Shown: piece by piece, positions 1 through 64,000 of the stretch | How positions within the stretch are numbered: position 1 is the stretch's first letter | How the letters are laid out: each line of letters starts with the position of its first letter | Assembly (NCBI RefSeq): GCF_029626225.1 | Contig: NZ_JARUBP010000001.1 | Coordinates: 558,001-622,000, forward strand | Source: Asanoa sp. WMMD1127 | GTDB lineage: Bacteria; Actinomycetota; Actinomycetes; Mycobacteriales; Micromonosporaceae | Direction: 5' to 3' | Length of the DNA stretch: 64,000 nucleotides | The notes under the pieces: model-generated | Databases searched by the model: none | What the model was told of the DNA's origin: nothing | What the model saw: the letters and a program-made list of their open reading frames with translations, nothing else | Program-made: the position numbers and the translations under genes

Positions 1-807
1 GGCGAGGTCCGGCAGGGCGGCCAGCGTCGGCGCGGGCTGCCGCGCGCCGTCGTCGCCGGGGTCGCGCAGCACGGCCAGGGTGCCGCGCAGGTCCCGCAGC
101 GCCTCCTGGCTCACCGTGCTGATCGTGCCCAGGGCCTCGTAGGCAAGGTCAGGATGGGTCGCGCGGCGCATGATGGCCGCGCTGGCGTGGATGCGCATCA
201 CGGTGATGTGGTGGCCGACCGAGTCGTGCAGCTCGCGGGCGATGCGCAGCCGCTCCTCGGCGACCCGCCGGCGGGCCTCGGCCTCGGCCGTGCGCTCCGC
301 CTCGACCGCACGCGCCTCGACGGCCCGCAGGTAGGCCCGGCGGCTGCGGCTGAACTCGCCGAACACGATGATCGCCACGAGCCAGCCGACGACGGGGAAC
401 AGGTCGTCGGTCTCCAGGGGCGCGTCGGAGAGCAGCTCGGCGCCCTGGATCACCAGGACGCAGGCCGTGGCCGCCACGATCGCGCTGATCCGGCGGCCGG
501 CGGTCACCGCGTGGTAGAGCGCGACGACGAACGGGAGCGGCTCGACACCAGGCGGGTTGCCGAGCATGTAGTAGGCGGCGGCCGCCCCGAGGGTCACGAG
601 CAGCGCGATCCGCGGATAGCGCCGCCGGAAGGCGAGCGCGAGCAGGGCCGCGACCAGCAACGCCCAGCCCAGTGGGCCCGTCGGGTCGATGCTGTGCCGC
701 CCGGAGAGATAGGAGCCCCCGAGGGTGACCAGCGCGACGGTCCCCAGGAACACCCACTCGCCGACCGGGCCGTCGGACATCTGCCGCCACCATCGGTAGC
801 CGGTCAT
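1..807 (-). CDS. NarL-family sensor histidine kinase, N-terminal part (runs off left edge)
   Basis: Membrane sensor kinase that would autophosphorylate a histidine and pass the phosphate to a NarL/LuxR-type response regulator, probably encoded beyond the left edge. The visible 269 residues start at ATG 807 and hold a hydrophobic N-terminal half with about five membrane segments. A charged Ala/Glu/Arg-rich helix follows, then the HisKA_3 H-box RELHDSVGHHITVM around residue 200 with the phospho-acceptor His. The ATPase domain lies outside the window. It diverges from the MMPL exporter at 990, with 182 bp between the two starts, so control of that exporter is possible but not shown. Family assignment is firm from the H-box; the signal sensed is unknown. 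Confidence 0.88.
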   Translation of the reverse strand, partial: MTGYRWWRQMSDGPVGEWVFLGTVALVTLGGSYLSGRHSIDPTGPLGWALLVAALLALAFRRRYPRIALLVTLGAAAAYYMLGNPPGVEPLPFVVALYHAVTAGRRISAIVAATACVLVIQGAELLSDAPLETDDLFPVVGWLVAIIVFGEFSRSRRAYLRAVEARAVEAERTAEAEARRRVAEERLRIARELHDSVGHHITVMRIHASAAIMRRATHPDLAYEALGTISTVSQEALRDLRGTLAVLRDPGDDGARQPAPTLAALPDLA

Positions 808-989
808 GCCACACACGGTACGGCACCCGCCGCTCCGCCCCACGGTGGAGAAAAGCCCTCCGGCGTACGCCTTTGGCGCAGTCGGAAACCGTTCCGGAGG
901 TCGAGCCCCGGGGCCGTGCGCGCGTCCACGATGGAGACTGGCGCCTCCCGCCGGGCACCAACCGTATCCGCAGATCCGACGGAGAGACC

Positions 990-3155
990 ATGTCCCGCAC
1001 CGAGATCAGAGCCGCCACCGAGAGCCCGACGTCGACCGGCCCCGCCCAACCTCCCGACCGGGCCACCACGCTGCTTCTCAAGATCTTCGGCCGCCGCTCC
1101 AAGTGGCTGGTCCTGGTCGTCTGGATCGCCCTGCTGGCCGGTGTCGGGCCGATCGCCAACAAGCTCTACGAGGTGACCAGCGACGACGCGCTGGCCTGGC
1201 TGCCCGCGTCGGCCGAGTCGACCGTGGTCGCGGCCCAGGAGGACCGCTTCCCCGACGAGGGCACGCTGCTGGCCGTCGCCGTGTTCGCCCGCGACTCCGG
1301 CCTCACCGACGCCGACCGCGCCGCCGTCTCGGCCGCCCGCGACCGCCTGCAGACGTTCGCCGCCGGCGGGCAGATCGCGGACGCCCTGCCGTCCCCCGAC
1401 GGCCGCGCGCTGGCCCTGCTGGTGCCCATGCCGGTCGGCGACGACGGCGGCGTGGCCGCCGACCGCGTCAACGAGCTGCGCGACGAGGTGCGGGCCGGCC
1501 TGCCGGGCGGCCTGGAGGCCAAGACCACCGGCCCGGCCAGCGCCGGCGCGGACATCGGCGAAGCGTTCGCCGGGCTCGACGCGACGCTGCTGTCGGTCAG
1601 CGTGCTGGTGGTGGCCATCCTGCTGCTGGTCACCTATCGCAGCCCGTCGCTGTGGTTGATGCCGCTGCTCGCCGCGGGCGCCGCCATCCAGCTCGCCAAC
1701 ACCCTGGTCTACCTGCTGGTCGAGCAGGCGGGTCTGGTCGTCAACTCGATGAACGCCGGCATCCTCACGGTGCTCGTCTTCGGCGCCGGCACCGACTACG
1801 CGCTGCTGCTCATCGCCCGCTACCGCGAGGAGCTGCACCGCCACGAGGACCGGCACGTGGCCATGGCGGTCGCACTGCGCCGGGCCGGCCCGGCCGTGAT
1901 CGCGTCCGCGGCCACCGTCGCCGTCGGCCTGCTCTGCCTGCTCGCCGCCGACCTGAGCTCCAACCGCGGCCTCGGCCCGGTCGGTGCCATCGGCGTGGTC
2001 ACCGCGCTGATCGCGATGCTGACGCTGCTCCCGGTGCTCCTGCTGATCTTCGGCCGCGGCCTGTTCTGGCCGTTCGTCCCCCGGGCCGGCACCCCGCCGC
2101 GCTCCGGGCGCAACCTGTGGGCCCGGATCGGCACGGTGGTCGCCCGCCGGCGCCGGCTCGTCTGGGTGGGCACCGCGCTCGTGCTGGCCGCCCTCTCGTT
2201 CGGCGCCAGCGGCATCACGATCGGCCTGACCGGGGCCGACGTCTACACGACCCGGCCCGAGTCGGTGCAGGGCCAGGAGCTGCTGGCCGCCCACTTCCCC
2301 GCCGGGTCCGCCGAGCCGGCTCTGATCACGGCCAACGCGGCGGCGGCGTCCGCCGTGGCCACGGCCGCCCGGGGCGTCCAGGGCGTGGCCGAGGTCGGGC
2401 CGCCGGTCACCTCGACCGACGGGGCGCTGGTCAAGCTCGAGGCGGTGCTGACCGACCCGCCCGACAGCGCGGCCGCCGAGGCGACGGTGCAGCGGCTGCG
2501 CGACGCCGTGCACGGTGTGGGCGGAGCGGACGCCGCGGTCGGCGGCAGCACCGCCACCACCTACGACACCGACCAGGCCAACGCCCACGACCGCACGGTG
2601 GTCATCCCGCTGGTGCTGGGCGTCGTGCTGGTCATCCTGATGGGCCTGCTCCGCGCGCTGGTGGCGCCGGTGCTGCTGGTGGCGACCGTGGTGCTGTCGT
2701 TCGGCACCGCACTCGGGCTCAGCTGGCTGCTCTTCGAGCACGTCTTCGGCTTCAACGGTGTCGACCAGTCGCTGATCCTGCTCGGCTTCCTGTTCCTGGT
2801 CGCGCTCGGCGTCGACTACAACATCTTCCTGATCACGAGAGCCAGGGAGGAGGCCGCCCACCGTGGCCACCAGGCGGGCATGCTGCACGCGCTCGCGGTC
2901 ACCGGTGGGGTGATCACCAGCGCCGGCGTGGTGCTGGCCGCGACGTTCGCCGTGCTCAACGTGCTGCCGCTGGTCGCGACGGCCGAGCTCGGCCTGCTCG
3001 TCGGCCTCGGGGTGCTGCTCGACACGCTCGTCGTCCGGCCGATCCTGGTGCCGGCGCTCGCGCTCGACGTCGGCCGGAAGTTCTGGTGGCCCAGCCGGCT
3101 GTCCCGCGGATCCACTCCCAACCCGTCGGAGCCCCGTCCGGCGGACGCGGCCTGA
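990..3155 (+). CDS. MMPL-family (RND superfamily) membrane exporter
   Basis: Large inner-membrane transporter of the actinobacterial MMPL type, which exports lipids or small hydrophobic molecules using the proton gradient. The 721 residues show the duplicated MMPL plan: one membrane helix near residue 35, a periplasmic domain, a block of five or six helices, a second lone helix around 390-410, a second periplasmic domain and a final helix block. The motif GTDYALL and its counterpart GVDYNIFL mark the two halves and carry the acidic/Tyr residues typical of the family. I chose ATG 990 because GGAGAG lies just upstream; the frame stays open to 873 but that stretch looks unlike the family. It is convergent with the acyl-CoA dehydrogenase, separated by a strong hairpin. 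Confidence 0.93.
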   Translation: MSRTEIRAATESPTSTGPAQPPDRATTLLLKIFGRRSKWLVLVVWIALLAGVGPIANKLYEVTSDDALAWLPASAESTVVAAQEDRFPDEGTLLAVAVFARDSGLTDADRAAVSAARDRLQTFAAGGQIADALPSPDGRALALLVPMPVGDDGGVAADRVNELRDEVRAGLPGGLEAKTTGPASAGADIGEAFAGLDATLLSVSVLVVAILLLVTYRSPSLWLMPLLAAGAAIQLANTLVYLLVEQAGLVVNSMNAGILTVLVFGAGTDYALLLIARYREELHRHEDRHVAMAVALRRAGPAVIASAATVAVGLLCLLAADLSSNRGLGPVGAIGVVTALIAMLTLLPVLLLIFGRGLFWPFVPRAGTPPRSGRNLWARIGTVVARRRRLVWVGTALVLAALSFGASGITIGLTGADVYTTRPESVQGQELLAAHFPAGSAEPALITANAAAASAVATAARGVQGVAEVGPPVTSTDGALVKLEAVLTDPPDSAAAEATVQRLRDAVHGVGGADAAVGGSTATTYDTDQANAHDRTVVIPLVLGVVLVILMGLLRALVAPVLLVATVVLSFGTALGLSWLLFEHVFGFNGVDQSLILLGFLFLVALGVDYNIFLITRAREEAAHRGHQAGMLHALAVTGGVITSAGVVLAATFAVLNVLPLVATAELGLLVGLGVLLDTLVVRPILVPALALDVGRKFWWPSRLSRGSTPNPSEPRPADAA

Positions 3156-3163
3156 GCCGCGCA

Positions 3164-3241
3164 AGGAACGGTCCGTTGTTAACGCCTCGCGTTAACAACG
3201 GACCGTTCCTCTGCGGAAAGCGTTAAGAACGGACCGTTCCT
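3164..3241. repeat. Perfect 21-bp inverted repeat plus a third copy; likely bidirectional terminator or dispersed repeat
   Basis: Positions 3164-3184 and 3190-3210 are exact reverse complements (21 bp) around a 5-nt loop. A third copy of the right arm follows at 3221-3241 with one mismatch, so it can also pair with the left arm. The unit contains AACGGTCCGTT and GTTAAC, AT-richer than the surroundings. It lies between the convergent stops of the MMPL and acyl-CoA dehydrogenase genes, where a two-way terminator is expected. The extra copy is more like a dispersed repeat unit than a simple terminator. Confidence 0.85.
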
Positions 3242-3249
3242 TTCGGCCG

Positions 3250-4977
3250 TCACGGCACGGGGACCGGGCCGCCGAGGGGCAGGGGCGTCAGCGAGAAGAG
3301 CTGCCGGCCGGAGGCTTGGGACAGAAGAGCGTCCCAGACCGCGTCGGCCGCCTCGGGCGAGAGCTGACGCTCGGGAGCAAGCCGCTGGACGAGCCGCTCC
3401 AGGCAGGCCACCAGCAGGTCGTCGCCGGCGGCGTCGTCGTGCAGCCAGGTCCACAGTAGACACGCGGCGGCGTGCAGGACGCAGTGGGTCCGGGCCATCG
3501 AGAAGGCGAGCAGCTGCGGCTCGCGCGCCGCCGCGACGGGTGACGCCCCCTCGTAGTGCGCCCGGGCGCGGGCCCAGGCCGTGTCGAGCTCGGCCAGCAC
3601 CGCGCGCAGCGGCGCGCCGGCGCCCGGGCGGGCCAGCACCCGCTCCACGGCCACCGACCAGCTCGCCGTGATCTCGTCACGCCCGCCGTTGGTCAGCTGC
3701 AACCGCCGGCCGTCCGGCGTCCACGGCGTCGCCTCGCGCGAGCGGTCGAAGAGGGCGGTCAGCAGGTCGTCGTCGGCTTCGCCCGGCGCCGGGCGGGTGA
3801 GCACGAACGGCAGTTGCGCCGCGATGCCGCCCAGGTTGACGTGCGTCGTGCCCTCGAAGATGCCGGCGATGGCCTGGTCGCGGTCGAGCTTCTGGAACGC
3901 GCGGGCCGGCAGCGCGTCGCGCAGGTAGCCGCGGGCGCTGAGCACGGTCCGCAGATCGGCGACCGCCTGCTCGACCGTCGTCGGCACGAAGTACTTCACG
4001 ATCCCCGACCACAGGCTGAGGCGGTCGGGTGCGACGCTGATCGCCCGCGTCGCCGGCACCGCCACGCACTCGCCGACGAGCAGGTCGAGGTAGGCGCGGA
4101 CCAGCACGTCCCGCACCACCGGCAGCGCGGTGATCGCGGCGCCGTAGAGGACCCGCCGCTGGCCGTGGCCGAGGGCGATCCGCAGCGCGGTGTCGAGGCT
4201 GCCCAGCGACAGCGCGCCGATCAGCGTGCGGGTGACCTGCAGGGCCTTGAGCGTCTGGGCGATGCCGGTGCCGGGCCGGCCGAGCACCGCGGCGCCCGGC
4301 ACGGGGCACTCGTCGAACACGATGCCGCTCATGTCGTGACCCCGCAGGCCGAGGGTGGGCACGCGGGGCGTGTTGGACCACCGCCGCGCGGGCAGCGCCG
4401 CCTTGTCGAGCAGCAGCAGGGAGAAGTCGCGGGGGCCCGTGCGGGCGTACACCGTGGCGAACGTGCCGCGGGTGGCGTTGCCGATCGGCCATTTCTCGCC
4501 CGAGAGCAGATAGCCGCCGGATCCGTCCGGCCGCGCCACCACCTGGCAGCCCGCGAGGTCACTGCCGTGGTCGCGCTCGGACATCGCGAACGAGCCCAGG
4601 TCGCCGCCGCGGAGCCGGTCGGCCAGCCAGCCGCGCTGGTCGGCGTCGCCCCACAGCCACACGGGGTTCGCACCGAGCAGCGCCGTGCCGTAGGAGACGG
4701 CGGCCCGCACGTCGCGGCGGGCTACGACCCGGGACACGGCGAACAGCTCCTCGAAGGTACGCAGCCGCCCGCCCAGCGCCTCGGGCACCAGCAGCGCCGG
4801 GAACTCCCACTCGCGCAGTGCGGCCATCAGCGCGACCGGCATCTCGCCGGCGTCGTCCGCCTCGACCGAGGCCGCGAAGGACGCCGGCGTGCCGTCGTCG
4901 TCCGGGTCGCCCAGGAATTGTTCGAGCGCCGCGGCGGATTGATATGCGGGCGGCGGAACGGCATTCGATCCGGTCAT
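3250..4977 (-). CDS. Acyl-CoA/acyl-ACP dehydrogenase family protein
   Basis: FAD-dependent dehydrogenase (575 aa) expected to introduce an alpha,beta double bond into an acyl thioester. The N-terminal and middle domains carry the family patterns around AMSERDHGSD (131-140) and SGEKWPIGNA (159-168). The C-terminal helical domain holds GIFEGTTHV near 372-380, where Glu375 is the likely catalytic base. At 575 aa it is longer than a minimal ~380-aa enzyme, with a C-terminal extension after about residue 390. Start ATG 4977 has GGAGGTGA upstream. It diverges from the FAAL/ACP genes, so the true substrate may be the FAAL-loaded acyl-ACP, as for the acyl dehydrogenases of friulimicin-type lipid starters; that is inference from context. 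Confidence 0.9.
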   Translation of the reverse strand: MTGSNAVPPPAYQSAAALEQFLGDPDDDGTPASFAASVEADDAGEMPVALMAALREWEFPALLVPEALGGRLRTFEELFAVSRVVARRDVRAAVSYGTALLGANPVWLWGDADQRGWLADRLRGGDLGSFAMSERDHGSDLAGCQVVARPDGSGGYLLSGEKWPIGNATRGTFATVYARTGPRDFSLLLLDKAALPARRWSNTPRVPTLGLRGHDMSGIVFDECPVPGAAVLGRPGTGIAQTLKALQVTRTLIGALSLGSLDTALRIALGHGQRRVLYGAAITALPVVRDVLVRAYLDLLVGECVAVPATRAISVAPDRLSLWSGIVKYFVPTTVEQAVADLRTVLSARGYLRDALPARAFQKLDRDQAIAGIFEGTTHVNLGGIAAQLPFVLTRPAPGEADDDLLTALFDRSREATPWTPDGRRLQLTNGGRDEITASWSVAVERVLARPGAGAPLRAVLAELDTAWARARAHYEGASPVAAAREPQLLAFSMARTHCVLHAAACLLWTWLHDDAAGDDLLVACLERLVQRLAPERQLSPEAADAVWDALLSQASGRQLFSLTPLPLGGPVPVP

Positions 4978-5144
4978 TTTCCGGTCACCTCCGTCGATGT
5001 CGTCGAGGCGACGATACTGTGCCGCCGACGACGCGGAGAAGCACCAGAACCCTGCTTCTAGAGGCGTTCCAGCAGGGCACTAGCGCGGCCGAATAGCTTC
5101 GCGCAGAACGATCCGGCCGGCCTGTGCGCACTGGAGGTTCGATT
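4978..5144. promoter_or_regulatory. Divergent promoter region between acyl-CoA dehydrogenase and FAAL operon
   Basis: This 167-bp gap separates the two divergent arms of the biosynthetic locus and must hold the start signals of both. Ribosome sites are visible at each end: GGAGGTGA before the dehydrogenase and GGAGG at 5133-5137 before the FAAL. I could not recognise convincing -35/-10 pairs or a clear operator. Confidence 0.45.
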
Positions 5145-6911
5145 ATGCCGAACCAACCGAGATTCGAAACTCTCGTCGATATGTTGCGTTATCGCGCCGC
5201 CCGTACGCCGAACAAGGAAGCATTCTTTTTCACACAGGAAAGTGGCGACCTGGCCGTCGGCGACCTGCTGACCTATGGCGAGCTCGACGCCGGCGCGCGC
5301 CGGATCGGCGGCTGGCTGCGGGCCCACCTGCCCGGTGGCGCCGCCGGCCGGCCCGTCGTGCTGGCCTTCCCGCCCGGCCTCGAGTTCGCGATGGCCTACT
5401 TCGGCTGCCTCTACGCCGGCGCGATCGCGGTCCCGGCGCCACCGCCGGACGGCAACCGGCTCCACCAGGAGCGGGTCGAGCGGATCGTCGCCGACTGTGC
5501 CGCGGCCGCGCTGTTGACCGACACGGTCGTCCGGTTCGCCGAGCGGCCGCCGGGCGACGTCCCGGTGTTCGCGACCGGTCCAGGCCGGATGCCCGACGTC
5601 GGCTGGGAGCCACCGGCGCTCACCGGCGACGACCTGGCGATGCTCCAGTACACGTCGGGCTCCACCAGCGAGCCCAAGGGCGTGATGCTGACGCACGGCA
5701 ACGTGCTGGCGAACCTCGAGCTGATCTCGCGGCGCGCGGACACCGACCACCGGCTGCGGGTCTGCGGCTGGCTGCCGTTCCACCACGACATGGGGCTGAC
5801 CCAGCTGCTCAGCGTCAGTTACGTCGGCGGCTTCGGCGCCCTGATGTCGCCGACGGCCTTCCTCAAGCGGCCGCACCGCTGGCTGCACATGGTGCACCAC
5901 TTCCGCGGCGACATCATGCTGGCGCCCAACTTCGCGTACGACCTCTGCGCCCGCCGGATCCCCGACGCCCAGCTGGCCGGCGTCGACCTGAGCAGCGTGC
6001 GGCTCGCCATGAACGGCGCGGAGCCGATCGCGGCGCAGACGATCCGCGGTTTCGCGACCCGGTTCGCGCCGCTGGGCTTCCGCCCCGAGGCGGCCTACCC
6101 CTGCTACGGGATGGCGGAGGCGACCCTGTTCGTCACCGGCGGCCGCGCGGGCGAGGTGCCGGTGCTCCGGCACGTCGTCACCGAGCAGCTCGAGGCGGAC
6201 CGGCTGGTGGGGGCCGTGGGCGGTGCGCACACCACCGAGCTCGTGGGCAGCGGCCAGGTCGACGGCTACGACCTGCGCATCGTCGACACCGCGACGGGTG
6301 CCCCGCTGCCACCGGGCCGGATCGGCGAGATCTGGGTACGCGGCCCCAGCATCGGTCGCGGCTACTGGAACCGGCCGGCCGAGTCGGCCGACACCTTCGA
6401 CGCCCACACCCCCGACGGCGAGGGCGGCTTCCTGCGCACCGGCGACCTCGGCGGCCTGCTCGACGGCGAGCTGTTCGTCACCGGGCGCCGCAAGGAGATG
6501 CTGATCGTGCACGGCCGCAACCTCTACCCGCAGGACATCGAGCGCGCCGTCCGGGCGCTGCACCCGGCCCTCGACGCCGGCCTGGGCGCCGCGTTCGCGG
6601 TCGCCGACGACGATCCGCGCGTGGTCGTGGTGCAGGAGGTCCGCGGCACGCTCCCGCCCGACTCGGCCGGACCGCTGGTCGGGGCGATCCAGGCGACCGT
6701 GAGCCGGGAGTTCGGGATCAAGGTGGCCGCCGTCGCGCTGCTGCGCCCCGGCCAGGTGCCCCGCACCACGAGCGGCAAGGTGCAGCGCCGGCGCGCCCGC
6801 GAGCTGTTCCTGGCCCACCGGCTGACGACCGTGCACGAGCAGGTGGCGCCCGGGGTCCGCCCGGCACCTGCCAGTTCGACGCCGCCACAGGCGGCGGCGC
6901 CCGCCCGCTGA
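5145..6911 (+). CDS. Fatty acyl-AMP ligase (FAAL)
   Basis: Activates a fatty acid as acyl-adenylate and hands it to a carrier protein, here most likely the ACP 14 bp downstream. The 588 residues include the adenylation core motif SGSTSEPKG at 171-179, the FAAL-type PFHHDMGL segment, a conserved YGMAE motif, TGDLGG near the hinge and a C-terminal KEMLIVHGRNLYPQDIE block. The last of these is the FAAL pattern seen in FadD32-like enzymes and differs from acyl-CoA ligases. ATG 5145 is preferred over the in-frame GTG 5124 because GGAGG lies 7 bp before it. It is the first gene of the plus-strand operon. Chain length of the substrate cannot be read from the sequence. Confidence 0.95.
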   Translation: MPNQPRFETLVDMLRYRAARTPNKEAFFFTQESGDLAVGDLLTYGELDAGARRIGGWLRAHLPGGAAGRPVVLAFPPGLEFAMAYFGCLYAGAIAVPAPPPDGNRLHQERVERIVADCAAAALLTDTVVRFAERPPGDVPVFATGPGRMPDVGWEPPALTGDDLAMLQYTSGSTSEPKGVMLTHGNVLANLELISRRADTDHRLRVCGWLPFHHDMGLTQLLSVSYVGGFGALMSPTAFLKRPHRWLHMVHHFRGDIMLAPNFAYDLCARRIPDAQLAGVDLSSVRLAMNGAEPIAAQTIRGFATRFAPLGFRPEAAYPCYGMAEATLFVTGGRAGEVPVLRHVVTEQLEADRLVGAVGGAHTTELVGSGQVDGYDLRIVDTATGAPLPPGRIGEIWVRGPSIGRGYWNRPAESADTFDAHTPDGEGGFLRTGDLGGLLDGELFVTGRRKEMLIVHGRNLYPQDIERAVRALHPALDAGLGAAFAVADDDPRVVVVQEVRGTLPPDSAGPLVGAIQATVSREFGIKVAAVALLRPGQVPRTTSGKVQRRRARELFLAHRLTTVHEQVAPGVRPAPASSTPPQAAAPAR

Positions 6912-6925
6912 CCGAGGAGACCGAG

Positions 6926-7186
6926 ATGGCCACCGACTCCGACGAGTCCTACGACGAGATGCTGGAGTGGCTGACGGAACGGGTCACCTTCTACCTGGAC
7001 CGGGACGAGCCCGTCGACCCCGACGTCCCGCTCGCCGAGTTCGGCGTCGACTCGATCTACACGGCGAGCATCGTCGGCGAGGTCGAGGAGCGCTACGGGC
7101 TCACCGTCGACCCGACGGCCGCCTGGGACCACCCGACCGTGGCGGCGCTCACCAAGTACCTGCACGAGCGGCTGGCGGCGGGATGA
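6926..7186 (+). CDS. Acyl carrier protein
   Basis: Small acidic carrier (86 aa) that holds acyl intermediates on a phosphopantetheine arm. The attachment motif FGVDSI places the modified serine at residue 43, in the usual position at the start of helix 2. Acidic helices before and after it fit the ACP fold. Its stop overlaps the start of the ketosynthase (ATGA), and the FAAL ends 14 bp upstream, so the three are translationally linked. It most likely receives the acyl chain from the FAAL and presents it to the dehydrogenase and ketosynthase. The pocket sequence VDSIYT is slightly unusual (DSL is commoner) but well within the family. Confidence 0.95.
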   Translation: MATDSDESYDEMLEWLTERVTFYLDRDEPVDPDVPLAEFGVDSIYTASIVGEVEERYGLTVDPTAAWDHPTVAALTKYLHERLAAG

Positions 7187-9162
7187 CCGACGTCGCGGTG
7201 GTGGGGCTGGCCTGCCGGTTCCCGGGCGGGGAGAGCCGCGACGCGTTCTGGGAGCTGTTGCGCCGCGGTGGCGACGGGGTCGGACCCGTGCCGCCGGCCC
7301 GGTGGGAGCCGGACCGCTACTACTCCCCCGAGAGCGCCAGCGGCACGATGAACAACCGCGAGGGCGCGTTCCTGCGCGACGTGGACGGCCTCGACCACGA
7401 GTTCTTCGCGATCAACCCGACCGACGCCGCCGCGCTGGACCCGCACCAGCGCCTGCTGCTCTCCTGCGCCTGGCATGCGCTGGAGGACGCGGGCGTCGAC
7501 CCGACCGGCCTCGCGGGCGCGGCGTGCGGCGTCTACCTCGGCGTCATGGGCAACGACTGGGTGTGGCGCACGGCGGACACCGCGGCGGCCGGCTTCACGT
7601 CGCGCCAGGGCGCCGGCACCGGGCACCACATGGCCGCCAACCGGCTCTCGTACCAGCTGAACCTGCGCGGTCCGAGCCTCGCGATCGACACGGCCTGCTC
7701 GTCGTCGCTGGTCGCCGTGCACCTCGCGGCCCGGGCGGTGGCCGACGGCGACTGCGACTACGCGCTCGCCGGCGGTGTCAACGCCATCCTCGAACCGATC
7801 AACGGCATCTACTTCACGCTGCTGGGCCTGTCAGCGCCCGACGGCCGGTGCAAGCCGTTCAACGCCGCCGCCGACGGGATGGGCCGGGGCGAGGGCGTCG
7901 GCGTGGTGGTGCTGCGCCGGTTGGCCGACGCACGGGCCGCCGGGCAACGGGTCTACGCGGTCGTCCGCGGCGGCGCCATCAGCCACAACGGTCGCAGCAA
8001 CGGCATCACCGCGCCCGCCCGTTGGGGCCAGCAGGAGGCGATCGAACGCGCGTACCGCAACGCCGGTGTGGCGGCGGCGGACCTCGACTTCGTGGAAGCG
8101 CACGGCACGGGCACGCTGATCGGCGACGCCATCGAGGTGAACGCCCTGCGCGCGGTGCACGCCGCCGGCCGCGCGGCGCCGTGCGCGGTGGGCTCGGTCA
8201 AGGGGAACATCGGGCACACCGAGGGCGCGGCCGGCATCGCCAGCTTCATCAAGGCGACCTTGGCGATCCACCACCGGCTGCTGCCACCGACCGTGCACGG
8301 CCGCCCGACCAACCCGGCGCTCGAGCTGGACGGCCCGGTGCTGCGGCTCGTCGACGAGGCCCGACCGTTGCCGGACACCGGCGTCCTCGGGGGCGTCAGC
8401 GCGTTCGGTCTCGGCGGCACCAACGCGCACGTCGTGCTCGCCGGCGACGACGCCCCGGCTGCCGTGCCCAGCCCGGGCCGCGGCGTCTTCACGGTGTCCG
8501 CGCCGACCGACGCGGCGTTGCGGCGCAACCTGCTCGCCCAGGCCGACGTGCTCAGCTCGGCACCGGATGCCGAGCTCGCCGCCCGCTGCCACACCAGCAA
8601 CCGGACGAAGGCGGGGATGCGGGTGCGGTTCGCCGCCGTCGCGACCTCGCGCGTGGCGCTCGTGACGGCGCTGCGGGCCGCGGCGGCCGCGCCGGTGCCG
8701 ATCGAGCGGTCCGGCCGGATCCGGCTCGGCTTCCAGGTCGGCGTGCCGACCGGCCCGGTCGACGACGCGGTCGACCTGTTGCTCGCGCTGCGGCTGGATC
8801 CGGTCGCGCTGCTGGCCACGCCCGGAGCTCCACAGTCCATCGTGGACCGGATCATGACCGCCACCGAGCTGCCCGTCCTGCCCGTCGACGCCGCGCCGCG
8901 CCTCAGTCACGTCGTCCGGATCGGCGACCCCCGGGCGGTCCTCGGCGTGTCCACCATGGACGACGTCTGGTCGGTGGCCGCTGCCCTCTACCGGGCCGGC
9001 GCACAACCGCAGTGGGACGCCCTCTACCGGCCCGACCAGCGCCAGGTGCGACCCCTCGCGCCCTACCAGTTCGCACCGACCCGATTCCCGTTGCCGGAAC
9101 GCGCCGGGCGGGACCGACGCGAGGAGACCACCGCATGGAGCACGACCGGATCCCGGTCCTGA
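7183..9162 (+). CDS. Modular-type ketosynthase with collapsed acyltransferase region
   Basis: Beta-ketoacyl synthase (659 aa) that would condense the ACP-bound acyl chain with an extender unit. The KS domain (1-420) is complete: Cys172 in DTACSSSL, His307 in EAHGTGT and His345 in KGNIGHTEG form the catalytic triad. After it come a KS-AT-linker-like stretch (about 435-505) and a short segment with no GHSxG nucleophile. The C-terminal end (about 590-640) looks like a post-AT linker (LYRAGAQPQWDALY then PYQFAPTRFPL). The ~280-residue AT core is therefore missing and replaced by roughly 85 residues. Extender units would have to be loaded in trans. No KR, DH, ER, ACP or TE domain follows. It starts inside the ACP stop and overlaps the monooxygenase by 28 bp. 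Confidence 0.93.
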   Translation: MTDVAVVGLACRFPGGESRDAFWELLRRGGDGVGPVPPARWEPDRYYSPESASGTMNNREGAFLRDVDGLDHEFFAINPTDAAALDPHQRLLLSCAWHALEDAGVDPTGLAGAACGVYLGVMGNDWVWRTADTAAAGFTSRQGAGTGHHMAANRLSYQLNLRGPSLAIDTACSSSLVAVHLAARAVADGDCDYALAGGVNAILEPINGIYFTLLGLSAPDGRCKPFNAAADGMGRGEGVGVVVLRRLADARAAGQRVYAVVRGGAISHNGRSNGITAPARWGQQEAIERAYRNAGVAAADLDFVEAHGTGTLIGDAIEVNALRAVHAAGRAAPCAVGSVKGNIGHTEGAAGIASFIKATLAIHHRLLPPTVHGRPTNPALELDGPVLRLVDEARPLPDTGVLGGVSAFGLGGTNAHVVLAGDDAPAAVPSPGRGVFTVSAPTDAALRRNLLAQADVLSSAPDAELAARCHTSNRTKAGMRVRFAAVATSRVALVTALRAAAAAPVPIERSGRIRLGFQVGVPTGPVDDAVDLLLALRLDPVALLATPGAPQSIVDRIMTATELPVLPVDAAPRLSHVVRIGDPRAVLGVSTMDDVWSVAAALYRAGAQPQWDALYRPDQRQVRPLAPYQFAPTRFPLPERAGRDRREETTAWSTTGSRS

Positions 9163-10811
9163 TCGTCGGCGGTGGCCTCGCCGGCCTCTCCACCGCCGCC
9201 TTCCTGGCCTGGCACGGCGTGCCGGCGCTGCTGGTCGAACGGCATGCCGCCGCCCTCGGCCATCCCCGAGCCCGGGTGATCAACCCCCGGACCGTCGAGC
9301 TGTTCCGGCAGATCGGGCTCGAGGACGAGATCCTCGCCGCGCGGTCGTTCGCGCACCGCGAGCCGGCCGTGTTCCTCCGCGCCGGGACGCTGGCCGGTCC
9401 CGAGAAGGGCCGCGGGGTGATGAGCAACCCGGGCGGGCCGAGCTTCAGCCCGAGCCCGTGGGCGCCGATCGACCAGGACCGCCTGGAGAACCTGGTCGCC
9501 GCGCACGCGACCCGGCTGGGCGCCGACATCCGTTACGGCCAGGAGCTCGTGGACCTGGTGGACGGCGGGGACCGGGTGACCGCGACGCTGCGCGAGGCGG
9601 CGACCGGTCGGGAGCACACCGTGGTCGCGGACTACCTGGTCGCGGCCGACGGGCACGACTCCGGCATCCGCCGGCGGCTCGGCCTCGAGCTGCAGGGCTA
9701 CGGCCCGCTCGGCAACCTGCTGTCGCTGGTGTTCGCCGCCGACCTGACCCGCGCGATGGCCGGCCGGGAGCTCGCGATCTGCCATCTCGACGAGCCGGAG
9801 GTCGGCACGGTCCTGCTGCCGCACGATCGGGCGGGACGCTGGGTGTTCAGCACGCCCTATCACCCCGAGCGCGGGGAGACGCTGGCCGGCATCAGCGAGC
9901 AGCGCTGCGTCGAGCTGGTCCGGGCGGCCATCGGCGACCCGGAGCTGACCGTCGAGCTGCTGCCCCAGCTGACCGACGGAACCAAGAAGCTCGCCTACTC
10001 GATCGCGGCCGGGGTGGCCGACCGGTACGCGGTCGGGCGGGTGTTGCTGGTCGGCGACGCCGCGCACCTGATGCCGCCGAGCGGGGCCTGGGGCTCCGGC
10101 ACCGGCATCCAGGACGCGCACAACCTGGCCTGGAAACTGGCCGCGGTGCTCACCGGCGTGGCCGCACCGTCCCTGTTGGACACCTACGAGGCCGAACGGC
10201 GCCCGGTGGCGCTGGTCACCGTGCAGGAGTCGCTGCACCAACTGCGCGCGCGCTCCGGCCGCCCGTTGCCCGGCCTGCCCGACGTGCCACCGGCCGACTA
10301 CTTCGCGGTCGTCTTCGGCCACCGCTACGCGTCCCGCCTGATCGCCGCCGACGGTCCCGCCGGTCCCCCGCTGCCGCCCGGTGAGCTGCGTGGCCAGCCG
10401 GGCACGCGGGCGCCGCACGTGTCGTTGCGGCGCGGCGACGAGCCGGTCTCGACCGTCGACCTCTACGGCCGCGACTTCGTCCTGCTCACCGGCGCCGCCG
10501 ACTGGGCGGGCGCGGCGGCCGACATCGCCGACCGCGAGCCGGCGGGCCTGGTGGCGCACCTGATCGGTGTCGACCTCGCCGATCCGGACGGTCGGTTCGC
10601 GGCGGCGCACGGCATCGGCGACGCGGGCGCCGTGCTGGTCCGCCCGGACGGCGTCGTCGCGTGGCGGCAGGTCGGCGCCCCCGACGGCGATCCCGTGAAG
10701 CTGCTGGAGCTGGCCCTCGACCGCGCTCTCGATCGGCACCGTCCGTTGTCGAGCGACCGTCGATCGGCGTATCGCAGCATCGGCGGCAACCAGATCCCAC
10801 CTCGAGGTTGA
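9135..10811 (+). CDS. FAD-dependent aromatic/polyketide-type monooxygenase
   Basis: NAD(P)H-dependent flavin hydroxylase of the PHBH-fold FAD_binding_3 family (558 aa), as used for tailoring of polyketides and aromatic rings. The Rossmann motif VGGGLAGLST begins at residue 11, and the second FAD motif GDAAHLMPPSG lies near residue 306. A C-terminal domain of about 150 residues resembles the thioredoxin-like tail of phenol hydroxylase and RdmE-type enzymes. ATG 9135 lies within the ketosynthase, overlapping by 28 bp, so the two are co-translated. A flavin hydroxylase acting on an acyl/beta-ketoacyl product with no aromatic-ring-forming genes nearby is unusual. The substrate is unknown. Confidence 0.93.
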   Translation: MEHDRIPVLIVGGGLAGLSTAAFLAWHGVPALLVERHAAALGHPRARVINPRTVELFRQIGLEDEILAARSFAHREPAVFLRAGTLAGPEKGRGVMSNPGGPSFSPSPWAPIDQDRLENLVAAHATRLGADIRYGQELVDLVDGGDRVTATLREAATGREHTVVADYLVAADGHDSGIRRRLGLELQGYGPLGNLLSLVFAADLTRAMAGRELAICHLDEPEVGTVLLPHDRAGRWVFSTPYHPERGETLAGISEQRCVELVRAAIGDPELTVELLPQLTDGTKKLAYSIAAGVADRYAVGRVLLVGDAAHLMPPSGAWGSGTGIQDAHNLAWKLAAVLTGVAAPSLLDTYEAERRPVALVTVQESLHQLRARSGRPLPGLPDVPPADYFAVVFGHRYASRLIAADGPAGPPLPPGELRGQPGTRAPHVSLRRGDEPVSTVDLYGRDFVLLTGAADWAGAAADIADREPAGLVAHLIGVDLADPDGRFAAAHGIGDAGAVLVRPDGVVAWRQVGAPDGDPVKLLELALDRALDRHRPLSSDRRSAYRSIGGNQIPPRG

Positions 10812-10820
10812 GGAGCGCAG

Positions 10821-11030
10821 ATGCCCTTTCGCGTACGCGTGGCCGCCCTGCTCCGGCGGGGTTGGGCGCACGTGGTGGACGGCTTGACCTGGGTGGGCCA
10901 CAGCGCCTATACCGTGCCCGACTGGCCGGAGCGTGCGGAGCCCCCGTCGGGTGACCCGGACCCGGTGCCCCTGACCCCGGACGAGCAGGCCGCCTGGGAG
11001 CAGTTGAGCCGACGGGCGGCCCGGCGGTGA
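10821..11030 (+). CDS. Small protein of unknown function in carrier/biotin operon (69 aa)
   Basis: Short protein with a basic N-terminal helix (FRVRVAALLRRGWAHVV), a Pro/Asp-rich middle and a C-terminal helix starting LTPDEQAAWEQL. The start at ATG 10821 has GAGGAG upstream, and the stop overlaps the GTG start of the BCCP gene (GTGA), which argues that it is really translated. The composition recalls the small DUF6059-like proteins found near carboxylase genes in streptomycete clusters, but that resemblance is from memory and weak. An acyl-CoA-carboxylase epsilon-like role is another idea without a supporting motif. Confidence 0.7.
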   Translation: MPFRVRVAALLRRGWAHVVDGLTWVGHSAYTVPDWPERAEPPSGDPDPVPLTPDEQAAWEQLSRRAARR

Positions 11031-11530
11031 ACGGCAACGGGTCGCAGGCGCGGGACGAGCGCGAGGCCGAGATCCTGCTCGACACCATCGCCCGGCATGC
11101 CGCCCGACTGGGCGCGGCCGGCGTCGCGCCGCTGCGCCGGATGCGGGTCAGCTCCGGTGACGCCACGGTCGACGTCGAGTGGCAGCAACCGGAGGGCGCC
11201 CCGACCGCGACCGTGGTCGCCGTGCCCACGACCACTTCGGTGGTCACGGCGGCAGCCGAGCCGCTCCCGGACACCTTCACTCTCGGCGCGCCGGCCGTCG
11301 GCACCTTCTACCGCGCGCCCGAGCCGGGCGCACCGCCCTTTGTGGAGGTTGGCGACGTCGTCTCCGCCGGGCAGCAGATCGGAATCATCGAGGCGATGAA
11401 GCTGATGAACCCGATCGAGGCGGAGCGGCCCGGTCGGGTGGTCGAGATCGTGGCGAGCGACGCCAGCCCGGTCGAGTACGGCCAGCCGATCCTCGTCCTC
11501 GCTCCGGTCCAGAACCCCGCAGACGCCTAG
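11027..11530 (+). CDS. Biotin carboxyl carrier protein (AccB-type)
   Basis: Carries biotin between the carboxylase and carboxyltransferase steps of acetyl-CoA carboxylase. The 167 residues end in a biotinyl domain with the motif EAMKLMN, Lys125 being the biotinylated residue, and PAVGTFYRAPEP marks the start of that domain. The N-terminal 75 residues are an Ala/Pro-rich linker with a short helical part. The GTG start overlaps the previous stop and the biotin carboxylase follows 8 bp downstream. A free-standing AccB beside AccC is the bacterial type II arrangement and not the fused actinobacterial AccA3 style, which suggests a dedicated malonyl-CoA supply for this pathway. Confidence 0.95.
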   Translation: MNGNGSQARDEREAEILLDTIARHAARLGAAGVAPLRRMRVSSGDATVDVEWQQPEGAPTATVVAVPTTTSVVTAAAEPLPDTFTLGAPAVGTFYRAPEPGAPPFVEVGDVVSAGQQIGIIEAMKLMNPIEAERPGRVVEIVASDASPVEYGQPILVLAPVQNPADA

Positions 11531-11538
11531 GAGGTGCC

Positions 11539-12894
11539 ATGTTCTCGACCGTCCTGATCGCCAACCGGGGCGAGATCGCGCTCCGGATAGCCCGGACGTG
11601 CCGCGAGCTCGGGCTGCGTACGGTGCTCGCGCACTCGACCAGCGACCGCGACGGCCCGCCGGTGCAGTTCGCCGACGAGGCCGTGCAGATCGGCCCGGCC
11701 GCGGCCCGCCGCAGCTACCTCAACCCGGCCGCGCTCGTCACCGCCGCCCTGCAGCGCGGGGCGGACGCGGTGCACCCGGGCTACGGCTTCCTGTCGGAGG
11801 ACAGCGACTTCGCCGAGATCTGCGAGGCGCACGGCCTCGTCTTCGTCGGCCCGCCGGCCAAGGTGATCGCGCTGCTCGGCGACAAGGCCCGGGCCCGCGA
11901 GTTCGTGACGGCAGCCGGCCTGCCGGTGCTGCCCGGCAGCACCCGGGTGCTGAGCTCGGGCACCGAGGCCCGCGCGGTCGCCGACCGGATCGGCTACCCG
12001 GTCATCATCAAGGCGGTCGCCGGTGGCGGCGGTCGTGGGATGACCGTGGTCCGCGAGCCCGGTGAGCTGCTCCGCCGCTACGTCGACACGCGCCAGACCG
12101 CACAGAGCCTGTTCGGCGACTCCCGCGTCTTCGTCGAGCGCTACCTGGAGTCCGCGCGGCACGTCGAGATCCAGATCCTTGCCGACCGGCACGGCAACGT
12201 CATCCACCTCGGCGCCCGGGACTGCTCGGTGCAGCGGCGGCGGCAGAAGCTGGTCGAGGAGAGCCCACCGCCCGGGCTGCCGCCCTCCATTGTGGAGCGG
12301 ATGGGCGCGGCCGCGGTCGAGGTGGCCCGCCAGGCCGGCTACGTCGGCGCGGGCACGTTCGAGTTCATCGTCGACGACCACGACGACTTCTACTTCATGG
12401 AGGTCAACAGCCGGATCCAGGTGGAGCACCCGGTCACCGAGATGGTCACCGGCGTCGACCTGGTCCGCGAGCAACTGGCCGTCGCGGCCGGGCGCCCTCT
12501 GACCCTGCGGCAGGAGGACGTCGCACCGCGCGGCTGTGCGATCGAGTGCCGGATCAACGCCGAGGACCCCGACCGCGACTTCATGCCGACGCCCGGCGTG
12601 ATCGACGAGTACCTGCCGCCGGGCGGACCCTTCGTGCGGGTGGACTCGCACCTGCGGCCCGGCGTGCGGGTCACCGCCGACTACGACCCGCTGCTGGCCA
12701 AGCTCGTCGTCTGGGCGCCCGACCGTGGTCAGGCCATCGCCCGCATGGACCGGGCGCTGTCCGAGCTGCGCCTGACCGGCCCGGGCGTGCGTACCACCGC
12801 CGCCTTCCTGCGGGACGTCATCGCGCATCCGCTGTTCCGCGACGCCAAGCACACCACCGGGCTGGTCGAGCAGATGAGCGCGGTGAGCGGCTGA
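11539..12894 (+). CDS. Biotin carboxylase subunit (AccC-type)
   Basis: ATP-grasp enzyme (451 aa) that carboxylates the biotin on the neighbouring carrier protein using ATP and bicarbonate. The N-terminus LIANRGEIALRIART, HPGYGFLSE, the glycine-rich loop AGGGGRGMT and EVNSRIQVEHPVTE are all family hallmarks. Length matches stand-alone AccC (~450 aa) with no fused carrier domain. Start ATG 11539 is preceded by GGAGG. Its stop overlaps the ABC ATPase start (TGATG). No carboxyltransferase alpha/beta gene is found in the window, so the transcarboxylation step must use a subunit encoded elsewhere. Confidence 0.96.
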   Translation: MFSTVLIANRGEIALRIARTCRELGLRTVLAHSTSDRDGPPVQFADEAVQIGPAAARRSYLNPAALVTAALQRGADAVHPGYGFLSEDSDFAEICEAHGLVFVGPPAKVIALLGDKARAREFVTAAGLPVLPGSTRVLSSGTEARAVADRIGYPVIIKAVAGGGGRGMTVVREPGELLRRYVDTRQTAQSLFGDSRVFVERYLESARHVEIQILADRHGNVIHLGARDCSVQRRRQKLVEESPPPGLPPSIVERMGAAAVEVARQAGYVGAGTFEFIVDDHDDFYFMEVNSRIQVEHPVTEMVTGVDLVREQLAVAAGRPLTLRQEDVAPRGCAIECRINAEDPDRDFMPTPGVIDEYLPPGGPFVRVDSHLRPGVRVTADYDPLLAKLVVWAPDRGQAIARMDRALSELRLTGPGVRTTAAFLRDVIAHPLFRDAKHTTGLVEQMSAVSG

Positions 12895-13889
12895 TGAGCG
12901 ACAACGGCATCGAGGTGACCGGCCTCGTCAAGAAGTTCGGAGCGGTCACCGCCCTCGAGGGGCTCGACCTGACCGTGCCCGCCGGAACCGTGCTCGGCCT
13001 GCTGGGCCCCAACGGCGCCGGCAAGACCACGGCCGTACGCATCATCACGACGCTGTTGCGGCCGGACGCCGGCCGGGCCCTGGTGGCCGGCCTCGACGTG
13101 GTGAGCAAGGCCGACGAGGTGCGCAAAGTGATCGGCCTGTCCGGCCAGTACGCCGCCTGCGACCCGATCCTGACCGGGCGCGAGAACCTCGTGATGTTCG
13201 GCCGGCTGCACCACATCGGCACGCGCGAGGCGCGGCGGCGGGCGGACGAGATGATCGAGCGCTTCGACCTCACGGAGCTGGCCGACCGCCCGGCCCGCAC
13301 GTACTCCGGTGGCAACGCCCGGCGGTTGGACCTCGCCGCGACCCTGCTGGTCCGGCCCAAGGTGATCTTCCTCGACGAGCCCACCGCCGGCCTCGACCCG
13401 CGCAGCCGCCGGGTGATGTGGGAGGTCATCGAGGGGCTGGTCCGCGACGGGGCGACCCTGCTGCTCACCACGCAATATCTCGAGGAGGCCGACGCGCTGG
13501 CCGCCCGGATCGTGATCGTCGAGCGCGGCACCGTCGTCGCCGAGGGCACACCGGACGAGCTGCGTGGCCGGATCGGCGGCGAACGCGTCGAACTGGTGCT
13601 GGAGAAGCCCGCCGACCTGCCCGCCGCCGTCACCGCGATGACCGGCGTCGGCAGCGGCGAGGTGACCACCGACGAGGAGGCGCTGCGCATCGTCGTGCCG
13701 GTGGCCGGTGGCGCGGGCTCCCTGACCACGGTGGTCCGCGAGCTCGACAGCGCGGGCGTCCAGGCCCACGACCTCGCCCTGCGCCGCCCGACCCTCGACG
13801 ACGTGTTCCTGGCGCTGACGGGACGCAAGGCCGAAGCGATTCCCGCGCCGCGCAGAGGTGGCCGGCCGGGCGGAAGGGGACGGCGATGA
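12894..13889 (+). CDS. DrrA-type ABC transporter ATPase
   Basis: Energises a two-component ABC-2 exporter (331 aa). Walker A is GPNGAGKT, Walker B is VIFLDEP, and the C-terminal extension ending LDDVFLALTG is typical of the daunorubicin-resistance (DrrA) family. The signature motif reads YSGGNARRLDLA where the family usually has YSGGMRRRLDLA. The change sits next to the LSGGQ-equivalent core and may be neutral. The gene overlaps the biotin carboxylase stop and the permease start (ATGA), so export is co-expressed with biosynthesis. The likely job is self-resistance or product secretion. Confidence 0.95.
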   Translation: MSDNGIEVTGLVKKFGAVTALEGLDLTVPAGTVLGLLGPNGAGKTTAVRIITTLLRPDAGRALVAGLDVVSKADEVRKVIGLSGQYAACDPILTGRENLVMFGRLHHIGTREARRRADEMIERFDLTELADRPARTYSGGNARRLDLAATLLVRPKVIFLDEPTAGLDPRSRRVMWEVIEGLVRDGATLLLTTQYLEEADALAARIVIVERGTVVAEGTPDELRGRIGGERVELVLEKPADLPAAVTAMTGVGSGEVTTDEEALRIVVPVAGGAGSLTTVVRELDSAGVQAHDLALRRPTLDDVFLALTGRKAEAIPAPRRGGRPGGRGRR

Positions 13890-14674
13890 CCACGCTCGGA
13901 TGGACCGTGCACGACTCGGCCGTGGTGGCGCAACGGCAACTGCGCCGGATCGTACGCGTGCCCCAGTCCCTGTTCTTCTCGCTCATCCAGCCGGTGCTCT
14001 TCGTGCTGCTGTTCACGTTCGTGCTCGGCTCGGCGATCGCGGTGCCCGGCGGCCGCTACATCGACTTCCTGCTCCCGGGCACGTTCGTGCAGACCGTCGC
14101 GTTCGCTGGCGCGGCCACCGCGGTCGGCCTCGCCGACGAGTCCCGCAACGGCTTCATGGACCGGTTCCGGTCGCTGCCGATGTCGCACGCCGCCGTGCTG
14201 CTCGGCCGGATCGCCGCCGACGCGGTGCGCAACCTGATCGTCGTGCTGATCCTGCTGCTGCTCGGCACCGCGCTCGGCTTCCGGCTCGGCACCGGCCCGC
14301 TGGAGGTGCTCGGCGGCCTCGGCGTGCTGGTGGCGTTCAGCCTCGGTTTCTCGTCGCTGGCCGCGGCGATCGGGCTGTCCGTCGGCAATCCGGAGGTCGC
14401 TCAGCTCGCCATGACCATCTGCGCGTTCCCGCTGGTGTTCGCCTCCAGCGCGTACGTGCCGATGGACACCCTGCCGGACTGGCTGCGGATCTGGACGCAG
14501 TTCAGCCCGATCACCGTCACCGTCGAGAGCATCCGCAGCCTGCTCGTGGGCCCTGACGCCGGTGGTCCCGGCGCGGCCCGGCTGGCCCCGCTGGCGCTGC
14601 TCTGGGCGGCTCTGCTCGTCGTGGTGTTCCTGCCGATCGCGGTGCGGGCGTTCCGGCGCCGGTCCGACCGGTGA
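13886..14674 (+). CDS. DrrB-type ABC-2 permease
   Basis: Membrane partner (262 aa) of the preceding ATPase, with six predicted membrane helices and the ABC-2 family core (YIDFLLPG then ADESRNGFMDRFRSLPM). Length and topology match DrrB-like permeases. It starts within the ATPase stop codon and is followed by the multicopper oxidase; its own stop overlaps an alternative GTG at 14671. It is expected to form the export channel for the product of this locus. Confidence 0.94.
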   Translation: MTTLGWTVHDSAVVAQRQLRRIVRVPQSLFFSLIQPVLFVLLFTFVLGSAIAVPGGRYIDFLLPGTFVQTVAFAGAATAVGLADESRNGFMDRFRSLPMSHAAVLLGRIAADAVRNLIVVLILLLLGTALGFRLGTGPLEVLGGLGVLVAFSLGFSSLAAAIGLSVGNPEVAQLAMTICAFPLVFASSAYVPMDTLPDWLRIWTQFSPITVTVESIRSLLVGPDAGGPGAARLAPLALLWAALLVVVFLPIAVRAFRRRSDR

Positions 14675-14709
14675 GCCACCCCCACCGTCCACCCTCGAAA
14701 GGAACGACC

Positions 14710-16185
14710 ATGTTGGACAGACGAACCTTGGTCAAGCTCGGTGCGTTGACCGGCGCCGGGCTGCTGATCCCGCCCGCGGTGACCTCACGTGCGGGCCAGG
14801 CCGCGCCGCCTCCTCCCCACCATGTGCACGGTGGCCACGGCCTCGGGCCGCAGCCGGCCTTCGTCGGCTCGGCACTGGCCGCGACGCCGTTCTCGGTGCC
14901 GCTGCCGCTGCCGTCCACGCTGCGGCCGACCGCATCGCTCTTCGACACCGACTTCTATCTGCTGCGCCACCGCCGGGCCCGGGTCGAGCTGATCCCCGGC
15001 ACGACCACCGAGATCTTCGGGTACGGCGGTTCGTACGTCGGCCCGACCATCCGGGCGCGCACCGGGCGGCGCGTGGTCATCGCCCACGTCAACGAGCTCG
15101 ACATGCCGACGTCGGTGCACCTGCACGGCGGCCACGTGCCGGCCAGCAGCGACGGTCACCCCATGGACCTGATCTCGCCCGGCGCCACGAAGCTCTACCA
15201 CTACCCGAACCACCAGCAGTCGGCGACGCTCTGGTACCACGACCACGCCCACCACATGGAGGCCGAGCACGTCTACCGCGGCCTGCACGGTTTCTATCTG
15301 CTGGAGGACCCGCGCGAGGCCGCCCTGCGCCTGCCGTCCGGCGCCCAGGACGTGCCGATCATGCTGACCGACGCCCAGTTCGCCGAGGACGGCTCGCTGA
15401 TCTGGGTGCAGAACGACTTCCGCAACCGCAACCAGGTGCTCGTCAACGGCCGGCCGCAGCCCTACCTGCGGGTTGCGGCCCGGCGTTACCGCCTGCGGTT
15501 GCTGAACGCGGCCAACCTGCGCTCGTTCGCGCTGAGCCTGTCGACGGGCGAGCAGCTGACGCAGATCGCGTCGGACAGCGGTCTGCTTCCCGCTCCGGCC
15601 GCGGTCGGCGCGGTGGCCCTCTCCCCGGGCGAGCGCGCCGAGGTGGTGGTGGACTTCTCCGCGTACCCGGTGGGTACGAAGCTCCAGCTCGTCGACTCGG
15701 TCGCCGGGGAGCTGCTGCGGTTCGAGGTGGGTTCGGCGCCGCGCGTCGACGCCAGCCGCGTTCCGGACACGCTGCGCCCGCTGGCGCCGCTGCCGACCGC
15801 GGACACGGTCCGGCAGGTGCGGCTCGGCCTCGACTTCGCGTCGGGCACGTTCCAGATCGACGGCAAGACCTTCGACCCGGACCGCGTCGACGCCACCATC
15901 AAGCGGGGCACGTCGGAGATCTGGGAGATCACCAACACCGACACCCAACTCGGCATCCCGCACAACCTGCACCTGCACCTGGTGCACTTCCGGGTGCTCT
16001 CCCGCGACGGCAACCCACCGGGCCCGGGCGAGTCGGGTTCGAAGGACACGGTCAACGTCAACCCGGGTGAAGTGGTCCGCGTCCAAGCGACGTTCGGCGA
16101 CTACACGGGCCGCTACGTCTATCACTGCCACCTGCTGGACCACTCCGCCGTCGGCATGATGGCCCAGATGGAGATCGTCGCCTGA
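14710..16185 (+). CDS. Tat-exported multicopper oxidase (CotA/bilirubin oxidase-like)
   Basis: Secreted copper enzyme (491 aa) that oxidises phenolic or similar substrates by one-electron steps and reduces oxygen to water. It begins with a twin-arginine signal (DRRTLVKLGALTGAG). The copper ligand motifs are present in order: HLHGGH near 137, WYHDHAHHM near 174, HNLHLHLVHF near 420 and YHCHLLDH with the axial Met region GMM near 471. ATG 14710 is chosen because AAAGGAA precedes it; the GTG at 14671 would push the Tat signal inward. The cluster position suggests oxidative coupling or cyclisation of the exported product, comparable in principle to phenoxazinone-synthase-like laccases, but this is inference. 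Confidence 0.93.
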   Translation: MLDRRTLVKLGALTGAGLLIPPAVTSRAGQAAPPPPHHVHGGHGLGPQPAFVGSALAATPFSVPLPLPSTLRPTASLFDTDFYLLRHRRARVELIPGTTTEIFGYGGSYVGPTIRARTGRRVVIAHVNELDMPTSVHLHGGHVPASSDGHPMDLISPGATKLYHYPNHQQSATLWYHDHAHHMEAEHVYRGLHGFYLLEDPREAALRLPSGAQDVPIMLTDAQFAEDGSLIWVQNDFRNRNQVLVNGRPQPYLRVAARRYRLRLLNAANLRSFALSLSTGEQLTQIASDSGLLPAPAAVGAVALSPGERAEVVVDFSAYPVGTKLQLVDSVAGELLRFEVGSAPRVDASRVPDTLRPLAPLPTADTVRQVRLGLDFASGTFQIDGKTFDPDRVDATIKRGTSEIWEITNTDTQLGIPHNLHLHLVHFRVLSRDGNPPGPGESGSKDTVNVNPGEVVRVQATFGDYTGRYVYHCHLLDHSAVGMMAQMEIVA

Positions 16186-16203
16186 CGCTGGCAGCCTGAG
16201 CGT

Positions 16204-16842
16204 ATGCGGCTGACAACCATTACGAACGTTTCCCTCGACGGCGTGACACAGGGTCATCGGGAGATCGCAGGAGAGTCGTACGGCGGGTTCCACCGTTTCG
16301 GGTGGGGCCCGCCGTTGCTCGACGACGAGGCGTCGAGGTTCATCAGCAAGACCTTTCTACGCGCCGACGCGTTCCTGCTCGGCCGGCGGACGTACGACAT
16401 CTTCGCCGGCTCGTGGGGCGCGGGCATGGATCCCGGCAATCCGGTCGGCTCGGCGCTGAACACGCGGCCGAAGTATGTGGTCTCTTCGTCGCTGACTGAT
16501 CCACGATGGACAAGCACCACCGTGCTGTCCGGAGACGTGACCGCGGCCGTCGAGGAGCTGCGCGCCGCGCCGGGTGGTGAGCTGCAGGTCTGGGGCAGCG
16601 GCACGCTGATCCGGTGGCTGCTCGAGCGTCGGCTGGTCGACCAGCTCGTGCTGCTCACCTACCCGGTCGTCGTCGGCGAGGGCGTCCGACTCTTCCCCAC
16701 CACCGGCCCGGACATCGGCCTGGAACTGGTCGACCTGCGATCCACCCCGAAGGGACTCGCGATCGGCACCTACCGGACCACCGGGCGACCACGCTACGAG
16801 CCGTCAGGCCAACCGGGCGACGAGCAGACCCAGCGGCAATAG
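16204..16842 (+). CDS. RibD C-terminal/dihydrofolate-reductase-fold protein
   Basis: Reductase of the RibD_C superfamily (212 aa), often annotated as dihydrofolate reductase family protein in actinomycetes. The N-terminus LTTITNVSLDGV, the segment AFLLGRRTYDIF and the C-terminal LTYPVVVGEGVRLF are standard for the family, and a nucleotide-binding VWGSGTL motif is present. The start lies 18 bp after the multicopper oxidase, so it may be the tail of that transcript, although no role in the pathway is evident. NADPH is the probable cofactor; the substrate is unknown. It is convergent with the next gene. Confidence 0.88.
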   Translation: MRLTTITNVSLDGVTQGHREIAGESYGGFHRFGWGPPLLDDEASRFISKTFLRADAFLLGRRTYDIFAGSWGAGMDPGNPVGSALNTRPKYVVSSSLTDPRWTSTTVLSGDVTAAVEELRAAPGGELQVWGSGTLIRWLLERRLVDQLVLLTYPVVVGEGVRLFPTTGPDIGLELVDLRSTPKGLAIGTYRTTGRPRYEPSGQPGDEQTQRQ

Positions 16843-16924
16843 CCGCCACGCGAGGCGACGACCCAGCGTGGCTTGCGGCCCTCGTCGACTGCGTAGCCAG
16901 GCCCGGTCGTCGCGGGGCAGGCCC

Positions 16925-17503
16925 TCACTGTCCCGGCGGGAAATGCTGCGTCCACTGGCGGGCGGCCTGCTCCTGCGCGGCGCGTTGCCCCAGCGCCCAC
17001 CGCCGGGCCGGTTCCGTCTCCTGGAGGAACCGCGGCGCGGGCCGGTTCACCTCGACCGCGGCGCCGTCGCGGGAGGCGACGGCCGACGCGATCACCGCCC
17101 ATCCCGACTGCGCGATGAAGAACAGCCCCGCGAGCAACAGGGCGACGAAGGCCACCACGACGAACGGGCCGTAGGAGGAGCTTGGCGGCAGCGCGACGGA
17201 CAGCCCGATCACGGCCACGACAGACAGCACGATCAGGCCGGCGCCGATGAGCATGCGCCGCGTCCGAAGCGCGGCGCACTGACGGCAGAACGGCCACGCC
17301 GGCGCCTTGACCCGCTTCTGCAGCACGGTCGCCACGATGGCGAAGAGGATCACGCCAACGACGATCAGGAGGTACGTCCAGGCCGGCGGCTTCGAGCGGA
17401 ACACGACGCTCCGGTGCCGGTCGGCCGGCTGGCCGTGTCGAGCGCACACGCGCGGCATGCCTTGGCCGCTGGCAGCGAGCTGTGCCGGAATGACCGCCGT
17501 CAT
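16925..17503 (-). CDS. Membrane protein with CxxC motif, unknown function
   Basis: Integral membrane protein of 192 residues that I cannot name. An N-terminal soluble part carries a CARHGQP motif; after the first membrane helix a CRQCAAL motif follows, together a possible zinc-ribbon-like arrangement. About four hydrophobic segments are visible (roughly 43-62, 85-107, 112-133 and 135-147). The C-terminal tail is charged and rich in Arg/Gln. It diverges from the PPOX gene across 106 bp. Many actinobacteria have similar small multi-helix proteins beginning with a Cys-rich cytosolic head; no function is known to me. Confidence 0.75.
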   Translation of the reverse strand: MTAVIPAQLAASGQGMPRVCARHGQPADRHRSVVFRSKPPAWTYLLIVVGVILFAIVATVLQKRVKAPAWPFCRQCAALRTRRMLIGAGLIVLSVVAVIGLSVALPPSSSYGPFVVVAFVALLLAGLFFIAQSGWAVIASAVASRDGAAVEVNRPAPRFLQETEPARRWALGQRAAQEQAARQWTQHFPPGQ

Positions 17504-17609
17504 CGAACCCCTCCGTTCGAGTCGCCCGATGAATCAGCGCCGGCCGATGGCGTCGCGTCACTCGCACCCCCACCGTGCCTGAACGGATCTTGGCTCTTAG
17601 GGTGTCCCC

Positions 17610-18020
17610 ATGCCTTCCACCCCTTTGCCGGACCGGGTCGTCGAGCTGTTACGGCTGCCGAACCCGGCGGTCATGGCCACGGTCGCCGCCGACGGTCGCC
17701 CCGTCACGGTGGCCACCTGGTACCTGCTCGAGGAAGACGGCCACGTGCTGCTGGGCCTGGACGCCAAGCGGGCGCGGCTCAAGCACCTGCACGCCGATCC
17801 GCGGATCTCGCTGACCGTGCTGGCCCGCGACGACTGGTACACGCACGTCAGCCTGCAGGGCCGCGTCCTGTCCATCACCGACGACGTCGGCCTGCGGGAC
17901 ATCGACCGGCTGGCCCGGCATTACACCGGTGACGCGTACGCGAATCGGGAGCGCCCCCGGGTCAGCGCCCAGGTCGAGATCGAGCGCTGGCATGTGTGGG
18001 GCCAGCTTCGGGACCAGTAG
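17610..18020 (+). CDS. PPOX-class (probably F420-dependent) oxidoreductase
   Basis: Small split-barrel flavin/deazaflavin enzyme (136 aa) of the FDOR/pyridoxamine-5'-phosphate-oxidase superfamily. The N-terminal helix is followed by AVMATVAADGRPVTVATWYLL, the usual first strands, and ARLKHLHADPRISLTVL contributes the cofactor-binding Lys/His face. The pattern of Pro-Ala-Val-Met and short length favours the F420H2-dependent group over FMN enzymes, but no single residue settles it. It stands alone between a membrane protein and the deaminase, ending 12 bp from the convergent deaminase stop. Confidence 0.85.
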   Translation: MPSTPLPDRVVELLRLPNPAVMATVAADGRPVTVATWYLLEEDGHVLLGLDAKRARLKHLHADPRISLTVLARDDWYTHVSLQGRVLSITDDVGLRDIDRLARHYTGDAYANRERPRVSAQVEIERWHVWGQLRDQ

Positions 18021-18032
18021 GCGGCAGCGGCG

Positions 18033-18458
18033 TCAGCCGAAGAAGTCGTCGATCGGTACGCGCGCCTCGTCGAACAGCGCCGGCCCCTCGCGCGGAACCC
18101 GCGTGGGGTCGGCGACCCGCGCGAGTTCTTTGAACTGCTCGCCCGACAGCGCGAACACGACCCGACCGAGCCCGGACCGATCGATCGCGTACGAGCACAT
18201 GTCACAGGGTTCGCAGCTGGTGTACATCGTGGTCTGTGCCGCGGTCGCCGCGTCGAGCTCCCGCGCCGCCCACCGAGCGAGCTTCAACTCAGGATGAGCG
18301 GTGATGTCCCCGTCCCCGGGCACGGTGTTGTGGTCCTCTGCGAGCACCACCCCGCCGCCCCCCACCAACAACGACCCGAACGGCCGCCCACCAGCCCCAG
18401 GCGCCGCCGCCGCGAGCGCGACGGCCCGGCGCAGAAACTCCTCGTCCCGTTGATCCAC
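18033..18458 (-). CDS. Nucleoside/cytosine deaminase family zinc enzyme
   Basis: Hydrolytic deaminase of the cytidine/deoxycytidylate superfamily (141 aa), acting on a free base, nucleoside or tRNA adenosine. The zinc site reads HPE (usual HAE) around residue 55, and TSCEPCDMCSYA supplies the PCxxC pair. A conserved His/Asn-containing N-terminal region lies before it. The GTG start at 18458 has GAAGGGG upstream. HPE in place of HAE keeps the His ligand and Glu proton shuttle, and is common in guanine-deaminase-like members. The gene follows the alpha/beta hydrolase by 10 bp on the same strand and probably shares its transcript. Confidence 0.9.
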   Translation of the reverse strand: MDQRDEEFLRRAVALAAAAPGAGGRPFGSLLVGGGGVVLAEDHNTVPGDGDITAHPELKLARWAARELDAATAAQTTMYTSCEPCDMCSYAIDRSGLGRVVFALSGEQFKELARVADPTRVPREGPALFDEARVPIDDFFG

Positions 18459-18468
18459 GATCCCCTTC

Positions 18469-19191
18469 CTACCTTTTCTCCCGGCTCTGGCGCAATCGCC
18501 AGGTGTCGGTCATGGTGGTTATGCTTCGCGTCACCGCGTCTGGGTCGACCAGTTGGTGCAGGTGTAGGCCCGGCACCTCGTCGACGAGCCAGCCGCGCTT
18601 CGCCGCTTCGCGGGCCGTCGCGTCGTAGGGCGGACCGAACAGGACGTAACCGTTGGGTCCCTTGTCCCAGCCGGCGGGCACCGGGACCGACTCCTCGTAA
18701 TAGCTCAACGGCAGTCGCGGCTGTTCCGCGGATACCGCCTCGCGCACCTGTGCGTTCGGGAACATCGGCGCGACATCCGCTTCGTCCCACCACGCTGTCC
18801 ACTGGGGCAGCCGACCGTCGGTCGCTTTCGGACGAAGAAAGTCGAGAACCTCAGGCGAAGCGACCGGAGTCGAACCGGATATCGCCGGCAACGCCGCATC
18901 CACGAAGACGCATCCCCGCACCGGCCGGGCCACCCTCGAGGCGATGACGGGAACGAAGAGCCCGGCATTGCTGTGAGCGACGATGACGATCGGTTGGTCA
19001 GCGGGAAGCTGATCGACCGCGTCCGCGACGATCCCCGCGATCCCCGGCCAGAAGGGTGGCCCGGCGGCGGCGACAGTCACCAGAGACGGCAGGGCCGTCA
19101 CCGCCCCGTGGGCGTCGAGTCTGCACCTGACCGGGTCCCACGTCAGGGGCCCCACCGATGGGCTGTGAACGAGAACGAACGCATGATGCAT
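18469..19191 (-). CDS. Alpha/beta hydrolase
   Basis: Serine hydrolase-fold protein (240 aa) of unknown substrate. VLVHSP near the N-terminus is the oxyanion-hole strand, and VAHSNAGLF around residue 93 is the nucleophile elbow in the form AHSNAG, with Ala in place of the first Gly of GHSxG. VFVDAALP supplies the following strand, and His in GLHLHQLVDPD near the end is the likely catalytic base. Related proteins are annotated simply as alpha/beta hydrolase in streptomycetes. It is co-oriented with the deaminase 10 bp downstream and diverges from the response regulator. Confidence 0.88.
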   Translation of the reverse strand: MHHAFVLVHSPSVGPLTWDPVRCRLDAHGAVTALPSLVTVAAAGPPFWPGIAGIVADAVDQLPADQPIVIVAHSNAGLFVPVIASRVARPVRGCVFVDAALPAISGSTPVASPEVLDFLRPKATDGRLPQWTAWWDEADVAPMFPNAQVREAVSAEQPRLPLSYYEESVPVPAGWDKGPNGYVLFGPPYDATAREAAKRGWLVDEVPGLHLHQLVDPDAVTRSITTMTDTWRLRQSREKR

Positions 19192-19265
19192 GAAAGCACC
19201 GTCCTGTCTGGCGGGGGCGTGCCGAACATTTGCTGTCGGCGCGGTGTCTGCGGGAGGCTCGTCGG

Positions 19266-19940
19266 GTGATCGGGGTGCTCGTTGTCGACAACCAGGTCCT
19301 TATCCGTGCCGGGCTCGTGGCGTTACTGCGGGCCGCGCCAGGCGTCGAGGTCGTCGGCGAGGCGAGCGATGGCGAGACGGCGGTGGCAATGGCCGCCGCG
19401 CTCCGCCCGGACGTGGTCCTGATGGATATCCGCATGCCCGGCGTGGACGGCATCCGGGCCACCGCGCGCATTCTGGCCGCACCGACGGACCGGCCGCCGC
19501 GAGTGCTGGTCCTCACGACGTTTGACCTCGATGAGTACGTCTACCACGCCTTGCGGGTCGGCGCATCCGGCTTCCTGCTCAAGGACACACCACCGGAGCG
19601 GTTGCTGGCGGCGGTTTCCACTGTGGCCGCGGGCGACATGCTGTTCGCACCGTCGGTGACCCGGCGGCTCATCGAGGCCTACACTCCGCACATCGCCGAC
19701 CAGCCGCCCCACGCCGAGCTCGACGGACTCACCGCTCGCGAACGTGAGGTGGTGCGGCTGGTCGGTAAAGGTCTGTCCAATGCGGAGATCGCCGGCGCGC
19801 TCGTCATCTCCGAGGCCACGGTGAAAACCCACCTCAACCGAGCGATGACCAAACTCGGATTGGCCAACCGGGCGCAGGCGGTCGTGGTCGCCTACGAGAC
19901 GGGACTGGTGACCCCCCGCGCCCGGCCGATGGACGGCTAG
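19266..19940 (+). CDS. NarL/LuxR-type response regulator (orphan)
   Basis: Transcription factor (224 aa) activated by phosphorylation. The receiver domain begins VLVVDNQVLIRAG and carries the acceptor Asp in VVLMDIRMPG at about residue 54; Thr in VLTTFD and Lys in FLLKDT complete the pocket. The C-terminal LuxR helix-turn-helix spans LTAREREVVRLVGKGLSN to about residue 205. GTG 19266 is chosen because GGGAGG lies 8 bp upstream; the frame extends further left without a ribosome site. No sensor kinase is adjacent, so the partner is elsewhere. Its TAG stop overlaps the TAG stop of the convergent RHS gene on a shared CTAG. Confidence 0.93.
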   Translation: MIGVLVVDNQVLIRAGLVALLRAAPGVEVVGEASDGETAVAMAAALRPDVVLMDIRMPGVDGIRATARILAAPTDRPPRVLVLTTFDLDEYVYHALRVGASGFLLKDTPPERLLAAVSTVAAGDMLFAPSVTRRLIEAYTPHIADQPPHAELDGLTAREREVVRLVGKGLSNAEIAGALVISEATVKTHLNRAMTKLGLANRAQAVVVAYETGLVTPRARPMDG

Positions 19941-22900
19941 GCGTCCGGTGGATGCGGCTTGGTGCCTTTTTCGGCGTAGAACCTCAACATCGCCCGCAAC
20001 ATCATGAGCGCGAGCACGATCCCGATCACCAACCCGATCGCCGCGAGCACATGGCACGCGGCAGCGCATGCGGCGCCGAAGAACATGCTGAATCCATACC
20101 CGATCATCATCACCCAGCCGGCGATGACGAACAGAGCGGCGATCTTCTCGATCGCGAACCAACTGCAGAAGAACAGTTGCAGCGTTTGACAGTCCTTCTT
20201 GATGCCCTCGAAGACGTCTCCGAGGTCAGGAAATCCGAGATCGGGCAGGTCGGGCTTCGGCAGAGTGGGCATCGACGGCTTGACGCAGCGGAAGGGGGTC
20301 ATCGGCAGGCAGACGTCGACCGGTTGGACATCCGGCTGGGTGCCAGCACGCTCGCCGCCCTGGTCACCGATGGTCTCCCTGATCTGGCACCAACCGTCGC
20401 AGATCCGTATAGGGCCGATGGCTGGCGGTCCCCCTTTGCCCGGTCCGGTTCCGGGACCCGCGCCCGCACCACCGCGACCGGGGACGTAGCCACCGCCCCC
20501 GCCACCGCCGCCACCACGACCGGGCGCTGAGCCGTGGCCAGACCCTTGCTCGGCCGGAGCGCCGTCGGAGTCGCTATCGCATCCGCCACCGTACGACGCG
20601 AGCTGCCAACTGCCCCCACCTCCACCGCAGGGCGCCAGACCCGACGGGTCGCTGAGCATGACCGGACTGTTGTTGGCATAGCTGTATCCGTGCCGCTGTT
20701 GAGGATCGTCGAGCACCATCGGGTCGGCGGAGACGAACCGTCCCAGCGCCGGGTCGTACTCGCGCGCCCCGAGGTGCGTAAGGCCGGTTGAGGCGTCCTT
20801 CGTGCCGCCGACGAAGGTCTTGTCGTCGGGCCAGGTGCCGGTTGTCGTGCCGCGAGCGGTGCCAAAGGGCGTGAATCGGCGTTTCGACAGGGTCTGGCTT
20901 GACGTGTCGATGGCGATCTGGGCGGTGTCCTGGTGGTCGGCGGTGAGCACCTGAACCCCGCGGATGCCGCGCACCGCGACCGTGGCGCCGCCGTGGGTGT
21001 AGTACCGGGTGCCGTTGGCGACCGAGGCGCCGGTCGGAAGGTGGAGCTCCATGCCGGTGAGGTAGAGCGTCGTGCCGCTCGGGTCGCGACGCACCAGCCG
21101 CTGCCCTCCGGGTCCGTAGACGTACGTCGTGGTCCGGCCGCCCTCGGTGACGGTGGTCAGGTCGCCGCCGGCATCCCAGTCGAGGATCTGCGGGGCGCCG
21201 CCGACCGTGCGGTTCGTCATGTTGCCGGCAGCGTCGTAGGCGAAGCTGTCAGTTCGTCCGGACTGCGCTACCCGCTCGACCCGGTGTCCTCGATTGGTAT
21301 AGCTGCGTACGGTGTCCGCCTGCCCGCCCACGCCGTGCAGGATCTCACCGGTTCGGCTGCCGCCCGTGTCGTACGTGTAGCTGTGCCAGTAGGGCGCGGG
21401 CCCGCCGACGGCCGCTGGCGAGGGGCTGGGAGCGCAGGCGGTGGTGCCTTGCGTCCACGCCTCCGTCAGCCGCTGGGCGTGGTCGTAGCCGAAGCACTGG
21501 TTGTCGGTGCCGCTGCGGGACACGTCCACGATCGAGGTGATGTTGCCCGACGGATCGTAGGCGTAGGTGGCACCGTGGTCGACCCCGGGCACGCCCTCGC
21601 GATCGGTGCGGGAGGTGGCCAGCCTGCCCGTCGCGTACTCCCAAGTCAGGGTCTGCCAGGCCTTTCGGGCGCCGGTCAGGAACTCGTACTGCCGGAGCTG
21701 TCCGGTGTCGGAGTAGCTGGTGGCGTTGACGTAGGTGGCGAGGTTGCTGGTGAGGCGGGTCGGGCGGCCGAGATCGTCGTAGCTGGCGACGATGTTCTCG
21801 GCGGAGAGCCCGCCGGCTTCCGGTTGCCCGGTGGACCGCACGCTGCCGTCCGGGTTATAGGCCGTGGTGAAGGTGTAGCGGCCGGCGAGCGCGCCGAGAG
21901 CCGAGGGGATGTCGATGGTCGTCTTGAGTGGACGGTTGGCGTTGTCGAACACGTCCACGCGTGTCGTGTAAGGCTGCCCGCCGACCCAGCGGGTGGCTTC
22001 CGTGAGCTGTCCCACGCGCGCGGTGTCCCAGACGAACGAGGTGCGCAGGGGACCCCCCGAGGTGCTCTCCCGGATCTCGGTTGGCCGACCCATCGCGTCA
22101 TGTCGATAGAAGAGCATCCTTCCGCGGCCGTCGGTCGATGTCACCGGCTGGTCGAGATCGTCGTACGTGTACGTGTTGGTTCCCCGGTCGGGGTCGGACA
22201 CGCTGATCCGCCTGCCCCGTAGGTCGTTGTCATAGGTCCACGTGGCACCGTCGACGCCCGTCATGGTGTGCACGTTGCCGTCCGGCTGGTAGGTGTAACG
22301 CGTCGAGTCGTAGCCGCCGGTCGGTGTCGAACCACGAAAGTGCCGCACCTCGGTGCGTCGCCCCCGTGCGTCGGTCAGGGTCATCGTCGCCGGCGCGCCG
22401 TCCGGCGGGTCGACGGCGGTCCAGCCGCCGCCATAGCTCGTCACCGTGCGCCACTTCTCCTGGCTGTCGTTGTTGCCAGCGAGAAGGCGTTCGACCGTCA
22501 CGCGTCCAAGCCCGTCGTAGGCGTACGTGCGCTGGGACTCCACGGCGCCGGGACTGTCCACCCCGAACAGCGTGGTGGAGGGTATGCCGGGCGCGTAGTA
22601 GGTCTCGAAAGCGCGCGCGACGTTGCCGCGACTGTCGTGGAAGGTGTCGGTGAGCAGGCGACCGCCGCCTGGTCCGCTGATCTGCGTCTGCCGCGGTCGC
22701 AGGAGTCCGTCATACAGCTCGACGCCTACGCGGGTTCCGCCGTTGGGGCCGAGGGTGGTCGTGGTGACCGCCACGATCTGGCCGTCCGCGAACCGGTAGG
22801 AGTACCCGGCGTCGGGCACCGCCGCGCCGGCCCGGCCGGGGGCCCAGAGCTTGGCGATCCGCCCCAGCGCGTCGCGGGTCGCGGTGGTGGTCGCGTTTCC

Positions 22901-25900
22901 CGCGTCGGTGCTCGACGTGGGTTGCCCCCAGGCGGGATCGATGGTCCGTGCCGCCTTGTGGGGGCCGGCGGCCACCGCGGGACCCTCGGTCACGATGCCG
23001 GTGGTCAACCCCGCCGTTTCGATGTAGGTGGTCCGATCGGTGTTGCCCGCGGCGTCGGTGACGGCGGTGGCACGCCCGTACCCGTCGAACATCGTTCGTG
23101 CGGTCGGCACGTACGTCGCCGTGGTGCCGTCGTGGGCGGAGACCTCCTCGAGTCGCGTCACGTCACCACGGACCGGCACCGCACCGAAACCGCCGTTGTC
23201 GTAGTGCCTGCGGGTGTCCGAGACGAGGTGCCGGGCTCGGTCGGGTGCGACCGCGCAGCGGACGGCGACCGTCTCCTCGCGCGTGGGTAGGCTCAGCAGC
23301 CAGGCGGACACGTTGGCGGCGTACGCGGTCCGGATGCACCGGTCGTCGGTGGACGTCGCGACGTCGCCCAGGTCGTCCACCTGCGTCGGCAGACCGGTCC
23401 GCGAGTCACGCGCGGTGTCGGTGCGGGTCTGCCGCCACGCTCCGCCGTCCATCGCGCTCCAGGTGCGGACCGATGCGGCGCCGATCAGGTTCGCGGTGGT
23501 CGTTCCCCATGAACGGGTACGGATCGCCGTCTGTTGCCGCCAGGGCGTGTTCACCGTCTTCTCATGCACGGTCCCGTTAGGTCCCGTGTAGACGGTGTGC
23601 TTGAGCAGGAAGCCAGCGAAAGCCTCGTGGTCGACGTGAGCGCCGCCCTCGCCGTCGGTCACGGTGACCGTGGTGGTCCCACCTCCCGGATTCAACCTGT
23701 CACCGTGCATGCCGCGCAGGTAGCGGTACTCCGAACGGCTCCCTGGGCTGCCGATACCGCCAGTCATGACCCTGACGAGGTCGTACCCGCGCCATTGCGA
23801 CCAGGTCTTGACCCCGGCGCGGCTCAAGCCGTCGTCGTCGTCGTAATGCCAAGCGGCGCCCTCGGGATAGGTGTAGGAGGTGACCATCTCCGGGGAGCGG
23901 GCGGTGCGGTCGGAGACGATCACCTGTGTGACGACGTACTTGTGGAACCAGTCGCGAACAGGTCGGTCGGCGCCGGCGGGCTGCCAGTAGGTCGGGAAGC
24001 ACCGCCGGTCGTTCGACTCCGGCACGGGCAACGATGCCAGGGTGCAGTCCCGGGCCGAGTAACTGACGTCGATCTGGCCGCCGGCCTCGTCGTAGATGGC
24101 GCCGAGCCGGTACTTCACGAAGGGCGGGATGTCGTCACCGACCTGGTCGACGCGGTTCATCAGCTGCACGTGGTTGAAAGTGACCTTCGGCAGTGGAACT
24201 GACGGGCTGGCGGCCTTGCCGGTCTGCTGGATCGAGGCGAGCAACAGCGCCCGGTCGACGTCGGCGTCTCCCCAGTTGTGGTCCAGCGCCCAGGCATCGA
24301 CGTCGCGATAGACGCCGTCCGCGCGCAGGATCTGGGTGGTGACGGACGTGAGCCGTAGGCGGGACCAGAACGTCGGAGCGATGTTGCCGGCCCGGGTGCA
24401 GCCGGAGACGCAGTTCTGGTCCCACGGCACGTCCGGCCACCGCTCGGGATTCGTCGCGATACGGGACGGAGCGCAGTCGAAGCCGCTGTCGCGGAGGCAG
24501 CGTTCCGCGGTGCCGAAGAGCACCTTCGCCGGCGGAGCGGTGAAGAGGTTGGCGGCACGCAAGCCGTACTCGATCCGCAGCAGTTGCCCGTCTCGGACAT
24601 ATTCGGCATCCGCTGACAGGCTCACGTTCCGCCCGTACGCGTTGTTCTGGGTGGAGTAGTAGTAGGTCATCGCGTTGCCGTGCGGGTCGACCACGTAGTC
24701 GAGGTTCCACCGCCATGCCTGGGCGCACGAGGACCCCGCGAATCCGGCGGCGTCGTAGCACGGCTCGCCACTGTTGTTGCCGAAGACCGGGACGGTCCAC
24801 GCCGAGTTGGTCGTTCCTTTGCCGGTCGACCAGCCCGGCAGCCGGTGCCGACCGAAGAAGTACTGGGTGCCGTCGACCGCGGTCGCCTTCCAGTACTCGC
24901 CGTCGTTGTCACCGTTGCCGATGCCGGCGTCGGTGAGGTGTTCGAAGCGGGTGCCGTCGTCCTGGCGCAGCCGCCAGGTGCCGTCGGCGGCGCGAATCAG
25001 CTCGCCGCCCTTTCCGCCCCAGGCCACCGTGGCGTTGTCGTACGCCCAGCAGAGATCTCCAGGTTTGACGCCGTTGGACGGCGGCGCGCCGTCGTCGGCG
25101 CAGCCCTTGTAGCGCCGCTCGATGTAGCCGACTGACAGGTCGAAGCCCTCGCCCACCCAGGACGGCTGGTTGTTGGTGTTGGAGGTGCGCCCGTCCAGCG
25201 ACGCCGACGAGTAGGAGATGGCGAGGTCAGGGTCGAGTCCGCCTGGAACGGGTGGCACCCGGAACGGATAGGACCAGGTGAAGTCGCCCGAGCCACGACC
25301 CGCCGACCAGGTCGCGGACGGCGCCAGTGGCGTGGCACGGAAGTCACCCTTGTCGCCCGCGGCACCGGCGACCGCTGCCAGCACCGCGGTCGTGCCAGCC
25401 CGCACATCAGCCACCAACGCGGTATCCGCCGCGTCGTTGACGGCCGGCACAGGTGAAACAGTCCGGCAGTCCGCCCGCTCCGGAGTGGACAACGCGCACG
25501 CCGGAAGGCGGACCAGGCGCAACCGTGAGCCGTAGGAGCCGCCGTACGCGGCGGCGAAACGCGCGTAGTCGACCCGCACTCGCGTTGCGGCGGCGCCATC
25601 GACGGTGAAGACGACGCCGCTAACGCCGGCGCGCTGGGCGACCGCTCGGTCCGACACCCGGACCCGCGCACCGCCGGAGGCGGTCACGCCTGCGTCGGAG
25701 GTCGGCCAGCGCGGCACCCGGACGGTGTCGTCGCGGGCGGGATCGGGCGTACGGGGCCGAACTTTCACCGGTCGCCCCGCGACGGGCGCACGGTCGGCGA
25801 CCAGCGCGGGCCGGTCCTGGCCGGGCTCCGGTGCCGCCTTGGCGGGAGTCGCCACGAGCAGCGTCGCCACGAGATTGGCGGCTACCGCGCCGGTCAGCCA

Positions 25901-25924
25901 CTGACGAGGGATAGGCATTCGCAT
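19937..25924 (-). CDS. Secreted RHS-repeat protein with membrane-helix C-terminal tip
   Basis: Very large secreted protein (1995 aa). It starts at ATG 25924, preceded by GGGAGGA, with a Sec-type signal peptide (WLTGAVAANLVATLLVATPAKA). A SpvB-like N-terminal part (PFRVPPVPGGLDPDLAISYS) is followed by many YD/RHS repeats such as YDGLGRVTVERL and YDDLGRPTRLTS, and ends in the RHS core YDPALGRFVSADP with DPSGL at 1759-1763. In polymorphic toxins the variable toxin follows that point. Here the 232-residue tip is a Gly-rich linker, a Cys/Pro segment and about three or four closely packed hydrophobic helices (1918-1979). No nuclease, deaminase or protease motif is visible. It lies 38 bp after the LamG gene and is likely co-transcribed with it. 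It may act on a target membrane or anchor the shell; no immunity gene is recognisable. Confidence 0.93.
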   Translation of the reverse strand: MRMPIPRQWLTGAVAANLVATLLVATPAKAAPEPGQDRPALVADRAPVAGRPVKVRPRTPDPARDDTVRVPRWPTSDAGVTASGGARVRVSDRAVAQRAGVSGVVFTVDGAAATRVRVDYARFAAAYGGSYGSRLRLVRLPACALSTPERADCRTVSPVPAVNDAADTALVADVRAGTTAVLAAVAGAAGDKGDFRATPLAPSATWSAGRGSGDFTWSYPFRVPPVPGGLDPDLAISYSSASLDGRTSNTNNQPSWVGEGFDLSVGYIERRYKGCADDGAPPSNGVKPGDLCWAYDNATVAWGGKGGELIRAADGTWRLRQDDGTRFEHLTDAGIGNGDNDGEYWKATAVDGTQYFFGRHRLPGWSTGKGTTNSAWTVPVFGNNSGEPCYDAAGFAGSSCAQAWRWNLDYVVDPHGNAMTYYYSTQNNAYGRNVSLSADAEYVRDGQLLRIEYGLRAANLFTAPPAKVLFGTAERCLRDSGFDCAPSRIATNPERWPDVPWDQNCVSGCTRAGNIAPTFWSRLRLTSVTTQILRADGVYRDVDAWALDHNWGDADVDRALLLASIQQTGKAASPSVPLPKVTFNHVQLMNRVDQVGDDIPPFVKYRLGAIYDEAGGQIDVSYSARDCTLASLPVPESNDRRCFPTYWQPAGADRPVRDWFHKYVVTQVIVSDRTARSPEMVTSYTYPEGAAWHYDDDDGLSRAGVKTWSQWRGYDLVRVMTGGIGSPGSRSEYRYLRGMHGDRLNPGGGTTTVTVTDGEGGAHVDHEAFAGFLLKHTVYTGPNGTVHEKTVNTPWRQQTAIRTRSWGTTTANLIGAASVRTWSAMDGGAWRQTRTDTARDSRTGLPTQVDDLGDVATSTDDRCIRTAYAANVSAWLLSLPTREETVAVRCAVAPDRARHLVSDTRRHYDNGGFGAVPVRGDVTRLEEVSAHDGTTATYVPTARTMFDGYGRATAVTDAAGNTDRTTYIETAGLTTGIVTEGPAVAAGPHKAARTIDPAWGQPTSSTDAGNATTTATRDALGRIAKLWAPGRAGAAVPDAGYSYRFADGQIVAVTTTTLGPNGGTRVGVELYDGLLRPRQTQISGPGGGRLLTDTFHDSRGNVARAFETYYAPGIPSTTLFGVDSPGAVESQRTYAYDGLGRVTVERLLAGNNDSQEKWRTVTSYGGGWTAVDPPDGAPATMTLTDARGRRTEVRHFRGSTPTGGYDSTRYTYQPDGNVHTMTGVDGATWTYDNDLRGRRISVSDPDRGTNTYTYDDLDQPVTSTDGRGRMLFYRHDAMGRPTEIRESTSGGPLRTSFVWDTARVGQLTEATRWVGGQPYTTRVDVFDNANRPLKTTIDIPSALGALAGRYTFTTAYNPDGSVRSTGQPEAGGLSAENIVASYDDLGRPTRLTSNLATYVNATSYSDTGQLRQYEFLTGARKAWQTLTWEYATGRLATSRTDREGVPGVDHGATYAYDPSGNITSIVDVSRSGTDNQCFGYDHAQRLTEAWTQGTTACAPSPSPAAVGGPAPYWHSYTYDTGGSRTGEILHGVGGQADTVRSYTNRGHRVERVAQSGRTDSFAYDAAGNMTNRTVGGAPQILDWDAGGDLTTVTEGGRTTTYVYGPGGQRLVRRDPSGTTLYLTGMELHLPTGASVANGTRYYTHGGATVAVRGIRGVQVLTADHQDTAQIAIDTSSQTLSKRRFTPFGTARGTTTGTWPDDKTFVGGTKDASTGLTHLGAREYDPALGRFVSADPMVLDDPQQRHGYSYANNSPVMLSDPSGLAPCGGGGGSWQLASYGGGCDSDSDGAPAEQGSGHGSAPGRGGGGGGGGGYVPGRGGAGAGPGTGPGKGGPPAIGPIRICDGWCQIRETIGDQGGERAGTQPDVQPVDVCLPMTPFRCVKPSMPTLPKPDLPDLGFPDLGDVFEGIKKDCQTLQLFFCSWFAIEKIAALFVIAGWVMMIGYGFSMFFGAACAAACHVLAAIGLVIGIVLALMMLRAMLRFYAEKGTKPHPPDA

Positions 25925-25962
25925 CACAGTCCTCCCGGACGGTCGACTCGCGTGGCGCGCGC

Positions 25963-28900
25963 TCAGAACGGAGAATCGGAGGGAATCTCGGTGAAGCCGG
26001 CCAAGGTCTGGACCTGTTCCGGGCTCAACACGCCGGAAAACGCCCAGACGTCGTCGATCACACCCGGCCAGAACTCGTGCCAGGCGCCGCCGGTCTTCGC
26101 CCGGCCCAGCTGCAAAGCCTTGGTGGCGTCGAAGCCGACGGTGTTCCACCGGGTGGAGACCCGGTCGGTGGTCTCCTCGAGGGTCCCGTTGACATAGAGG
26201 CGCAGGGTGTCAGCGAGCGCGTCGTAGACGACCGCGAGGTGATCCCATTGCGACTGCCATCGGTAGGCGGAATGGTCGACCGTCTGGGCCACGGCCTCAG
26301 CACTGTCCATCGAGGGCATCTCGGCTTGCCAGCCGCCGACGCCGCCCGCGACGGATGGCGCGTAGCGGACAATGAAGCCGCTGTTCGTGACGCCTTCCTG
26401 GGAGAAGACGGCTGCTTTGCCGATCGGGGCGGTCGCCGCCGTCGCCCAGCCCGCGACGGTGAAGCTGTGTCCGGTGGCGACGACGGGTCCGGCCGTGGCG
26501 GCGAAGTCGCCGGAGCCGTCGAGCACGACGCCGCCCGGTGGGCTACCCAGCCAGCCGGCGTCGGCATCCACCCGGGCGTCACCGCCGAGGCTCAGTGGTC
26601 GGCCGTTGCCCGAGTCGTCGGCCCCGTCGACGTTGAGCTTCCAACGAGACACCAACACCGGGTGCTGCCGGCGCAGGTCGGCGACCTCTTCGCTGGTCAG
26701 GATGCGGTCGAAGACGCGTACGTCGTCAATGTCTCCCGGGAAGAACTCGTTCTTGGCGCTGTTGTAGCGGGCGCGTCCGATGGCCAGGGCGCCGGTCGAG
26801 GTCCAGGCGGACGAGAACGTCTTCTCCTGCTGGAGCACACCGTCGACGTAGAGCCGGGACTGGTCGGTGACAGCGTCATGGACGCCGACCAGATGCGTCC
26901 AGACTCCGACCGTCGGTGCGGCGGTCGACAGGGTGCGCACGGAGGAGCCGGGGGCGTCGGCGTTCCAGAGGCTGAAGCCCCAGCGGTTGTCGGCCTTGAC
27001 GTAATGGAGGTAGAAGGCGCTGACGGCGGTGCCGTCCTGGCTGACGATGGTGGCAAAGCCATTGGTGTTCGCGAGCTTCGCCCACGCGGACACCGCGAAG
27101 GACTGGCTCGTGTCGATGACGGGACCAGCCGTTTCCGCGTAACCGCTGCTGCCGTTGCCCCGAAGCGCGGTGCCGACCTGGCCGTCGATGCCGAGGATGG
27201 CGCCTGGGTTGATCCGGCTGGTAACCGGCGCGGTTCCCGGGCGGACGTCGGCGGTCACCGTGGCGACGCCGGCTGGTTCGTCGAGTCGCCAGTGCGCCCG
27301 CGGCGCGCTGCCCGACCTGGCCCGGAACAGATATGTGGTCGGTGCGCTGGAGTTGCCCGCGGCGTCCAGGGCGGCGACGTAGAGGAAGTTGACACCTGCT
27401 CGGCTCGGGGCGAGCGGCACCGTCACCGATCCCCCGGCAGTCGCGGGGCGGTGTTCAGCGGCCGGCGAGTCGTTCATGTTCACCCGGTACCGGGTGACGT
27501 CGGCGCTCGGGGTGCTGAACGTGAACGCCCCGTAGCGGCCGACTCCGTCGATCCACGGATCGTCGGGGTTATCGGGATTCGACGGAGGATAGGCGGTGGA
27601 GGTGACCGACGGCGAGGACGGCGCCGCCGCGTCGTATGCGAACCAGCAGCTCGTCGCCCCGCCGGTGTAGCTCCACGGGCTCCATTGGTAGCCGTCCCAC
27701 GTGCGCACCTCCCAGCGAAGCTCGTTCTTCCCGATGATCGACGAGGGAGCTGTCACTTGGAACGTCGACCCGGTCGTCTTGGGACCGATTTGCGCCGAGG
27801 TCCACTTGCCACCGTTCCAGGTGACCGAGAACTGGGCGTAGAGCTTGGCCGCCGAGCCCGAGTCGGCGTCGTGCAGCACGGCGTAGAGCGTGGGAAGCCG
27901 GTTGACCGTCGGCGTTTTGGTCCAATCGACACACGCGCCCCCGGGGCTCATCGAGAGGTTCTTCATCACCGGCTGCGGCGGCGGCGTGTTGTATTCCACG
28001 CGCAGATTGGTGTCCGCGGCAAACCGTTTCCACCAGCCCATCGTGCTCTCCGAATAGGCGCGCAGGCCGAAGGTGATCTCGGTGGCGCCGCGCCCCACCG
28101 CCGCGCGCAGGACGTCGCGTAACCCGTTCCCACCGAATTCGACAGGGGTACGGGCGCAGTAGGCCACATCGCGCGACGCGAGGTGGGTGAGCCAGTTGTC
28201 ACCAGTCGTGTTCCAGTTCGACGATGTGCTGAATCCGCCCGTGTGCCAGAGCTGCACCACCGACGGATCCGAACAGTCGTAGGCGTGCGTCTCGTAGGCG
28301 ATGAACTCCGCCGAGATGATGTGCTTGCCGGCGAAGGCACCGATCGGCAACCGATAAAACAGCCGCTTCTTCTGGTCCTTGACGCACGCACCGTCGAACT
28401 GCACGTCGCAGAGCCCGACGCCTTCGGTGCCGGTGAAGTTGTAGCGGGTGGTCGTCGGGTACCCGCTGGAGACCATCAGGTTCGCCGACTCTCCGACGGT
28501 TTTCCACACGGGGTCGATGTGCAGGGGAAATCGCGTGCCCCCGGCGGTGAGCAGCGCGGTGTCCGGCACCAGGGTGATCTGCCCGGCGCGGGCATCGACA
28601 CCGACTCGGGACAGCGTAGCGCCGGCGGCGGGCATGTCGACGGCTTCGGCCGCCGCGGGTGGGGTGTCCCACATCAGCGGCGGGGGCGCCTCGAAGATCG
28701 GCGCACGGCTCCGCGCGTCGCTGATCCGCAGCGCGCCGGAGGCCTCCTGTTCGAGCGCCAGCGATGGCGCGTCCACGGCGATGCGCAGTCGGGCCAGAGC
28801 CGGCTGGCGGGCAGCCGACGACGACGCGACCACCAGGACGTGGGAGAAGCCGTCGGCATGCGCCCGTAGCCGCAGGTCCACGCCGGGCAGGACACCGGCG

Positions 28901-29412
28901 TAGCTGGCCGTGTCGCCGTCCACGGTGGGCGCTGGCAGTGGCGTCGGCCAGGACAGTGCCATGGTCCGCCCCGCCCGGCTCATCCGAGCGAACGGCCCGG
29001 CACCGCCGGCGGAGAACCACAGGCCGGCGGTGGACGCCTTGGGGACGAGTCCGCCGTCACGGCGCACCAACGTCGGGTCGACCGCGGCCCAACGACCGTC
29101 CGTACGAGCCCGCACCGGCCGGCTGTGTTGCACCATCTCGAAACGGCCGGACGGCAACGCGTATACCTCCTGCGACTCTCCTCGCATGGACGCCACCTCG
29201 ACCCGCGCGCCGGTCGCGCGCGCTCGGGCGGTGGCGGCCGTCTCCGTCAGCTCCATCGCGGCGGCCGCTGGTCCCGCCGCGGCGGTCGCCGGCCTTGGAT
29301 CCACCGCGGCGACCGCCGCGCGCGGCAACGCGATCGAGGAGGCGCCCGCCAGCATGGAAAGCGCCCCGACCACGCTCAGGAAACGTCGCACTGTCATGCC
29401 ACGAGCCATCAT
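25963..29412 (-). CDS. Secreted LamG-fold protein paired with the RHS gene
   Basis: Secreted protein of about 1149 residues. ATG 29412 is followed by a twin-arginine-like/Sec signal (VRRFLSVVGALSMLAGASS). The first 300 residues resemble the N-terminal region of DNRLRE-type actinobacterial RHS partners. Residues around 330-480 form a beta-rich DNRLRE-like module. Two concanavalin-like LamG domains occupy about 700-905 (starting HWRLDEPAG) and 919-1149 (starting SRWKLNVDG). Each ends with a repeated pattern like FFPGDIDDVRVFDRILTSEEV and FWPGVIDDVWAFSGVLSPEQV. Such modules bind sugars or proteins at the cell surface. The RHS gene begins 38 bp downstream, and the pair probably forms one secreted complex. 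The exact role is unknown. Confidence 0.88.
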   Translation of the reverse strand: MMARGMTVRRFLSVVGALSMLAGASSIALPRAAVAAVDPRPATAAAGPAAAAMELTETAATARARATGARVEVASMRGESQEVYALPSGRFEMVQHSRPVRARTDGRWAAVDPTLVRRDGGLVPKASTAGLWFSAGGAGPFARMSRAGRTMALSWPTPLPAPTVDGDTASYAGVLPGVDLRLRAHADGFSHVLVVASSSAARQPALARLRIAVDAPSLALEQEASGALRISDARSRAPIFEAPPPLMWDTPPAAAEAVDMPAAGATLSRVGVDARAGQITLVPDTALLTAGGTRFPLHIDPVWKTVGESANLMVSSGYPTTTRYNFTGTEGVGLCDVQFDGACVKDQKKRLFYRLPIGAFAGKHIISAEFIAYETHAYDCSDPSVVQLWHTGGFSTSSNWNTTGDNWLTHLASRDVAYCARTPVEFGGNGLRDVLRAAVGRGATEITFGLRAYSESTMGWWKRFAADTNLRVEYNTPPPQPVMKNLSMSPGGACVDWTKTPTVNRLPTLYAVLHDADSGSAAKLYAQFSVTWNGGKWTSAQIGPKTTGSTFQVTAPSSIIGKNELRWEVRTWDGYQWSPWSYTGGATSCWFAYDAAAPSSPSVTSTAYPPSNPDNPDDPWIDGVGRYGAFTFSTPSADVTRYRVNMNDSPAAEHRPATAGGSVTVPLAPSRAGVNFLYVAALDAAGNSSAPTTYLFRARSGSAPRAHWRLDEPAGVATVTADVRPGTAPVTSRINPGAILGIDGQVGTALRGNGSSGYAETAGPVIDTSQSFAVSAWAKLANTNGFATIVSQDGTAVSAFYLHYVKADNRWGFSLWNADAPGSSVRTLSTAAPTVGVWTHLVGVHDAVTDQSRLYVDGVLQQEKTFSSAWTSTGALAIGRARYNSAKNEFFPGDIDDVRVFDRILTSEEVADLRRQHPVLVSRWKLNVDGADDSGNGRPLSLGGDARVDADAGWLGSPPGGVVLDGSGDFAATAGPVVATGHSFTVAGWATAATAPIGKAAVFSQEGVTNSGFIVRYAPSVAGGVGGWQAEMPSMDSAEAVAQTVDHSAYRWQSQWDHLAVVYDALADTLRLYVNGTLEETTDRVSTRWNTVGFDATKALQLGRAKTGGAWHEFWPGVIDDVWAFSGVLSPEQVQTLAGFTEIPSDSPF

Positions 29413-29621
29413 GTCCCCCGCTCTTCGTCCGGATTCCGACGCCGGCAGCTGGCTCACGGTAGGCGGCGCACAGGCCGTCAGGCGTCCAGCGGTCGCCGTA
29501 ACTACGACTGCTATTTCCGCGGTAGTGCCGGGGCCTTCTCAACCGCCGGTGGTATGGCGATGTGCCACACGGCAACGATCCCGCGCCAGTCCATTGTGGA
29601 GGTGCCGAGCAGCAGCCGACG

Positions 29622-30227
29622 TCAACGACGGCTTTGGCGCACATACCAGCTGTGCCCCTGGTCAGGCCGCGCATCGTCCGGGTCGCCGACATAGAGCGGA
29701 CCGCGGATGCGAACGACGACTCCCATCGTGTAGACGTCGCCGATCGCCGACCAGGCGCTGATGATCAGCCCGAACAGCACCACCACGCCGGCCGGGGTGA
29801 CCGCGACGACCGGCAGTCCCAGGAGTGGCAGGATCACCAGAGGCGCGGCGATGACGGCCAGGAACGCCGGCCGGGGCAGATACCAGCCCGGAGCGGTGAC
29901 ATAGACCCGCCAGCCATGTCGCCTGACCACCGGACGCGCGCCGGTGATCCACCACAGCGCCGCGACGTGCACGGCCCTGTGCGCGAGAAGTGCGACTACC
30001 GGTGTGATCAGCAGGCCGGCGTACAGCGCAGTCGGCGTGCCGGGTGGGACCCCCGTCGTCCAGTTCGCCGGGCGGACGAGCGCGGCGAGCTGGACGAGGA
30101 CCGCGGTCGACCCGATCCCCCACGGCAGCGCCAGCAACGACAGGATGCGCTGTACCCGCGCGTTGCCGCGCGCGGACAGTGTTCCCCCCAGCGCGAATCC
30201 GTCGGGCAGCGTTCGGGTCGCGTGCAC
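29622..30227 (-). CDS. DUF3267-like membrane protein with altered zincin motif
   Basis: Membrane protein (201 aa) that resembles the DUF3267 putative zinc-metalloprotease family. Hydrophobic segments appear around 30-50, 60-80, 115-140 and 140-165. The position of the family's HExxH motif reads HRAVH, so the catalytic Glu is replaced by Arg; a proteolytic function is therefore doubtful. GTG 30227 lies 13 bp after the LUD gene stop, so it is probably the second gene of that operon. The C-terminus contains VVVRIRGPLYVGDPDDARP. The frame stays open upstream inside the LUD gene, but that part is antisense-like shadow in another frame. Confidence 0.72.
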   Translation of the reverse strand: MHATRTLPDGFALGGTLSARGNARVQRILSLLALPWGIGSTAVLVQLAALVRPANWTTGVPPGTPTALYAGLLITPVVALLAHRAVHVAALWWITGARPVVRRHGWRVYVTAPGWYLPRPAFLAVIAAPLVILPLLGLPVVAVTPAGVVVLFGLIISAWSAIGDVYTMGVVVRIRGPLYVGDPDDARPDQGHSWYVRQSRR

Positions 30228-30240
30228 AGTGGGCTTCCGG

Positions 30241-30936
30241 TCAGAAGCCGATGGCCTGGCGAAGGAGCAGGACGGTGCGGCGCTCGGGGCGGGAGGGCCT
30301 GGTGCTGTCGTAGACGGTTTCGGGTTCCGCGTTGAGCACGAGGACACGGTTGACCGCGCTGGGTCGGCCGTAGACGGACAACGCACGAGCGTTCTCGAGG
30401 GGCAGCGCGTGCTCCTCGAGCCGGCGAAGCGCGGCGGCCAGGTCGGGTACCACCTTCTGCGCCCCCACGATCCAGATCGCGCCGGCGGCGCCACCGGCAT
30501 AGGCGGGCAGTTGGCTTCCGCTCGCCGACGCGGCCACCAGAGAGCCTGTTTCGGTGACCGCGGCGACACTGCCCACCACCACGTCGGGGCTGGCGAGCAG
30601 CCGCCGGATGTCGTCGGACTGGGTGGCCCGGTCCATGGCCAGGACGCGTGGCTTGACGGCGTCGTACCGTACGCCCGTGTTGAGGTCCTCGTCGATCCCG
30701 GACAGCCGCAGCGTCTCGCTGGAGGAGGTGAACACGCGCGCACCGGCCGGAATGAGCTCCTTGACGCGGGTACGCGCGGCGGCGACATCGTCGAGGATCT
30801 CGGCGCCGAAGCCGTTCGCCCGCAGTGCGGCGGCGGCCCGCTCGAGCCGTTCCGCCGATGCCGCTTCGGCGTACGTGTCGGTGTACCCGGCCTGCAGCGC
30901 CTCGATCTCGACGCGGTCGGCGATAATGTCGTTCAT
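30241..30936 (-). CDS. LUD-domain (LutC/YkgG-like) protein
   Basis: Protein of 231 residues from the LUD family, whose best-known members LutB/LutC take part in lactate utilisation. Family marks are SSSETLRLSGID, GSVAAVTETGSL and the C-terminal LVVPDLAAALRRLEEHALPLE-like helix. It is a single-domain protein without iron-sulfur clusters, so it is closer to LutC than LutB. LutA and LutB genes are not nearby; the actual role may differ. Start ATG 30936 has an excellent AAGGAGGA ribosome site. The DUF3267-like gene follows 13 bp downstream. Confidence 0.88.
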   Translation of the reverse strand: MNDIIADRVEIEALQAGYTDTYAEAASAERLERAAAALRANGFGAEILDDVAAARTRVKELIPAGARVFTSSSETLRLSGIDEDLNTGVRYDAVKPRVLAMDRATQSDDIRRLLASPDVVVGSVAAVTETGSLVAASASGSQLPAYAGGAAGAIWIVGAQKVVPDLAAALRRLEEHALPLENARALSVYGRPSAVNRVLVLNAEPETVYDSTRPSRPERRTVLLLRQAIGF

Positions 30937-31016
30937 GTTGTCCTCCTTGGGTTCTCACATCTACCGACGAGACAGCACTGCGAAATCTCAGGCGGACAAC
31001 ATGAACGCACCACGTG

Positions 31017-31451
31017 CTACTTGATCCGGGTCATGGTCGAGTCGTAGCCGCCGCCGTCCGGGTAGACCCAGGCGCCCGTGCAGCTGTCGCCGCTGGCGTC
31101 GAACGTGCCCTTGTAGAAGGCGGGCGATCCCTTCTCGCCGGCCCAGATCGTGAACGTGTCGCCGTCTAGCTCGTACACGTACTCGAGGGTGTTGCCCATG
31201 CTGTCGTAGTAGCGGGACTTGATGTCCGCACTCGGCGCCGGCGCACCGAACGGACGGTCGCGGCCGATGATCTCGATGCCGGTCAACGCTTGACCGAACT
31301 GGTTCAGCGAGACGTGCTGCTGAAGGAAGAAGCCCCCTTCCATCCACTCGTAGCGCACGGTGCCCTCCGCTCCGCCGGTCACGGCCCACGTGCCCACCAG
31401 GCGATCGAGAGCGCGCAACTCGTCGTCAGGCTTCGGTGTTTCGTCGGTCAT
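31017..31451 (-). CDS. DUF1579-like small protein
   Basis: Soluble protein (144 aa) of a lipocalin-like/DUF1579 type found with SRPBCC proteins in actinobacteria. The central region has the characteristic Trp/Tyr-rich beta pattern (GTVRYEWMEGGFFLQQHV, YDSMGNTLEYVYELDG). The start ATG 31451 has AGGAAGG upstream and lies 26 bp inside the end of the SRPBCC gene, so it is the last gene of the ArsR operon. Function is not established; a small-molecule carrier is plausible from the barrel-like pattern. Confidence 0.82.
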   Translation of the reverse strand: MTDETPKPDDELRALDRLVGTWAVTGGAEGTVRYEWMEGGFFLQQHVSLNQFGQALTGIEIIGRDRPFGAPAPSADIKSRYYDSMGNTLEYVYELDGDTFTIWAGEKGSPAFYKGTFDASGDSCTGAWVYPDGGGYDSTMTRIK

Positions 31452-31905
31452 GTCGTGCCTTCCTGTTTCGTAGGTGGTGTTCGATCCGGTCGAGGGTGCC
31501 GACCCAGGCATAGGTCTGGAAGTAGTCGCGGACCTCGGCCTCGGGGAAGCCGCTCTGCACGACGGTCACCAGGGTCTTGCCGTCCCGCGGCGTGAGGCGG
31601 ATGTCGACGTCGGTGTCGAGGCGCTGGCCGTCCGGCGTGGTCGTGGTCGTCGTCATGGCGAGGCGGTGGGGCGGGTCGACGACCCGGAAGACGTTGGTTT
31701 CCCGGTAGAGCTGCTCAGGGCTGTCGCCCCAGGCGGCGACCCAGCGACCGCCGACGCGCGGATCACAGGTCACCTCCACCACCATGTCCGGCGGGTCGTC
31801 GGGACCGCGGAACCACTCGCGCATCGCCTCCTGGTCGGTGAAGGCCCCGAAAACCTCCTCCACGGTGGCGTCGATGACCCGTTCGACCTTCAACTCATGA
31901 CTCAT
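31426..31905 (-). CDS. SRPBCC/AHSA1-domain protein
   Basis: Small START-like protein (159 aa) of the AHSA1 family, a hydrophobic-pocket fold used for ligand binding. Characteristic blocks are VIDATVEEVFGAFTDQEAM, the GGRWVAAWGD strand and the C-terminal helix YAWVGTLDRIEHHL. Start ATG 31905 overlaps the ArsR stop (ATGA), the standard ArsR-SRPBCC pairing in actinobacteria in which the repressor gene leads. In that pairing the SRPBCC protein is thought to bind a ligand or process the inducer; this is not proven here. Confidence 0.92.
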   Translation of the reverse strand: MSHELKVERVIDATVEEVFGAFTDQEAMREWFRGPDDPPDMVVEVTCDPRVGGRWVAAWGDSPEQLYRETNVFRVVDPPHRLAMTTTTTTPDGQRLDTDVDIRLTPRDGKTLVTVVQSGFPEAEVRDYFQTYAWVGTLDRIEHHLRNRKARHDRRNTEA

Positions 31906-32249
31906 GCCTGCGTGCCTTTTCTCTTCTTCTCCAGGTAGGACTCGATGCCGTCGAGGCGCCGCTCCCACAACCGTCGGTAGAGCTCGATCCACTGCACGGC
32001 GTCCTCCAGTCGATTGGGTCCCAGCCGGCAGACCCGCGTGCGCCCGACCTTCTCGGTGGTCACGAGAAGCGCGTCCTCGAGGACCTGGATGTGCTTCTTG
32101 ACGCCGGTCAGGGTGAAGCCGGTCGGTTCCGCGAGGGCGGTGATCGAGGCGGGTCCGGCGCCGAGCCGGGTGAGGATGTCGCGACGCGTCACGTCAGCGA
32201 GGGCGGAGAAGGTGCGGTCGAGGACCTCTTGCTGAACCATGCGGTTCAT
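31902..32249 (-). CDS. ArsR-family transcriptional repressor
   Basis: Winged helix-turn-helix repressor (115 aa). The recognition region spans ALADVTRRDILTRLGAGPAS and GVKKHIQVLEDA, and Arg/Lys follow on the wing. It lacks the metal-binding Cys pair of ArsR/SmtB, as usual for the SRPBCC-linked subgroup, so a non-metal signal is likely. It lies 24 bp after the DUF998 gene and overlaps the SRPBCC start. It probably controls its own operon, for which a candidate operator is visible at 32967-32982. Confidence 0.93.
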   Translation of the reverse strand: MNRMVQQEVLDRTFSALADVTRRDILTRLGAGPASITALAEPTGFTLTGVKKHIQVLEDALLVTTEKVGRTRVCRLGPNRLEDAVQWIELYRRLWERRLDGIESYLEKKRKGTQA

Positions 32250-32273
32250 CTTGCCCGGCGGTCGGTCGAACGG

Positions 32274-32939
32274 TCAGGCCGGTCCGCGACTGAGCAGCCG
32301 GAACTGCACGACGGACGGCCACAGCCACAACAGTGATCCACCGATCAACATCAACCTGAAATCGGCCACGGCGAACGCGGCCGAGCTCAGCGCCAGGTAG
32401 ACCGTGGCCGTTCCCAGGCTGTAAGCCAACCAACCCCGTTCACGGAGACGGGCGAACCGGCGCGCGAACACGACGCACGCCACCGTCAGGGCCATGCCCG
32501 CCACCGCCGGCGCGAACGAATGCAGAATGCCCTGCCACGACGCGTCGGCCGGCGCGGCCACGCCCGGCGGGAACCCGTCGGCCGGATCCGCCCGAAACAG
32601 ACCGCCCCAGATCAACGCACTGCCGAATGCGCCGAACAGAATCGGCCCCCACCGCCCGGCGGGACTCGACCCGAGGACCCGGCGAACTCCGGCCGCGCCC
32701 GCGATCGCCAGCAGACCGGACAGGACGAAGTTGCCGACCTGGATCCAGCCGAGCTCCCCGAGGCTCAGCAGGCTCAACGGATGCACGGCGGGATCGAAAC
32801 CCGCCCGCGTCAGCGATTGAGTGAGCACCAGCCCGACGAAGAGCGGCCCCGCCAGCGCCCCGCACACCAGCATGGCCCTGGTGCGACCGGCGATGACGCT
32901 CGCCTCAGCGCTGCCGGACCCGGCGGACACGGCCGTCAT
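32274..32939 (-). CDS. DUF998 membrane protein
   Basis: Integral membrane protein (221 aa) of the DUF998 family with six predicted helices. The pattern HPLSLLSLGELGWIQVGNFVLSG and FGAFGSALIWGGLFRADPADGFPPG, with conserved Asp-Pro residues, is standard for the family. ATG 32939 is chosen since AGGAG precedes it; a longer frame to 33005 lacks a ribosome site and would run into the promoter. It is the first gene of the leftward operon DUF998, ArsR, SRPBCC, DUF1579-like. Function is unknown. Confidence 0.88.
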   Translation of the reverse strand: MTAVSAGSGSAEASVIAGRTRAMLVCGALAGPLFVGLVLTQSLTRAGFDPAVHPLSLLSLGELGWIQVGNFVLSGLLAIAGAAGVRRVLGSSPAGRWGPILFGAFGSALIWGGLFRADPADGFPPGVAAPADASWQGILHSFAPAVAGMALTVACVVFARRFARLRERGWLAYSLGTATVYLALSSAAFAVADFRLMLIGGSLLWLWPSVVQFRLLSRGPA

Positions 32940-32966
32940 CCCGTTCTCCTGACTTCTCGACGTTAC

Positions 32967-33012
32967 TGAACTTGTTGGTTCACTATAAGCACGACGCGAG
33001 TCCACCCGTCAA
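32967..33012 (-). promoter_or_regulatory. Promoter and candidate ArsR operator of the DUF998-ArsR operon
   Basis: Reading leftward, TTGACG (33007-33012) and TATAGT (32982-32987) form a -35/-10 pair with a 19-bp spacer, slightly long. Directly after the -10 comes the inverted repeat TGAAC-N6-GTTCA (32967-32982), overlapping the expected transcription start. A repressor bound there would block initiation, so autoregulation by the ArsR protein of the operon is the simplest reading. This is inferred from position and symmetry only. Confidence 0.55.
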
Positions 33013-33051
33013 GGCCGATTGTGGGTGGTCGTGAGCGGGTACCGCTGTGCG

Positions 33052-35373
33052 ATGTCCCAGATGCCGAGCGACGCGGTCGCGGCGGGCTCCGGCCGACCGG
33101 CCAACGCCCCGGGCAAGCGCTCGCGCCGCAAGACGTGGCTGGTCAGCGGCCTGGCCGTGTTACTCATCATGTGCGGTGGCGGGGCGGCGATCGGCGCGTA
33201 CTACGTCGACACCGTGCCGCCGCCCGACGAGTTGGTGCTGCCGGAGTCGACGACGGTCTACTACGCCGACGGGAAGACGCCGATGGCGAAGCTGGGCACC
33301 GAGAATCGCACGATCCTGCCGTACGAGCAGATCAACGACGCGGTCAAGCAGGCCATTGTGGCGGCCGAGGATCGGACGTTCTGGACGAACGAGGGCATCG
33401 ACTTCCGCGGTGTGCTGCGCGCCGCGTGGAACAACGTCACCGGCGGTGATCGGCAGGGCGCCTCGACGATCACCCAGCAGTACGCCCGGATCGCCGCCGA
33501 TCTGCGCGGCGTCACCTACTCCCGCAAGCTGCGCGAGGCCGTCATGGCCTGGAAACTGGACGACAACCACAGCAAGGACGAGATACTCGGCTTCTATCTC
33601 AACACCGTGCCGTTCGGCCGCGGGGCGTACGGCATCGAGGCGGCGGCGCAGACGTTCTTCGGCAAGACGGCCCGCAAGGACGCGCCCCGCGAGAGCCAGC
33701 TGACCCAGTCGGAGGCCGCTGTGCTGGCCGCGATGGTCAAGCAGCCGGAGGCGAACCCGGACGACCCCGAGGGCCAGCCGGGCTACGACCCGAAGCGCAA
33801 CGACAAGGCTCGCCAGAACTCGATCGAGCGGTGGCGATACATCCGTGACGGGATGGTCGCGCTGGGCTATCTGTCCGCGGCCGAGGGCGCGGATCTCGCC
33901 TACCCGGACACCGTCCGTGACTACGATCCCCGGGCCGGTCAGTCCGGCCTCGACCGGCCGGCCGGGCTCGTCGTCAACCACGTGCTGAGCGAGCTGCGCG
34001 GCACCGAGCCGTTCAAGGACCGCCCGTTCGACTACGTCCGCAACGGCGGCTTCCGGATCGTGACGACGGTCGACAAGCGCGCACAGGACGCGGCCGAGGC
34101 CGCCGCGAACATCCACGGCGACAAGGCGCCGGACGTCGTGCGGGGACAACCCAGGAACTGGCAGTCCGCCCTGGTGGCCGTGGAGCCCGGCAGCGGCCGG
34201 GTGCTCGCGTACTACGGCGGCGACGACGGGCTCGGCGCCGACTACGCGGGCTGGTACCTCGACGACGAGGGCCAGGCCGCGGGGTTCGGGCAGCACCCAC
34301 CGGGCTCGTCGTTCAAGGTGTACGACCTCGCGGAGGCGCTGCGGAACGGCATCTCGCCGAAGCAGCGCTTCGACTCCCCCGCGACCCAGGAGTTCCCGAA
34401 GAGCGGCCGCACCCGCGACAGCGCGGCCGGTCCGATCCGCAACTCCGGCAGTGCGGCCTGCCAGCCGCAGTGCGCGCTGTGGGAGGCGACCGTCGCGTCG
34501 TTGAACACCACGTACTTCGGGCTCACCGAGCAGCTCGGCGTGCCCGCCGTCATCGACATGGCGCGCAAGGCCGGCGTCGAGTCGATGTGGGCCAACGAGC
34601 AGGGCAAGCCCGAGCCCGTGCGGGTCGACCTGCGCGAGACGTCAGGCCAGGAAGCCGCATCGCGGTTCTCCACCGAGGTCGGCATCGGCCAGTACGGCAT
34701 CACCGTGCAGGACCACGCCAACGGCATGGCGACGTTCGCGGCCGGCGGCAAGCGCGCGAACGCACACTTCGTCCGGTCGGTGTCCAAAGGGGACGACGAG
34801 CTCTACCAGGAGCAGTTGACGCAAACGGACGTGGGACTCAGCCCGGAGCAGGCCAAGCAGCTCAACTGGACGCTGCGCCGGGTCGAGGCCGCGAAGGTGC
34901 CGGACTGGGACGCGGCAGGCAAGACCGGCACGTGGCAGGCCGGCAAGAGCACCACGCAGAACCTGCACGCCTGGATGGTCGGCTACACCGGCGCGATGGC
35001 CGCGGCCGTCTGGCTCGGCACCACGGACGGCAAGCCGCTGCGCACCAAGGACGGCAGCTACGACGTGTACGGCGCGAGCCATCCGGGACGGATCTGGCAG
35101 CAGTTCATGACCGAGGCGGCAAAGGCGATGGACCTCGACCCGGACGACCACCGGTTCGCGCAGCCGGCGTTCCCGCAGGAAACGCCGTCCGCGGCCCCCA
35201 CGGCGGAAACGCCGGCGCCGTCGACCGGCAGTCCCGAGCCGACCGACACACCGCAACCGACGCCGTCGACCGAGCCGACGCCCACGCCCGCACCGACCAA
35301 GCCACCGAAGCCGACCCCCACCACCCGCCCGTCCAACCCGGTCACGCCGCCCCCACCACGAGAAGCGGCATGA
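33052..35373 (+). CDS. Bifunctional penicillin-binding protein (class A)
   Basis: Builds peptidoglycan: transglycosylase plus transpeptidase on one membrane-anchored chain (773 aa). A short cytosolic part, one membrane helix (about 30-52), then the GT51 domain with EDRTFW near 105 and ASTITQQY, and the transpeptidase with SSFK near 420, SLNTTY near 482 and KTGT near 625. The tail after about 705 is Pro/Thr-rich, typical of actinobacterial PBP1 proteins. The best start is uncertain: ATG 33052 is followed by another ATG, and GTG 33031 is also in frame; no strong ribosome site is visible. It diverges from the DUF998 operon and ends before a clear terminator hairpin. Confidence 0.95.
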   Translation: MSQMPSDAVAAGSGRPANAPGKRSRRKTWLVSGLAVLLIMCGGGAAIGAYYVDTVPPPDELVLPESTTVYYADGKTPMAKLGTENRTILPYEQINDAVKQAIVAAEDRTFWTNEGIDFRGVLRAAWNNVTGGDRQGASTITQQYARIAADLRGVTYSRKLREAVMAWKLDDNHSKDEILGFYLNTVPFGRGAYGIEAAAQTFFGKTARKDAPRESQLTQSEAAVLAAMVKQPEANPDDPEGQPGYDPKRNDKARQNSIERWRYIRDGMVALGYLSAAEGADLAYPDTVRDYDPRAGQSGLDRPAGLVVNHVLSELRGTEPFKDRPFDYVRNGGFRIVTTVDKRAQDAAEAAANIHGDKAPDVVRGQPRNWQSALVAVEPGSGRVLAYYGGDDGLGADYAGWYLDDEGQAAGFGQHPPGSSFKVYDLAEALRNGISPKQRFDSPATQEFPKSGRTRDSAAGPIRNSGSAACQPQCALWEATVASLNTTYFGLTEQLGVPAVIDMARKAGVESMWANEQGKPEPVRVDLRETSGQEAASRFSTEVGIGQYGITVQDHANGMATFAAGGKRANAHFVRSVSKGDDELYQEQLTQTDVGLSPEQAKQLNWTLRRVEAAKVPDWDAAGKTGTWQAGKSTTQNLHAWMVGYTGAMAAAVWLGTTDGKPLRTKDGSYDVYGASHPGRIWQQFMTEAAKAMDLDPDDHRFAQPAFPQETPSAAPTAETPAPSTGSPEPTDTPQPTPSTEPTPTPAPTKPPKPTPTTRPSNPVTPPPPREAA

Positions 35374-35395
35374 TCCAGACCTTGGCGAAGACAGC

Positions 35396-35426
35396 GCCGC
35401 CCTGGGCGACGTTCGCCCAGGGCGGC
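35396..35426. terminator. Bidirectional terminator hairpin between PBP and ABC permease
   Basis: Perfect 13-bp stem (35396-35408 with 35414-35426) around the 5-nt loop ACGTT, GC-rich, placed in the short gap between two convergent stops. There is no clear T-run on either side, which is common in high-GC actinobacteria. Confidence 0.8.
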
Positions 35427-35454
35427 ACGCGGTCGGCAGCCGTTGGCGTGGCCG

Positions 35455-36198
35455 TCAGGCCCGCTTCGTGAAGGTCGAGCGTGCCCAGGCGTAGCCGACG
35501 ACCGCGATGGCCACGCACCAGATCAGGGCGGGGATCACGTCCCCGGCTGCCGGTACGCCGTTGAGAAGTCCGCGCACGGTCTCGATGATCGGCGTAAAAG
35601 GCTGGTATTCGGCGAACTGCCGCAGGCCGGGTCCCATCTTCTCGGCGGGAACGATGGCGCTGCTGAAGAACGGCAACATGACCAGCGGTACGGTGGCCAG
35701 GCCCGCGGTCTCCGGGGACTTGGCCGAGAGCCCCAGCGCGACGGTGAACCATCCGGCCGCGACGGCGAGCAGCACGACGATTCCCGCGATGGCGAGCCAG
35801 TCGCGCAGGCCGGCGGTCGGGCTGAAGCCGAGCAGGAACGCGACGCCGACGAGGGCGGCGATGGCGATCAGGTTGGTCAACACACTGGCGACGACGTGGC
35901 CGGTGAGCACCGCGCCGCGGGACACGTCCATGACCTTGAACCGGTTGATGATGCCCTTGGTCATGTCGGCGTTGACGGACGTCGCGACCGATCCGAGGCC
36001 GTAGCAGACGGCCAGCAGCATCAGCCCCGGCGTGGCGTAGTCGATGTAGTCGACGCCGACGGCGAAAGCGTCGCCGAACATGTACACGAACATCAGCATG
36101 ATCACGATCGGCATCAGGACCGCGTTGAACACCGAGGTGGGGTTGCGGGCTATGTGCTTGGCGTTGCGGCGCAGCATCACCAGCGCGTGGGACTTCAT
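35455..36198 (-). CDS. ABC-2 permease (DrrB-like), second exporter
   Basis: Membrane component (247 aa) of an ABC exporter with six helices and family motifs YIDYATPGLMLLAV and VNADMTKGIINRFKVMDVSRGAV. The start is ATG 36198, overlapping the end of the ATPase gene (ATGA); the longer open frame to the right reads the ATPase gene in a wrong frame. With the upstream ATPase it makes a complete DrrAB-type exporter, distinct from the one in the biosynthetic locus. The likely role is drug or lipid efflux. Confidence 0.94.
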   Translation of the reverse strand: MKSHALVMLRRNAKHIARNPTSVFNAVLMPIVIMLMFVYMFGDAFAVGVDYIDYATPGLMLLAVCYGLGSVATSVNADMTKGIINRFKVMDVSRGAVLTGHVVASVLTNLIAIAALVGVAFLLGFSPTAGLRDWLAIAGIVVLLAVAAGWFTVALGLSAKSPETAGLATVPLVMLPFFSSAIVPAEKMGPGLRQFAEYQPFTPIIETVRGLLNGVPAAGDVIPALIWCVAIAVVGYAWARSTFTKRA

Positions 36199-37130
36199 GG
36201 TGCGACCACCTCTGCGGTGTGGCCCGTGAGGGCGAGGAAGACGTCGTCGAGGTCGGGGGTGTGCACCGACAGTTCGTCGGCTTCGAGGGAGTACTCGTCG
36301 AGCCGATCCAGCAGGGCCCGCAGCGACTTGGTCCCGCCGTCGCCCGGTACCCGCAGCGTCAGGGCGTCGTCGTCGCGGGTGGCTTCGGGTAGGGCCTGCG
36401 CGGCGGCGGCGAGCTCCACGGCGGTGGTGAACCGCAACCGCACGTGGGTGCCGGGGATCTGGCGCTTGAGCTCGTCGGGTGTGCCCTGGGCGACCAGGCG
36501 GCCCTGGTCGAGCACCGCGATCCGGTCGGCGAGCTGGTCGGCCTCCTCCAGGTACTGCGTGGTGAGGAAGACGGTGACGCCGTCGGAGACCAGCCCGCGC
36601 ACGATCGACCACATGGTGTGCCGGCTGCGCGGGTCCAGTCCGGTGGTCGGCTCGTCCAGGAAGATGATCTGCGGGTTGCCGACGAGGGTCATCGCCAGGT
36701 CGAGTTTGCGGCGCATGCCGCCGGAGTAGGTCGAGGCGGCCTTGTCCGCCGATCCGGTGAGCTCGAACCGTTCCAGCAGCTCGGTGACGACGCGCTCGCC
36801 GTGGCGCACGCTGCTGAGGTCGACCATCAGCCGCAGGTTCTCGCGGCCGGTCAGCAGCTCGTCGACGGCGGCGAACTGGCCGGTGACGCCGATCGCGGCA
36901 CGCACCAGCCTGGCCTCGGTCGCGACGTCGTGGCCGGCGACGCGGACTGTCCCGCCGTCGGCCTTCATCAGGGTGGTCAGCACGTTGACGGTGGTGGTCT
37001 TGCCCGCCCCGTTCGGGCCGAGCAGCGAGAACACCGTGCCCGCCGGGATCTCGAAGTCGATCCCGTCGAGCACGACCTTGTCCTTGTACGCCTTGCGTAG
37101 CCCGGAGACCGCGACCGCGGGCGTCGTCAC
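36195..37130 (-). CDS. DrrA-type ABC ATPase, second exporter
   Basis: ATPase (311 aa) with Walker A GPNGAGKT, signature YSGGMRRKLDLA, Walker B IIFLDEP, and the DrrA-type C-terminal extension ending LDDVFLALTG. GTG 37130 is the start: GGAGGTGA lies just upstream, and the adenine-nucleotide domain begins at once (VAVSGLRKAYKDKVVLDG). A longer frame to 37346 has no ribosome site and overlaps a separate 22-codon ORF, whose stop overlaps this start. It forms one operon with the permease. The AfsR-like gene at 37381-40458 is upstream on the same strand and may control it. Confidence 0.95.
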   Translation of the reverse strand: MTTPAVAVSGLRKAYKDKVVLDGIDFEIPAGTVFSLLGPNGAGKTTTVNVLTTLMKADGGTVRVAGHDVATEARLVRAAIGVTGQFAAVDELLTGRENLRLMVDLSSVRHGERVVTELLERFELTGSADKAASTYSGGMRRKLDLAMTLVGNPQIIFLDEPTTGLDPRSRHTMWSIVRGLVSDGVTVFLTTQYLEEADQLADRIAVLDQGRLVAQGTPDELKRQIPGTHVRLRFTTAVELAAAAQALPEATRDDDALTLRVPGDGGTKSLRALLDRLDEYSLEADELSVHTPDLDDVFLALTGHTAEVVAP

Positions 37131-37195
37131 GCGGTCACCTCCGCCGCGGCTGTGGAGAGCTTCAGTTCGTCCTGCCCGGACAGGGAGATGGGCAT
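37127..37195 (-). CDS. 22-codon ORF translationally coupled to the ABC ATPase
   Basis: Very short ORF not found by a usual length cut-off. ATG 37195 is preceded by AAGGAG with a 9-bp spacing. It encodes MPISLSGQDELKLSTAAAEV followed by Thr-Ala, and stops in the GTGA overlap with the ABC ATPase start. The perfect ribosome site and the coupled stop/start suggest it is translated, either as a leader that sets ATPase expression or as a small peptide. The sequence has no Cys and no double-Gly motif, so it is not a clear lantibiotic-type precursor. A decayed gene tail is the main alternative. Confidence 0.55.
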   Translation of the reverse strand: MPISLSGQDELKLSTAAAEVTA

Positions 37196-37380
37196 GGTGC
37201 TGTGCTCCTTGCGAGTCGTGATCGTCGGTCCGCGCCGTGGCGCGGACGCCGGGGCGGTCTGCCGCCTCGATGGCTCGAACGATCGCGCCTAGCGCTGTCG
37301 CCAGATCGTCGCGGGGCTGTCGCGGCGCTGTCACCGGCGCCGACACGGCCGCTCGCGGCAGGCCTAGCTGGTGCGATCAG

Positions 37381-40300
37381 TCACGGGGCGGCCAGGGCCG
37401 CGATCCGTTCCAGCGCGTCCTGCCTCGGCAGGGCTGCTCCCCGGCGGTAGATCTCGCGGTAGCCGGCGGCACCGAGGGTTCGGCCGAGCTCGATCCTCAG
37501 CCGGGCCACGAATTTGTCGGTATCTTGTGATCGTCCGCGGATGGCCTCGCTCATGCCGAGCGTCTCGGCCGCGCGCTCCGGTTCGCCTTCCAGCATCAGC
37601 AACCGGGCCACGCACTCCGCGTGGACCGCGATGGTAGCGCTGTTACCGAAGGTGAAGGTGCCGCGCAGCGCCCTGGGCAGCTGTTCGCGTGCCCCAGCCA
37701 CCGCCCCTTCCGCGAGCCGGTTGTAGAGTCTGCCGGCTGCCAGCAGGTCGCGGCGTAGTTCGTCGGGAAAGGGCAGGCGGTGCAGCAGTGTTTCGAGCTG
37801 ATCCAGCGCACGGTCAGCCGCTTCCAAGTCACCCAGCTGGGCGAAGACGTAGGCGAGGTTGTACAGCATCTCGGCCTCCATCCGGCGCTGACCGCGAAGC
37901 CGTGCCTGGCGCATCGAGGCGACGACGTCGTCACGAGCCCCTTCGAGGTCACCACTCCGGGCCCGCGTACGGGCGACCGCGGACCTGGTGTGGAAGACGA
38001 GTTCCTCGGTGTTCAGCTCGGCGCTGATCACCGCGGCGCGTTCGAAGACGGCGATCGCCTCGGCGAACTCACCGCGCGTGGCATGGTCGCGGCCGATCGC
38101 GAGCAGGCACAGGATGATCCCCCACCGGTCGCCGACCTCTTCGAAGCCACGCAACGCCTCATGCCGGGAGTGTGTCCCGGTCGCCAGATCGCCCCGTTCG
38201 GTGAGGACGAAGTCATGCGCCCACAATGCGCTGGCGCGGATCCAGGGATCAGGCGAGCGGTATTTCTCCTCCGGTGGTGCCTGGCTCACCAGGTGCACCA
38301 TCCGCAGCAGCGGTAGCGCCGGGTGGAAGCCCAGGGTCTTGTCCTTGTCCACGAGGCGTACGGCGGTGAAGGCCGCACGCGCGTCCTCGGGCACGGCATC
38401 CCCTAGGTCGAGGACGGCATCGAGATAGGTCGAGAACTGGGTGGTCATGCCACGGATACCCCAGTACCAGAGCAACGCGCGAACGAAGCGGGCGGCCGTG
38501 GGGGCGTCTGACGCGGCCAGCGCGGTCCGCAGCGCGCGGACCAGGTTGTGGTGCTCGGAGTCGAGCTGCGCGATCGCCTCCAGCTGGGCTCTGGTGCGCA
38601 GCAGCGGTTCCTGCTCCTCGGCCAGCGCCAGATAGTAGGCGGAGAAGCGGTCGGCGATCCCGGCTTCGAGCCGTGCGGCCGCGAAGGCGCGGACGCTTTC
38701 CAGCATCCGGTAGCGCTGCCCGCTGTGCTGCACGATGGACTTCTCGATCAGCGAGCTGAGAACGTAGAGCACCTCCTCGGCTGGCAGCGTCTCGTCGGTG
38801 CAGATCGCTTCCAGGGCGGCGAGCGTCGCCCCACCGGGAAATACCGACAGTCGGCTCGCGAGCGTCCGCTCCGCCGCATCGAGCAGTTCCCAGCTCCACT
38901 CCAGGGTCGCGAGCAGGGTCCGCTGGCGGGGCAGGGCGATGCGGCTGCCGGAGGTCAGCAACCGGAACCGGTCGTCGAGCCGCTCGGCGACCTGCTCCAC
39001 GCTCATCGCGCGAAGCCTGGCCGCGGCCAGTTCCAGGGCGAGCGGCAGGCCGTCGAGCCGCCGGCAGATCTCCACGACCGCGGTGACCGTGGTCTCGTCA
39101 AGGACGAAGTCGTCCCGTGCGTAGGCGGCCCGGTCGGTGAACAGCCGAACGGCAGGTGAAGCCAGCGCCTCGACCGCGTTCGCGCCCAGCGCCGGCACGG
39201 CCAGCGGCTGCAGCCGCAGCAGCGCCTCCCCGTCGACGGCGACCGGCTCCCGGCTCGTGGTGATGATCCGCAGGTGAGGCAGCCGTTGCAGGAGCGTGCC
39301 CGCCAGTTCAGCCACGGCACCGATCAGATGCTCACAGTTATCGAGAATGAGCATGGCGTCATCGACGTCCAGCAGCTCGACCAGGCGATCGACCGGACCA
39401 GACTGCTGGCTCTGCACGCTGCCGTAGAAGCGGCCGAAAGCGGAGCTCAGCGTGCCGAGCACCGAATCCGCGAGGTCCTGTGGCCGGGCCACCTCGGCGA
39501 GCGGGACGAACCAGCACGGCCCGTGACGGTCTGCCGCCGCGGCGTCGGCCATCTCCACGGCGAGACGGGTCTTGCCCGAGCCGCCCGGCCCCACGATCGA
39601 CACCAGCCGCGAGCCGGTCACCAGCCGGCCGAGCTGCGCCAACTCGGCATCCCGGCCGACGAAACCGGTCAGCCATGCCGGCAACCGCCGGGATGCCGAT
39701 GCGATGTGCGCGACCGGGCGCTCGAACTCGCCACGGAGCAACGCCAGGTGAGCCCGCCGCAGCGACGGCGACGGGTCCACGCCGAGTTCCTCAGCGAGCG
39801 CGTGCCGGGCGGCCTCGAACACCGCGAGTGCATCGGACTGGCGGCCGGCCGCCCCCAGGGCCCGCATGCGCAGCTCCGCCAGCCGCTCACTCAACGGGTG
39901 CGCGGCCGCCGCCGACTGAAGACCGGCCAGGACCTCCGCGTACCTCCCGAGGCGCAGCTCCGCGTCGAACCGATCCTCTTCAGCAGCGGCCCGCAGCTCG
40001 TCGAGCCTGACGACCGCCTTCCGAGCGAACGGCGCCTCGCGCACATCGGTCAGTGCGCCGCCGCGCCACAGGCTCAGGCCCTCGCTCAGGAGCGCAGACG
40101 CCTCTCGACAGCGCCCGGCGGCCAGCTCGCGGCGGCCCTGTCCGGCCAGCCCCTCGAAGCGATGCACGTCGACGTCGCCGGCCGGCACCGGCAAGCGGTA
40201 ACCACCGGGCGTCAACTCGACCGTGGCCGGTGTCCCCAAAGCCCTGCGGAGGCGGGCGACGAGACTGTGCAGCGCGCCGGCCGCATCCACCCGCGCTTCC

Positions 40301-40458
40301 TCACCCCACAGGTCGCTGATCAACGCTTCTGCCGGAACTGGATGCCCCGCGTCCAGGGCGAGGCGGGCCAACAGCATCCGCAGCCGGGCGCCGCTCAGCT
40401 CGATCGGCGTCCCGTCCACGGCGAAGGCCTGCACCGAACCGAGAAGAGCCACCCGCAC
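37381..40458 (-). CDS. AfsR/SARP-like BTAD regulator with NTPase domain (copy A)
   Basis: Large transcriptional regulator (1025 aa) of the kind that switches secondary-metabolite and stress genes. Domain order: OmpR-type winged helix (about 15-90; LISDLWGEEARVDAAGALHS), BTAD (95-245), an NB-ARC/STAND-type NTPase with P-loop GPGGSGKT near 290 and LILDNCEHLI as Walker B, then a TPR-like C-terminal half. GTG 40458 starts the same way as copy B. It is divergent from copy B and nearly colinear with it, with long identical stretches such as LDDRFRLLTSGSR and ALPRQRTLLAT. The second DrrAB operon lies directly downstream on the same strand, a likely target. Confidence 0.93.
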   Translation of the reverse strand: MRVALLGSVQAFAVDGTPIELSGARLRMLLARLALDAGHPVPAEALISDLWGEEARVDAAGALHSLVARLRRALGTPATVELTPGGYRLPVPAGDVDVHRFEGLAGQGRRELAAGRCREASALLSEGLSLWRGGALTDVREAPFARKAVVRLDELRAAAEEDRFDAELRLGRYAEVLAGLQSAAAAHPLSERLAELRMRALGAAGRQSDALAVFEAARHALAEELGVDPSPSLRRAHLALLRGEFERPVAHIASASRRLPAWLTGFVGRDAELAQLGRLVTGSRLVSIVGPGGSGKTRLAVEMADAAAADRHGPCWFVPLAEVARPQDLADSVLGTLSSAFGRFYGSVQSQQSGPVDRLVELLDVDDAMLILDNCEHLIGAVAELAGTLLQRLPHLRIITTSREPVAVDGEALLRLQPLAVPALGANAVEALASPAVRLFTDRAAYARDDFVLDETTVTAVVEICRRLDGLPLALELAAARLRAMSVEQVAERLDDRFRLLTSGSRIALPRQRTLLATLEWSWELLDAAERTLASRLSVFPGGATLAALEAICTDETLPAEEVLYVLSSLIEKSIVQHSGQRYRMLESVRAFAAARLEAGIADRFSAYYLALAEEQEPLLRTRAQLEAIAQLDSEHHNLVRALRTALAASDAPTAARFVRALLWYWGIRGMTTQFSTYLDAVLDLGDAVPEDARAAFTAVRLVDKDKTLGFHPALPLLRMVHLVSQAPPEEKYRSPDPWIRASALWAHDFVLTERGDLATGTHSRHEALRGFEEVGDRWGIILCLLAIGRDHATRGEFAEAIAVFERAAVISAELNTEELVFHTRSAVARTRARSGDLEGARDDVVASMRQARLRGQRRMEAEMLYNLAYVFAQLGDLEAADRALDQLETLLHRLPFPDELRRDLLAAGRLYNRLAEGAVAGAREQLPRALRGTFTFGNSATIAVHAECVARLLMLEGEPERAAETLGMSEAIRGRSQDTDKFVARLRIELGRTLGAAGYREIYRRGAALPRQDALERIAALAAP

Positions 40459-40550
40459 CCGACGAGCTTGCCACAGAGATCAGGCCGGCACCTGGTCAGC
40501 GATCATGACAGCGGCGGTCCGTTGCCCCGATCATGTGGCAGGCTTCGCGG
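40459..40550. promoter_or_regulatory. Shared divergent promoter of the two AfsR-like paralogues
   Basis: The 92-bp gap shows symmetry: AGCTTGCCAC near the left start and GTGGCAGGCT near the right start are reverse complements with one mismatch, and both sit about 15 bp before their GTG starts. The inverted duplication that created the paralogues therefore includes the upstream control sequence. Each copy may carry a binding site for one or both regulators. No clean -35/-10 pair was seen. Confidence 0.5.
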
Positions 40551-43500
40551 GTGCGATCAGCGCTGCTCGGACCGGTTCAGGCGCTCTCTGCGGACGGGAC
40601 GCCCGTCGAGCTGAGCGGCGTCCGGTTACGGATGCTGCTGGCCCGGCTCGCGCTGGAAGCGGGCCGCCCGGTCTCGGCGGAGACGCTGATCAGCGACCTG
40701 TGGGGTGAACAGGCGCCGGCCGACACCAACGCCGCACTCCACAGCCTGGTTGCCCGCCTACGCCGAGCCCTGGGGGCCGCGTGCATGATCGAGCTGGTAC
40801 CCGGCGGGTACCGGCTGCCCCTGGCGACCCATGAGGTCGACGCACACCGCTTCGAGGAGCTGGCCGAGCAGGGTCGCCGCGAGCTGGCCGCCGGCCGCTG
40901 TCGTGAGGCGTCTGCGCTGCTGAGCGAAGGTCTGGCGCTGTGGCGCGGAGACGCGCTGTCCGACGTTCTCGACGCCCCGTTCGCCGCGAGGTTCGCGCTC
41001 CGGCTCCACGAGCTGAGGGCCAGGGCCGAGGAGGACCGCTTCGAGGCGGAGCTGCGCCTGGGCCGGCACGTCGAGATCTTGGCCGCCCTCGGGACGGCGA
41101 GCGCGGCTCATCCGCTGAACGAGCGCCTGGCCCAGCTGCGCATGCGGGCGCTGGCGACGGCCGGCCGCCAGTCCGACGCGCTGGCGGCGTACGACGCGAC
41201 CCGCAGGGCGCTCGCGGAGGAGCTGGGGGTTGACCCCTCCCCGCAACTCCAACAGGCCCAGCTGGCCCTGCTGCGAGGCGAGTTCGAGCGCTCGATCGCG
41301 CAGCCGGCGTCCGCCGCACACCAACTGCCCGCCAGACTGACCAGCTTCGTCGGCCGCGAGGTCGAACTGGCCCAGCTAGCGCGGCTGACGTCGGCGTCGC
41401 GCCTGGTCACGGTCGTCGGGCCAGGCGGGTCAGGCAAGACCCGGCTCGCCCTGGAGCTGTGCGACGCCGCCCTGGCAGACGGCCACGGCCCGCGCCGGTT
41501 CGTGCCCCTGGCGGACGTGACCCGCCCGCAGGACCTGGCCGAGTCGATGCTGAGCACGCTGAGCTCGGCCCACGGCCGCCTGTACGCCGACGGGCGCAAC
41601 CAGCACACCGGTCCGGTCGATCGCCTCGCCGAGCTGCTGGACCTCGACGACGTCCTGCTGATCCTGGACAACTGCGAGCACTTGATCGAGGCCGTGGCCG
41701 AGCTGGCCGGCGCTCTGCTCGCACGCCTGCCCAATCTGCGGATCCTGGCCACCGCCAGGGAACCGCTGGCCATCGACGGCGAGGCGCTGTTCCGGCTGCA
41801 GCCGCTGCCGGTGCCCGCGGCAGGCTCGAATACGACCGAGGCGGCCGCCGTACCCGCGGTGCACCTGTTCGTCGACCGGGCCACCAGGGCACGCGGAGAT
41901 TTCGCCCTGGACGAGACCACGGTCGCCGCGGTGGTGGAGATCTGTAGACGGCTCGACGGCCTGCCGCTGGCGCTGGAGCTGGCCGCAGCCAGGCTGCGCG
42001 CGATGAGCGTGGAACAGATCGCCCAGCGGCTCGATGACCGGTTCCGATTGCTGACCTCAGGCAGCCGTACCGCGCTGCCTCGCCAGCGGACCCTGCTCGC
42101 GACCGTGGAATGGAGCTGGGACCTGCTGGACGAGGCCGAGCAGAACCTCGCCGGCCGGCTGTCGGCGTTCCCGGGCGGCGCGACTCTCGCCGCGTTGGAA
42201 AGGATCTGCGCCGACGAGACGCTGCCGGCCGGGGACGTGCTCTACGTCGTCAGCTCGCTGGTCGAGAAGTCCATCGTGCAGCACACCGGGCAGCACTACC
42301 GGATGCTGGAGAGCATCCGCGCCTTCGCAGCCGCGCGGCTGCCACAGCAGAGCGCGGGGCTCACCGGACGCTTCTGCGACTACTACCTGGCGCTGGCCGA
42401 GGAACAGGAACCCCTGCTGCGCACCCGACACCAGCTGGACGCCATCGCCATCCTCGACGCCGAACAACACAACCTGGTCCATGCGCTGCGCGCCGCGTTG
42501 AGCGCATCGGCGGCAGCCACCGCCGCGCGATTCGTCCGCGCGCTGCTCTGGTACTGGGGCGTCCGAGGCCTGAGTGACCAGTTCGCTACCTATCTCGACG
42601 CGGTGCTCAGCCTGGGCGACGCGGTGCCCGAGCCGGAACGCGGAGCCTTGAGCGCCGTCCGCCTCGGCAGGAGCGGAGGCGTCGACCTGCACACCATGGG
42701 CCGGCACCCCGCCGCGCCGCTGCTGCGCATGGCGCAACTGGTCGGTCAGGACCAGCATTCGCCCGACCCGTGGAAGCGGGCCAGTGCGCTGTGGGCCCAC
42801 GACTTCGTCCTCAACGAGCAGGGCGACCTGCACACCGGCACCGCGGCGCGCCACGAGGCGTTGCGCTTGTTCGAACAGGTGGGCGACCGGTGGGGCCTGG
42901 TGATGTGCCTGCTGCCGATCGGGCGTGATCATGCCTTGCGTGGCGACTACCCCGAAGCGATAGCGCTTTTCGAAAGAGCAGCTGCCGTCAGCGCCGAGCT
43001 GGGCACCGACGAGCACATCTACTTCAGCAAGGACGTGCTGGCCAGGTGCCGGGCCCGCAGCGGCGACCTCGAGGGCGCGCGTGACGACATTCTGGCTGCC
43101 AGTCGCCAGGCACGACAGCAAGGTCAACGTCGGCTCGAAGCCAGGTTCCTCTGCTCTCTGGCGTCCCACTACAGCCACCTGGGTGACATCGACAGCGCCG
43201 ACCGGGAGCTGGACCGGCTGGAAACCCTCGTGCACCACCTGCCGTATCCGCGGGAACTGGCGCTCGACGTGGTGGCCGATTACCGGATGTTCAACCGCCT
43301 GGTCGAAGGGGCGGCGGACTCCGCCCGAGCGCTGCTGCCCCGAACTCTGCGCGCCGGCTTCCAGTGCGGCAGCAGCTTCGACCTCGCCCGGCACGCCCAG
43401 TATCTGGCGCGGCTGCTGATGTTGGAAGGTGACCTGGAAGGCGCGGCCGAAGCGCTGGGCATGAGCGAAGCCATCCGCGGAACAACATTCGAGGTCGACC

Positions 43501-43634
43501 CCTACGTGAAAGACCTCGTAGTGCTCCTCGCCGAGTCCCTCGGACAAGAACGCTACGGCCAGGCCTACCAGGGTGGGTCGGCCATGCCGCGGCAGGCTGC
43601 GCTGGACCGCCTTGCCCTGCTCGCCGCGCAGTGA
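40551..43634 (+). CDS. AfsR/SARP-like BTAD regulator with NTPase domain (copy B)
   Basis: Second paralogue (1027 aa) with the same domain order as copy A: winged helix (LISDLWGEQAPADTNAALHS), BTAD, P-loop GPGGSGKT near 290 with LILDNCEHLI, and a TPR-like C-terminal half. GTG 40551 is used because the aligned start of copy A is GTG and the residues then match (VRSALLGPVQALSADG beside MRVALLGSVQAFAVDG). A longer frame to 40533 lies in the shared promoter. Copy B ends 42 bp before the convergent oxidase. Differences are mostly in the BTAD region and the C-terminus, so the two may answer different signals. Confidence 0.93.
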   Translation: MRSALLGPVQALSADGTPVELSGVRLRMLLARLALEAGRPVSAETLISDLWGEQAPADTNAALHSLVARLRRALGAACMIELVPGGYRLPLATHEVDAHRFEELAEQGRRELAAGRCREASALLSEGLALWRGDALSDVLDAPFAARFALRLHELRARAEEDRFEAELRLGRHVEILAALGTASAAHPLNERLAQLRMRALATAGRQSDALAAYDATRRALAEELGVDPSPQLQQAQLALLRGEFERSIAQPASAAHQLPARLTSFVGREVELAQLARLTSASRLVTVVGPGGSGKTRLALELCDAALADGHGPRRFVPLADVTRPQDLAESMLSTLSSAHGRLYADGRNQHTGPVDRLAELLDLDDVLLILDNCEHLIEAVAELAGALLARLPNLRILATAREPLAIDGEALFRLQPLPVPAAGSNTTEAAAVPAVHLFVDRATRARGDFALDETTVAAVVEICRRLDGLPLALELAAARLRAMSVEQIAQRLDDRFRLLTSGSRTALPRQRTLLATVEWSWDLLDEAEQNLAGRLSAFPGGATLAALERICADETLPAGDVLYVVSSLVEKSIVQHTGQHYRMLESIRAFAAARLPQQSAGLTGRFCDYYLALAEEQEPLLRTRHQLDAIAILDAEQHNLVHALRAALSASAAATAARFVRALLWYWGVRGLSDQFATYLDAVLSLGDAVPEPERGALSAVRLGRSGGVDLHTMGRHPAAPLLRMAQLVGQDQHSPDPWKRASALWAHDFVLNEQGDLHTGTAARHEALRLFEQVGDRWGLVMCLLPIGRDHALRGDYPEAIALFERAAAVSAELGTDEHIYFSKDVLARCRARSGDLEGARDDILAASRQARQQGQRRLEARFLCSLASHYSHLGDIDSADRELDRLETLVHHLPYPRELALDVVADYRMFNRLVEGAADSARALLPRTLRAGFQCGSSFDLARHAQYLARLLMLEGDLEGAAEALGMSEAIRGTTFEVDPYVKDLVVLLAESLGQERYGQAYQGGSAMPRQAALDRLALLAAQ

Positions 43635-43676
43635 CCCGCACGGAGCTAGGTCGTCGCGACGGATCCCTGCTCCGCG

Positions 43677-44990
43677 TCAGCTCCCTGCGCTCGTCACCGG
43701 GAAGTTGGCGCGGAACATGTGGTGTGGGTCGTGGCGTCGTTTGACGTCGCGCAGGCGCTCGACCACCTCCGCGGAGAAGGCGTCGGTGATGGCCTCGCCA
43801 GGGTTGAGGAAGGTGAACGGCTTGCGACCGCTGGTGGGTAGCGCGGCGGCGAGGGCGCGCTGTTTCGCGGCGACGGCTCGGGCGCGCGCCGCGTCTGTGG
43901 GCAACCCGAACAAGTACATGGCGTACGGCTCCGTGAGTGTCCCGTGTGGACTATCCGACGGGCGGGCCAGCGCGCCGCCGAGGTGCCGCAGCTGCACGCT
44001 CAGCAATGGTTCGATGGGCTGCTCCAACAGCGTCCTGGCGGTGACGTCGTCCAGCGTGGTCAAGAGCTCGCCCCGGGACAGGCCGGCGCTCGGTTCGGTG
44101 GGTTCCGCGGTGATGGACCCGAGCTCCGCGACCGACATGAGCCGCACGCTGTCCGACAACGGCCGCGGTAGGCGATCCAGCGGTTCCAGGAGCTCGCGGG
44201 CCTCCTTCGCGTCACCGAGATAAGTGACGTCCAGGGCCACCATCGGCGCGGCACCGGGGAAATGCAGCAGGTCCAGCCAGAGGGTCAGGGCGTCCGGCGC
44301 CGTGGCCGTGATGTCGCGGAAGCCGTCGAGGACCGCCGGCGCGTGCTCGGCGGGCCACAGCACTCGTCCCCCGTACAGGCTCGGCGCGGGGTGCAGGGTG
44401 AGCTCCAGGGCGGTGACGATGGCGAAACTGCCACCGCCGCCCCGCAGTGCCCAGAACAGGTCGGGCTCGGTGTCCGCGGTGACGTGTCGTTCGCGACCAT
44501 CGGCGTCCACGATGTCGAACGCGGTCACGTTGTCGGCGACCCAGCCGTGCGTACGCCCGAACCAGCTCAGTCCGCCGCCGAGCGCGACGCCGGCGACGCT
44601 GACCACCGGAGAGCTGCCCGGCATCCCGGTCAGACCGTGCGCCGCGGCGGCGGCTTGGAGCCGGCCGGACGACACACCGGCGCCGACGCGGGCCCGGCGC
44701 GTCACCGGGTCGACCACGAGGGCGTCCAGGCGCCTGGTACGGAGCAGGATCGTGCCCGCGGTGCGGCCGGTGGCGCCGTGCCCGTTGGCCTGGGTGGCGA
44801 TGCTCAGCCCGGCCGCGCCGGCGTGCCGGACGATCGCAGCGACGTCGGCCGCGTCGGCGGCCTCGAGTACGGCGTCCGCCGGCTGCTCGATGGCGAGGTT
44901 CCACGGGCGGCGCGCCGCGTCGAAGCCCGGCTCGCCGGGGAGCCAGACCTGGCCTCGGACGATGGAGCGCAACTGGTGCAAGGCATTCAT
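43677..44990 (-). CDS. FAD-linked oxidase (berberine-bridge-like)
   Basis: Flavin oxidase (437 aa) of the vanillyl-alcohol-oxidase/BBE class, which oxidises alcohols, sugars or alkaloids with oxygen. The FAD-binding half includes IATQANGHGATGRTAGTILL, where the His of NGHG is the usual covalent attachment site. A second covalent Cys is not apparent, since the corresponding loop reads HGLTGMPGSS, so the FAD is probably bound once. The C-terminal BBE motif is RRHDPHHMFRANFPV. Start ATG 44990 has AAGGA. It diverges from the LysR gene at 45108, which likely regulates it. Confidence 0.92.
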   Translation of the reverse strand: MNALHQLRSIVRGQVWLPGEPGFDAARRPWNLAIEQPADAVLEAADAADVAAIVRHAGAAGLSIATQANGHGATGRTAGTILLRTRRLDALVVDPVTRRARVGAGVSSGRLQAAAAAHGLTGMPGSSPVVSVAGVALGGGLSWFGRTHGWVADNVTAFDIVDADGRERHVTADTEPDLFWALRGGGGSFAIVTALELTLHPAPSLYGGRVLWPAEHAPAVLDGFRDITATAPDALTLWLDLLHFPGAAPMVALDVTYLGDAKEARELLEPLDRLPRPLSDSVRLMSVAELGSITAEPTEPSAGLSRGELLTTLDDVTARTLLEQPIEPLLSVQLRHLGGALARPSDSPHGTLTEPYAMYLFGLPTDAARARAVAAKQRALAAALPTSGRKPFTFLNPGEAITDAFSAEVVERLRDVKRRHDPHHMFRANFPVTSAGS

Positions 44991-45070
44991 TGTGATCCTT
45001 CTGTGCAGGTAAGTCGGCTGTCTTCACCCTCCGACGGGTCAGCTCGATGATCAATGCCGACATATGCAAG

Positions 45071-45095
45071 GATCGTGAAGCTAGGATTAACGATC
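45071..45095. promoter_or_regulatory. Candidate LysR operator
   Basis: Perfect 6-bp inverted repeat GATCGT-N13-ACGATC in the 117-bp divergent gap, ending 12 bp before the LysR start. Position and dyad symmetry fit an autoregulatory LysR site that could also control the oxidase gene. It does not match the classic T-N11-A spacing exactly. Confidence 0.5.
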
Positions 45096-45107
45096 CGGAG
45101 GACGGGC

Positions 45108-46001
45108 ATGCTGGAGCGGCACGAGCTGGAGGCGTTCCTCGCTGTCGCCGAGGAACTGCACTTCGGCCGCGCCGCCGCACGACTACGGGTCTCCACCGCC
45201 CGCGTCAGCCAGACGATCCGCAAGCTGGAGCGGCAGGTCGGCGTCGCGTTGTTCCACCGGACGAGCCGCCGGGTCGAGCTGTCCGAGGTCGGGCGCGCGC
45301 TCTACGAAGACCTCCGGCCGGCCCATGATCAGATCGTCGCCGCGCTCGACCGAGCGATCGAGGCCGGCCGAGGCTTCACCGGCGTCCTACGGGTCTGCTT
45401 CACCGGCGCCGCCGGTGGCCAGCTGTTGGTCCGCGCCAGCCAGGCGTTCCGGCTGGACCACCCCGAGTGCCAGGTCCAGATCCGCGAAGCGCAGATAGGC
45501 GAGCTCATGCCCTGGCTGCGTGGAGGCGACGTCGACCTCGCCTTGGCCACCTTCCCCGTTGCGGAGCCCGGCGTCGTCACCGGCCCGGTCCTGGTGTCCG
45601 AGTCCCGGCTCCTGGCCGTGCCGGTCGAACACCCCTTCGCCCGTCGCGACGCTGTCTCGGTCGAAGACCTGGCCACGGTCACCGTGCTGCAACTGCCCGA
45701 CACGCTGCCGCGATCCCTACTCGCGGACCGTACTCCACACACGACCCCGGCCGGACGTCCCATCAGAGCCGGACAGTCCGCCGCGACGTTCCAGGAGATC
45801 CTCGCCCTCGTCGGCGACGGACAGGGCGTCTTCCCCGTCGGCGCCAACGCCAGGCGCTACTACCCACGCCCCGACGTCGCCTACGTGCACCTACACGACG
45901 CGCCACCCCTACAGTGGGGCCTCCTCTGGCGCGCGGCCGACGCCAACGCCCGCGTCCACGCCTTCGCCGAAGCTGCCTACGTCGTCGCCTCGACGCCTTG
46001 A
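45108..46001 (+). CDS. LysR-family transcriptional regulator
   Basis: Activator/repressor (297 aa) with an N-terminal winged helix (LEAFLAVAEELHFGRAAARL, RVSQTIRKLERQVG) and a periplasmic-binding-like effector domain (GGQLLVRASQAF, then GVVTGPVLVSESRLL). ATG 45108 is preceded by GGAGGA. The frame extends left to 45054 but the helix-turn-helix starts at once from 45108. It diverges from the FAD-linked oxidase and is convergent with the GntR gene; regulation of the oxidase is the usual LysR pattern. Confidence 0.93.
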   Translation: MLERHELEAFLAVAEELHFGRAAARLRVSTARVSQTIRKLERQVGVALFHRTSRRVELSEVGRALYEDLRPAHDQIVAALDRAIEAGRGFTGVLRVCFTGAAGGQLLVRASQAFRLDHPECQVQIREAQIGELMPWLRGGDVDLALATFPVAEPGVVTGPVLVSESRLLAVPVEHPFARRDAVSVEDLATVTVLQLPDTLPRSLLADRTPHTTPAGRPIRAGQSAATFQEILALVGDGQGVFPVGANARRYYPRPDVAYVHLHDAPPLQWGLLWRAADANARVHAFAEAAYVVASTP

Positions 46002-46023
46002 CGCCGCCGGGCCCTCTCGGCGA

Positions 46024-46755
46024 CTACTGACGGCCGTCTGGGTGGTCGATGGTCAGGCCGGCTGGACCGGCAGTTGTCCGCGACAGGTGGAACAGGTCGC
46101 GTGCCGCTCGGCCACTTTCCTTGATCAAGCGCGGTAGGTACTGGGCGATCTCTTCGGGCTGCCGGCCAACGATGTGTTGGTTCCAGCTGATGATGAGCTG
46201 CTGCACCTGCTCCGGGACGTCGCGGTCCTTGAGCAGGGCGACCCACAGGCGTGACATCTGGTCCGAGAGCTGGTCGAACGCTGACCGCAACCAGCGGTTG
46301 CCGCTCGCGATGGCCAGGGTCTGAAAGACACGCCTCGACATTTCGGAGAAGCGCAGGACCGCTTCCAGCGAATACGCACTGTCGGTGGCGGGCAGGGACC
46401 AATCGGTCAGCAGCCGGGCAAGCTCTCGAGCCTCGACGTCGGACATGCGCTCCAAGCCCAGGCGGACAAGCTCAGGGCCGATGAGATCCCACGCCTCGAC
46501 CAGCTCCGCCACGTCCTGGGCCTCGAGGGGGCTCACCACGTAACCGGCCCGGGGCAGCGTGATGACGAGTCCCTCGCGGTCCAGACGCGCGAGCGCCCGA
46601 CGAATCGGCGTGAGCCCGAACGGAGTCGAGCCAGCCAGTCCCCGCTCGGTGAGCGGCGATCCCGGCGGGAGGTCGCAGGCCACGATACGGGCGCGCAGGG
46701 CGGCGTATGCCTGCTCCGTGAGCGAAGCCTCCCTTGCCGCACGCGGGTCGGTCAC
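46024..46755 (-). CDS. GntR/FadR-subfamily transcriptional regulator
   Basis: Regulator (243 aa) with a GntR winged helix (LTEQAYAALRARIVACDLPPGSPLTE, read in parts) and a C-terminal all-helical FCD domain (RLGLERMSDVEARELA, RVFQTLAIASGNRWLR). FCD members often bind a metal and a small acid. The GTG start at 46755 is chosen because the helix-turn-helix begins about 10 residues later; the frame is open to 46902 through sequence that does not look coding. It diverges from the glycosyltransferase across 137 bp, so that gene is a possible target. Confidence 0.9.
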   Translation of the reverse strand: MTDPRAAREASLTEQAYAALRARIVACDLPPGSPLTERGLAGSTPFGLTPIRRALARLDREGLVITLPRAGYVVSPLEAQDVAELVEAWDLIGPELVRLGLERMSDVEARELARLLTDWSLPATDSAYSLEAVLRFSEMSRRVFQTLAIASGNRWLRSAFDQLSDQMSRLWVALLKDRDVPEQVQQLIISWNQHIVGRQPEEIAQYLPRLIKESGRAARDLFHLSRTTAGPAGLTIDHPDGRQ

Positions 46756-46892
46756 AAGACGAAACCGTAGCCCGACCACCCTCCGATCCCCGGTGACGTC
46801 GCCCACTCTTCCCGAACCGAACTTGACCGATCCTGGTCGCGACGGACATGCTCGCTCTGAAATTTCAGCCAGGTCAGAAGGCAGACAGCAGG

Positions 46893-48188
46893 ATGAAGGC
46901 ATTCGTGCTCGCGTTCGGGACGCGTGGCGACGTACAGCCGTTCGTCGCCCTTGGCCGCGCGCTGGTTGACGCCGGCCACGAGGTGCTGGTGGCCGGGCCG
47001 GCGTGTTACGCGCCGCTCGCCGCTGCCCTGACCGTGCCCTACGCGCCCCTCGACGACCGGTGGAACCGGCTCACCGACGAGCCACACATCCAAGAGGCAC
47101 TCGCGACGAACTACCGCGGGCTAAAGGCGAAACGGACAGCCGTCGAGGTCGTACGCCGGACCCGGCAGTACATCGCCGCCGCGCTCGACGACATCACGGC
47201 AGCCGTACCCGCCCAAACCGATGTCGTCGTGCACCACACGCTGCTCCCCGGCCAGCACCTCGCCGAGGCCCTCGGCGTCCCCTCGGTCCCAGTGGCGCTG
47301 CAGCCGAACTGGGTGCCGACCGGTGCCTTTCCGTGTCCGATGTGGACACCGGCGTGGCTGCCCAGATCTTTCAACCGTTTGAGCTACCGGCCGGCCGCCC
47401 TCGTACCCCAGATGCTCCTGGGAGCGGTAGGTAAGCACTGGCGTGCACGACTCGGGCTGAGGTCCCGGCGCGGGTCCGGCGACCCGTTCCGCCGTCCCGA
47501 CGGAGGCCCCGCCTCCGTACTGCAGGCGTTCAGTCGCCACGTCCTGCCGGAGCCGGCTGACTGGCCCGGATACGCGCCCGTCACGGGATATTGGACGCTC
47601 GCCGACGAGGACCGGGGCCCGTCGGCCGCCCTGGCCGGGTTCGTCGACAGCGGACCACCGCCGGTCTACGTCGGCTTCGGCAGCATGCGAGGCCTGAACC
47701 CCGAGTCGATCGGCGAGATGGTCCAGCAGATGGTCGACGCGACCGGGCTGCGAGCCGTCGTCGCAGCCGGCTCCGGCGGGATCGCGATGAACGGCGCGAA
47801 CACCGACTCGGTCCACGTCGTCGACGAAGCTCCGCACGACTGGCTTTTCCCCCGCACCGCCGCGGTCATCCACCACGGCGGGGCAGGAACGACAGCTGCC
47901 GCGCTGCTCGCCGGACGCCCACAGGTGATCTGCCCCTTCACGGGCGACCAGCCGTTCTGGTCGCAGCGGATGCACGCCATCGGGGTTGCCACCGAACCCG
48001 TCCCACAGCGCCGGATCACCGCCGAACGCCTCGTCGACGCGGTCGAAGCGACGAGATCCGACACCACCATGCCGCGCCGGGCCGCCGAAGTTGGCGAGCT
48101 CGTGCGCTCCGAAGGCGGAACACAGCGGGCAGTCGAACTCCTGCTCGAGATCTGCGCCGCCAGGTCCTCGCGGAGCGCTGTCGAGTAG
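46893..48188 (+). CDS. Family-1 (UGT-type) glycosyltransferase
   Basis: Sugar transferase (431 aa) of the GT-B type that glycosylates lipophilic acceptors such as macrolides, sterols or flavonoids. The N-terminus LAFGTRGDVQPFVALGRAL is the GT28-like acceptor domain. The nucleotide-sugar motif HHGGAGTTAAALLAGRPQV lies near 326 and PFTGDQPFWSQRMHAIGVA follows it. This matches the MGT/sterol-glucosyltransferase group. ATG 46893 is preferred; an earlier in-frame start at 46848 adds 15 residues not expected for the fold. Drug inactivation by glucosylation or tailoring are both possible. Confidence 0.93.
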   Translation: MKAFVLAFGTRGDVQPFVALGRALVDAGHEVLVAGPACYAPLAAALTVPYAPLDDRWNRLTDEPHIQEALATNYRGLKAKRTAVEVVRRTRQYIAAALDDITAAVPAQTDVVVHHTLLPGQHLAEALGVPSVPVALQPNWVPTGAFPCPMWTPAWLPRSFNRLSYRPAALVPQMLLGAVGKHWRARLGLRSRRGSGDPFRRPDGGPASVLQAFSRHVLPEPADWPGYAPVTGYWTLADEDRGPSAALAGFVDSGPPPVYVGFGSMRGLNPESIGEMVQQMVDATGLRAVVAAGSGGIAMNGANTDSVHVVDEAPHDWLFPRTAAVIHHGGAGTTAAALLAGRPQVICPFTGDQPFWSQRMHAIGVATEPVPQRRITAERLVDAVEATRSDTTMPRRAAEVGELVRSEGGTQRAVELLLEICAARSSRSAVE

Positions 48189-48401
48189 GCCGGCACTCGA
48201 TTGCGCCAGAACGCAGTCGACCGCCGAAACGGCTGTCAAGGAACGGCCAGCACAGCAGAGAGGTGCAAGCCGACGCGCCGGCTCGAGAGAGGCGCGCCAA
48301 CGGAACGCGACGCTCATCGTCGTGGGCATCCCGTCAACGATGCGGCGGTGACGCCAGGCGGCGGGATCCGCCGTGTGCGATGTAGACCGGCAGGGCGTTG
48401 G

Positions 48402-49310
48402 TTACCGGCGTTGCCCATCCGGTGCCTGGGCGCCTGTGGCGTGCTCGGCGGCCACCACCATGGCGCGGATCAGTGGGGTTTCGGCGGTGGTGCGCCACAC
48501 GAGTGCCCACCGACATGGTTCGGCATCGCGGACGGGAACATAGGTGATGTTCGGCCAGGGATAGAAGCGGGCGGCTTCGCTGGCGACGACGGTGACGGCT
48601 TGACCCGCGGCGATGACACTGAGTTCTTCATGCCAACCGGAGACTTTCGGGCCTCGCCGGATGGGGCGCCCGGACGGCGTGTGGAACGGGTTGAACGTCT
48701 GCTCCATCGAGGCGGGCACGTCGGTGCCGGTAAGCACGACGCAGTCACCGAGGTCCTCGAGGCAGACTGTGTCGCGCCCGGCGAGCGGGTGGCTCGCGTT
48801 GACCATCAGCATCAGCGGCGAGCTGTGGGTGACCGGGCCGACGCTGATTTCCGGCTCGTGGACCGGCAACCAGACCAGTGCGATGTCGATCTCGCCGGAG
48901 CGCAGGGCATGCAGGGGCGCGGTCGGCTGGATTTCCTGATAGCGCAGGCGAGCGGCCGGGTGACGACTCTGGAACTGCTCGACGACGTGGCTGATCATCG
49001 TGGGTTGGGGGCCCATGGCGCCGAGCGTGAGCGTGCCCGAGATGCCGGTTGCGGCGGCGGACACCGTGTCGAATCCCTCGATGATCTGCCGATAGCCGCC
49101 GCTGACCTCGCGGTGCAGCTGTTCGCCGAGCGGGCTCAGCCGCACCGCTCGGGTGGTGCGTTCGAACAGAACACCGCCGATGCGGCGTTCCTGCTTGGCG
49201 ATCGACTGACTGACCCGGGCAGGTGAGATACGGAGCCGCTCAGCGGTCCGCGCGAAGTGCAACTCCTCGGCGAGCGTCAAGAAGATCTCGATGTCCCGAA
49301 GCTCGATCAC
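48402..49310 (-). CDS. LysR-family transcriptional regulator
   Basis: Regulator (302 aa) with a helix-turn-helix near the N-terminus (IFLTLAEELHFARTAERL, ARVSQSIAKQERRIGG) and an effector-binding domain (GTLTLGAMGPQPT, then LMLMVNASHPLAG). The start is GTG 49310 with no clear ribosome site, so it may be leaderless. An imperfect dyad lies at 49325-49341 in the divergent gap to the ABM-like gene at 49427. It probably controls the three-gene set at 49.4-51.4 kb. The 213-bp stretch on its other side (48189-48401) holds no gene I can see. Confidence 0.92.
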   Translation of the reverse strand: MIELRDIEIFLTLAEELHFARTAERLRISPARVSQSIAKQERRIGGVLFERTTRAVRLSPLGEQLHREVSGGYRQIIEGFDTVSAAATGISGTLTLGAMGPQPTMISHVVEQFQSRHPAARLRYQEIQPTAPLHALRSGEIDIALVWLPVHEPEISVGPVTHSSPLMLMVNASHPLAGRDTVCLEDLGDCVVLTGTDVPASMEQTFNPFHTPSGRPIRRGPKVSGWHEELSVIAAGQAVTVVASEAARFYPWPNITYVPVRDAEPCRWALVWRTTAETPLIRAMVVAAEHATGAQAPDGQRR

Positions 49311-49426
49311 CGCGTAATTATATGGATTTCGCTTACGAATCAGCCGACAGGGTCGTCGTTGATCTTACTCGGACTTCACCGGAGTCTGGTGCCAGCACTT
49401 CACCGAGGTAGTTCGAAGGGAAGATC

Positions 49427-49717
49427 ATGACTGCGGTTCGTGTCCACCATTACGCCGTCGAGGCGGCCAAGCTGGAGCAGTTACTGTCCAGTCGCGCGCA
49501 GGTCATCGCCGGCATTCGCGCCAACTTTCCGGGTCTGGTCGAGGCTCGGCTCACCCGGCTCGACGACGGCACCTACCAGGACGTGTGGCGCTGGGAGACC
49601 GGTGAGCAGTTGGCCGCGGCGGTGGCAGCGTCGGCGAACTTCCCGCCCGTCGCGGCGACGATGGCGCTCACCCACGACAGCACCGTCCAGAACGGCGAGA
49701 TCGTCGACGAGTGCTAG
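49427..49717 (+). CDS. ABM-like dimeric alpha/beta-barrel protein
   Basis: Small protein (96 aa) with the ferredoxin-like fold pattern of antibiotic biosynthesis monooxygenase/dabb proteins. The pattern is an N-terminal strand (VRVHHYAVE), a helix (EQLLSSRAQVIAGIRANFPG), the strand LTRLDDGTYQDVWRWET and a C-terminal strand ending HDSTVQNGEIVDE. GAAGGGAAG precedes ATG 49427. Such proteins often act as cofactor-free monooxygenases or as stress proteins. It is the first of three genes diverging from a LysR regulator. Confidence 0.8.
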   Translation: MTAVRVHHYAVEAAKLEQLLSSRAQVIAGIRANFPGLVEARLTRLDDGTYQDVWRWETGEQLAAAVAASANFPPVAATMALTHDSTVQNGEIVDEC

Positions 49718-49793
49718 TCGCCCCGTAGCCGCGCCGCCGGCGAGCTCGGTTCATCCAAGCAGCCGAGGCAACACGACAGTAGGAGCACAAGTG

Positions 49794-50252
49794 ATGCAAG
49801 CAAGAATGGCCAATCCCGCGTTCGTCGTTCCCGACGCGATCGCGGCACTGCAGTCGCTCGGGAAGGCCACGAGCGCGGGTGGGGTCGCACCCCGCACCTT
49901 GGAGCTGGTCCACCTACGAGCCAGCCAGATCAACGGATGCAGCGTGTGCGTCCACATGCACGCCCGTGACCTGAGAAAGGCGGGAGACAGCGAGGAGCGT
50001 ATCGCCACAGTCGCGGCGTGGCGCGACACGCCGTACTTCACCGACGCCGAACGCGCGGCTCTGGCGCTCACCGAGGCGGTCACCCGGCTGGCCGACCGAG
50101 CTGACGCCGTGCCCGACGAAATCTGGGACGAAGCCGCCAGACATTTCGGTGAGCAGGAGCTCGCCAGCCTCGTCATGTCCATCGCGGTGGTCAACCTCTG
50201 GAACCGACTCAACCTGGCTACCGCACAGGTGGCAGGCCAGATCCCCGGCTGA
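49794..50252 (+). CDS. Carboxymuconolactone decarboxylase/AhpD-like protein
   Basis: Helical protein (152 aa) of the CMD/AhpD family, usually alkylhydroperoxidase-like. The redox motif CSVCVHMHARD carries the Cys-x-x-Cys pair and the catalytic His, near residue 44-54, and LVHLRASQINGC leads into it. ATG 49794 follows AGGAG at a good distance; GTG 49791 is in frame directly before it. It lies 76 bp after the ABM-like gene, and the hydrolase follows 115 bp later, a grouping seen in oxidative-stress or aromatic catabolic operons. Redox function is likely; the substrate is unknown. Confidence 0.92.
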   Translation: MQARMANPAFVVPDAIAALQSLGKATSAGGVAPRTLELVHLRASQINGCSVCVHMHARDLRKAGDSEERIATVAAWRDTPYFTDAERAALALTEAVTRLADRADAVPDEIWDEAARHFGEQELASLVMSIAVVNLWNRLNLATAQVAGQIPG

Positions 50253-50367
50253 TCCCGCTATGCCGCCGGCTACCGCGCCATGGCCGCAGCCGTAGACCTC
50301 GCCGAGCGGTAACCCACGGACGGGCCCGGTGGCGGCCCTGTCACTCCGAACAGAGGAAGGATCCCTC

Positions 50368-51363
50368 GTGCTCATCAACCGCAGACGAGCGCTCGCCGGC
50401 ATCGGCGCGGCAGCGCTGGTCACCACGACGACGACACTCGCCACCACGGCAACTCCGGATGCGGCCTCGGCTGGCCGTGTGCCGGTGCCCGACGATGCCG
50501 AGCTGGCTCGATCGCTGCCGGGCAGGTTCCGCAGTCACCACACCTCCGTCAACGGGACTCGGTTGCACTACGTCGCTGGTGGTGCCGGTGAGCCACTGTT
50601 TCTGCTGCCCGGCTGGCCCGCGACGTGGTGGAGCTACCGCAAGATCATGCCGGCGCTCGCCCGACGGTTCCGTGTCGTCGTGCCGGACCTGCGCGGCATG
50701 GGAGGCTCCGCCAAGCCGCACAACGGCTTCGACAAACGGACGATGGCCCGGGACGTGTACGAACTGGCGTGCCGGCTCGGCTATCGCAGCGTCAACATCG
50801 CCGGGCACGACATCGGTGCGATGGTGGCGTTCAGCTTCGCCGCCAACCACAGGGCCGCCACGAGACGGGTCGCGCTGCTGGACGTGTTGCATCCGGACCG
50901 GTCGTTCTACGAGTGGCGCCTGCTTCAGCCGGCGGGTGGTGACACCAACATGTGGTGGATGGCGTTCAACCAGGTCGACGGCCTGCCTGAGCAGCTGATC
51001 GCGGGACGGGCACGGCACCTCATCGATTGGCACTACGGCATCGGCCTGGTGGACCAGTCCAACGTCTCCGAACGGGACCGCGCTGTCTTCGCGAACGCCT
51101 ACGACAGCGTGGACGCTATCCGGGCCAGCAACGGCTGGTACAAGGCATTCCACCAGGACATCGCCGACATGGAAACCTACGCCAAGGTCTCGGCTCCGCT
51201 GCTGGGCCTGGCGGCTCCCGCCACCGTCCCATGGTTTGAGGGTGCGTTGCCGTTCGTGGCCGCGGACGTGCGAGGAGTCGTCGCCGTCGACAACACTCTG
51301 CACTGGCTCGCCGACGAGGCACCAGAAGTCGTCGGTCGCGCCCTGATCGACTTCTTCGGCTAA
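50368..51363 (+). CDS. Tat-exported epoxide-hydrolase-like alpha/beta hydrolase
   Basis: Secreted hydrolase (331 aa) of the epoxide hydrolase/haloalkane dehalogenase type. The GTG start 50368 has GAGGAAGG upstream, and the N-terminus INRRRALAGIGAAAL is a twin-arginine signal. The core shows FLLPGWPATWWSYRKI, the HGxP-like oxyanion region, PDLRGMGGSAKP and the nucleophile GHDIGAMVA, in which Asp replaces Ser as in epoxide hydrolases. Tyr in the cap (YKAFHQD region) and DNTLHWLADE near the end, with the catalytic His, complete the site. It is the third gene of the LysR-controlled set. Confidence 0.9.
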   Translation: MLINRRRALAGIGAAALVTTTTTLATTATPDAASAGRVPVPDDAELARSLPGRFRSHHTSVNGTRLHYVAGGAGEPLFLLPGWPATWWSYRKIMPALARRFRVVVPDLRGMGGSAKPHNGFDKRTMARDVYELACRLGYRSVNIAGHDIGAMVAFSFAANHRAATRRVALLDVLHPDRSFYEWRLLQPAGGDTNMWWMAFNQVDGLPEQLIAGRARHLIDWHYGIGLVDQSNVSERDRAVFANAYDSVDAIRASNGWYKAFHQDIADMETYAKVSAPLLGLAAPATVPWFEGALPFVAADVRGVVAVDNTLHWLADEAPEVVGRALIDFFG

Positions 51364-51600
51364 CCCGCGCCGTACTCGTTCTGGACGCCTCCATCGTCGG
51401 GGTCTTCGGGACGGTCGCCGGCTGGCACCGTGGCTGCCGCCCGAAGCGCGCTCATCCCCACCCACACCGCCTCACCCAGGACCACGGAGGCAGCACGCGA
51501 GCCTGCTCGAAACGGCCGTGCCGGCTCCCAGTCGACGCGTCGGTACGGCCTGTCGGACCGTGCGCCGGCGGGCGTCCGCCGAGCCGCCGACGGCGTCGTT

Positions 51601-52233
51601 CTATCGGTCCATGAAGGCACCTGCGCGTGCCGCAATGGCTGTGTCGCGGGCCACGAGTTCGGGAAGGCCCGGGTCTGTCGGCGCCCGCAGGAGTACCAGC
51701 TCGTGGTACAGCGGGGCGGTTGCGGCGATGAGGAGCCGGCGCGCGTCGACGCCTGCCGGTATCTCCCCGCGTTCGACGGCTCGCCGCACAATGTCGGCGC
51801 AACGGTCGTATCGGTCGGCCCAGAAGCCTTGCAGAGCCTCGGCGGCCTGGGCCGATCGGGACGCGGCGCCGATCAGCGCGACGGTCACCGGGTCGCCGGT
51901 CAGTGCGGCATATACCTCCTGGTTGACCGCGGCCAGATCGCCGACGAGGGAGCCTGTGTCGGGTGGACGCCAGGTGTCGACGGTCGCCTCGCCGAGGACG
52001 TCGGCCAACAGGCCACCGACATCGCGCCAGCGTCGATACACCGTCGTGCGATGCACGTGCGCGAGATCGGCCACCACGTCGATGCTCAAAGAGTCGTAGC
52101 CGTGCTGCACCAACTGCGCGAGCGTCGCGTCGAGCACACGGCGACGAACCTCCGCGCTGCGTCCGCCGGGCCGGCGGGCACGGCCGGTCACCGGCTCGTC
52201 GGGGACGCCGGTTGTCGGTCGCGGTGAGGCCAT
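51601..52233 (-). CDS. TetR-family repressor of the vat-vgb genes
   Basis: Repressor (210 aa) with an N-terminal helix-turn-helix (AEVRRRVLDATLAQLVQHGY, then VHRTTVYRRWRDV) and a C-terminal ligand domain. The start is ATG 52233 without a clear ribosome site. It diverges from vat across 48 bp that contain a perfect dyad, so it most likely represses itself and the vat-vgb pair until a streptogramin-like ligand appears. On its other side, 51364-51600 contains no gene I can defend. Confidence 0.93.
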   Translation of the reverse strand: MASPRPTTGVPDEPVTGRARRPGGRSAEVRRRVLDATLAQLVQHGYDSLSIDVVADLAHVHRTTVYRRWRDVGGLLADVLGEATVDTWRPPDTGSLVGDLAAVNQEVYAALTGDPVTVALIGAASRSAQAAEALQGFWADRYDRCADIVRRAVERGEIPAGVDARRLLIAATAPLYHELVLLRAPTDPGLPELVARDTAIAARAGAFMDR

Positions 52234-52248
52234 GTCACGATGCTATCG

Positions 52249-52260
52249 CTACAAATGTAG
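52249..52260. promoter_or_regulatory. Candidate TetR operator (CTACA-N2-TGTAG)
   Basis: Perfect 5-bp arms CTACA/TGTAG around AA in the middle of the 48-bp divergent gap between the TetR gene and vat. It is the only AT-rich dyad there and lies where both promoters should be. On the TetR side TAGCAT may serve as its -10. Assignment is by position and symmetry. Confidence 0.6.
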
Positions 52261-52281
52261 TTTTAACGAGCGAGGACTTCG

Positions 52282-52938
52282 TTGACACCTGACCCCACGA
52301 CCCTCCATCCGATGGCGGGGCACCCACGCGTGGTGTTCCTCAAGACGCTGGTCACCTCGCCAAAGATCACCATCGGGGATTACACGTACTACGACGACCC
52401 GGAGGATGCGACCGGCTTCGAACGGAACAACGTGCTCTACGCCTACGGGCCGGAACAGTTGATCATCGGCAAGTTCTGCGCGATAGCGGCCGGAACCCGG
52501 TTCCTGATGGCCGGCGGCGACCACCCGATCATGGGCCCGTCCACGTTCCCGTTCACCATCTTCGGCGGCGAATGGGCCGAGCGGACCCTCGATGTCGTGA
52601 GCACCATGCCCAGCCGGGGCGACACCGTCGCCGGCAACGACGTGTGGTTCGGCCACCGGGCCACTGTCATGCCGGGGTTACGCATCGGTGATGGGGCGAT
52701 CATCGCGGCGGGCGCAGTGGTCGTCGCCGACGTCCCGGCCTACACGATTGTGGGCGGGAATCCGGCACGACCGATCCGGCAGCGCTTCAGCGACCAGGAC
52801 ATAGATCGGCTGCACCGGGCCGCATGGTGGGACTGGCCTGCTGACCTGATCACCCAGCACTGCCGCACCCTCATGGCCGGCACACCGGCCGAGATCGAAC
52901 ACATCGCCATCGAGAACGGACTGGAACGAGCCCTGTGA
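52282..52938 (+). CDS. vat: Streptogramin A acetyltransferase homologue (Vat family)
   Basis: Acetyl-CoA-dependent O-acetyltransferase (218 aa) of the xenobiotic acetyltransferase group, which inactivates group A streptogramins. The left-handed beta-helix repeats are clear (GDTVAGNDVWFGHRATVMPG, LRIGDGAIIAAGAVV). The catalytic His81 in AGGDHPIMGPSTFPF sits where VatD has its active His. The TTG start 52282 with GAGGA upstream aligns with the VatD N-terminus (TPDPTTLHPMAG with the MGPNPMKMYP type), better than ATG 52312. Its stop overlaps the vgb start (GTGA), so the two are co-translated. CatB-type chloramphenicol acetyltransferases are close relatives, but the fit to Vat is better. Confidence 0.9.
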   Translation: MTPDPTTLHPMAGHPRVVFLKTLVTSPKITIGDYTYYDDPEDATGFERNNVLYAYGPEQLIIGKFCAIAAGTRFLMAGGDHPIMGPSTFPFTIFGGEWAERTLDVVSTMPSRGDTVAGNDVWFGHRATVMPGLRIGDGAIIAAGAVVVADVPAYTIVGGNPARPIRQRFSDQDIDRLHRAAWWDWPADLITQHCRTLMAGTPAEIEHIAIENGLERAL

Positions 52939-53828
52939 CATCCGCATTCATTCATGAACACCCAGTGACCGACGCCAGCTGCGGTCTGTACGCCGTCACC
53001 GCGGGCCCGGACGGCGCCTTGTGGTTCACGCTCGCCCACAGCGGCCAACTCGGTCGACTGGTACCCGGCGAAAAACCCACCACGTATCAACTCGACCCGT
53101 CCGGGCAGCCCACAATCATCGTCGCCGGCCCTGACGGTGCGCTGTGGTTCACCGAATCCCGGGGGCACCGGATCGGCAGGATCACCACCGCCGGCGAGAT
53201 CACCCGATTTCCCGTACTGAGCCGCGATGGCGGACCGTACGGCATTGCCCCTGGGCCCGACGGGGCGCTGTGGTTCACCGAGATGAACGCTGGTCGCATC
53301 GGCCGGATCACGACCGGCGGCGAGATCACCGAATTACCGCTCCCGGTCTCCGGCGCCTACCCGGTGGCCATCACCGCCGGCGCCGACGGCGGCATGTGGT
53401 TCACGATGAACCAGGCGAACGCGATCGGTCGGATCGGCATGGACGGCGCTGTCACCACGTACCCGCTACCGGTCGAAGCCGCCGCTCCCGTGGGTATCAC
53501 GGCCGGCCCCGACGGCGCCGTCTGGTTCGTCGAGATCGCCGCCGGCCAGATCGGACGGATCACCTCCGGCGGCGCGATAGACGAGTACCCGCTGCCGGAC
53601 CGCGCCGGCCGGCCCCACGCCATCACCGCCGGCGCTAGCGGGGACTTGTGGTTCACCGAGTGGGGAGGTAACCGGGTCGGCTCCATCACCACGGACGGGA
53701 AGATCGAACTCCATGACCTGCCCACCCCACATTCCGAACCGCACGGCATCACTCTCGGACCCGACGGCGCCCTATGGGTGGCCCAGGAAATCGGCACCTT
53801 GGCCCGCATCGCCAATCCCGGTCGCTGA
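52935..53828 (+). CDS. vgb: Streptogramin B lyase homologue (Vgb)
   Basis: Seven-bladed beta-propeller lyase (297 aa) that linearises group B streptogramins at the ester bond. The repeats WFTxxxxGxIGRI recur seven times. His228 (PHAI), Glu268 and His270 (SEPHG) fall at exactly the numbers I recall for the catalytic residues of staphylococcal Vgb, and the length (299 aa there) matches. The GTG start overlaps the vat stop. A vat-vgb pair under a TetR gives resistance to both partners of the synergistic drug. The mycobacterial and plasmid relatives differ in context; the host here does not show streptogramin biosynthesis genes within the window. Confidence 0.93.
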   Translation: MTSAFIHEHPVTDASCGLYAVTAGPDGALWFTLAHSGQLGRLVPGEKPTTYQLDPSGQPTIIVAGPDGALWFTESRGHRIGRITTAGEITRFPVLSRDGGPYGIAPGPDGALWFTEMNAGRIGRITTGGEITELPLPVSGAYPVAITAGADGGMWFTMNQANAIGRIGMDGAVTTYPLPVEAAAPVGITAGPDGAVWFVEIAAGQIGRITSGGAIDEYPLPDRAGRPHAITAGASGDLWFTEWGGNRVGSITTDGKIELHDLPTPHSEPHGITLGPDGALWVAQEIGTLARIANPGR

Positions 53829-53893
53829 CAGCGATCCCGCGCCAACGTGCAGGGACCCGCGACACGAACCGACCATGCGACACTGGCCGGCAC

Positions 53894-55720
53894 ATGTCCG
53901 AGTCGTGGAAGCCGTGGCTGATCCGGCGCGCCAGCCCGGCCGAGCCGCCGCGCCAGGTGTCGCACGACCTCGTCGAGGTGGCCGGCGCCGTCGTCTACGT
54001 CATCCTGTGGGAAACCCGCCACGGGCCGGTCCTCTACCACAGCAAGCTCTCCGACCAGCCCTTGGTACGTGACACCGACCTCGTTCGGGCTCTGTGCACC
54101 CGGCTGCTGGCCGAGGAACGCCGGCCGGACGCGGTGCTGATCGCACCCGTCCCACTCTTCCTCGACACCCTGGCCGCCGAGTCCGACGCCGGCCCTTACG
54201 TCGTCCTGTACCCCGCGCGCTTCGCGGACGGACACCGCCGCTCCGGCCGCCGTCATCTCGCCGGGCGCATCGGCCAAGCGTTGGGGGCCGATCTGCCGAT
54301 CTGGGTCAGCGGCACCAACACCCTCGCGACGGCGCGCCGGGCACTCGACCATCCGGGCCGGACCGTACAAGTGCCGGACGACACCATCGGGCACAAGCTC
54401 CGGCAGGCCGTAGAGGTGGGGCTTCCGGAGGCGTACCCGTTGGCCTGGGCCGCGTTGGCCGCACAGCACGCCACCGACCTCGACAAAATCCGCGCCGGCC
54501 TGGCGCGCATACCCGACCGCGGGCGCGGCTGGTACCTCGCGGCGCGCCCCCGCCCACCGGAGCTGCCCTCGCCGCTGCGCGAGATGCTCGCCGCCGCGGC
54601 GCCGCCCACCGATCGGGGAGAGGCGGCCGCCCGCGAGGTCATCGGCCTGCAAGCGGCCGCGGACGACTTGGACCGCGACGACCCGCGCATCGAGATCTAC
54701 ACCAGCGCAGCCGAAAGGCTGTCGCACCTGATGTTCCAGGACGTGACTGCCGAGATCATCGCTCGCGGGCCTCGCTCGTCGCACTTGGACCGGGCCCGGG
54801 CAGCCCGGCCGATCCCGGCGACCGCGACCTGGGCCGGCCCGGTGGTGGCGACGTGGTTGACGACGCTGACGCCGGTGCCCGACCTGACGCCGGTGCTGCG
54901 GCTGCACCGCATCGCCAAGCTGCTGAAGTACACCCGCACCGGCGAGGACCCGACAGGGCCGCCGTGGCGCAGCGCCCGTCCGGGCGAGGTCGTCGAGGCC
55001 TACCGGGACGGGACCGGCCGCTATGTGCTGGTGCTGCGGGACGGCCCGGACGGCATCCCGTGGATGTGCGCCGAGTGGCACCGCGACCCCACGGTGGCGG
55101 CGACCTGGACCGACGAGACGGTGCTGGCCGCGGACCGCCCGTCCGGCCCGCTGCTCGCGATCACCCCGGATGACACCGGCGGCGTACGCGTCGATCCGTT
55201 CCCGGCCGCCCTGACCGACGGCGGCCCGCTGCGCTTCGAGCCCGGCGACCCGCACGTGCTGCGGTTGCTCCTGCCGCTGGCCCTCGATCCCGACGACGCC
55301 GCGTTCGCGACCAGACGGTTCGTCCTCGACACCATCACCGAGCATCCCGGCATGACATTGTGGCCGGCCCTGACCGCTCCCGGCGACGCGCTGAGGCTGC
55401 GCTGGGACACCGTGCGGGCGGCGGCGTCAGCGGACGTGTCACTCGCCCGCCGATTGCTGGCCCCCGAAGCACCGAAGCTCTACCGCTACTACGCCATCCT
55501 GAACACCGAGACGACGCCGCTCGACGAGCTGTGGCAGGTGGTCCGGCAGTCGGCCACGCCCGAGGGCTGGGAGATCGACGAGCACATAGGCCCCGACGGC
55601 GCATGGACCCACTCGAACATCCTCGCCGAGATCAACCGAGCCAACCGCGACGACGAGTACCGCCGCCTGTCCCCCGACGAGATCCACGACTGCATCACCA
55701 TCATCCGCGCACGCCGCTGA
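53894..55720 (+). CDS. Large protein of unknown function (608 aa)
   Basis: I do not recognise this family. The start is taken at ATG 53894 (MSESWKPWLIRRASPAEPP); the frame extends left to 53774 through non-coding-looking sequence. The protein is soluble, without signal or membrane segments, rich in Leu/Ala/Arg and with Trp motifs such as VVATWLTTLTPVPDL and IPWMCAEWHRDP. One region (LAAARPRPPELPSPLREM) looks linker-like, and the C-terminus LSPDEIHDCITIIRARR is helical. Codon use is normal for the window. It follows vgb by 65 bp on the same strand but could have its own promoter. Confidence 0.8.
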   Translation: MSESWKPWLIRRASPAEPPRQVSHDLVEVAGAVVYVILWETRHGPVLYHSKLSDQPLVRDTDLVRALCTRLLAEERRPDAVLIAPVPLFLDTLAAESDAGPYVVLYPARFADGHRRSGRRHLAGRIGQALGADLPIWVSGTNTLATARRALDHPGRTVQVPDDTIGHKLRQAVEVGLPEAYPLAWAALAAQHATDLDKIRAGLARIPDRGRGWYLAARPRPPELPSPLREMLAAAAPPTDRGEAAAREVIGLQAAADDLDRDDPRIEIYTSAAERLSHLMFQDVTAEIIARGPRSSHLDRARAARPIPATATWAGPVVATWLTTLTPVPDLTPVLRLHRIAKLLKYTRTGEDPTGPPWRSARPGEVVEAYRDGTGRYVLVLRDGPDGIPWMCAEWHRDPTVAATWTDETVLAADRPSGPLLAITPDDTGGVRVDPFPAALTDGGPLRFEPGDPHVLRLLLPLALDPDDAAFATRRFVLDTITEHPGMTLWPALTAPGDALRLRWDTVRAAASADVSLARRLLAPEAPKLYRYYAILNTETTPLDELWQVVRQSATPEGWEIDEHIGPDGAWTHSNILAEINRANRDDEYRRLSPDEIHDCITIIRARR

Positions 55721-56371
55721 CGCACGGCTACCGCGTTGCCCTCTGCTGAACGCGCTGCCACCGGCCGCCATCACTGCATACGCGAACCGCGCCCATACAC
55801 CGTGGGTCCGGCGATCGCCCGGAATCAATGCGACACAAACGGGTTGCCAGATCCCGTCCGCGCTCTCTGCGGACAAGATCTGGCGACCGACATCGTCGGC
55901 GGGCAGCGACGCGGGAAGCAAGAGCGGGTGGTTGAGTCCTCGGCGGGCGTCGGCCTGTGGCGCGCCGCGCCCAGCTGCGCTCCACGGCACACGTGCCCGC
56001 TGAATGACGATCACACCCGAATCCATGGCCCAGTGGCGAACGCCGCGCTAGCCCATATCCGCTCATGACGCGATCCGGCCGCTACCCAAAGTTATCCGGC
56101 GTCGCCCCGGCGGCGGTTGCTCCGCTCCGGGCCCCCGTTCGCGGATGGTGCGTGGTGGCACTGGTTGCCAGGACGCACTGCATCGCGAAGGCAGAAGAGC
56201 GGTGGCAACAAGGTCTTTGTGGGCTGGTGCTGGCGAAGAACTCCTCGCAGATCCCGAGAATGGTCGGCAGCAGATCAGAGCCGCACTGCGATGCCGGCAG
56301 GCAGCAGGAGGCATTCGTGTTCGTGACAGCTGACCACGATCGGAGGTTGCGCCATCAGCAGCGGGCCGCGC
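55721..56371. other. Gene-free stretch between the 608-aa protein and the small hypothetical gene
   Basis: No convincing gene in 651 bp. The left third holds copy 1 of the direct repeat (55776-55888). The rest (about 55890-56370) contains short frames without ribosome sites or family-like sequence; a possible decayed coding tail at about 56145-56333 on the plus strand is too weak to call. Confidence 0.6.
55776..55888. repeat. 113-bp direct repeat, copy 1 (degenerate hairpin unit)
   Basis: Closely resembles 57278-57397, sharing a GCATAC-rich start, the GTGGGTCCGG hairpin, CGACACAAA and the block AGATCCCGTCCGCGCTCTCT followed by GCGGACAAGATCTGGCGACC. The outer arms (GGGTTGCCAGATC with GATCTGGCGACC) pair with one G-T wobble. 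This copy lacks the tRNA and the 20-bp perfect pairing of copy 2, so it looks like a decayed or partial unit. Confidence 0.8.
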
Positions 56372-56671
56372 TCAGTCACCGGAGATCCAGAGATATCCGC
56401 GTGCCCGGGTCGCCTCCTCGATGAACGCCCCCAGCGCCTGCACGTCGACCGCGAGCTCCGGTCTGCGGCTCGCGATCTCGTCCAGCTCCGCAGTCAACTG
56501 CGGCAGCTGGATCAGGTTGATCATGGTGTCGCCGTAGGAATCGATCCTCGACACCAGGTGCTGCCGCTCCCGGTCACTCGCCGCAACCAGGCGTTGCAGC
56601 GAGGAGCCCGCTTCCGCGCCGGCATAGCGTCGCTCGTGTACCTGGTTCTCGATATACACATCGAACCCCAC
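56372..56671 (-). CDS. Small hypothetical protein (99 aa)
   Basis: Short acidic/helical protein of unknown function. The GTG start 56671 has GGAGG upstream (GAGGCGCCGCG before GTG). Residues such as YIENQVHERRYAG and LVAASDRERQHLV suggest a soluble helical protein. The C-terminal half (LTAELDEIASRRPELAVD) repeats a heptad-like pattern. Its codon use is normal. It stands between the two direct-repeat copies and has no obvious partner. Confidence 0.65.
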   Translation of the reverse strand: MGFDVYIENQVHERRYAGAEAGSSLQRLVAASDRERQHLVSRIDSYGDTMINLIQLPQLTAELDEIASRRPELAVDVQALGAFIEEATRARGYLWISGD

Positions 56672-57240
56672 CGCGGCGCCTCCTTCACGAAATGGCCGGC
56701 CCCCGGCATTGCACATCCCGGCCCGCCAACCTTACGGTCGTCGACGCTCGGGCCCTGCAGGGAATCGGGTACATCGTTCGCACGCCGCCCCACCTGTCCT
56801 GGACCACCACGTCACAACTCGTGAACTGTGCGCCGATGTCGTTCGACGGCCGGCCGACCGGCTCGTCGGCCTTCGCCTCACGCTCGTAGTGCCAGCCTCA
56901 GTCCTGGCGGCCGGTCGCAAAATCGTTAGCAACGCCCCGGATTTGAGGACGCCCCCTTCGACCCGATCGAGTAACGGGAACTCGCGCAGGTTCGAATCCT
57001 CGGTGCCGAGGCAGGCGCCCCCCGCACGCGACTCGACTCGTTCTAAACGTGCAGTTCATCGGCCGGTTGTCGACCGAGCGGCGCCGCTGGTTGTCGAGGG
57101 CAGGATTCGAACCTGGGCACCCGTCGCCCCTGATTGCCAATGCGCGGGTTCCGACCAGATCGCCGTGGCGGCGTCGGGGCGTTTGCCGCACCGAATTCGC
57201 CCCCGCCGGGTCGTGAACGGAGGCCACGACGCCGAGCCGG
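56672..57240. other. Gene-free stretch with two T-arm-like fragments
   Basis: No protein gene is supported here. GGTTCGAATCC, the T-loop consensus, occurs on the plus strand at 56989-56999 and on the minus strand at 57103-57113, each inside sequence that does not fold into a full cloverleaf. They could be remains of tRNA ends left by integration events. The rest has no visible signal. Confidence 0.5.
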
Positions 57241-57278
57241 CGAGGTCAGACCCAACGGCAACGTTGGGTCTGACCTCG
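57241..57278. repeat. Perfect 17-bp hairpin with GCAA tetraloop
   Basis: 57241-57257 pairs exactly with 57262-57278 around GCAA, a GNRA-type loop closed by C-G. It is followed at 57312-57330 by another hairpin (TCCGGGGG-TCG-CCCCCGGA). Together with the hairpin at 57343-57405 it makes three strong stems in 165 bp downstream of the tRNA. Confidence 0.8.
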
Positions 57279-57397
57279 CATACCGCGAACAGCGCCCACC
57301 GCACCGTGGGGTCCGGGGGTCGCCCCCGGAATAGGAATGCGACACAAATGGGTCGCCAGATCCCGTCCGCGCTCTCTGCGGACAAGATCTGGCGACC
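57278..57397. repeat. 120-bp direct repeat, copy 2 (next to tRNA-Ala)
   Basis: Intact copy matching 55776-55888. It contains the GGTCCGGGGGTCGCCCCCGG hairpin and most of the 20-bp perfect arms flanking the tRNA terminator. The identity with copy 1 is concentrated in the stem sequences. Confidence 0.8.
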
Positions 57398-57405
57398 CAT
57401 TTGTG
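57343..57405 (-). terminator. Long hairpin directly downstream of tRNA-Ala
   Basis: Arms 57343-57362 and 57386-57405 are perfect 20-bp reverse complements; an inner stem GTCCGC/GCGGAC (57365-57370 with 57378-57383) closes the loop further. The upstream arm overlaps the last two bases of the tRNA. It probably terminates the tRNA transcript or shapes its 3' end processing; the perfect pairing is more than a usual terminator needs. Confidence 0.75.
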
Positions 57406-57476
57406 GAGCCGAGGGGACTCGAACCCCTGACCCCCACACTGCCAGTGTGGTGCGCTACCAGCTGCGCCACGGCCCC
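57404..57476 (-). tRNA. tRNA-Ala (anticodon GGC)
   Basis: A 73-nt cloverleaf: acceptor GGGGCCG/CGGCTCC with one G-T pair, D-stem GCGC/GCGC, anticodon stem CCACA/TGTGG with loop CTGGCAG (anticodon GGC, reads GCC), and T-arm AGGGG-TTCGAGT-CCCCT. The discriminator is A and CCA is not encoded. This is a normal alanine tRNA. Confidence 0.97.
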
Positions 57477-57508
57477 GAATCGCACCCGGTGTCCCGGGCA
57501 CTCGCGCA

Positions 57509-57537
57509 ATATTACACATGCCCCATGCCGGGGTCAT
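57509..57537 (-). promoter_or_regulatory. Promoter of tRNA-Ala
   Basis: Reading leftward, ATGACC (57532-57537) and TAATAT (57509-57514) are separated by 17 bp and lie about 33 bp before the tRNA start. They are moderate matches to the housekeeping consensus and the only AT-rich -10 in the gap. Confidence 0.55.
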
Positions 57538-57552
57538 CCGGCAGGGGTGCCC

Positions 57553-58107
57553 TCAGTTCAGGGCGACATCCGCCGGGAAGTGGGCGACCGCCGACAGGAT
57601 GCCGCCCTGCCTGCGGAGGACCATCGGCCACAGGTCGTCGGGGCGGTCGACGAAGGCGTCACCCGGTAGGGCGTCGAAGACGAACCACGACCCGCTCTGG
57701 ATCTCTTCCTCGAGCTGGCCCGGCGACCAACCGCTGTAGCCCGCGAACACCCGTATGCAGGTCAGCTTCTCGCGCAGCGCGTCGGGGTCGATCGAGAGGT
57801 CGAGCGTGCCGATCGAGCCCGACACGGGGTGGAAGCCGCGCATCCGCGGGCGCTGGGCCCGCATGCGGGCGAGGCAGATCGCCGACTCGGGCTGCACCGG
57901 GCCGCCTTCGAAGAGCACCGCGGGGTCGCGGGCCAGGGTGCCCCAGGCGCCCAGCACGTCCGAAACCGGCACCTCGGTGGCCCGGTTGAGCACCACGCCG
58001 AGGGCGCCGCCGGGCTCGTGGGCGACGAGCAGGACGACCGTACGGTCGAAGTTGGGATCTTTGAGCGCCGGCGTGGCAACCAGGAGTCGACCGGTCATCG
58101 ACTCCAT
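57553..58107 (-). CDS. UPF0301 (YqgE/AlgH family) protein
   Basis: Conserved protein (184 aa) of the YqgE/AlgH family, widespread in bacteria but of unclear function. LVATPALKDPNFDRTVVLLVAH, GGALGVVLNRAT and CIRVFAGYSGWSPGQLEEEI (read in short blocks) are its defining segments. The start at 58107 (MESMTGRLL) is chosen since the family begins here; the frame runs further to 58179. It diverges from the MTA phosphorylase gene. Confidence 0.95.
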   Translation of the reverse strand: MESMTGRLLVATPALKDPNFDRTVVLLVAHEPGGALGVVLNRATEVPVSDVLGAWGTLARDPAVLFEGGPVQPESAICLARMRAQRPRMRGFHPVSGSIGTLDLSIDPDALREKLTCIRVFAGYSGWSPGQLEEEIQSGSWFVFDALPGDAFVDRPDDLWPMVLRRQGGILSAVAHFPADVALN

Positions 58108-58266
58108 CGACCGGCCCCCGATCGCCTGACCCTCGCCGTGCACGCGCCTACCCCCTGCCGCCGCACGGGGATAGGACATCAGGGTCGACCATCCACGCGC
58201 AACACATGCATCGCACCCTAGCCTGACCTACGGCCATGGTTAAGGCTGACAGCCTCGGCGAGAGGG

Positions 58267-59076
58267 ATGAAAGTGACAGCACGCGCGGAGCTTGCGGTGA
58301 TCGGCGGTTCGGGTCTGTACGCCCTGCTCGACGACGCGACGGAACACGTGGTCGACACGCCCTACGGCCCGCCGTCCGACCCGATCACGGTCGCCACTGT
58401 CGGGGACCGGACCGTCGCGTTCCTGCCCAGGCACGGTCGTAACCACCGTTTCCCGCCGCACAAGATCCCTTATCGCGCCAACCTGTGGGCGTTGAGAGCC
58501 CTGGGCGTACGCCAGATCCTGGCCCCCTGCGCCGTCGGTGGCCTGCGCGCCGAGCTCGGCCCGGGCAGTTTCGTGATCCCCGACCAGTTGATTGACCGCA
58601 CCTCGGGCCGCATCCAGACCTTCTACGACGACGGCGCCGTACACGTGAACTTCGCCGACCCCTACTGCCCCGTCGGCCGCCGCACGCTGGAGTCCGCCGC
58701 CACCAGCAACGAGATCGCCACCACGACCAGCGGTGCGATGGTCGTCATCGAGGGACCGCGCTTCTCGACCCGCGCCGAGTCGCGCTGGTTCACCCGGATC
58801 GGTGGCGCGGTGGTCAACATGACCGGCTACCCGGAGGCGGTGCTGGCCCGCGAGTTGGCCCTCTGCTACTCGACGATCGCCCTGGTCACCGACCTGGACG
58901 CGGGCGTCGAGGGCGACCAGGGCGTCACCCAGGAGGAGGTCTTCCGCGTCTTCGGCGAGAACACCGCGCGCCTGCGCGGCCTGCTGATGGACGCGCTGGC
59001 CACCATCCCACTGGACCGCGACTGCCCGTGCTCGCACGCCCTCGACGGTCTGAAGCTCCCGATCGACCTGCCCTAG
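58267..59076 (+). CDS. mtnP: S-methyl-5'-thioadenosine phosphorylase
   Basis: Cleaves 5'-methylthioadenosine to adenine and methylthioribose-1-phosphate, recycling the by-product of polyamine and other SAM-dependent pathways (269 aa). The PNP/MTAP core is present: VIGGSGLYAL at 11-20, FLPRHGRNHRFPPHKIPYRA, TYDDG-like TFYDDGAVH, and GGAVVNMTGYPEAVLARELAL with the Met and Asp that mark MTAP/PNP II members. ATG 58267 is preceded by GAGAGGG. It ends on a CTAG shared with the stop of the convergent lipoprotein gene. The agmatinase-family gene nearby suggests a polyamine context. Confidence 0.96.
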   Translation: MKVTARAELAVIGGSGLYALLDDATEHVVDTPYGPPSDPITVATVGDRTVAFLPRHGRNHRFPPHKIPYRANLWALRALGVRQILAPCAVGGLRAELGPGSFVIPDQLIDRTSGRIQTFYDDGAVHVNFADPYCPVGRRTLESAATSNEIATTTSGAMVVIEGPRFSTRAESRWFTRIGGAVVNMTGYPEAVLARELALCYSTIALVTDLDAGVEGDQGVTQEEVFRVFGENTARLRGLLMDALATIPLDRDCPCSHALDGLKLPIDLP

Positions 59077-60018
59077 GCCGCACCCACCGGCAGCAGCGTC
59101 CCGTTGAGCCCGTCGAGCACCGGCCGGTCGCCCAACGGCTCGGTCAGCGTCACGCTGACGGGCTCGATCAGCAGCTGGTCGGTGCACTCGCCACCGTCGC
59201 GCGTCACCCCGCCGGTCACCACCACCACGTCGGGCCCGTTCGACGACGATCGGCGTGACGTCGCGGTCGCACGCCCCGACCCCGAGCGTGTAGCGCAGCT
59301 CCAGCCCGTCGACCCCGGTCACACCCTGCGCCGCGACCATCCCCACCGGGACGGGGCGGTTGACCGGCGTGGCTGCCGGCGAGGGGGTGGGCGCGGGCGC
59401 CGCGACCGCGTCGCGCAGCACCGCCCGTCCACCGTCGATCTCGAACCGCCACGCCGGCACGGTGGCGACTCCGCGGCTCGTGCGCATCGAGACCTCGGCC
59501 AGCGACACGCCCCGCACCGTCAGCCCGACGCAGTCGCCGCCGGCCGGCGCGGAAACGGAACCGTCGGGACCGGAGGAAGACGGGGCCGCAGGGGAAGAGG
59601 ACACACACGGCGGCGGATCACCAAGATCCATCTTCTGGTACGCCTCGGCCGCACTCGACAACGGCTGCCGCGACGACCCGTCAGGGAACACCACCGTCCC
59701 GGCCGCCGGCCGGTCGGCGGGCAGCGCGACCGCGGCCGTCCACCAACCCGCCACCAGCGCCCGCTTCTCGGCCTCGGTCAGCTCACCGTCGACGCTCGTC
59801 GGCTCCTGCAGCGGCACGTAACCCTGCCGCCACGCGCTGTCCTTCGGCGACCACCCGTCGGCCACCTCGGCGGCCCACTGCGCCACCGCTTCATAATCGT
59901 GGGACGGCGACGCGGGACCACCGCCGTCGCCGACACTGCCCGGCGCGGCGCACGCCGACAGCGCCACGACGACACCACCGACGACGGCGGCGAGACGACC
60001 CGCCCGTACGAAACCCAT
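59073..60018 (-). pseudogene. Lipoprotein gene with apparent one-base insertion
   Basis: Starts at ATG 60018 with a lipoprotein signal ending LSAC, Cys23 being the lipidated residue, then a Ser/Pro/Gly-rich linker and a soluble domain. The reading frame is coherent until ACDRDVTPIVVER near 59240. From there it becomes nonsense, while the +1 frame continues sensibly (DVVVVTGGVTRDGGECTDQLL) to a stop at 59073-59075. The full span is 946 bp, one more than a multiple of three; removing one G from the GGGCCC run would give 314 aa. It is either a real frameshift or a sequencing error. The function of the protein is unknown. Confidence 0.8.
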
Positions 60019-60072
60019 GCCAGGTCAGACGGCGGCCCAGGGCGATCGGTTCCGCGAGATCACCCGATCAGG

Positions 60073-60531
60073 TCAGGTTTCTCCCCCGATGTCTGTCTCG
60101 TACGCGTCGTAGACCAGGTCGGCGCCGCGCTGCCGGTGGCGCGACAGCGCCCGCAGCACGTCGCCGCCGCACCGACGCAGGTCGTCGACCCGCGTGCCGG
60201 GCTGGTCGGCACGACGCTGCAACGCCGCCAGCGCCACCGCGATCGCGGCGTGGTCGCGGATCAGCTTGTGCACCCGGTGGCGCAGCCGGGGCGCGTGCTC
60301 GAGCAGTTCCGCGTAGAGCCCGTCGTCTCCTTCGGTCACCACGATGTGCTCGGCGAACGCCGCGCGCAGCGACCGCAGCCGGTTGCTCACCCGTTCACGC
60401 CAACCCGGTTCGGCGCTCGGTGACGCGATCGCGTGCTCGAACATCTGGATGTCGCGCAGCAACGCCGCCCGGTGCCGGCGCGCCACCTGGAGAGAGATCG
60501 CATCAGCGAACGTTGGTTGTGTGCCGCCCAC
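60073..60531 (-). CDS. Hemerythrin-like domain protein
   Basis: Small helical protein (152 aa) of the hemerythrin/HHE type, which can bind a di-iron centre or cofactors. His residues occur at the expected places (HRAALLRDIQMFEHAI, FAEHIVVTEGD, LLEHAPRLRHRVHKLIRDHAA). GTG 60531 has GGAGG upstream and follows directly; a longer frame to 60651 lacks a good ribosome site. It diverges from the ureohydrolase across 143 bp. Role unknown; oxygen or redox sensing is a common guess. Confidence 0.82.
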   Translation of the reverse strand: MGGTQPTFADAISLQVARRHRAALLRDIQMFEHAIASPSAEPGWRERVSNRLRSLRAAFAEHIVVTEGDDGLYAELLEHAPRLRHRVHKLIRDHAAIAVALAALQRRADQPGTRVDDLRRCGGDVLRALSRHRQRGADLVYDAYETDIGGET

Positions 60532-60674
60532 CGCACACCTCCGGTCTGTAGAGACCTTTGCACCGATAGTGACGGCGGTCACACCGGCCTGTAAAGGGAA
60601 ACGGCGGAACCCGTTGGTACCGCGGCGATCGGCTCGCCCCACCGGTCCCAACAGACCCGCTAGCGTGGCTGACC

Positions 60675-61685
60675 ATGACCCGGTACGGCGCGATGTACGG
60701 ACCCGACATCACCTTCCTCGGCGTGCCACCGTGCGACCTCGGGACGCCGGCCGGGTGGGCGGACGCCGACGTCGTCATCCTCGGCGCGCCGTTCGACGGG
60801 GGCACCTCGCACCGTCCGGGCACCCGCTTCGGCCCGTCGGCCATGCGCCAGGCCTGCTACCTCCCGCACGACGGATCGCGGCCGGCGCTCGCCTTGCGCA
60901 CCGACGGGCTCAACGACCTCCGGGTGTACGACGCGGGCGACGTCGAGTGCTTCTCCGGCGACATCGAGCGCAGCGTACGGGTGATCGAGGAGGCCGTGGC
61001 GACGATCGCCGCGGCCGGCGCGATCCCGGTCGTCCTCGGCGGCGACCACACGATCGCGCTGCCCGACGTCACCGGCGTCGCCCGGACACACGGGTTCGGC
61101 CGGGTCTCCGTGGTGCACTTCGACGCGCACGCCGACACCGGCTACAGCGAGTTCGGCTCGCTGCTCGGGCACGGCCAGCCGATGCGCCGGCTGATCGAGT
61201 CGGGCGCGGCCCGCGGCGACCGGTTCCTGCAGATCGGCCTGCGCGGCTACTGGCCCGGCCCCGAGACGCTGGACTGGATGGCCGAGCAGGGCATGCGGGC
61301 GTACGAGATGAGCGAGATCGTCGCCCGTGGCCTCGACACCTGCCTGACCGAGGCGTTCGCGATCGCGGTCGACGAGTGCGACGGCGTGTTCCTCTCGGTC
61401 GACGTCGACGTGGTCGACCCGGGCATGGCGCCCGGCACCGGCACACCCGAGCCCGGCGGGTTCACCTCGCGCCAACTGCTCGACGCCGTCCGCCGGGTCT
61501 GCCTGGAACTGCCGGTGGTCGGCGTCGACGTGGTCGAGGTGTCACCGCCCTACGACCAGGCGGAGGTCACCGCGTTCCTGGCGAACCGCGTCGTGCTGGA
61601 GGCGCTGTCGGCCATCGCGTACCGCCGGACGGGTCAGGTCTGGGATCCGGCGCGCCCGCTGCTGGACGGCCGGCGACCGGAATGA
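60675..61685 (+). CDS. speB: Agmatinase-family ureohydrolase
   Basis: Manganese ureohydrolase (336 aa) that hydrolyses agmatine or a related guanidino compound to urea and an amine. Metal-binding motifs are GGDHTIALP near 122, HFDAHADTGY near 149 and SVDVDVVDP near 237; VFLSVDVDV is the family core. FDGGTSHRPGTRFGP is the N-terminal signature. The speB symbol indicates the family, not proven agmatine specificity; guanidinobutyrase and other ureohydrolases look alike. A gene for MTA salvage stands nearby, in line with polyamine metabolism. Confidence 0.93.
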   Translation: MTRYGAMYGPDITFLGVPPCDLGTPAGWADADVVILGAPFDGGTSHRPGTRFGPSAMRQACYLPHDGSRPALALRTDGLNDLRVYDAGDVECFSGDIERSVRVIEEAVATIAAAGAIPVVLGGDHTIALPDVTGVARTHGFGRVSVVHFDAHADTGYSEFGSLLGHGQPMRRLIESGAARGDRFLQIGLRGYWPGPETLDWMAEQGMRAYEMSEIVARGLDTCLTEAFAIAVDECDGVFLSVDVDVVDPGMAPGTGTPEPGGFTSRQLLDAVRRVCLELPVVGVDVVEVSPPYDQAEVTAFLANRVVLEALSAIAYRRTGQVWDPARPLLDGRRPE

Positions 61686-61736
61686 GATTGGTCACCGCCG
61701 ATTGTCCTGTCCGGCCGGTCGGGGTCTGATCGAGGG

Positions 61737-62774
61737 ATGGTCGAGGTCACCGGCACCGTGCAGCGCACCGCCTGGCAACGGCGCGAGCTGCCGCCGGTGG
61801 AACAGGTCCGGCCCGGCCTGTGGTCGATCCCGGTGCCCATGACGGGCAGTCCGTTGCGCTACGTCCTGGTCTATGCGCTGGCGCTGCCAGACGGCGTGGC
61901 CCTCGTCGACGCCGGGTGGCCCGCCGACGACGCGTGGGCGGCGTTGGTCGACGGGCTGGCGAGCTGTGGCTACGCGCTCACCGACGTGCGGGCGGTGCTG
62001 GTCACCCACTGGCACGCCGACCACCACGGTTTGGCGGGCGCGGTCCGCGAGGCGTCCGGCGCGTGGATCGGCATGCACGCCCTCGACGCCGCGGCCGTGA
62101 AGGGGCGCAGCGACCCGGGCGAGTTCGTGGCGACCATCAGCGCCTGGGTACGCGAGCGCGGCGGCACCGACACCGACGTGGCCGAGACGGTCGGCTCGGT
62201 CGACGACGCGCGAGCCCGCCGCGCCCTGGTCGACCCGGACCGGCTGATCGACGACGGCGACCGGCCGCTCGGCGCGGCGGCCGGCGTGCGCGCGGTGTGG
62301 ACGCCCGGGCACACGGCGGGCCATCTCTGCTTCCACGACGAGCAGCGGCGGCTGCTGCTCGCCGGCGACCACGTGCTGCCGCGGATCAGCCCCAACATCA
62401 CCCTCCACCCCGGACAGACGGCGGACCCCCTCGGCGACTTCCTCGGATCGCTCACCCGGACGGGTGACCTGCCGGTCGACGAGGTGCTGCCGGCCCACGA
62501 GTACCGGTTCGCGGGCCTGCCGGACCGGATCGCCGCGCTGCGGGCCCACCACGCCGACCGCCTGGCCGAGCTGACCCGGGTGGTCGCCGCAGCCCCCGAT
62601 GCCACCACGTGGGAGATCGCCGAGCGGCTCACCTGGTCGCGGCCGTGGGCGCAGGTGCAGGGCATGATGCGGCGGGCGGCGGTGGGCGAGACGTACGCCC
62701 ATCTCGCGCACCTGGCGCGGTCCGGCGCGCTGCGCCGGGCGGGCGGCGAGGTCGACCATTGGTCGATAGCCTGA
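61737..62774 (+). CDS. MBL-fold metallo-hydrolase
   Basis: Zinc hydrolase of the metallo-beta-lactamase fold (345 aa). The metal motif HWHADHHG sits near 86-93, with the third ligand set in TPGHTAGHLCFHDE and LAGDHVLPRISPN, and the last His in PAHEYRF. The C-terminal helical extension resembles the MBL proteins fused to a small winged domain often seen in actinobacteria. It starts 51 bp after the ureohydrolase and lies 4 bp before the VOC gene, so these three may be one transcript. Substrate unknown; a glyoxalase II-like thioester hydrolase is possible. Confidence 0.93.
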   Translation: MVEVTGTVQRTAWQRRELPPVEQVRPGLWSIPVPMTGSPLRYVLVYALALPDGVALVDAGWPADDAWAALVDGLASCGYALTDVRAVLVTHWHADHHGLAGAVREASGAWIGMHALDAAAVKGRSDPGEFVATISAWVRERGGTDTDVAETVGSVDDARARRALVDPDRLIDDGDRPLGAAAGVRAVWTPGHTAGHLCFHDEQRRLLLAGDHVLPRISPNITLHPGQTADPLGDFLGSLTRTGDLPVDEVLPAHEYRFAGLPDRIAALRAHHADRLAELTRVVAAAPDATTWEIAERLTWSRPWAQVQGMMRRAAVGETYAHLAHLARSGALRRAGGEVDHWSIA

Positions 62775-62778
62775 CGCG

Positions 62779-63192
62779 ATGAACTGGACCCTGGAAGTCG
62801 TCGTCGTGCCGGTCTCCGATGTGGACCGGGCGAAGGAGTTCTATTCCACGAAGTTGGGCTTCGCCGTCGACCACGACACGCAGGGGCCGGGCTTCCGCAT
62901 CGTGCAGCTGACCCCGCCCGGCTCGGGTTGCTCGGTGGTCATCGGCTTCGGCGCCGTGCCCGACATGCCGCCCGGCTCGCTCAAGGGCCTGCAGCTGGTC
63001 GTCAACGACCTGGTCGCCGCCCGGGCCCAGCTCGTCGAGCGGGGTGTCGACGTCGGCGACATCGTCGTCTACGGCGCCAACGGCCCGCGGGCGCACGAGG
63101 AGGGCGACGACCTCAACAACGTCGGCTTCGTCAACTTCACCGACCCCGACGGCAACGCCTGGGCGGTGCAGCAGATCACGAACCGGTCCTGA
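62779..63192 (+). CDS. VOC-superfamily (glyoxalase-like) protein
   Basis: Small metal-binding barrel protein (137 aa) of the vicinal oxygen chelate fold, here a single-module glyoxalase/bleomycin-resistance type. VVPVSDVDRAKEFYSTKLGF is the standard first half, and VNFTDPDGNAWAVQQI the C-terminal ligand region. It starts 4 bp after the MBL gene and overlaps the convergent DUF2071 gene end by 17 bp. Pairing with an MBL protein suggests a detoxification pair, unproven. Confidence 0.93.
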   Translation: MNWTLEVVVVPVSDVDRAKEFYSTKLGFAVDHDTQGPGFRIVQLTPPGSGCSVVIGFGAVPDMPPGSLKGLQLVVNDLVAARAQLVERGVDVGDIVVYGANGPRAHEEGDDLNNVGFVNFTDPDGNAWAVQQITNRS

Positions 63193-63889
63193 CCCGGCGC
63201 CAGCCGCTGACCCGCACCAGCACGCCGGCCGAGGCGTGCGGAAGCGGGTCGCCGACGGGCGCCGGCAGGCCCGCCGCCTCGATCAGGTTCTGGTCGAGGT
63301 CGAGGAGCTCCGCCTCCCGCAGCGGCCACGGCCCGTGCTCCGCGTCGGCGGCCACCATCCCGCCGTCCCGCACGCTGTAGAGCCGGTGCCGGGCGGTCAG
63401 GAACGTGGCGAGCGCGTCCGGCTCCGGGATCGGGGCGCCGACCCGCACGGTGGCGTCGCAGCGCCGGCCGGGCTCGCGGTGCCGGCGGCAGCGGTAATGG
63501 TGCACCGGCCCGTCGACCCGCACGGACATGGCCGACCACACGTAGGGCAGCGAATAGGTGAGGTGGGCGACGACCACGGGGGCCAGCCGGTCGGCGTCGA
63601 GCGAGAAGAACCAGATGCCGGAGCGACCGTCGGGGCCGCGCACATAGGTGCGCACGTTGGTCTCCGGGAACCGCGACAGCCACGGCAGCGCCGGCACCCA
63701 GGGCGCCCGGATGCCGGCCATCACGAACGGCACGAGCCCGACCCAGGCGTCACCGTCGTGGGTCTCGACGGTGAGCCCGCGCGGCAACAGCGCCTGGACG
63801 TCGGCGGCCGGGTAGCGCCAGTGCAGGAACGTCAGGTCCCGCCACGTCTGGAACATGACCGGACGCTCGACCACCGGCGACTCCTGCAC
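63176..63889 (-). CDS. DUF2071 (YqjF-like) protein
   Basis: Soluble protein (237 aa) of the DUF2071/YqjF family, of unknown biochemical role. It has the typical strand pattern FQTWRDLTFLHWRYP at the start, VPALPWLSRFPETNVRTYV and GIWFFSLDADRLAPVVVAH in the middle. The GTG 63889 is my choice; ATG 63856 would remove only 11 residues and is a fair alternative. The 3' end overlaps the VOC gene by 17 bp. Codon use is ordinary. Confidence 0.85.
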   Translation of the reverse strand: MQESPVVERPVMFQTWRDLTFLHWRYPAADVQALLPRGLTVETHDGDAWVGLVPFVMAGIRAPWVPALPWLSRFPETNVRTYVRGPDGRSGIWFFSLDADRLAPVVVAHLTYSLPYVWSAMSVRVDGPVHHYRCRRHREPGRRCDATVRVGAPIPEPDALATFLTARHRLYSVRDGGMVAADAEHGPWPLREAELLDLDQNLIEAAGLPAPVGDPLPHASAGVLVRVSGWRRVRTGS

Positions 63890-63963
63890 TCCCCCACCGT
63901 ACGACCCAGGCTGATCCGAGACTTGGACCAAGTTCGCCCCTGATGTCGGTAAGGTCGGGTTTC

Positions 63964-64000
63964 GTGGACGCCGACTACCCGTACGACGATCAACGGGATT
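63964..64000 (+). CDS. Possible start of a gene cut by the right edge
   Basis: GTG 63964 opens a frame (VDADYPYDDQRD) that continues past the window. The preceding GTAAGG could serve as ribosome site. With only 12 codons visible, neither coding nature nor function can be asserted. Confidence 0.3.
   Translation, partial: MDADYPYDDQRD

Follow-up and report, generated by a model that had tools for sequence, protein, structure and literature searches.

A type I ketosynthase (KS) that has lost its AT domain is tentatively proposed, with confidence just short of even, to serve a type II polyketide synthase (PKS) as its initiation module in Asanoa sp. WMMD1127, where it would be fed by a fatty acyl-AMP ligase (FAAL). 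The genes lie in a window of 64,000 nucleotides (contig NZ_JARUBP010000001.1, positions 558,001-622,000), and the run from the FAAL to a multicopper oxidase (MCO) is the right arm of an approximately 57 kb type II (aromatic) polyketide region that starts left of the window (contig 516.7-574.2 kb, the outer edges being estimated). The unity of the whole cluster, FAAL arm and type II core together, is well supported. A fuller account is credible but a step less secure. In it, in-frame loss of the AT and ACP from a type I KS-AT-ACP protein left a KS that, together with the FAAL, its ACP and the dehydrogenase, was recruited as an initiation module for a type II aromatic PKS; such a module would draw on free fatty acids, need no KSIII and yield a lipid-primed polyphenol.

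A FAAL-to-MCO arm at the end of a type II polyketide region

The arm opens with a divergent acyl-CoA (acyl-ACP) dehydrogenase (ACAD; 3250-4977, minus strand; PF02770/PF00441/PF02771, FEGT motif), which resembles ACAD1 of Streptomyces FAAL cassettes. It is followed on the plus strand by a tightly packed run encoding the FAAL (5145-6911; PF00501 and PF23024), its partner ACP (6926-7186; PF00550, DSI motif), the KS (7183-9162; PF00109/PF02801/PF16197), an RdmE/DnrF-like FAD aromatic hydroxylase (9135-10811; PF01494 and PF21274, Rng_hyd_C), a 69-aa protein (10821-11030), a biotin carboxyl carrier protein of the AccB type (BCCP; 11027-11530; PF00364, AMKL motif, TIGR00531 at 111.8 bits against a cut-off of 115.2), the biotin carboxylase AccC (11539-12894; PF00289/PF02786/PF02785), a DrrA-like ABC transporter ATPase (12894-13889), a DrrB-like permease (13886-14674) and the MCO (14710, or 14671, to 16185; PF07732/PF07731). 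The identities and order of these genes, including the exporter pair, agree with the preliminary description and are borne out, and the reading frames are backed by codon-position GC. Between FAAL and MCO there are nine gene junctions, with spacings of -28 to +14 bases if the MCO starts at 14671 (the last is +35 with the start at 14710), and a single operon is therefore likely. The 69-aa protein, between the FAD monooxygenase and the BCCP, has no match in Pfam or NCBIfam and no convincing homologue among the loci compared (next best E 0.03). Left of the ACAD lie an MMPL-family transporter (990-3155, plus strand; PF03176) and the 5' part of a histidine kinase (1-807, minus strand; PF07730) whose gene extends leftwards out of the window to contig 557,629 and is adjoined there by a response regulator (L068:18967-19632; PF00072 and GerE).

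The compact locus of the preliminary description is thus the right end of a larger region, and its claim that no KR is present fails because FabG-like SDRs occur upstream of the window. The 41 kb to the left encode KSalpha, CLF, ACPs (two beyond the FAAL partner), cyclases (PF03364 and PF04673), FabG-like reductases, glycosyltransferases of EryCIII-like type, two SARPs, a fused AccDA, cupin, SchA_CurD, ABM and anthrone-oxygenase-like proteins and a P450. KSalpha (contig 532,005-533,267; PF00109/PF02801) carries TGCTAG at its active Cys, CLF (contig 516,972-518,192) reads AAEQAGS at the same place with the Cys replaced, and the discrete ACP1 (PF00550) completes the set by which a type II PKS cluster is recognised. 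KSalpha and CLF are adjacent in nine of the ten relatives compared but not side by side here; adjacency is usual in type II clusters and not required. The combination of cyclase, ABM, cupin and SchA_CurD is presumably the mark of the pentangular polyphenol class, and family and literature searches yielded no product name. Cytochrome bd genes are also found in the cluster. Neither this upstream continuation nor the descent of the KS from a KS-AT protein is visible within the window.

The ten relatives are the best 10 of 194 same-family genomes with a KSalpha match, among 300; their KSalpha is 75-79% and their CLF 59-67% identical to those of Asanoa. Several genes of the arm have counterparts near type II cores. 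A same-genus genome (G072) has a 52% homologue of the MMPL transporter next to its type II core, with a response regulator and DrrAB also near the core, and the transporter is probably an exporter of the cluster. The DrrA-like protein is 50% identical to L024:6078-7028, itself PF00005 with DrrA1-3_C, and has homologues near type II cores in G072 (45%) and G189 (51%), while the DrrB-like protein matches NCBIfam DrrB families, all below cut-off. The MCO, whose solved relatives are headed by bilirubin oxidase and CotA, has a 48-51% homologue in the type II cluster of G106, and MCOs lie near the core in several KSalpha relatives. It displays the putative copper motifs HLHG, WYHDH, HNLHLH and HCHLLDHSAVGM and a twin-arginine-like start, DRRTLVK. 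The Tat-secreted copper oxidase suggested earlier is therefore upheld as regards the oxidase and, by motif only, the leader, with secretion itself predicted; phenol oxidation outside the cytoplasm is probable. The FAD monooxygenase has aklavinone 12-hydroxylase RdmE as its best NCBIfam match (470 bits, below the cut-off of 700).

The carboxylase genes point in the same direction. The nearest carboxyltransferase to BCCP and AccC is AccDA (contig 546,570-548,309; PF03255 and PF01039), about 21 kb away, and AccDA, BCCP and AccC are contiguous in five of the ten KSalpha relatives, where the genes beside AccDA are 44-52% (BCCP) and 61-68% (AccC) identical to those of the arm. AccDA is most likely the partner of BCCP and AccC, with all three parts of an acetyl-CoA carboxylase (BC, BCCP and CT) encoded in the cluster, although the genome holds seven loci with PF01039 and six with PF00289 and pairing with another carboxyltransferase could therefore occur. 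A system like that of Pks13 and the mycolates, which likewise combines FAAL, KS and carboxylase, was considered and rejected, because the KS has no AT to take a carboxylated substrate and BCCP and AccC match those beside type II cores.

A ketosynthase without AT in a reduced cassette

The KS had been described as lone, and it indeed lacks both AT and C-terminal ACP. Its 659 aa comprise KS, KS-AT linker and post-AT linker without GHSxG, and the Cys-His-His triad (C172/H307/H345) is intact. Alignment with KS-AT-ACP relatives shows that the AT, in frame, and the following ACP were lost while the triad was kept; the tail aligns at and beyond the AT end in all six relatives compared, beating all 200 shuffles in each case. 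An assembly error is rejected on account of the frame, which stays open, and of the tail, which still aligns with post-AT sequence. At KS identities of 50% or more, all 38 loci have an AT directly after the KS (one pair of identical KS rows, L040/L088, is among them); over all 71 loci, which include at least two such pairs, it lies within 1500 bases downstream in 58, is absent from that distance in 12 (35-44% KS identity) and in one the sequence runs off the end. One of the 12 (L062) has an AT match further on. In the tree the KS falls in a 39-row clade (support 100/99) whose other 38 rows all have an AT, with L021 as sister (98/92); the fork of this pair with its neighbours is weak (91/59). 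Its position in this AT-bearing clade means that it does not group with trans-AT KSs, in a tree built without a trans-AT reference set. Its end branch (0.64) is the longest of the clade and may reflect relaxed constraint.

Of the features of a trans-AT system the absence of an integral AT is present, but a free-standing AT in or near the cluster is not: three probes, two of them for KSIII, detected neither AT nor KASIII between contig positions 498,001 and 622,000. PF00698 occurs at only two places in the genome, within a frame of 2444 aa at 6.41 Mb and, at 7.62 Mb, within one of 451 aa that is taken as FabD. At E <= 1e-150 this KS has no match in the other genomes of the 300 in the family, and the other five genomes of the genus have KS matches of only 34-45%, in frames of at least 1750 aa. 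The AF2 model has a pLDDT of 83, with residues 507-585 below 50. Foldseek aligns it with AT-less KSs over about 650-665 columns (TMt 0.84-0.89, rmsd 5-8), compared with about 500-540 for most KS-AT chains, whereas by E-value the top matches are KS-AT didomains (DEBS 6c9u, CurL 4mz0). The highest PDB score, 7zma, is the sum of two domains (287 and 305 bits) and CurL, at 382 bits, is therefore the closest single domain.

The FAAL, ACAD, ACP and KS together form a reduced set related to a cassette from Streptomyces-type genomes. Of 59 named KS relatives, 17 (from Streptomyces, Kitasatospora and Amycolatopsis) have FAAL, ACAD and ACP genes beside their KS, which there is a KS-AT-ACP protein; six of the 59 have less than 3 kb of sequence before the KS. 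The ACAD is 36-40% identical to the FAAL-following ACAD in most of these (30-32% in L016, L028 and L060), and the partner ACP is 40-42% identical to its counterparts in L015, L016 and L020 and 31% in L024, compared with 20% to the type II ACP of its own cluster. The FAAL itself is nearer to FAALs than to acyl-CoA ligases, judging by PF23024, by NCBIfam FAAL subfamilies (matched, all below cut-off) and by its best 15 solved relatives, headed by 7r7f, a polyketide-synthase chain, 3kxw and the mycobacterial FadD23, FadD32 and FadD28. The flanks compared in the 59 relatives contain no match of at least 100 bits to BCCP, AccC or MCO, and an FMO-like match occurs in six loci, MMPL in two, DrrA with DrrB in one and DrrA in another. 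The conserved block expected around the KS is thus found for the FAAL, ACAD, ACP and KS but not for the whole set. Among the ten KSalpha relatives none has the ACAD/FAAL/ACP/KS set in the 20-40 kb compared, about 20 kb on each side of KSalpha (the FAAL here lies 30 kb from KSalpha); G056, G177 and G140 have FAAL-like matches of 27-35%.

Priming of the type II synthase and its alternatives

It is proposed that a free fatty acid is activated as its adenylate by the FAAL and passed to the partner ACP, where the dehydrogenase may render the chain alpha,beta-unsaturated. The KS would then take the acyl group and condense it with malonyl on another carrier, charged by the housekeeping malonyl transferase; this carrier would be the type II ACP or, next to CLF, the type-I-like one. 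KSalpha-CLF would extend the beta-ketoacyl primer, with BCCP and AccC joining AccDA in malonyl-CoA supply, and the polyphenol would be tailored by FAD hydroxylases, P450s, glycosyltransferases and copper oxidases and exported by DrrAB and MMPL. In function the KS would resemble the KSIII enzymes that prime other type II systems, its origin being different.

Several observations weigh against priming, among them the weak fork, the long branch and the KS-AT didomains that head the Foldseek list. Two more bear on acyl tailoring, a serious rival that we consider possible but on the whole doubtful. Here FAAL, ACP, dehydrogenase and KS would build a beta-keto or enoyl chain for an amino sugar or hydroxyl of an acetate-primed polyphenol, much as deacetylated aminosugars of teicoplanin-type antibiotics receive a fatty acid. 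The cluster encodes two EryCIII-like glycosyltransferases and two PIG-L deacetylase-like proteins, and one PIG-L gene adjoins that of a 393-aa hexapeptide-repeat protein, a possible acyltransferase assigned from its repeats only; the pair stands beside a P450 and a glycosyltransferase, a setting that fits amino-sugar acylation. A further FAAL-type protein is encoded in G034, 8-9 kb away from KSalpha, and glycosyltransferases belong to that cluster too; among the matches listed, compared by eye, only this genome and Asanoa have KSalpha and a FAAL within 30 kb. Simple acylation, however, needs no condensing KS, and BCCP and AccC belong to the same packed run.

That the FAAL operon, as the preliminary description had it, makes an oxidised acyl product of its own, next to a separate type II PKS, is unlikely. 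The 17 cassettes without recognisable BCCP, AccC or MCO would suit such independence, as would the approximately 7 kb of PIG-L, MCO, BNR and two-component genes that separate the SDR at 552.2 kb from the MMPL gene, but the nearest carboxyltransferase is AccDA, 21 kb off and contiguous with BCCP and AccC in half of the related clusters, MMPL, DrrAB and MCO have homologues near type II cores, and aromatic substrates suit RdmE-like hydroxylases. A decaying relic KS, its AT and ACP gone, its branch long and condensation lost, is if anything more improbable still, given that its 659-aa frame is open and the triad intact, that third-position GC is high and that the post-AT linker is still predicted to be ordered.

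If the priming reading is correct, type I and type II polyketide machinery would have been joined through the loss of one domain, free fatty acids would enter aromatic polyketides, and an AT-less KS would have arisen in nature from an AT-bearing one; it is possibly a new way to start a type II polyketide. With priming or tailoring alike, a lipid-bearing polyphenol is predicted, and it is unstudied.

Comparison with known systems

No described cluster of this make-up was found in the literature searched (most subscription journals lay outside its scope), in line with the preliminary description. With type II initiation modules such as KSIII (R1128 ZhuH), DpsC, GilQ and EncN, KSalpha-CLF starts from a primer other than acetate that dedicated enzymes load, and EncN passes a free acid to an ACP with no CoA intermediate, according to the portions consulted of a review whose main text does not contain the term 'AMP ligase' (PMC12664062). 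The Asanoa region, by two probes, has no KSIII, and the proposed enzymes are instead a FAAL and an AT-less type I KS. In hedamycin-type starter synthesis a multidomain type I PKS with its own AT feeds the type II PKS; type I parts would likewise supply the starter here, but as a FAAL and a KS without AT. A hexadienyl primer is named for hedamycin in the same review (PMC12664062, in part). Nocuolin A NocH/NocG differ in being cyanobacterial, with FAAL and ACP fused, and the portion consulted mentions no type II PKS link (PMC11837247).

The cluster shares its minimal PKS, cyclases and monooxygenases with pentangular-type clusters, and AccDA, BCCP and AccC occur in the related clusters compared here; it differs in the displaced CLF, the FAAL/KS cassette and the cytochrome bd genes. 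Xantholipin, lysolipin and albofungin belong to this class. Asparagine synthetases are common in its xanthone members, as far as the source was consulted (PMC9469721), and none is among the cluster genes scanned. AT-less KSs of trans-AT systems, such as bacillaene PksJ KS2, OzmH KS7 and MgsE KS3, share the KS, linker domain and post-AT linker with the window KS, which by sequence comes from an AT-bearing clade and has no free-standing AT near its cluster. The closest systems are the FAAL-ACAD-(ACAD)-ACP-[KS-AT-ACP]-KASIII-like cassettes of Streptomyces, Kitasatospora and Amycolatopsis (L015, L016, L020, L021, L029), which have homologous FAAL, ACAD, ACP and KS in the same KS clade. The window copy is without the AT, the PKS-borne ACP, the second ACAD, the KASIII-like protein and a protein of about 640 aa and, unlike them, sits in a type II PKS region.

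Gene content of the locus

The locus exceeds the window, with polyketide genes at contig positions 516,694-558,807 of the genome (7.97 Mb, three contigs; window at 558,001-622,000). Together they make up a cluster for a type II aromatic polyketide, probably a pentangular one judging by what we take to be marker genes of that class; both outer cluster edges are estimates. From left to right they encode an ACP and CLF, a SnoaL-like protein, an SDR, a glycosyltransferase and a P450, followed by a protein without an assigned family, a PIG-L protein, a hexapeptide-repeat protein and cytochrome bd subunits. Then come a SARP, two ABM proteins, a FabG-like SDR, an anthrone-oxygenase-like protein, a PF03364 cyclase, an ACP, KSalpha, a cupin, a PF04673 cyclase, two transporters, a flavin halogenase-like protein, an RdmE-like hydroxylase, a second anthrone-oxygenase-like protein and a second P450. 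A SchA_CurD protein, a glycosyltransferase, an SDR, a second SARP and AccDA lead on to a luciferase-like monooxygenase, an O-methyltransferase, a 3-hydroxyisobutyrate-dehydrogenase-like protein, a second SchA_CurD protein, a FabG-like SDR, a second PIG-L protein, a second multicopper oxidase (MCO), a BNR protein and a two-component pair. For CLF and the SDR at 518.6 kb the assignment comes from sequence and homology only. CLF and its own type-I-like ACP (L085:18694-20000 and L067:1-192, loci left of the window) lie about 14 kb from KSalpha (L067:14005-15267); CLF and KSalpha are adjacent in nine of ten relatives and separate, on opposite strands, in the tenth (G284). Genes for cytochrome bd oxidase subunits I and II are also part of the cluster (L067:6846-9121, contig 524,846-527,121), and PF01654 is found at four loci genome-wide; it is possible that the product is aimed at respiration with the bd oxidase as self-resistance. 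Further left, at 508.9-513.8 kb, one more SARP-like gene and a pair of ABC genes were identified by reading their sequences.

All genes named in the preliminary description are present in the window in the order FAAL, ACP, KS, FMO, 69 aa protein, BCCP, AccC, DrrA (by homology to Skermania locus L024), DrrB and MCO (5145-16185, +), with a divergent ACAD (3250-4977, -), and FAAL through MCO form a single closely packed run. Its genes and their order are confirmed and its interpretation is supported in part: what it read as a compact locus extends beyond the window and lies within a type II PKS region. On inspection, the motifs that we take to mark the active sites of KS, ACP, BCCP, ACAD and MCO are unbroken. 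Two MCOs (window 14710-16185 and L068:15570-17129, left of the window) occur within one type II cluster. A RibD_C-type gene follows the window MCO; further right are two large proteins at 19937-29355 (-), one with RHS repeats (1993 aa) and the other with laminin-G-like domains (1130 aa), and a divergent, back-to-back pair of BTAD (SARP-type) regulators, each about 1000 aa long (37381-40434 and 40632-43634).

Relation of the FAAL operon to the type II core

There is good support for taking the FAAL operon and the type II core as one cluster, not two. KSalpha has a match at E <= 1e-150 in 194 of 300 same-family genomes, and 20-40 kb around it were fetched from the ten best non-self genomes among these. 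KSalpha, CLF, ACP, both cyclases, the cupin, one ABM protein and the FabG-like SDR are common to all ten. AccDA, BCCP and AccC are contiguous in five and were not seen within the fetched stretch of the other five; here AccDA lies beside the core and BCCP-AccC within the FAAL operon, and all ACC subunits are present. Their pairing is likely rather than proven because the genome has seven PF01039 and six PF00289 loci. Near the core of the same-genus G072 are MMPL (52%), DrrA (45%), DrrB (31%) and response regulator (31%) matches, and MCO homologues lie close to the cores of G056, G177, G106 and G251, which suggests that these enzymes have a recurrent part in tailoring aromatic polyketides. ACAD and FAAL-type ACP matches occur in none of the ten stretches, FAAL-like matches in three (27-35% at most), and KS matches there are partial cross-hits; in Asanoa the FAAL lies 30 kb from KSalpha, outside the range fetched for the relatives. 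Three of the ten genomes (G106, G171, G189) have FAAL matches at E <= 1e-95, which sit hundreds of kb away from KSalpha, or farther.

Loss of the AT and source of the FAAL part

Compared with KS-AT-ACP relatives, the window KS (7183-9162) aligns over KS and KS-AT linker, lacks the AT core and rejoins at the AT end and post-AT linker, its tail beating all 200 shuffles in each of six comparisons. An AT lies directly downstream in all 38 loci with at least 50% KS identity (71 examined; at least 37 of the 38 distinct), while 12 loci at 35-44% have none right downstream. The window KS is nested in a 39-row clade (100/99) whose 38 other rows all have an AT, and it pairs with S. coacervatus L021 (98/92) below a weak fork (91/59); this lineage has therefore lost the AT. 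PF00698 domains occur at two places in the genome, 6.41 and 7.62 Mb. In the predicted structure (mean pLDDT 83) the KS, linker domain and post-AT linker are ordered and the AT remnant disordered. Foldseek ranks KS-AT didomains first by E-value, mostly over about 500-540 columns, and AT-less KSs from rank 4, mostly over 646-667 columns (TMt 0.84-0.89, rmsd 5-8). The KS thus has the footprint of an AT-less KS, but by descent it appears to fall outside the trans-AT group, in a tree built without reference trans-AT KSs.

At E <= 1e-150 the window KS was found in its own genome only among the 300 family genomes, and in the other five members of the genus the matches are at 34-45% and lie in frames of at least 1750 aa. 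At E <= 1e-120 there are matches in 13 of 394 class genomes, its own included, the 12 others in frames of at least 1025 aa. FAAL (at least 40%), ACAD and ACP immediately precede the KS in 17 of 59 named KS relatives; none of the 59 has a BCCP, AccC or MCO match that scores at least 100 bits. DrrAB adjoins FAAL-ACP-KS in L024, and an FMO-like match occurs in six mycobacterial or unnamed actinobacterial loci of the 59. Streptomyces cassettes read FAAL-ACAD-ACAD-ACP-[KS-AT-ACP]-KASIII-like, and those of Kitasatospora keep this order but have one ACAD. Such FAAL/KS-AT cassettes carry a conserved protein without a Pfam hit (L016:13991-15907, 638 aa; homologues in L015, L020, L021 and L029, all loci of KS relatives). 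The window ACP shares 40-42% identity with three FAAL-partner ACPs, 31% with a fourth and 20% with the type II ACP of the cluster. The exact gene set was found nowhere else among the 300 family and 394 class genomes, the 59 named KS relatives and the ten KSalpha relatives.

A candidate initiation module

The main rival reading is that the fatty acyl group tailors an amino sugar, in support of which the PIG-L and hexapeptide-repeat genes adjoin each other and G034 has a FAAL-type protein 8-9 kb from its type II KSalpha (L164:2522-5557; 1011 aa, FAAL C-terminal, about 440 aa N-terminal part without assignment). FAALs are described as starter loaders in PMC11837247, and it is proposed that FAAL, ACP and AT-less KS constitute a further initiation module of a type II PKS. 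The gene content, the lost AT, the unbroken catalytic residues and the full set of ACC subunits are shown, whereas we infer carrier partners, priming and tailoring order: the FAAL would supply an acyl-ACP, which would optionally be dehydrogenated, and the AT-less KS would condense it once with malonyl carried by the type II ACP or by the type-I-like ACP beside CLF, after which KSalpha-CLF would extend the primer. The type II PKS region is of a known kind and the initiation module is the candidate novelty; the type II initiation modules set out in PMC12664062 are KSIII, DpsC-like, GilQ- or EncN-type.
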